A program made the translations under genes and the position numbers. From Clostridiales bacterium (GTDB lineage Bacteria; Bacillota_A; Clostridia; Saccharofermentanales; Saccharofermentanaceae), in contig JAILHZ010000039.1 of assembly GCA_024695545.1 (NCBI GenBank), positions 1-16,503 on the forward strand: a stretch of DNA of 16,503 nucleotides, given 5' to 3'. Positions 1 through 16,503 of the stretch are shown here, one piece after another. How positions within the stretch are numbered: the first letter of the stretch is position 1; each line of letters starts with the position of its first letter. The notes under the pieces were generated by a model. That model was not told where the DNA came from. It made no database searches and was given only the letters and a program-made list of their open reading frames with translations.

Positions 1-115
1 GGTCACCGTTTTCATAATGCGTGATTGCCATAGCCGACACTCCACATTTATCAGCTAGCTCTTTTTTAGACATATTCTTTTGTAACCGATAATACTTAAG
101 GTTCTTATTGAACAT
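1..115 (-). CDS. XRE-family helix-turn-helix regulator, N-terminus only
   Basis: The reverse strand from 115 to the left edge reads as the start of a Cro/CI (XRE) DNA-binding domain. It has the pattern NLKYYRLQKNMSKKELADKC followed by GVSAMAITHYENGD, which is the expected first helix, turn and recognition helix of this family. The ATG at 115-113 is preceded by a purine-rich ribosome binding site (GGAAGG/AGGTGG, about 126-136). Only about 38 codons are present; the rest lies outside the window. It sits beside a tRNA-fragment attachment site, so it is likely cargo or a control gene of an integrated element. Its own promoter carries an inverted repeat, suggesting autorepression. The fold call is firm; the target is unknown. 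Confidence 0.8.
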   Translation of the reverse strand, partial: MFNKNLKYYRLQKNMSKKELADKCGVSAMAITHYENGD

Positions 116-132
116 ATGTCAGCACCACCTTC

Positions 133-174
133 CTGTGTTTAGTTTACACAATAAATTTCAAAAAGTAAACACAG
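133..174 (-). promoter_or_regulatory. Promoter and candidate operator of the XRE gene
   Basis: Read on the minus strand, TTTACT (169-164) and TAAACT (146-141) are separated by 17 bases and form a sigma-A-like promoter ending about 26 bases before the XRE start codon. A perfect 9-base inverted repeat, CTGTGTTTA (133-141) and TAAACACAG (166-174), overlies both hexamers, with half-sites about three helical turns apart. Overlap of an operator with both promoter boxes is typical of autorepressing Cro/CI regulators. That the XRE protein binds here is inference. Confidence 0.5.
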
Positions 175-256
175 ATTACGAGGAATTTAGACATTTCGTA
201 GCTTATCGTGTTCGGGTTAACATTTGGTTAACGTTTTTACGAAAACATATAAAAAG

Positions 257-327
257 ATATGCCATGATAGGAAACCTTTCATCTCGGCAAATCTCGTAAT
301 CGCAGGCATTTATGCCATCTTATGCCA
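257..327. repeat. TATGCCA direct repeats beside the att site
   Basis: TATGCCA (TGGCATA on the other strand) occurs at 258-264, 311-317 and 321-327. The last two extend to TTATGCCA and are exactly 10 bases apart, one helical turn, ending 23 bases before the tRNA fragment. Tyrosine integrases of tRNA-targeting elements bind short arm-type direct repeats in such positions. I assign them as candidate arm sites by position and periodicity only. Confidence 0.4.
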
Positions 328-350
328 CGATGAAACACACCTTCTTTTCC

Positions 351-396
351 ATTTGTAATCAGCAGGTCGCGAGTTCGAGTCTCGCAATCGGCTCCA
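351..396 (+). mobile_element. tRNA-Thr(TGT) 3' fragment: attachment-site scar of an integrated element
   Basis: This is the 3' part of a tRNA: anticodon loop TTTGTAA with anticodon TGT, the 3' anticodon strand TCAGC, a perfect T-arm (GCGAG 369-373, loop TTCGAGT 374-380, CTCGC 381-385), the 3' acceptor strand AATCGGC (386-392), the discriminator base and an encoded CCA (394-396). The matching 5' part (acceptor GCCGATT, D-arm, 5' anticodon strand) is absent upstream, so this cannot fold as a tRNA. Identity starts at the anticodon loop, a common crossover point for tyrosine integrases. By the geometry of such insertions the element lies to the left, with an intact tRNA-Thr gene at its far end outside this window. 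Confidence 0.75.
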
Positions 397-424
397 AAGA
401 GAAAAGCCCCATGGCTCTGAAGTG

Positions 425-460
425 AACCCTCAAAGTTAGACAAAAACTTTGGGGGTTTTT
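425..460 (+). terminator. Rho-independent terminator downstream of the tRNA fragment
   Basis: A 13-base stem (AACCCTCAAAGTT at 425-437 with AACTTTGGGGGTT at 445-457, one G-T pair) with a 7-base loop runs into a T tract (456-460) on the plus strand. It lies 29 bases after the tRNA CCA, the normal place for the terminator of the original tRNA gene. It has no T tract on the minus strand, so it should not terminate the leftward SBP gene. Confidence 0.8.
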
Positions 461-544
461 GTATAGAAAAGTATATAGTATTCTTCAAAACTGATTATCA
501 ATCGACATTCTCACAAGGCATGTAATTGTGTTTCGCGCTCCCGC

Positions 545-3043
545 CTACTGCTGCTCCTGCAGGAGCGTAGTCACGCGGTTCTGGATAGTCCGGCTCACAT
601 CCTCCGCACTTCTGTCCCCGTTAAAGAATGCGGGCGCCTCTTCCCGGATGATATTAAACACTGCCGGATTCCGGTTTACCGCTGTCGAGATTCTCTCGAT
701 GTAACTTAGGAAGTCCGCCCCCAGTTCTTCCGTGATCGGCGGCGAGACCGGACCGTCATACCCCTGGCTCTTCTTCTCCTCGAGACGTGCTTTATCTTCC
801 TTATCCTGCTCGATCGTAAGCTTCACCGCATCTTCCACGACCTCGCGGCAGATGCTGATTCCTTCCGACGACCCGGACTGCCGGACACTCATCTTCTGCG
901 TTTCCGGCGACAACAGATACTGCACGAAATCCCACGCTTCCTCTTTGCACTCCGAGAACGCCGAGATGCCGATCGATGCGTGCGCTTCCGCCGCAAAACC
1001 GGATCCGCCCGTGGTCGGCCAGCCGAGGATCACGACCCGGCCGTCGCAGAGATCCGCATACCGTGAATATTCGCGAAGCGTAAACAGAGAAACCGGCACC
1101 ACGTAGCAAAGGCCAGCGTCCATAACAATCGCCTCTGTACTGTGGTACCCGTCGCCGTACCGCATATCATCGTACTGCTCCATGAGATCCGCAATCAGAT
1201 CCGGATTCAGTTTATTTCCCACATACTTCGAAATCTCCAGAAGCCTTCTGAAATCGTCGCTGTCGAAATATGCCTCGCATCTGCTGCAGTCAACATAGTG
1301 GTTCATGTCGTCGCCCAGAAGCTGCAGCAGGAGCGACATCGCGTCGTATTCGGTCGGTGAAAGAAGCGGCAGCACCTCGTCGCCGTTCGTCTGCATCTTC
1401 GAGAGAAACTGTTCGCAGGTCCATCCCGTTGTCCCGCCCAGAAGGTCCGGATTTCCAGCCAGCGCCTCGATCCGCACATTCAGCGGGAGCTGGTAGAGCT
1501 TGCCGTCCGTTTCAAATGCACGGAGGATGTTGTCGTAGTACAGGCTCCGGTCGATGCCATCACTTCCGTCAAGATAAGGATTAAGGTCGATGAGGAAGTC
1601 GTCGTTATTGAACTGAGCAAAGTCGGCGAAATCCAGAAGCACGTCCGGCCCGGTTCCCGACTTCATGTCCAGGAGCACAGTGTCGACCACGCCGGCTTCC
1701 GCCTTGGCAAAAGCACTGTCCATGTCGGCATTTGACCAGGCATCGTACGTGACGACGTATGCTTTACTCTCCGGCCGGTTATTGTAATCGAGTATCTGCT
1801 GTGTATAGTTTGCTTTTCCATATGTGCCTACGCGAAGGATCTTCTTCCCCGCATGAGGATTGGACGCCGCCTTCTGAATATGATACATCTCCATGGTCGG
1901 CATCTCATCACCTTCATTATCAAAAATCGGCGTTACATAGAGAATATCCGTCTCCGAATTGACGCGAAGGTCACCCACGCCACCATAGAAGACAGAAAAA
2001 TCGTTATCGTTTTCGGTATAGATGGTCTCTTCCTGCCCCGTGAACATATCCATCCGGGAGAGATCTCTTCCGGTAAAGAAGTACAGATCTTCTCCGAACG
2101 CACATATCGGCAGACTTGCCCGGGTGAATTCCTGTTTCTCGGAAAGTTCTCCGGTCTCGATATTGATTTCCTGATATCCGTAAACATGCTGAACTTCGCC
2201 ATCGACAGTCCTGTCAAACCCGACGATGATGTAGTACTTTCCGTTCGCATGGAGGATCGTTTCACACTGTAGATAGAAAGAAGATTTGTGAAGGACCTTA
2301 CCCTCCGTACTTAAGATATATGCATCTCCGTTATTGACGACAAGGAGATTCCCGTTTTCAAGTCCTGCCATCCGGACCTGCGTGGTCTGGCCGATATCGA
2401 TCGGCGTTCTGCTCTCACAAGTGCCGTCCAGGGTACAGATCCGAAGCCACAGTTCCACGTGCTGCTCTTCGTAATTAAAGATCTCGGAAACAACTGCTAC
2501 CTTATCCTGCCCATATTGGCAGAAGCAGCGGAACTCCTCTCCCCTGCCGAGGAAAAGTTTACTTATGAAATTTCCGCTCAGATCGAAAATGCACACGCCG
2601 GCTTCCATATAGTCGTACTCGATTTCGTGGTAGCGCAGATAATCTGCGGTATCTCGCGAGTTTTCGAGACTCTCATATTCTTTCTTCACATCTTCGGGCA
2701 TATCGTATCCGCCATCGAAGGCTACGCAGATATACTCTCCCATGAAATGCACTTCGTCGCGGAGTCGTATGTTTTTCGGGGTCTGTCCTTCTTCGAGCGG
2801 GAACTCAAATGTCATCTGCTCACAGGTATAGTACGGGTCGCTTTCGAGCACGTAGTCGTGTCTCGATCCGTCCGGGTTGGTAGCATCCGGGATCATGCCA
2901 GCCCCGGAAGTCTGCGCCCCCGCACCAGACCCACCTATCTTGTCGTCGTTCTTATTACAAGCCGTCACTGCGCCAAGTATCGTTGCCCCAAAAAACACGA
3001 AGCAGATTCCTGAGCTTAAGAAACGCTTCCACCTATTCATCAT
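545..3043 (-). CDS. Propeller-like/solute-binding hybrid lipoprotein (paralog A)
   Basis: Secreted lipoprotein, 832 residues from this start. The signal peptide ends in a GAVTAC lipobox. After an acidic linker comes an ESDPYYT motif, then about 300 residues of short beta strands with repeated D-x-x-G turns (DLSGN, STEGK, NIETG), which look like propeller blades. The joint NPHAGK (about residue 395) opens a family-1-type solute-binding domain with GTGPDVL, LIDLNPYL, DRSLYYD and LLSPETQ, ending in an IQNR motif. Three ATGs are in frame; the AGGGG site (3054-3050) abuts the one at 3049, so 3043 or 3040 is the better start. It is a single gene, divergent from the sigma operon, with no permease nearby. 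Its codons are visibly more GC-rich than the sigma operon. Ligand unknown; sugar or peptide binding would fit the family. Confidence 0.85.
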   Translation of the reverse strand: MMNRWKRFLSSGICFVFFGATILGAVTACNKNDDKIGGSGAGAQTSGAGMIPDATNPDGSRHDYVLESDPYYTCEQMTFEFPLEEGQTPKNIRLRDEVHFMGEYICVAFDGGYDMPEDVKKEYESLENSRDTADYLRYHEIEYDYMEAGVCIFDLSGNFISKLFLGRGEEFRCFCQYGQDKVAVVSEIFNYEEQHVELWLRICTLDGTCESRTPIDIGQTTQVRMAGLENGNLLVVNNGDAYILSTEGKVLHKSSFYLQCETILHANGKYYIIVGFDRTVDGEVQHVYGYQEINIETGELSEKQEFTRASLPICAFGEDLYFFTGRDLSRMDMFTGQEETIYTENDNDFSVFYGGVGDLRVNSETDILYVTPIFDNEGDEMPTMEMYHIQKAASNPHAGKKILRVGTYGKANYTQQILDYNNRPESKAYVVTYDAWSNADMDSAFAKAEAGVVDTVLLDMKSGTGPDVLLDFADFAQFNNDDFLIDLNPYLDGSDGIDRSLYYDNILRAFETDGKLYQLPLNVRIEALAGNPDLLGGTTGWTCEQFLSKMQTNGDEVLPLLSPTEYDAMSLLLQLLGDDMNHYVDCSRCEAYFDSDDFRRLLEISKYVGNKLNPDLIADLMEQYDDMRYGDGYHSTEAIVMDAGLCYVVPVSLFTLREYSRYADLCDGRVVILGWPTTGGSGFAAEAHASIGISAFSECKEEAWDFVQYLLSPETQKMSVRQSGSSEGISICREVVEDAVKLTIEQDKEDKARLEEKKSQGYDGPVSPPITEELGADFLSYIERISTAVNRNPAVFNIIREEAPAFFNGDRSAEDVSRTIQNRVTTLLQEQQ

Positions 3044-3130
3044 GATCATCCCCTCACAAAGGTTTCCCTCATATGTGCATTAGTTTCTCGCTGCTATCCC
3101 ATGCGAATGGCCACTTCCCCTTTTATTTTC

Positions 3131-3158
3131 ATTATATACGTGAACATCGTCCTCGATG
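3131..3158 (-). promoter_or_regulatory. Probable promoter of SBP paralog A
   Basis: On the minus strand a perfect TATAAT (3136-3131) lies about 85 bases before the start codon. No good -35 box is seen at 16-18 bases. Instead the inverted repeat CATCG-TCCT-CGATG (3145-3158) covers the spacer and the -35 position. A strong -10 with a poor -35 suggests an activator or alternative sigma factor, but this is not shown. Confidence 0.4.
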
Positions 3159-3232
3159 ATTACAAAGCGGTCACAATTCATGATGTCGTGTGTTGATATG
3201 TTAACTCTGGCTGGCTCGGCTCGATAGTCTAA

Positions 3233-3266
3233 AATGGATTTGTGTCATTTTGGACAAAAATCCATT
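3233..3266. repeat. 34-base palindrome 1 with TGTC-N6-GACA core
   Basis: AATGGATTT (3233-3241) pairs perfectly with AAATCCATT (3258-3266). Inside it TGTC (3243-3246) pairs with GACA (3253-3256) around six bases, with one mismatch at 3242/3257. It lacks a following T tract, so it is a better operator than terminator. Confidence 0.6.
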
Positions 3267-3274
3267 GTAGACTT

Positions 3275-3303
3275 TTGAGAAAAACTCCCGTCGGTGTTAT
3301 TTT
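3275..3303 (+). promoter_or_regulatory. Candidate promoter of the sigma-factor operon
   Basis: TTGAGA (3275-3280) and TATTTT (3298-3303) are separated by 17 bases on the plus strand. The expected start point, about 3310, would fall at the left edge of palindrome 2. A second possible -10, TATACT (3341-3346), follows palindrome 2 but has no clear -35. Either could drive the operon. Confidence 0.35.
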
Positions 3304-3307
3304 AGAA

Positions 3308-3337
3308 TGGAAAAGTGTCAAAAATGACATTTTCCCA
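3308..3337. repeat. Palindrome 2 with the same TGTC-N6-GACA core
   Basis: TGTC (3316-3319) and GACA (3326-3329) are separated by six bases, with outer arms TGGxAAA and TTTxCCA (3308-3337). The centre is 73 bases, about seven helical turns, from the centre of palindrome 1. The repeated core and phasing suggest that one dimeric regulator binds both. Confidence 0.55.
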
Positions 3338-3470
3338 CGCTATACTTGTTTTAGTGTATCAATTGATGCTTGGAGAATAGAGACGCTTAATTAGAGTGAG
3401 ACATTTTGCTATGGCAAACGACTAATAAGTGAAAAGAAAAGGAATCTCTTTTAATGAAAGGAGACACACA

Positions 3471-4028
3471 GTGGATACCGGTGCAAGCAGCTACCACCGT
3501 TATTTGGATGGAGAAGACGAGGGCATAGCGGAAATTGTGAATGAGTACAAAGATGGTCTCATTCTGTTTCTTAACGGATTCGTTAACAATATCCATATCG
3601 CTGAGGATCTAACGGAAGATACCTTCTTCCGACTGATGGTCAAGAAGCCCACGTTTTCCGGGAAAAGTTCTTTTAAGTCCTGGCTTTATGCCATAGGCAG
3701 GAATGTAGCCGTCGATTATGTCCGACATCACGCCAGAATTATTAACATTCCCAATCAAGATCTGGAATCATATGTCAAAGATGAAGAAAACCTTGAAAGA
3801 ACTTTTTTACGGGAAGAGAAGCGAATCAGGATGCATCAGGCTCTCAAGAGGATATCTCCTGATTATCGACAGGTCTTATGGCTTACATTTTTCGAAGACA
3901 TGTCAGGCAAAGAGGTTGGGAAAGTCATGAAAAAGAATTCCCGACAGATCAGGAATCTCCTTTATCGTGCTAAGCAATCGTTAAAAGAGGAACTTGAGAA
4001 GGAGGATTTCGATTATGAAGACTTCTGA
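3471..4028 (+). CDS. ECF-type RNA polymerase sigma factor
   Basis: A sigma-70 family protein of 185 residues from the GTG at 3471, with region 2 and region 4 but no regions 1 or 3, as in ECF sigma factors. Region 2 includes AEDLTEDTFFRLM (about 44-56) and the promoter-melting helix FKSWLYAIGRNVAVDYVRHH (68-87). Region 4 (about 125-170) has LKRISPDYRQVLWLTFFEDM and the helix-turn-helix KEVGKVMKKNSRQIRNLLYR. The tail is acidic. The GTG at 3471 has AAAGGAG (3457-3463) at 7 bases; the upstream in-frame GTG at 3429 has no ribosome binding site. The gene overlaps the next by 14 bases, so the two products are probably made in step, as sigma/anti-sigma pairs are. Which promoters it serves is unknown. 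Confidence 0.9.
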   Translation: MDTGASSYHRYLDGEDEGIAEIVNEYKDGLILFLNGFVNNIHIAEDLTEDTFFRLMVKKPTFSGKSSFKSWLYAIGRNVAVDYVRHHARIINIPNQDLESYVKDEENLERTFLREEKRIRMHQALKRISPDYRQVLWLTFFEDMSGKEVGKVMKKNSRQIRNLLYRAKQSLKEELEKEDFDYEDF

Positions 4029-5010
4029 AGAAATGTATAACAATCTGATTGAGCGGAAGTCACAATATAAAAAAATGCAAGATCAACGCCGTAGAAAGGC
4101 AAAAACCATCTTTCTCCCCATCATCAGTGTTTGTGTATTAGCGATATTTGTTTTTGGCATTCTCGGATTAAGTCATCAATTAAATGAGCATAGTGATGTT
4201 AAGCCGACTGAGTTTTCCATAGAATCAACAAAAGGTTCTTATGTTACACAAGCAGAAACTCGCATGGAAACGCGACCTGAAACCTGTGCCGAAACGAGTA
4301 TCGATCTTGACGAAGTTCTTTTCGCGCCCTCAAAAGAAGAAGTAGGGCCAGATGAATGGATACCCGATCCTGGGAACATCATAATTTCCAGCACCCTTGA
4401 AACTGAAAGCACAAAAGGAGAAAACAAAGATAAATATTTCGCTGTCTCAATTACGGTCTTTCACTTCGACTTCGTAGAAGCGTATCAGGAAGAACAGTAC
4501 GATAAGTATATGACTGCGTTAAACGCTCCTATACTGGTAAAGTACAGAGAGGATTATGAAATTTGGGTGGAGACCGTGGTAAGACCGGCCATTCCTGAAG
4601 AGAATCTGAAAGATGAAGCATACATGTATAACTTCGAAGAGAAATGGTACAACTCTAAGCAGTCTTATGACGAATTCGATGAGTATTGGAAAGAACACCA
4701 GAACGCAGATGTATGGGATGAATATCTTGAAGCAAGGAGAACCCATCAGGAAGCCTGGGATGAATATATGGATTATACGTTTCACGAGAACGAGATCCTG
4801 AAGGAATTGTTCTCGGCGGATATTGAGGCAGAAATGCAAGTCGAGCTTGATCGATTAAAAAACCTCGGATATGCTATTGAACTCGCAACTGACAAAGAAA
4901 ACACCTTGACCGGGTATCTTACCGGAGAACAGTTGTGCAGTTTCCCTTGTAGTCCGAAGCATGGGTATATTATCAACTGGAACGGACAGGAAGAACCGCT
5001 AGATGAGTAA
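4015..5010 (+). CDS. Single-pass membrane protein, probable anti-sigma factor
   Basis: 331 residues. A short basic cytoplasmic N-terminus (about 30 residues) is followed by one membrane segment (about 31-52, FLPIISVCVLAIFVFGIL) and a large acidic extracellular part. That part begins with a Thr/Glu-rich linker (TRMETRPETCAETS), continues with a Tyr/Glu/Asp/Trp-rich helical stretch, and ends in a more ordered module (YLTGEQLCSFPCSPKHGYI). The ATG at 4015 follows AAGGAGG (3999-4005) and overlaps the sigma stop, so translation is probably coupled. Position and topology suggest it holds the sigma factor at the membrane and senses something outside. It has no zinc-finger anti-sigma motif (HxxxCxxC) and I recognise no named family; the anti-sigma role rests on context. 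Confidence 0.65.
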   Translation: MKTSEEMYNNLIERKSQYKKMQDQRRRKAKTIFLPIISVCVLAIFVFGILGLSHQLNEHSDVKPTEFSIESTKGSYVTQAETRMETRPETCAETSIDLDEVLFAPSKEEVGPDEWIPDPGNIIISSTLETESTKGENKDKYFAVSITVFHFDFVEAYQEEQYDKYMTALNAPILVKYREDYEIWVETVVRPAIPEENLKDEAYMYNFEEKWYNSKQSYDEFDEYWKEHQNADVWDEYLEARRTHQEAWDEYMDYTFHENEILKELFSADIEAEMQVELDRLKNLGYAIELATDKENTLTGYLTGEQLCSFPCSPKHGYIINWNGQEEPLDE

Positions 5011-5026
5011 AAGGAGATCCATAGCA

Positions 5027-5065
5027 ATGAAAGCTTTGTTTATGAAAGGAGTTGTTTTAGTATGA
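5027..5065 (+). CDS. 12-codon leader ORF coupled to the Ig-like lipoprotein gene
   Basis: An ATG at 5027 with AAAAGGAG (5009-5016) upstream opens a frame encoding MKALFMKGVVLV. Its TGA (5063-5065) overlaps the next gene's ATG (5062-5064) as ATGA, and the next gene's ribosome binding site AAAGGAG (5045-5051) lies inside it. This is the arrangement of a translational coupling or attenuation leader. It could instead be the remnant of a lost gene start. Confidence 0.4.
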   Translation: MKALFMKGVVLV

Positions 5066-5526
5066 GAAAAGCAGTATATGTTTTAGCAATCGTTTTAGCA
5101 AGTTGTTTGATTTCATGTTCATGTTCCAAATCCAAAAAGAAGCCGGATTACGTTCCTGTCGATGAAGGAATCGGAACAATGGATATCGCTCTATATGTAA
5201 CTGGAGATTCCCAAGCAGTTACAGTTGAATTTGTAAATCGTGATGATGAGTCCTGGTGTTTTGGTGAGTATTATAAACTCGAGTTCTTGAGAGACGGAAC
5301 CTGGTATTACGTTCCTAGTGAGGATTATGCTGTACACGATCTGGCTCATGAACTAGCTCCGAATCAGAAGGATTCATTGACATATGATCTGACTCCGTTT
5401 GGCAAACTCGATGCAGGCGATTACAGAATCGCCTGCGGAGGCGGAGGCGATAATAACAATAATTACTATGCATATTTCCACATCACGGACAAGAATGAAT
5501 TTATCGGCACAACGCCCACAGAATAA
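5062..5526 (+). CDS. Small lipoprotein with a bacterial Ig-like domain
   Basis: 154 residues. The signal peptide ends in the lipobox LISC (Cys19) followed by a Cys/Ser/Lys-rich stretch, so the protein should be lipid-anchored outside the cell. The mature part is one beta-sandwich: IALYVTGDSQAVTVEFVNRD, YYKLEFLRDGTWYYVP, LAPNQKDSLTYDLTP and LDAGDYRIA. This strand order, with a final AGxYRI, is what I associate with the Ig-like Big_14 type domain of clostridial surface proteins. It is the last gene of the sigma operon, immediately after the leader ORF, and may be the extracellular partner or output of that system. The asparagine run DNNNNYY near the end is a flexible loop. Its ligand is not evident. 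Confidence 0.75.
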   Translation: MRKAVYVLAIVLASCLISCSCSKSKKKPDYVPVDEGIGTMDIALYVTGDSQAVTVEFVNRDDESWCFGEYYKLEFLRDGTWYYVPSEDYAVHDLAHELAPNQKDSLTYDLTPFGKLDAGDYRIACGGGGDNNNNYYAYFHITDKNEFIGTTPTE

Positions 5527-5546
5527 TCACCTCTACGAGACTTGAT

Positions 5547-5585
5547 AACCATAATCAATCATTTCGCGTGATAGGTTTATTTTTC
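5547..5585 (+). terminator. Weak candidate terminator between convergent operons
   Basis: AACC (5547-5550) and GGTT (5574-5577) enclose ATCA (5558-5561) and TGAT (5569-5572) with a 7-base loop, followed by TATTTTT. The stem is short and interrupted, so this is only a weak terminator for the sigma operon. I see no clear terminator here for the convergent SBP operon. Confidence 0.3.
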
Positions 5586-5626
5586 GTTCGCAGCCGACTC
5601 TTTGAATTCGTTATATTCTGTGACTA

Positions 5627-8032
5627 CTATGTTCCTTTACCATACTGCTCTTTCATGTATGTATTGACACGATTCTGAATGATCTGACACACATCTTCCA
5701 CACTCTTCTGGCCTTTGAAATACGCCATTCCTTCTTCCAGGATGATCTCTTTGATGCGATAATTCGACATTCTCGAGATGTATGCCTTTTCGAGCATCTC
5801 CATGAACGAACTCTTTTCCATATCTGTCAGGTCCGCCTCTTCGCAGATATCCGCTGCAGCTTCACGATAAAGCGGAATGGAATAGAAATCTTTCGCGCAT
5901 TGGATCTGCTGCTCTTTCTCAAACAAGAAACGGATGAAATCCCAGCACTCCTTCGGGAACTTCGTATTCTTCGATATTCCTAAGGTAAAATCCGAGCCTA
6001 CGGAGTATCCGCCTTCCATACCATATACGCCGGCATTTCCATTTAGCATTTTCAAATAATCGGCATACATCTCGGGCGCAGAAATGGTTGCAGGAATAAG
6101 GGCAACTAAACCTGCCTGCAGCTGTTCTTCCGGCGGCGAATAATCGTCAGGTGCCATATGCCCGGTCTCAGAATGTATCTCTACACCGGGTGGATTGGGA
6201 TCTGCACCAAGTGCAGATGCCACTTTAAGAATAGAGTGAAAACCTTCATTTGTTACATTCATGGTCATGCTGTTTGCATCCAGAAATTGCGAGAAACTTC
6301 CCGGGAGAAGGAGATCCAACATTTTCTCATAAGAATAAACAGGAAACAATCGGGTCGTTCCTTCTATCCTTCCCTGCATTTCGAGAAGTTCAGAAAGGGA
6401 AAGGATCCTCGATTCACCAAGGAGCCTTTGATCCCCCACGAAGCCGTAAACATCCATGCAGACCGGTATGTGATAGAGTTTCCCTCCGATTTCGAAACTT
6501 CGGAAAGCACTGTCATAGTACCTGCTTCGATCCAATCCGCCATCGCCGTCTATAAAACTGTTCAAATCCAGAAGAACCGCATCCGAAGAAAACTGTGGCA
6601 ATGCAGAGAAATTTGCCAAGATGTCCGGTCCCTCGCCGGAAAGCATATTTAGGTATATCTGATCCTCTACTCCTGATATAACTTTATCATATGCACCGTA
6701 CCCTGCTATGTCCTGACTGTAATCATGAACATCAATACGGATCTTATGCTCAGTCATTCGGTTATATTCGAGCACATATTCCAGAAGACGTTCATCGTTT
6801 ATGTTCCGGTTTCCAAGCTCAACAGTCGTTCGTCCTGCATAGGGATTATTATCAGCCTTCCGGATCGTGACCAACTGCACCTGCATCGCACCATACCGTT
6901 CTTTCCCGTCCTGTTCAAAACGATTTCGGATCAGTTGGATGTACTCCCCGGTCAAACGGGCGTTCGTTCCGATCACACCATAGCGGTTCATATCCACATC
7001 GTTCCAGTCTATATAGATGGAACTCTGCTCGTTTCCGCTCATATCCACTTTACGGATTCCATTTCCATCCAGATAGAAAAGGCTGTCCGTCTGAATCTTC
7101 TCTCCGCCAAGAATAGTTTTATCAGCTTCATTACCGGTTGTAAGTAAAGGCTGGATCAAGCCTTCACGAGCTGTATGCTCTATACGGATCGTCTTCCCGC
7201 TCATTTTTCCATTATCGATATCGACCTTCTCCAAATAGAAATAAGTCAGAGCTGGATCATCCTCATCATAATGACGACAAACCACCCAGACATCTTCTCC
7301 GAGCACATATAAAAAACCGTGAAACTCATTGTCCACGATACGAGCAACTTCTTTCCCATCCTGTCCGAAAAGAATGATTCCATCGTAATCGTACCATCCG
7401 ATCCATCGCCCATCCGGCAATCCCCTCATCCCATAAAAGTAGTCATAATCGTCTTTGCCAACCAGTTCAACAAGATTCTTCTGACTGCCGTCTCTTTGCA
7501 CCTCACAAATGAACGTATGAACCTTTCGGGCTTCCTCATCGTAGGGGCGTGATAACATCAATAGTTCACCATTCGGGCCAACAAAAAAGTCGCTTCGATT
7601 TGCGCTATCATCCGTTTGCCGGAATAAGATGTGCCCTTCATGGTCAAATCCGACATATCCGTTTTCGTGATAGCTATTGTATTCTGCCTGTATTTTCTCA
7701 GCTTCTTCCACTGTATAATTCTCTGGGTGCTGATCTTTATCCAGTGTACGTGCATTGAGCTCCTGCGGGACTTCATATGAAATGCTATAATCAAACACCA
7801 CCATATCCGAAGAGATCAAGCCGGAATCCAGTTGAACATGGACCAGTTCTTTTGACTCATCAAGCGGGATCTTCATATCGACAAGTTCCGCCGTATAGAA
7901 AGGATCGTTCTCAGTAATTACCCTCCCGGAGATCCGATTCTTATGCTGCTGCGTCTTTTTACATCCGGCAACTCCCAGAAGTAGCGAAACCGCCATAATC
8001 ATAGATAGTGTCTTAAGCTGTATTCTCTTCAT
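5627..8032 (-). CDS. Propeller-like/solute-binding hybrid lipoprotein (paralog B)
   Basis: 801 residues from this ATG. The lipobox is LGVAGC, followed by Lys-rich residues and an ENDPFYT motif matching paralogs A and C. The N-terminal half has repeated turn motifs typical of propeller blades (DHEGH, QRDGS, GQDGK, DIDNG, DMSGN). The joint NPYAGR (about residue 396) leads into the solute-binding domain with SGEGPDIL, LLDLNSFIDGDGGLDRSRYY, FIRFLFEKEQQ and a C-terminal VEDVCQIIQNR. The ATG at 8032 has GAAAGGAAG at good spacing; a GTG at 8041 would add three residues. It starts 15 bases after the stop of paralog C, whose stop overlaps this ribosome binding site, so the two are cotranscribed and coupled. 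It is the last gene of the blaI-led operon. No transport genes follow. Confidence 0.85.
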   Translation of the reverse strand: MKRIQLKTLSMIMAVSLLLGVAGCKKTQQHKNRISGRVITENDPFYTAELVDMKIPLDESKELVHVQLDSGLISSDMVVFDYSISYEVPQELNARTLDKDQHPENYTVEEAEKIQAEYNSYHENGYVGFDHEGHILFRQTDDSANRSDFFVGPNGELLMLSRPYDEEARKVHTFICEVQRDGSQKNLVELVGKDDYDYFYGMRGLPDGRWIGWYDYDGIILFGQDGKEVARIVDNEFHGFLYVLGEDVWVVCRHYDEDDPALTYFYLEKVDIDNGKMSGKTIRIEHTAREGLIQPLLTTGNEADKTILGGEKIQTDSLFYLDGNGIRKVDMSGNEQSSIYIDWNDVDMNRYGVIGTNARLTGEYIQLIRNRFEQDGKERYGAMQVQLVTIRKADNNPYAGRTTVELGNRNINDERLLEYVLEYNRMTEHKIRIDVHDYSQDIAGYGAYDKVISGVEDQIYLNMLSGEGPDILANFSALPQFSSDAVLLDLNSFIDGDGGLDRSRYYDSAFRSFEIGGKLYHIPVCMDVYGFVGDQRLLGESRILSLSELLEMQGRIEGTTRLFPVYSYEKMLDLLLPGSFSQFLDANSMTMNVTNEGFHSILKVASALGADPNPPGVEIHSETGHMAPDDYSPPEEQLQAGLVALIPATISAPEMYADYLKMLNGNAGVYGMEGGYSVGSDFTLGISKNTKFPKECWDFIRFLFEKEQQIQCAKDFYSIPLYREAAADICEEADLTDMEKSSFMEMLEKAYISRMSNYRIKEIILEEGMAYFKGQKSVEDVCQIIQNRVNTYMKEQYGKGT

Positions 8033-8047
8033 GAAAAGCACTTCCTT

Positions 8048-10447
8048 TCATCGTTCCGAAACGATCGTCTTTGTCCGATTCTGAATATTCCTGCAAACCT
8101 CATCCACACTTCTCTGATCGGCAAAATACCCCTGTGCCTCTTCCCATATGATGGAAAATACATCCGGATCGGAGGCATTCACAACATGAATGCTTTCCAC
8201 GATTCGTTCAAGCTCAGCAGTCATCTCTTCTGTGATTTCAACCGGGGCTTCATCTCTTGGATTTTGAGGATCAGAAGCAGAAGCCCTGACAATTTCTTGA
8301 CTTGTTTCCCGGATCTTCTGATTCAGCTCTGTCATGGCTTTCCGGGAGACAGGCATACTCCGGTCATCTACCTTCCCTGCCACCACCATACAAGTTTGCT
8401 GTTCCTCTGAAATCACAAAGCGAAGAAAATTCCATGCCTCTTTTTGATTCTCGGAGAAGCTGGAGATTCCCATAGACAGACGGATCTTCGCGCACATCGA
8501 GCCATGGTCACTATTGGGGGTACCACAGAACACAGTCTTGTCTCCCAGATCACTTTTGACCCTGGCATAGGTGGAAAGATTGGTGAACCCGGCCTGCACA
8601 AACGCTAACATTCCTTCCCGAAACATCGCGGATGCATCCGGCCGGGACTCGTCTATCTCCTCATATTCACTCGCCAGTTGTTCATGTGTCTTCTTGGAAC
8701 CATATGTTTTTATTATTTCCAGAAGCCTCTCGAAAGCAGGATCGTCAAAATGCACCTGCTTATTTCCATAATCTACAAATTCCGTATAATCCAGATAGGA
8801 AAGCATATCTTTGTACGGCATTTCCGGGAGCACTGTAACATCATCCGGCAGTGCTTTTGCCGTATCCAAAAACTCCTGATAGGAATAGGAATCTTTCTCT
8901 CCAAGCACATCTTTATTACCTACAAATCCGGACACCGTGAATGTGACCGGCAGCTGATACAGTTCTCCTCCTACCTCACTTGCGCGGAAAAGATTATCGA
9001 AATATAGACTCCGGTCAAGGCCGGTTCCATCGGCAGCATCGATCAAGGGGTTAAGATCGACCAATACTTCATCGTTATTCAATCTGGAGATCCATGAGAA
9101 TCCCATTAGTATATCCGGCCCATTACCGGACAACAGCTCCAGAGACACTTTATCGGAAAGAGCTTTCTCCGGATTTTCTCTTCCCGAGCCTTCATCTGCA
9201 TCGCTCAGTGAATAGTAGATCATCTCGATACGGCATAGCGAGTTTTCATCCAGATTATAGCGGATCACAGTTTCTCCGATTTCCGAAGCTGTCTCCTCCG
9301 TGTCAAAAGCACCGACCCGTACGATCTTCTTCCCTGCATGGGGATTCTTCTCTGCCCGAACTGCACGAAGCAGTTTCAGTTGCGGAATCGTCCTATTCTC
9401 TCCCTTCGACCCGGATTCGTACGTCTCCTGAACCGACAGGAAATACACTTCGTTCTCCGATTTGATATATGCTTTCCCGACACCTGCATGATTATAATCT
9501 GAGAAATTCCAGTTAAAGACTTCCTGATTCTTCGAAGAATCGAATAGATTGAGTTTTGTTATTCCGTTCACATCTGAAGAATAACTTCCATCCTGCCCAC
9601 GAGTGATCCCGGAAGTATCGGAAATGCGATGCTTCTCTCCCACAAACTCACCCGTTTGGGTAGTAATCTCCTGTATATAACTATAGTTTTGATCCCAGTC
9701 TTCCGGATCATAGTGATTTCCTACACCATAATACTTCTCATCCTGAAGAAGAATCTGTCCTACAAATTCATCGTTTGCTGCTGAGCCGATCAGAGAACCG
9801 TCCGACGAAACCAGATATAGCTCCCCGAAATCAGAAATCATCAGATTTCCGTTTCTTAAGGAAAGAACATCACTCTCTTCATTCACCTCCACTGGAAGCT
9901 CCATCGTTTTCACCAAACTTCCGTCGTCATTTACTTTCTGAAGAATTGTCTCTCCTTCCTGAATTTTGTTAGTAACAGCAAATCTTTCGCCGCCGGAGTT
10001 TTCAATTATCTTAATGACGCGATTCTCCGCGTTATCATACTCCGCCAGATCCATGATCACATTTCCATCCAGATCAAACATCTTTTTTCCATGTTTATAG
10101 TTTTCCTCATACCACTTAAGGTATTCCTCCTCCTGCCCGTTCATCAGTTTTTTCTGCATTTCATCCTGCTCTTCCTGAGAGGTCAGATAACGGATATCGT
10201 AAGTAATCACTACACTGTTTCCTACAAAGCTGCTTTCCCCGATGAAAACACCTTCCACTTCCTTATCCTTGTCAATAGGAATCGGGAGATCTATCTCTGA
10301 AATGGTAAAATACGGGTCCGACTCCGAAACGACAGTTTTTCTGCCTGTTTCACCGGTCCCGGTCTTTTTCTTACAGGCCGTTACAGGCAACAGAAGTGAT
10401 GCAATCAGGGATAGTGCCAGTATTTTCGCAGTGGTCATTTTCTTCAC
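8048..10447 (-). CDS. Propeller-like/solute-binding hybrid lipoprotein (paralog C)
   Basis: 799 residues. The signal peptide ends in LPVTAC (Cys25) followed by KKKTGTGETG. An ESDPYFT motif (42-48) precedes the propeller-like half, whose turn motifs include DLDGN, NDDGS, SSDGS and TTQTG. NPHAGK (368-373) is nearly identical to paralog A and opens the solute-binding domain with SGNGPDIL, LVDLNPLIDAADGTGLDRSL and FLRFVISEEQQ, ending in IQNR. The GTG at 10447 is chosen over the ATG at 10438 because AGGAGG (10460-10455) is 7 bases upstream of it. It lies 74 bases after the BlaR1-like gene on the same strand; the gap carries a BlaI-like operator, so expression may follow blaI-blaR1 and also be tuned separately. 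Shared motifs make it closest to A and B, more distant from D. Confidence 0.85.
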   Translation of the reverse strand: MKKMTTAKILALSLIASLLLPVTACKKKTGTGETGRKTVVSESDPYFTISEIDLPIPIDKDKEVEGVFIGESSFVGNSVVITYDIRYLTSQEEQDEMQKKLMNGQEEEYLKWYEENYKHGKKMFDLDGNVIMDLAEYDNAENRVIKIIENSGGERFAVTNKIQEGETILQKVNDDGSLVKTMELPVEVNEESDVLSLRNGNLMISDFGELYLVSSDGSLIGSAANDEFVGQILLQDEKYYGVGNHYDPEDWDQNYSYIQEITTQTGEFVGEKHRISDTSGITRGQDGSYSSDVNGITKLNLFDSSKNQEVFNWNFSDYNHAGVGKAYIKSENEVYFLSVQETYESGSKGENRTIPQLKLLRAVRAEKNPHAGKKIVRVGAFDTEETASEIGETVIRYNLDENSLCRIEMIYYSLSDADEGSGRENPEKALSDKVSLELLSGNGPDILMGFSWISRLNNDEVLVDLNPLIDAADGTGLDRSLYFDNLFRASEVGGELYQLPVTFTVSGFVGNKDVLGEKDSYSYQEFLDTAKALPDDVTVLPEMPYKDMLSYLDYTEFVDYGNKQVHFDDPAFERLLEIIKTYGSKKTHEQLASEYEEIDESRPDASAMFREGMLAFVQAGFTNLSTYARVKSDLGDKTVFCGTPNSDHGSMCAKIRLSMGISSFSENQKEAWNFLRFVISEEQQTCMVVAGKVDDRSMPVSRKAMTELNQKIRETSQEIVRASASDPQNPRDEAPVEITEEMTAELERIVESIHVVNASDPDVFSIIWEEAQGYFADQRSVDEVCRNIQNRTKTIVSER

Positions 10448-10487
10448 TTTAAAGCCTCCTACTATTTCGGCTAATGGTCACAATTTA

Positions 10488-10501
10488 ACTACACTTGTCG
10501 T
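10488..10501. promoter_or_regulatory. Candidate second BlaI-type operator, before paralog C
   Basis: ACTACA-CT-TGTCGT matches the BlaI/MecI dyad TACA-N2-TGTA in seven of eight core bases. Its ACTACA half and following TGT match the operator at the blaI promoter read on the minus strand. It lies 41-54 bases upstream of the paralog C start. A weak promoter (TTGCTT 10513-10508, TTAAAT 10488-10483) would overlap it. Confidence 0.45.
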
Positions 10502-10521
10502 TTATTTAAGCAAAAAATATA

Positions 10522-11775
10522 TTAAAAGATAGCCGTTGCCGTTGTTTCCTCTACTTCATCAAGCTCGGTGTTTTCCACCCAGCCTTCATCGTCGACATAC
10601 TCCTGTGAAGACTCGATCGGTTCATTATCATCCGTTTCTGTCCATTCAGTAACCTCTTCATAAGCTGAAGATTCAAAGACTTCTGTTTCCTCTACCCATT
10701 CTGTATCCGGATCAGTCCATTCTGTTGTTTCAACCAGTTCAGCCGATGACTCAGTTACTTCTGTTCTCTTCAGTTTTCTATTTGCTTTCTTGTCAGTATT
10801 GGTTCTACTGCCGGAAAAAGCGAATCCGGATACTACTGTCAACAGGACTGACAGAACCAGAATACCTACGATCATTCTCTTCTTCCCGCTGAGGACCATC
10901 GAGAATCTATGTTTCAGCCCGGTCTTCGGCGAATAGAAGCTTGTCGCAAGAACCGGCCGAAAAGCACTGTTTTGTCTTTGGACCTGATCTGCGAGCGTAT
11001 TCAGGATCGACTGGCAATAGACTTTTCTCATGCTTTCCGGTTCGCGTTCCATGACGGCCATATCGCAATAGTACTCACACTCCTTTTCGATCGATCTTCC
11101 GAAAAGGATCATGAGCGGATTAAACCAGTGGAAAGCGCGGCATACGATCAGCAGTAATTTGATCCACAGATCTCTATGCTGAAAATGCGTGAGTTCGTGC
11201 TTTAGGATCAGCCGGAGCTCGTCATAATCATATTTTCGTTTAGGAAGAAGGATCGTTGGAGAAAGAAGCCCGATCATCATCGGAGAAGAAACTGCTTCCG
11301 TCAATAACAATTTGACTTCGGAAACGCCCATTTCCTCCGCGATGGGCTTAAGAAACGCATCGTATTGCGCATAGGAACGGGAAAGACGCAGGACAGTTCT
11401 TTTCCATCTAAAGAAGCGGATAAACGAGACTGTCAGGAAAGCCGAAACTCCCAGCAGATACACTACGAAAAGAACATAGAATAAGGTGCTGAGCGATGTA
11501 CCGGGATTTGCCACCTCGACAAGATGTGTTCCCGTTCCTACGGAGACCGGTTCGGACGCAGCACTATTAGAAAAATAAATCAATGCTTTTCCAAACGTGA
11601 ATCGTACCGGAATCAGAAAACCAATAAGTACGATCAGCCAGGAGTAATATCGGATCTTGGGCGACTGTCTGTTTTTCAGCACGAAAAGGATCACCATCAG
11701 TAGCATCGCCACTAAAGACATATTCAATGAATTCAGAAGAATCGCCTGAAATATGGATCCCATATATCCCCTCAC
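10522..11775 (-). CDS. BlaR1-like membrane metalloprotease (peptidase M56) with acidic tail
   Basis: Membrane zinc protease of the BlaR1/MecR1 family, 417 residues, expected to inactivate the neighbouring BlaI-type repressor when an outside signal arrives. Membrane segments are at about 8-32, 43-66, 96-120 and 300-320. The family motif SPMMIGLLSPTILLP (164-178) precedes the zinc site HELTH (193-197), with ECEYYCD (232-238) supplying Glu234 and Asp238. After the last segment the usual penicillin-binding sensor domain (about 250 residues) is missing. In its place is a 97-residue extracellular tail rich in Glu, Thr, Ser and Trp, with repeats such as TEWTDPD and TEWTETD. The GTG at 11775 overlaps the blaI stop as GTGA; the ATG at 11763 has AGGGG at short spacing, so either start is possible. 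The signal sensed is unlikely to be a beta-lactam. Confidence 0.88.
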   Translation of the reverse strand: MRGYMGSIFQAILLNSLNMSLVAMLLMVILFVLKNRQSPKIRYYSWLIVLIGFLIPVRFTFGKALIYFSNSAASEPVSVGTGTHLVEVANPGTSLSTLFYVLFVVYLLGVSAFLTVSFIRFFRWKRTVLRLSRSYAQYDAFLKPIAEEMGVSEVKLLLTEAVSSPMMIGLLSPTILLPKRKYDYDELRLILKHELTHFQHRDLWIKLLLIVCRAFHWFNPLMILFGRSIEKECEYYCDMAVMEREPESMRKVYCQSILNTLADQVQRQNSAFRPVLATSFYSPKTGLKHRFSMVLSGKKRMIVGILVLSVLLTVVSGFAFSGSRTNTDKKANRKLKRTEVTESSAELVETTEWTDPDTEWVEETEVFESSAYEEVTEWTETDDNEPIESSQEYVDDEGWVENTELDEVEETTATAIF

Positions 11776-12158
11776 TGCTCATCGAGCCATTTTCTTAAGT
11801 CCGTGATCTCTTCCTTTGATAACTCGCCACCGTCATAGAGTGACTTCACCAGACCGGTTATCCTGGTCCCTCCGAAACGCTGGCGAAGACTCTGGGCTTC
11901 TACCTGAAGATACTCCTCTTCCGTAATTGCCGGAGAATAGTATCTTTCTTTCCCATTCTTCTCTGATCGCAGAAAAGACTTCTTCTCCAATCGGACAAGC
12001 ATGGTCATTACTGTCTGCTGTTTCCAGTCTTTCTCCGGAAGAGTTATTCGCAGTTTTTCCGTAAGGATCGGGGAAGTCACAGGCTCATGACATTGCCAGA
12101 TCGCACGCATGATCTCAAACTCCGCATCCGGAAGCTTTTTGATATCCTTCCCACTCAT
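11772..12158 (-). CDS. BlaI/MecI/CopY-family transcriptional repressor
   Basis: 128 residues, the normal length for the family. The winged-helix domain (about 10-75) begins with LPDAEFEIMRAIW and has the recognition helix KDWKQQTVMTMLVRLEKKSF (44-63) and wing GKERYYSPA. The C-terminal dimer region carries the family pattern SLYDGGELSKEEITDLRKWL. Family members bind TACA-N2-TGTA dyads as dimers and are cleaved by the partner protease to relieve repression. Here the stop overlaps the start of the BlaR1-like gene by four bases. GGGAGAG precedes the ATG. A perfect dyad lies at its own promoter, so it should repress itself and the downstream genes. Family assignment is firm; the inducing signal is unknown. 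Confidence 0.93.
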   Translation of the reverse strand: MSGKDIKKLPDAEFEIMRAIWQCHEPVTSPILTEKLRITLPEKDWKQQTVMTMLVRLEKKSFLRSEKNGKERYYSPAITEEEYLQVEAQSLRQRFGGTRITGLVKSLYDGGELSKEEITDLRKWLDEQ

Positions 12159-12178
12159 AACTTCTCTCCCATTAATAA

Positions 12179-12192
12179 ATTACATTTGTAGT
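12179..12192. promoter_or_regulatory. BlaI-type operator at the blaI promoter
   Basis: ATTACA-TT-TGTAGT contains a perfect TACA-N2-TGTA core (12181-12190) with 5 of 6 pairs in the longer arms. It starts about two bases after the predicted transcription start, 21 bases before the blaI ATG, where bound repressor would block initiation. Confidence 0.8.
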
Positions 12193-12200
12193 TTATCTTT

Positions 12201-12229
12201 ATGGTAGCACCAGGCAAGAAGTCTGTCAA
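12201..12229 (-). promoter_or_regulatory. Promoter of the blaI-blaR1-SBP operon
   Basis: On the minus strand a perfect TTGACA (12229-12224) is followed after exactly 17 bases by TACCAT (12206-12201), which matches TATAAT at four positions. The expected start point is near 12194, next to the BlaI operator. Confidence 0.75.
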
Positions 12230-12285
12230 TTCTGCATTATCGTAAACTGTGGACGCTCAAAATTCACGAAATATGCCAATGTCTT

Positions 12286-12330
12286 TTATTGACGGTAATC
12301 AGCATCGGGAAATAACTCACTGATTTTCAT
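12286..12330 (-). CDS. Candidate 14-residue ORF upstream of blaI
   Basis: The ATG at 12330 has GAGGAG (12344-12339) at 8 bases, as good as any ribosome binding site in the window. The frame encodes MKISELFPDADYRQ and stops with TAA at 12288-12286, 57 bases before the blaI -35 box. It has no signal peptide or known motif. It could be a short peptide, a regulatory leader, or the start of a decayed gene. No canonical promoter is visible upstream, only the ACATTTCG repeats. Confidence 0.4.
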   Translation of the reverse strand: MKISELFPDADYRQ

Positions 12331-12362
12331 AACACTATCTCCTCACACGTTGATAATTCCAG

Positions 12363-12402
12363 ACATTTCGGAACTTTTCTATGACATTTCGACAACATTT
12401 CG
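12363..12402. repeat. Three ACATTTCG repeats on one helix face
   Basis: ACATTTCG (CGAAATGT on the minus strand) occurs at 12363-12370, 12384-12391 and 12395-12402, with steps of 21 and 11 bases, about two and one helical turns. The first is part of AGACATTTCG, also found at 190-199. They lie just upstream of the short ORF in its direction of transcription, as activator sites would. Confidence 0.45.
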
Positions 12403-12500
12403 ATTTGCATTTTGAAAACAATACGGCACGCCAAACCAATATTGGGACAGAGTCCGATTTACAATGTATGTAGCATAGCTGAAAAAGCGCCGTTAATCCT

Positions 12501-13184
12501 CTAAACAGAGAGAAACTGGAGTTGTCCGTCCTTAATCATCGGAATCCCGGTTTCCACAGGTGTTTCATTTTCGAAAACGGAATAGGCATATTTATCGACG
12601 TACAGTTTCCCCTGATCCGCCCTGAGAATGTAGTCATACTTCATCCTGTCTTTTAATACATAACTCTTTTTTTGGATATAATCATAAACAATGATGTGAT
12701 AGTCTACGTTTCCGGAACCAAATGCCACGGTAGAACAGAGTTCCGGCTTCCCATCTCCGGTCAGGTCGCAGAAATACACACTTAGTATCACACTTTCCTT
12801 TAATATCTCTTCGGTTCCCTGATCTGTCGTAGCCGTGATTCTACTTCCGAATTCATACGTATCTGCAAAGGTCGTCCATTGGAAAAGCACGTCCGGAAAT
12901 TCTTCGATACATATCTCTTCTTTCAAACCCCACTCAACGCTTTTCTCTCGGCTAAAGTAATCAAACCATCGGACAGCATGAGCAAGCGAAGCGATCTCCT
13001 CTGGCGTCATTGGCTGATTAGAAGAAGTCTCCGACGAACCTTCTCTTCCGTTCGAATTCACTGTTTCCTCGTCAATTCTTTCAGCGGAGCTTTCGTCCGT
13101 CTTCTTTTTTCCACAGGACGCGCAGGAAATCACAAAGGACAAAGTCAGTCCCGCTGCCAGAAATCGATACCTCATATTTTTCAT
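12501..13184 (-). CDS. Lipoprotein with a stand-alone domain resembling a BlaR1-type sensor
   Basis: 227 residues. The signal peptide ends in VISC, with a second Cys after ASC, then a Ser/Glu-rich linker of about 45 residues. The mature domain contains FPDVLFQWTTF, VILSVYFCDLTGDGKPELCS, AFGSGNVDYHIIVYDY and DRMKYDYIL. The DLTGDGKPEL loop resembles a calcium-binding Dx-x-GDG turn. From memory, this same pattern occurs at the C-terminus of BlaR1-like M56 proteases in Clostridia, so this may be a detached sensor domain; the BlaR1-like protein nearby lacks one. The ATG at 13184 has GGAGG (13197-13193) at 8 bases; a TTG at 13190 is less likely. It lies 32 bases after paralog D and is the last gene of that operon. 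Confidence 0.75.
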   Translation of the reverse strand: MKNMRYRFLAAGLTLSFVISCASCGKKKTDESSAERIDEETVNSNGREGSSETSSNQPMTPEEIASLAHAVRWFDYFSREKSVEWGLKEEICIEEFPDVLFQWTTFADTYEFGSRITATTDQGTEEILKESVILSVYFCDLTGDGKPELCSTVAFGSGNVDYHIIVYDYIQKKSYVLKDRMKYDYILRADQGKLYVDKYAYSVFENETPVETGIPMIKDGQLQFLSV

Positions 13185-13216
13185 GCTCAAATCCTCCAGC
13201 TTTCCACAATATCCTT

Positions 13217-15496
13217 CTACTGATAATTCTCTGAAATATACAGATCCATCCGATCATCAAGAGTCGATGCGATCTGCTCGACTGTACGTTGCTGCGTGTA
13301 GTACGAAGAGATTTCGTCGTATATAAAGTCCTCGACGCCCCAGTCGATTGCTCGAATTGTATCGACCGAGTTTACGAATTCACGGAAATCCTCTGCTGCT
13401 TCTGCGCTGACAGCTGTATGACCGAACACAAATCGCTTCATATCTTCATCTGTCACATGCTCGGGATCCATAGCACTACTTAAAACAAGATCAAGCACCT
13501 CACTGTTCACCGTCCCACATCCGAGTTTTTTCTGTGTTTCCGGCACGAGAAGTTGCCGAACAAATTCCCAGCACTTTTCCTGATTCTTAGTAGACGAGGA
13601 GATCGCCACCTGCCCGGATGGAACTGCCAGATGGACTGAGTCATACATTGAAGGATACCCGACAAACACTATTCGATCGTGCACCGACTTTTCTTCCCTG
13701 GCCAGTTCAAAGACATCCGAAGGGCCATAATTCGCCAGATAGCAGAGGCCGCTGTACACATCCTGTAGCGAGGCAAACTCGCCCCACGTCACAGATGGAT
13801 CTACACCTATTGCCAAAACTGTTTCAACCAGTTCTTCCAGATTCTCTCTCTTTACTTCTTTAGGTTGCCCATACGCACCCCAAAGATCGCAATAGTTGTA
13901 CATCAGTGCTTCCCCTGCCAACGCCGGTGCAGACTGTATTGCACTCATCGACTTGCCGGAAGAATCGCACATTTTCTTCATCTCAGAAAGGCTCACTTCG
14001 TTATTTCGGAAATCGCTCCGAAGTCCATAGTATCCTCCCATGTTATAACTCGAAAACACGTAATAGCAGTGTTCTCCGTCTCTCATCATAAGATTTCGCA
14101 GGCTCGGGATCAGACTGTCGAGATTCACCTCCTTGTCACTTTCGAAGAAGGGAACCATATCCATGACGATACCGGCATGTCCGAAGTAGTCATAATCGAA
14201 ATTCTCTCCATAGAAGATATCCGGTGCATTTCCCTCTCGAAAATACTTCAGAAGTTTCATTTTCACTTCTTGAGCCTCCTGCTTAGTTGACCAGGAAAAC
14301 TCTTCAAAATAGTCATGAAGTACGACGCGATAATCATCATTAGTCGTGTTAAAGTTGTAAACTGCCCAGCTCAATGCCGAATCGGTTAGAAGGCCATATC
14401 CTCCCACCACAAGTTCTGTGCAGTTCTGGTGAAGTGTACTGTCGTAAGTGAAAAATCCGATGTCCGCGCTTCCGTCTTCGTAGGTAGTCTTCTTTGCAAA
14501 ATGCGTATCATCAAGAGCAACATATCTGCTAGAACCACTCATCTTGTCCGGACGTATATCCGTGTCGTTCCACAGCGCCATTGTCTGAATCTGCATATTG
14601 GGAAGATCCACCTTATACTCACCTTGAAGCGTGAAATAATACTGGTTATCACAGCGGTCAACATGTGCATCAAAACCGTCCGTATTAATCACGAACTCCG
14701 TCTTCTGCGACGCAAAATCAAGTTTGTAGTAATCAGAGAAACGCTCATCTTCACAGGAGAGAAGATAGATATTCCCACCCTGTTCGAAGATTCCCATAGA
14801 ACCTTGATGCATCGACATATCCGTCGTTATCGTTGTCAGTAGTTTCCAGTCAACTGAGTATTTGGCGATTGTCCTATTTCCGACAATGATGTAACCGTCC
14901 GATATAGAATAGATCGAATGCGCATACATGTCGAGATGGATCACATTTGTCTCCTCGCCGGTTTCCCTATCGAAGAAAAGAAGATCATTTCGCATATCGG
15001 ATTCGTTCATCTCACCTCGGTTGACCGCAGCCCACTGCTCATTCTCTTCGGTCAGGACTACAAACTCCTTTTCCAGAAGCAAGCACAGATTCTGCTCTCT
15101 GTTCATTTGCAGCTTATTCCGAAGCTGTCCATCCAAACCCACCGTAAGGATATCCATGCGATATTCACGTTTCTCATCCCCACCATTTTCTGCGCGACTA
15201 TAGAATACGGACAAACAGTAATTGATTTCATCAAAGAAGACGTTTCCTATCTCATAGATATTCCATCCATCTTCTGCTGACAGATCGAGATATGTTCCAC
15301 GATAACTGTACTTTCCTCCGACTCTCTCCAGAGAACTTCCCTGATCGACCAAGTTTTGTCCTTCGCCCATCAGGTCTGAACCATCTGATTTCTTTTTCTT
15401 ACAGCCCGTACCCGATATCGCAAGTAAACTGATGACAAGAAGCCCGACCACGGTGCGAATAAAAATATGCCATTTAGAACTACTGCATCTCTTCAT
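13217..15496 (-). CDS. Divergent propeller-like/solute-binding lipoprotein (paralog D)
   Basis: 759 residues. The signal peptide ends in ISGTGC (Cys32, with an unusual Gly at -3) followed by KKKK. The N-terminal half again has blade-like turn motifs (GLDGQ, DRETGEE, SVDWK). It lacks the ESDP and NPHAGK motifs of A to C; the joint instead runs through WAVYNFNTTNDDYRVVLHDY. The solute-binding domain is recognisable by GNAPDIFYG, NLDSLIPSLRNLMM, CWEFVRQLLVPETQ and a C-terminal RTVEQIASTLDDR, where DDR replaces QNR. The ATG at 15496 overlaps the upstream gene by 17 bases, with GGAG at 7 bases inside that gene, so translation is probably coupled. Its different neighbours and motifs suggest a different partner from A to C. 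Confidence 0.83.
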   Translation of the reverse strand: MKRCSSSKWHIFIRTVVGLLVISLLAISGTGCKKKKSDGSDLMGEGQNLVDQGSSLERVGGKYSYRGTYLDLSAEDGWNIYEIGNVFFDEINYCLSVFYSRAENGGDEKREYRMDILTVGLDGQLRNKLQMNREQNLCLLLEKEFVVLTEENEQWAAVNRGEMNESDMRNDLLFFDRETGEETNVIHLDMYAHSIYSISDGYIIVGNRTIAKYSVDWKLLTTITTDMSMHQGSMGIFEQGGNIYLLSCEDERFSDYYKLDFASQKTEFVINTDGFDAHVDRCDNQYYFTLQGEYKVDLPNMQIQTMALWNDTDIRPDKMSGSSRYVALDDTHFAKKTTYEDGSADIGFFTYDSTLHQNCTELVVGGYGLLTDSALSWAVYNFNTTNDDYRVVLHDYFEEFSWSTKQEAQEVKMKLLKYFREGNAPDIFYGENFDYDYFGHAGIVMDMVPFFESDKEVNLDSLIPSLRNLMMRDGEHCYYVFSSYNMGGYYGLRSDFRNNEVSLSEMKKMCDSSGKSMSAIQSAPALAGEALMYNYCDLWGAYGQPKEVKRENLEELVETVLAIGVDPSVTWGEFASLQDVYSGLCYLANYGPSDVFELAREEKSVHDRIVFVGYPSMYDSVHLAVPSGQVAISSSTKNQEKCWEFVRQLLVPETQKKLGCGTVNSEVLDLVLSSAMDPEHVTDEDMKRFVFGHTAVSAEAAEDFREFVNSVDTIRAIDWGVEDFIYDEISSYYTQQRTVEQIASTLDDRMDLYISENYQ

Positions 15497-16503
15497 CCGG
15501 CATCTCCATTCTCGGGTCGTCTAAAGCATACTCCTTCGAGTACAGTGCTTTTCCAGTGGTCGCATCGATGCTGATGCAGAAAAAACAATTGCAGTTATAT
15601 GTCTCACTGTATAAGTAGAAGTTCCACACCGGAACCAGATATGTTTTCGCGCTCTCGGAATAGTCATACGTATCGAGATCGTATTCGCTAAGCGGGAGAT
15701 AAGCCAACTCCGCAGCATAGATCTGAACAGTATCCATCGAGAGATACGGGAGCGGAGAATTGAAGTATTCGAGCGATTCCGCAACGGCGTCGAGACACTC
15801 TGTCACGGGCTTCAGAGGAATGTCCTCTTTCACTACGGATCGGATAGTAAAATCTCCGCTTCTGCCGAAGTGTAATATGGTATCTCCATTCCTATACGGA
15901 TTACCCTGCGTATGCATCAGGCAAGAACCCTTCGTATGGGAGATGAGGTCACCGTACTCGAATACACCTCTGGGGCAAGACATGTAATTAAAATCTCCGC
16001 AAACAGGGATGTTGTCGATGTATTTGTCGGCGATACCGACACAGTGCAGCACATCACAGTCCTCCGGAAAATACGCCGGCTTTCCGGGGCAGTAACGTGC
16101 ATTCCTCGGGAAAACCGCCCCGTCGAAATTGAAGCACAGGATCGGCTGATCCGGGTCGATGCTGCCCACGCTGGTGTCAAACGGAAGACTCTCCCAGTCC
16201 GGGATCTCCCCGATCGTCATGACACTCATTCCGGCGACCGTATTCCGGATCGTGTCTTCCGGCGGCGTATACCTGATCAAAGGAGTATCTTTCGTACTCC
16301 CGTTCTCAGATACTTCCTCGGCAAAACAGTTAAAAGCACTTCCGAAATACCAGTCTCTTACAAACAGAATATCGTATGCGTATGTCCAGTGGTCCGCTTC
16401 AAAAAACGACAGCTGAGATTCATCTTTCCAGTGTTCTTCCTGCCACTGCCGAGTAGTGTGAAGAGGCAGAGCAACATCGATCTCATATACATTCACCGTA
16501 CCG
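15480..16503 (-). CDS. Probable secreted protein of unknown family, N-terminus beyond the window
   Basis: About 340 residues are visible and the frame is still open at the right edge. The first in-frame GTG (16496) has only seven bases before it and no visible ribosome binding site, so the true start and any signal peptide probably lie outside. The sequence is acidic and rich in aromatic residues, with about ten cysteines (for example CFNFDG, YCPGKP, CDVLHCVG, CNCFFC). The C-terminal part, AKTYLVPVWNFYLY...CISIDATTGKALY, resembles the last strands of PepSY or YycH-type regulatory domains, where a precursor-like or partner-binding domain ends in VPVW and an IDATTG turn. It is translationally coupled to paralog D (17-base overlap), so the two products probably act together. 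No enzyme motif is seen. Confidence 0.6.
   Translation of the reverse strand, partial: GTVNVYEIDVALPLHTTRQWQEEHWKDESQLSFFEADHWTYAYDILFVRDWYFGSAFNCFAEEVSENGSTKDTPLIRYTPPEDTIRNTVAGMSVMTIGEIPDWESLPFDTSVGSIDPDQPILCFNFDGAVFPRNARYCPGKPAYFPEDCDVLHCVGIADKYIDNIPVCGDFNYMSCPRGVFEYGDLISHTKGSCLMHTQGNPYRNGDTILHFGRSGDFTIRSVVKEDIPLKPVTECLDAVAESLEYFNSPLPYLSMDTVQIYAAELAYLPLSEYDLDTYDYSESAKTYLVPVWNFYLYSETYNCNCFFCISIDATTGKALYSKEYALDDPRMEMPDEEMQ

Follow-up and report, generated by a model that had tools for sequence, protein, structure and literature searches.

The four large lipoproteins H1 to H4, encoded in a 16,503-nucleotide stretch of a Clostridiales genome (hereafter the window), appear to be dispersed members of an expanded receptor family in which a beta-propeller is joined to a solute-binding protein (SBP). 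The gene neighbourhoods of this family suggest receptors for uptake and for sensing. The whole model, in which the family of H1–H4 feeds one shared MalFG permease while a BlaR1-linked subset senses, is one to which we give an even chance. The combination of propeller-SBP proteins, one conserved MalFG-HlyD-MacB gene set and fusion to BlaR1 is new as far as the literature matches listed go.

The hybrid lipoproteins and their family

All four hybrid genes lie on the minus strand: H1 (834 aa, 545..3049), H2 (804 aa, 5627..8041), H3 (799 aa, 8048..10447) and the divergent H4 (759 aa, 13217..15496). H3 follows directly after a BlaR1-type gene and H2 begins 6 bp after H3. The N-terminal half of H3 (residues 36–366; 9350..10342, minus strand) has 24 strands and belongs by fold to the beta-propellers, probably with six blades. 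Its C-terminal half (residues 373–799; 8051..9331, minus strand) was placed by both Pfam and fold among the two-lobed SBPs of MalE type (SBP_bac_1/8). Fold evidence comes from H3, the other three hybrids being assigned from sequence: H1 and H2, like H3, score above the cut-off of the Pfam SBP_bac_1/8 profile, and H4 falls below it (20.3 versus 26 bits). The TTT/Bug family (PF03401) is absent among Pfam matches of H1–H4 at E values up to 1. Alignments to known structures were taken from Foldseek's own list, in which the lack of a family carries no meaning. The preliminary description of this DNA had proposed four propeller-plus-SBP lipoproteins in a single locus devoid of permease genes; both points are borne out, the propeller fold of the N-terminal half for H3 specifically.

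Between H1 and H2 lie three genes on the plus strand, specifying an ECF sigma factor (3429..4028, recognized by family profiles), a single-TM protein whose gene overlaps it (3994..5010, no family above cut-off) and which is perhaps its anti-sigma factor, and a small lipoprotein with an Ig-like Big_14 domain (5062..5526, Pfam). Copies of this trio (3429–5526) also adjoin the H2 copy in locus L038. On the minus strand, a 229-aa protein with no family assigned (12501..13190) is encoded between H4 and the BlaI-type gene, and a gene without family match (15480..16502), which runs off the edge of the window, shares its last 17 bp with the start of H4, so that the two are perhaps co-translated.

The nearest genome, G001, has a copy of H2 at 97% identity. 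Its hybrids number 33 at full length, with two further pieces at contig ends, and are dispersed as single genes or in groups of two to four. In the tree, H1 groups with dispersed copies of the genus. Identity to H3 is 15–35% among 35 other copies, and SBP columns are conserved across copies, those of the C-terminal helix included. In the source annotation these lipoproteins mostly go under the name of extracellular or carbohydrate solute-binding protein.

Each of 19 same-genus genomes carries at least 12–34 hybrid matches (best 33 candidates per genome scored), and other genomes of the order in the same survey gave one hybrid match in 3 of 12. Across the order Saccharofermentanales a hybrid was found in 113 of 188 genomes (E 1e-40), and in a class-wide draw in 23 of 391; relatives beyond the order include Butyrivibrio, going by source names. 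Since the best 33 (genus), 5 (order) or 2 (class) candidates per genome were scored, copy numbers are minimum values and absences less certain; gene calls were made with a simple script. An expansion limited to one genus, which the first of these surveys suggested, was rejected, as most hybrid-bearing genomes of other genera in the family hold several copies (best 5 scored).

A conserved MalFG gene set

The preliminary description called the hybrids orphans. The term holds at the window locus, from which a gene set like that of transporter C (an SBP beside MalF, MalG, HlyD and MacB-like genes) is absent, and is rejected for the family as a whole, whose relatives adjoin a conserved MalFG gene set. 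Twelve PF00528 matches were found in G001. Two of these adjoin hybrids, a third (C45:60510, L041) lies about 6 kb from one with other genes between, and in the stretches surrounding the other nine no full hybrid was called. On contig C12 (L033) two hybrids are followed immediately by a MalF-MalG pair. The MalF gene of this pair recurs as one copy, 87–100% identical, in 18 of 19 same-genus genomes, with two in G168 and none in G010. Upstream of this cassette an ABC ATPase and an ABC_export protein are encoded (L033:16207–18634).

Co-occurrence points the same way. Among the 188 genomes of the order, at thresholds that differ for hybrid (E 1e-40) and permease (E 1e-70), 105 have both, 8 the hybrid only, none the permease only and 75 neither. 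The suggestion that a transporter encoded elsewhere serves the window's lipoproteins gains support from this, MalFG being present in 105 of the 113 hybrid-bearing genomes; the eight in which no permease was found at the threshold used include G010, which is 94% complete. Neither hybrid nor permease was found in seven genomes of genus g14 (best 5 hybrid candidates scored per genome), which looks like joint loss. In the class-wide draw of 391 genomes, both were found in 23, a permease relative with no hybrid match in 18, and a hybrid alone in none.

We chose 67 permease genes for comparison of neighbourhoods: those of 18 same-genus genomes and the second copy of G168 (its first copy left out), the remainder coming from 19 of the 78 permease-bearing genomes in other genera of the family, three of the five in genus g3, and class loci. 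The cassette runs MalF, MalG and then usually an HlyD-like and a MacB-like gene, HlyD being near 63 of the 67 permease genes and a MacB-like gene near 57; three of the four HlyD misses and seven of the ten MacB misses fall at contig ends, and HlyD or MacB lies upstream in four cases. Within the genus, 18 of 19 loci have a hybrid near MalF on its upstream side (L073 extends 0.5 kb upstream); in other genera of the family 15 of 19 do, and four have none near the permease. In genus g3 the hybrid comes after the MacB gene (3/3 loci). In families f29 (Butyrivibrio by names) and f42 all nine loci that contain MalF also have a hybrid near it, which in every case follows MacB, two of them having one ahead of MalF as well. 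Of the other six loci examined with these, L156 is a short contig with HlyD, MacB and a hybrid, and L153, L155, L157, L158 and L159 each contain either a hybrid or a shorter SBP from this family, the gene set being absent. The gene set is kept across two families of the order, plus f29 and f42. More distant families have, in some loci, an SBP without propeller (about 430–460 aa) or with other extra sequence; near 3 of their 17 permease genes there was no SBP match. In the tree, cassette hybrids from the genus fall into a single clade (support 0.93) within the stand-alone copies. The preliminary description had held that homologs consistently placed beside cognate permeases would speak against it; the neighbours turn out to include both permeases and sigma/BlaR1 genes, and the objection applies in part.

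Both permeases carry EAA-type coupling loops by our reading of the sequences. A MalK-type ATPase (OB_MalK) gave one or two matches in each of ten genomes checked; it is not specific, since it also occurs in G096 and G158, both of which have neither hybrid nor permease.

The nearest studied relative is CbpC of Clostridium thermocellum transporter C, which lacks a propeller and branches well away from the hybrids in the tree. Locus L206 encodes CbpC (identical over residues 24–460 to PDB 7x0o) and, downstream, MalF, MalG, an HlyD-like gene in two overlapping frames (L206:5634–6987) and a MacB-like gene; a 283-aa frame lies between CbpC and MalF. The genes downstream of this HlyD we take to be sigma-like and RsgI/xylanase-like. 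According to a 2022 mBio paper (PMC9601137), no binding of CbpC to any of the tested carbohydrates was seen, an extra loop blocking its pocket, contrary to an earlier study that the paper cites. It also describes normal growth of a transporter C mutant on glucose, cellobiose and Avicel, and one of its figure legends names an AcrA-like gene, with no operon stated. Because this closest solved relative has no settled substrate, a sugar ligand should not be assumed for the hybrids.

HlyD and MacB are usually parts of export systems, which brings up the alternative that the cassette is an exporter or an envelope-maintenance machine, with the SBP a structural or sensing accessory rather than an import receptor. 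The frequency of both genes beside the permeases would suit it. So would the GntR regulator, ABC ATPase and 730-aa membrane protein (DUF6449) which precede the L150 cassette (540–4001), genes of similar size standing before those of L149, L151, L152 and L154, and also the lack of sugar binding reported for CbpC in PMC9601137. We nevertheless consider an exporter unlikely, given that MalF and MalG with EAA loops and an SBP are hallmarks of importers, and that the MacB-like protein has two TM segments in 34 of 46 cases by crude hydropathy. MacB itself has four. The HlyD protein and its mostly two-TM MacB-like companion may be a tether, a conduit or a sign of export.

The BlaR1 link

Upstream of H3 and H2 the window encodes a BlaI/CopY-type repressor (11772..12158, minus strand; the NCBIfam CopY and BlaI models both score below cut-off) and an M56 membrane protease of BlaR1 type whose extracellular tail is short (10522..11775, minus strand; PF05569, 154.9 bits), the two genes overlapping by four bases. 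The translated protease contains HELTH, matching the HEXXH motif of M56 membrane proteases. The order BlaI, BlaR1, H3, H2 has close counterparts: in G004 (L178) it reads BlaR1, hybrid, H3 relative, H2 relative, and the Scatonaster coprocaballi record (L032:1427–13084) shows BlaI, BlaR1 and a hybrid, then a second unit in which the BlaR1 match is reduced to 179 aa and is accompanied by an H3 relative and a 225-aa H2 piece. M56 protease and repressor are ordered as in BlaR1/BlaI and MecR1/MecI. Unlike in those systems, no penicillin-binding sensor domain was found as a Pfam family in the window BlaR1 or in the ten M56 proteins of relatives that were scanned, and its place is taken by, or paired with, a propeller-SBP.

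Three of the six M56 genes of G001 adjoin hybrids, and a fourth is separated from one by a single gene. Over 23 genomes of the genus 74 M56 genes scored above cut-off. Sixty were examined (14 left out, 13 seen with flanks of at most 1.5 kb), with neighbourhoods that are partly orthologous and hence not independent: 4 are fused to a hybrid, 19 lie within 500 bp of one, 6 more within 2 kb, and 31 are neither. By our arithmetic estimate, which uses no control gene family, about 4–5% would be so associated by chance. The signalling role proposed in the preliminary description gains support for a subset (4 of 60 fused, 25 of 60 within 2 kb).

The four fusions (L180, L181, L191 and L199, from four genomes) are open frames of 1038–1084 aa with HEXXH present, in which the M56 part and last TM run straight into a stretch scoring 263–272 bits over most of our family profile. 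Pfam recognizes M56 in all four and an SBP above cut-off in none, so that the assignment rests on this profile and on BLAST to hybrids (three at 30–37% identity across about 720–760 aa, the fourth at 25% across about 850). Three fusions are orthologous at 89–93% identity; the fourth aligns with them weakly (24–28% over 214–358 aa) and falls in another clade, from which we conclude that there were two or more fusion events. H4 shares a clade with the L180-type fusion (support 0.94), with 30% identity over about 762 aa. A cysteine at the end of the last BlaR1 TM in the fusions was considered as a lipobox and rejected; it may be native to M56 proteins. Six long M56 proteins that are not fused (L182, L186, L188, L189, L190 and L035; 739–1282 aa) have M56 as their one Pfam match at E 0.01, and their extra parts are perhaps other sensor domains. 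Locus L159, from a Butyrivibrio-type genome, has an SBP of this family (455 aa) separated by a few genes from one for an M56 protein, so that the M56 link may be older than the propeller.

These associations could be read as sensing only, hybrids outside the cassette being co-receptors for BlaR1/BlaI and ECF sigma modules with no part in transport. Two independent fusions, 19 pairs within 500 bp, the sigma gene between H1 and H2 and the grouping of H4 with a fusion all agree with this. Against it, the four hybrid-near M56 genes of G001 cover 6 of its 33 copies (the neighbours of the other copies being annotated in part), and hybrid and permease are absent together from the seven genomes of one genus described above (best 5 hybrid candidates scored per genome). 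We regard sensing without transport as improbable. Still less probable is that the copies diversify as surface glycan binders (adhesins or decoys) without transport or signalling, for their high divergence, lipoprotein nature and scattered genes are countered by the conserved SBP columns and C-terminal helix, the co-occurrence with the permease and the BlaR1 fusions.

Proposed receptor model and related systems

Under the shared-permease model the founding gene would have been part of a set of binding lipoprotein, MalF, MalG, HlyD-like adaptor and MacB-like protein, the binding protein gaining an N-terminal propeller in this and some other lineages. At the cell surface, each lipoprotein would bind a ligand of its own, with the propeller assisting in capture, presentation or handing over and the SBP half closing on the ligand. 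Many lipoproteins, stand-alone copies presumably docking as well, would then feed the single conserved MalFG permease, which would work as an importer powered by a MalK/MsmX-type ATPase encoded elsewhere. Hybrids beside or fused to BlaR1 would report their ligand, leading to removal of the BlaI repressor and induction of hybrid genes; H3–H2 after BlaI-BlaR1 would be one such induced unit. Cassette copies and some stand-alone copies would thus transport, and BlaR1-linked copies sense. Several points count against the model: CbpC is reported to bind no tested sugar and its mutant to grow normally, HlyD and MacB usually export, 8 of 113 hybrid-bearing genomes show no permease at the threshold used, 4 of 19 loci in other genera show no hybrid near the permease, the MalK-type ATPase is not specific, and Pfam detects no SBP above cut-off in the fusions. 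More speculatively, and somewhat doubtfully, we picture a new class of Clostridia receptor-transport machine with an importer-type MalFG core, HlyD/MacB-like parts (perhaps a wall conduit or tether) and dozens of exchangeable propeller-SBP lipoproteins, a module which could be plugged into BlaR1 in place of the penicillin sensor to give a sensor of nutrients or envelope fragments.

Were the one-transporter, many-receptor arrangement true, the nutrient range of these bacteria would be set by lipoprotein genes. The work also ties together a C. thermocellum "sugar" transporter without settled substrate, a large clostridial lipoprotein expansion and the BlaR1-type proteases. To our knowledge little is known of the signals of such proteases beyond beta-lactam resistance; the BlaR1 fusions offer a direct handle, as the ligand of the propeller-SBP should switch the repressor.

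Orphan binding-protein expansions, propeller lipoproteins and BlaR1 are each already known. The orphan SBP expansions of the TTT/Bug family (434 copies in Rhodoplanes; also Bordetella) are, by the abstract of PMC5994714, likewise lineage-specific, with some members near regulators or membrane components; they concern another SBP family and transporter, and that abstract does not mention a propeller, a single shared cassette or a BlaR1 link. MsmX/MsmK-type ATPases shared by Gram-positive sugar transporters (PMC9601137) offer a parallel in that the permease has no adjoining MalK gene and a MalK-type ATPase is found elsewhere, whereas in the present system parts would be shared among many receptors and not just among many permeases. 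The likeness of the hybrids to the Bacteroides surface propeller lipoproteins BT2095 (8okv) and XusB (9gbc, 8gex) is one of fold only, these having no SBP half. Both work with an outer-membrane partner, and BT2095 is also called BtuG; the propeller of the hybrids may, like them, be a domain for initial capture or transfer. For transfer from a propeller to an SBP, AztD/AztC (PMC6689063) is a possible lead. Among the literature matches listed (for two queries, 15 of 281 and 12 of 33) there was no paper on a propeller-SBP fusion, a MalFG-HlyD-MacB set or a BlaR1-SBP fusion.

Other tandem arrays were seen as well. Cassettes at L207 and L209 have two to four tandem binding proteins of 429–456 aa, too short for a propeller, as a small parallel expansion. 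At L048:1832–3986 four tandem 149-aa paralogs with a near-identical signal peptide lie upstream of a hybrid.
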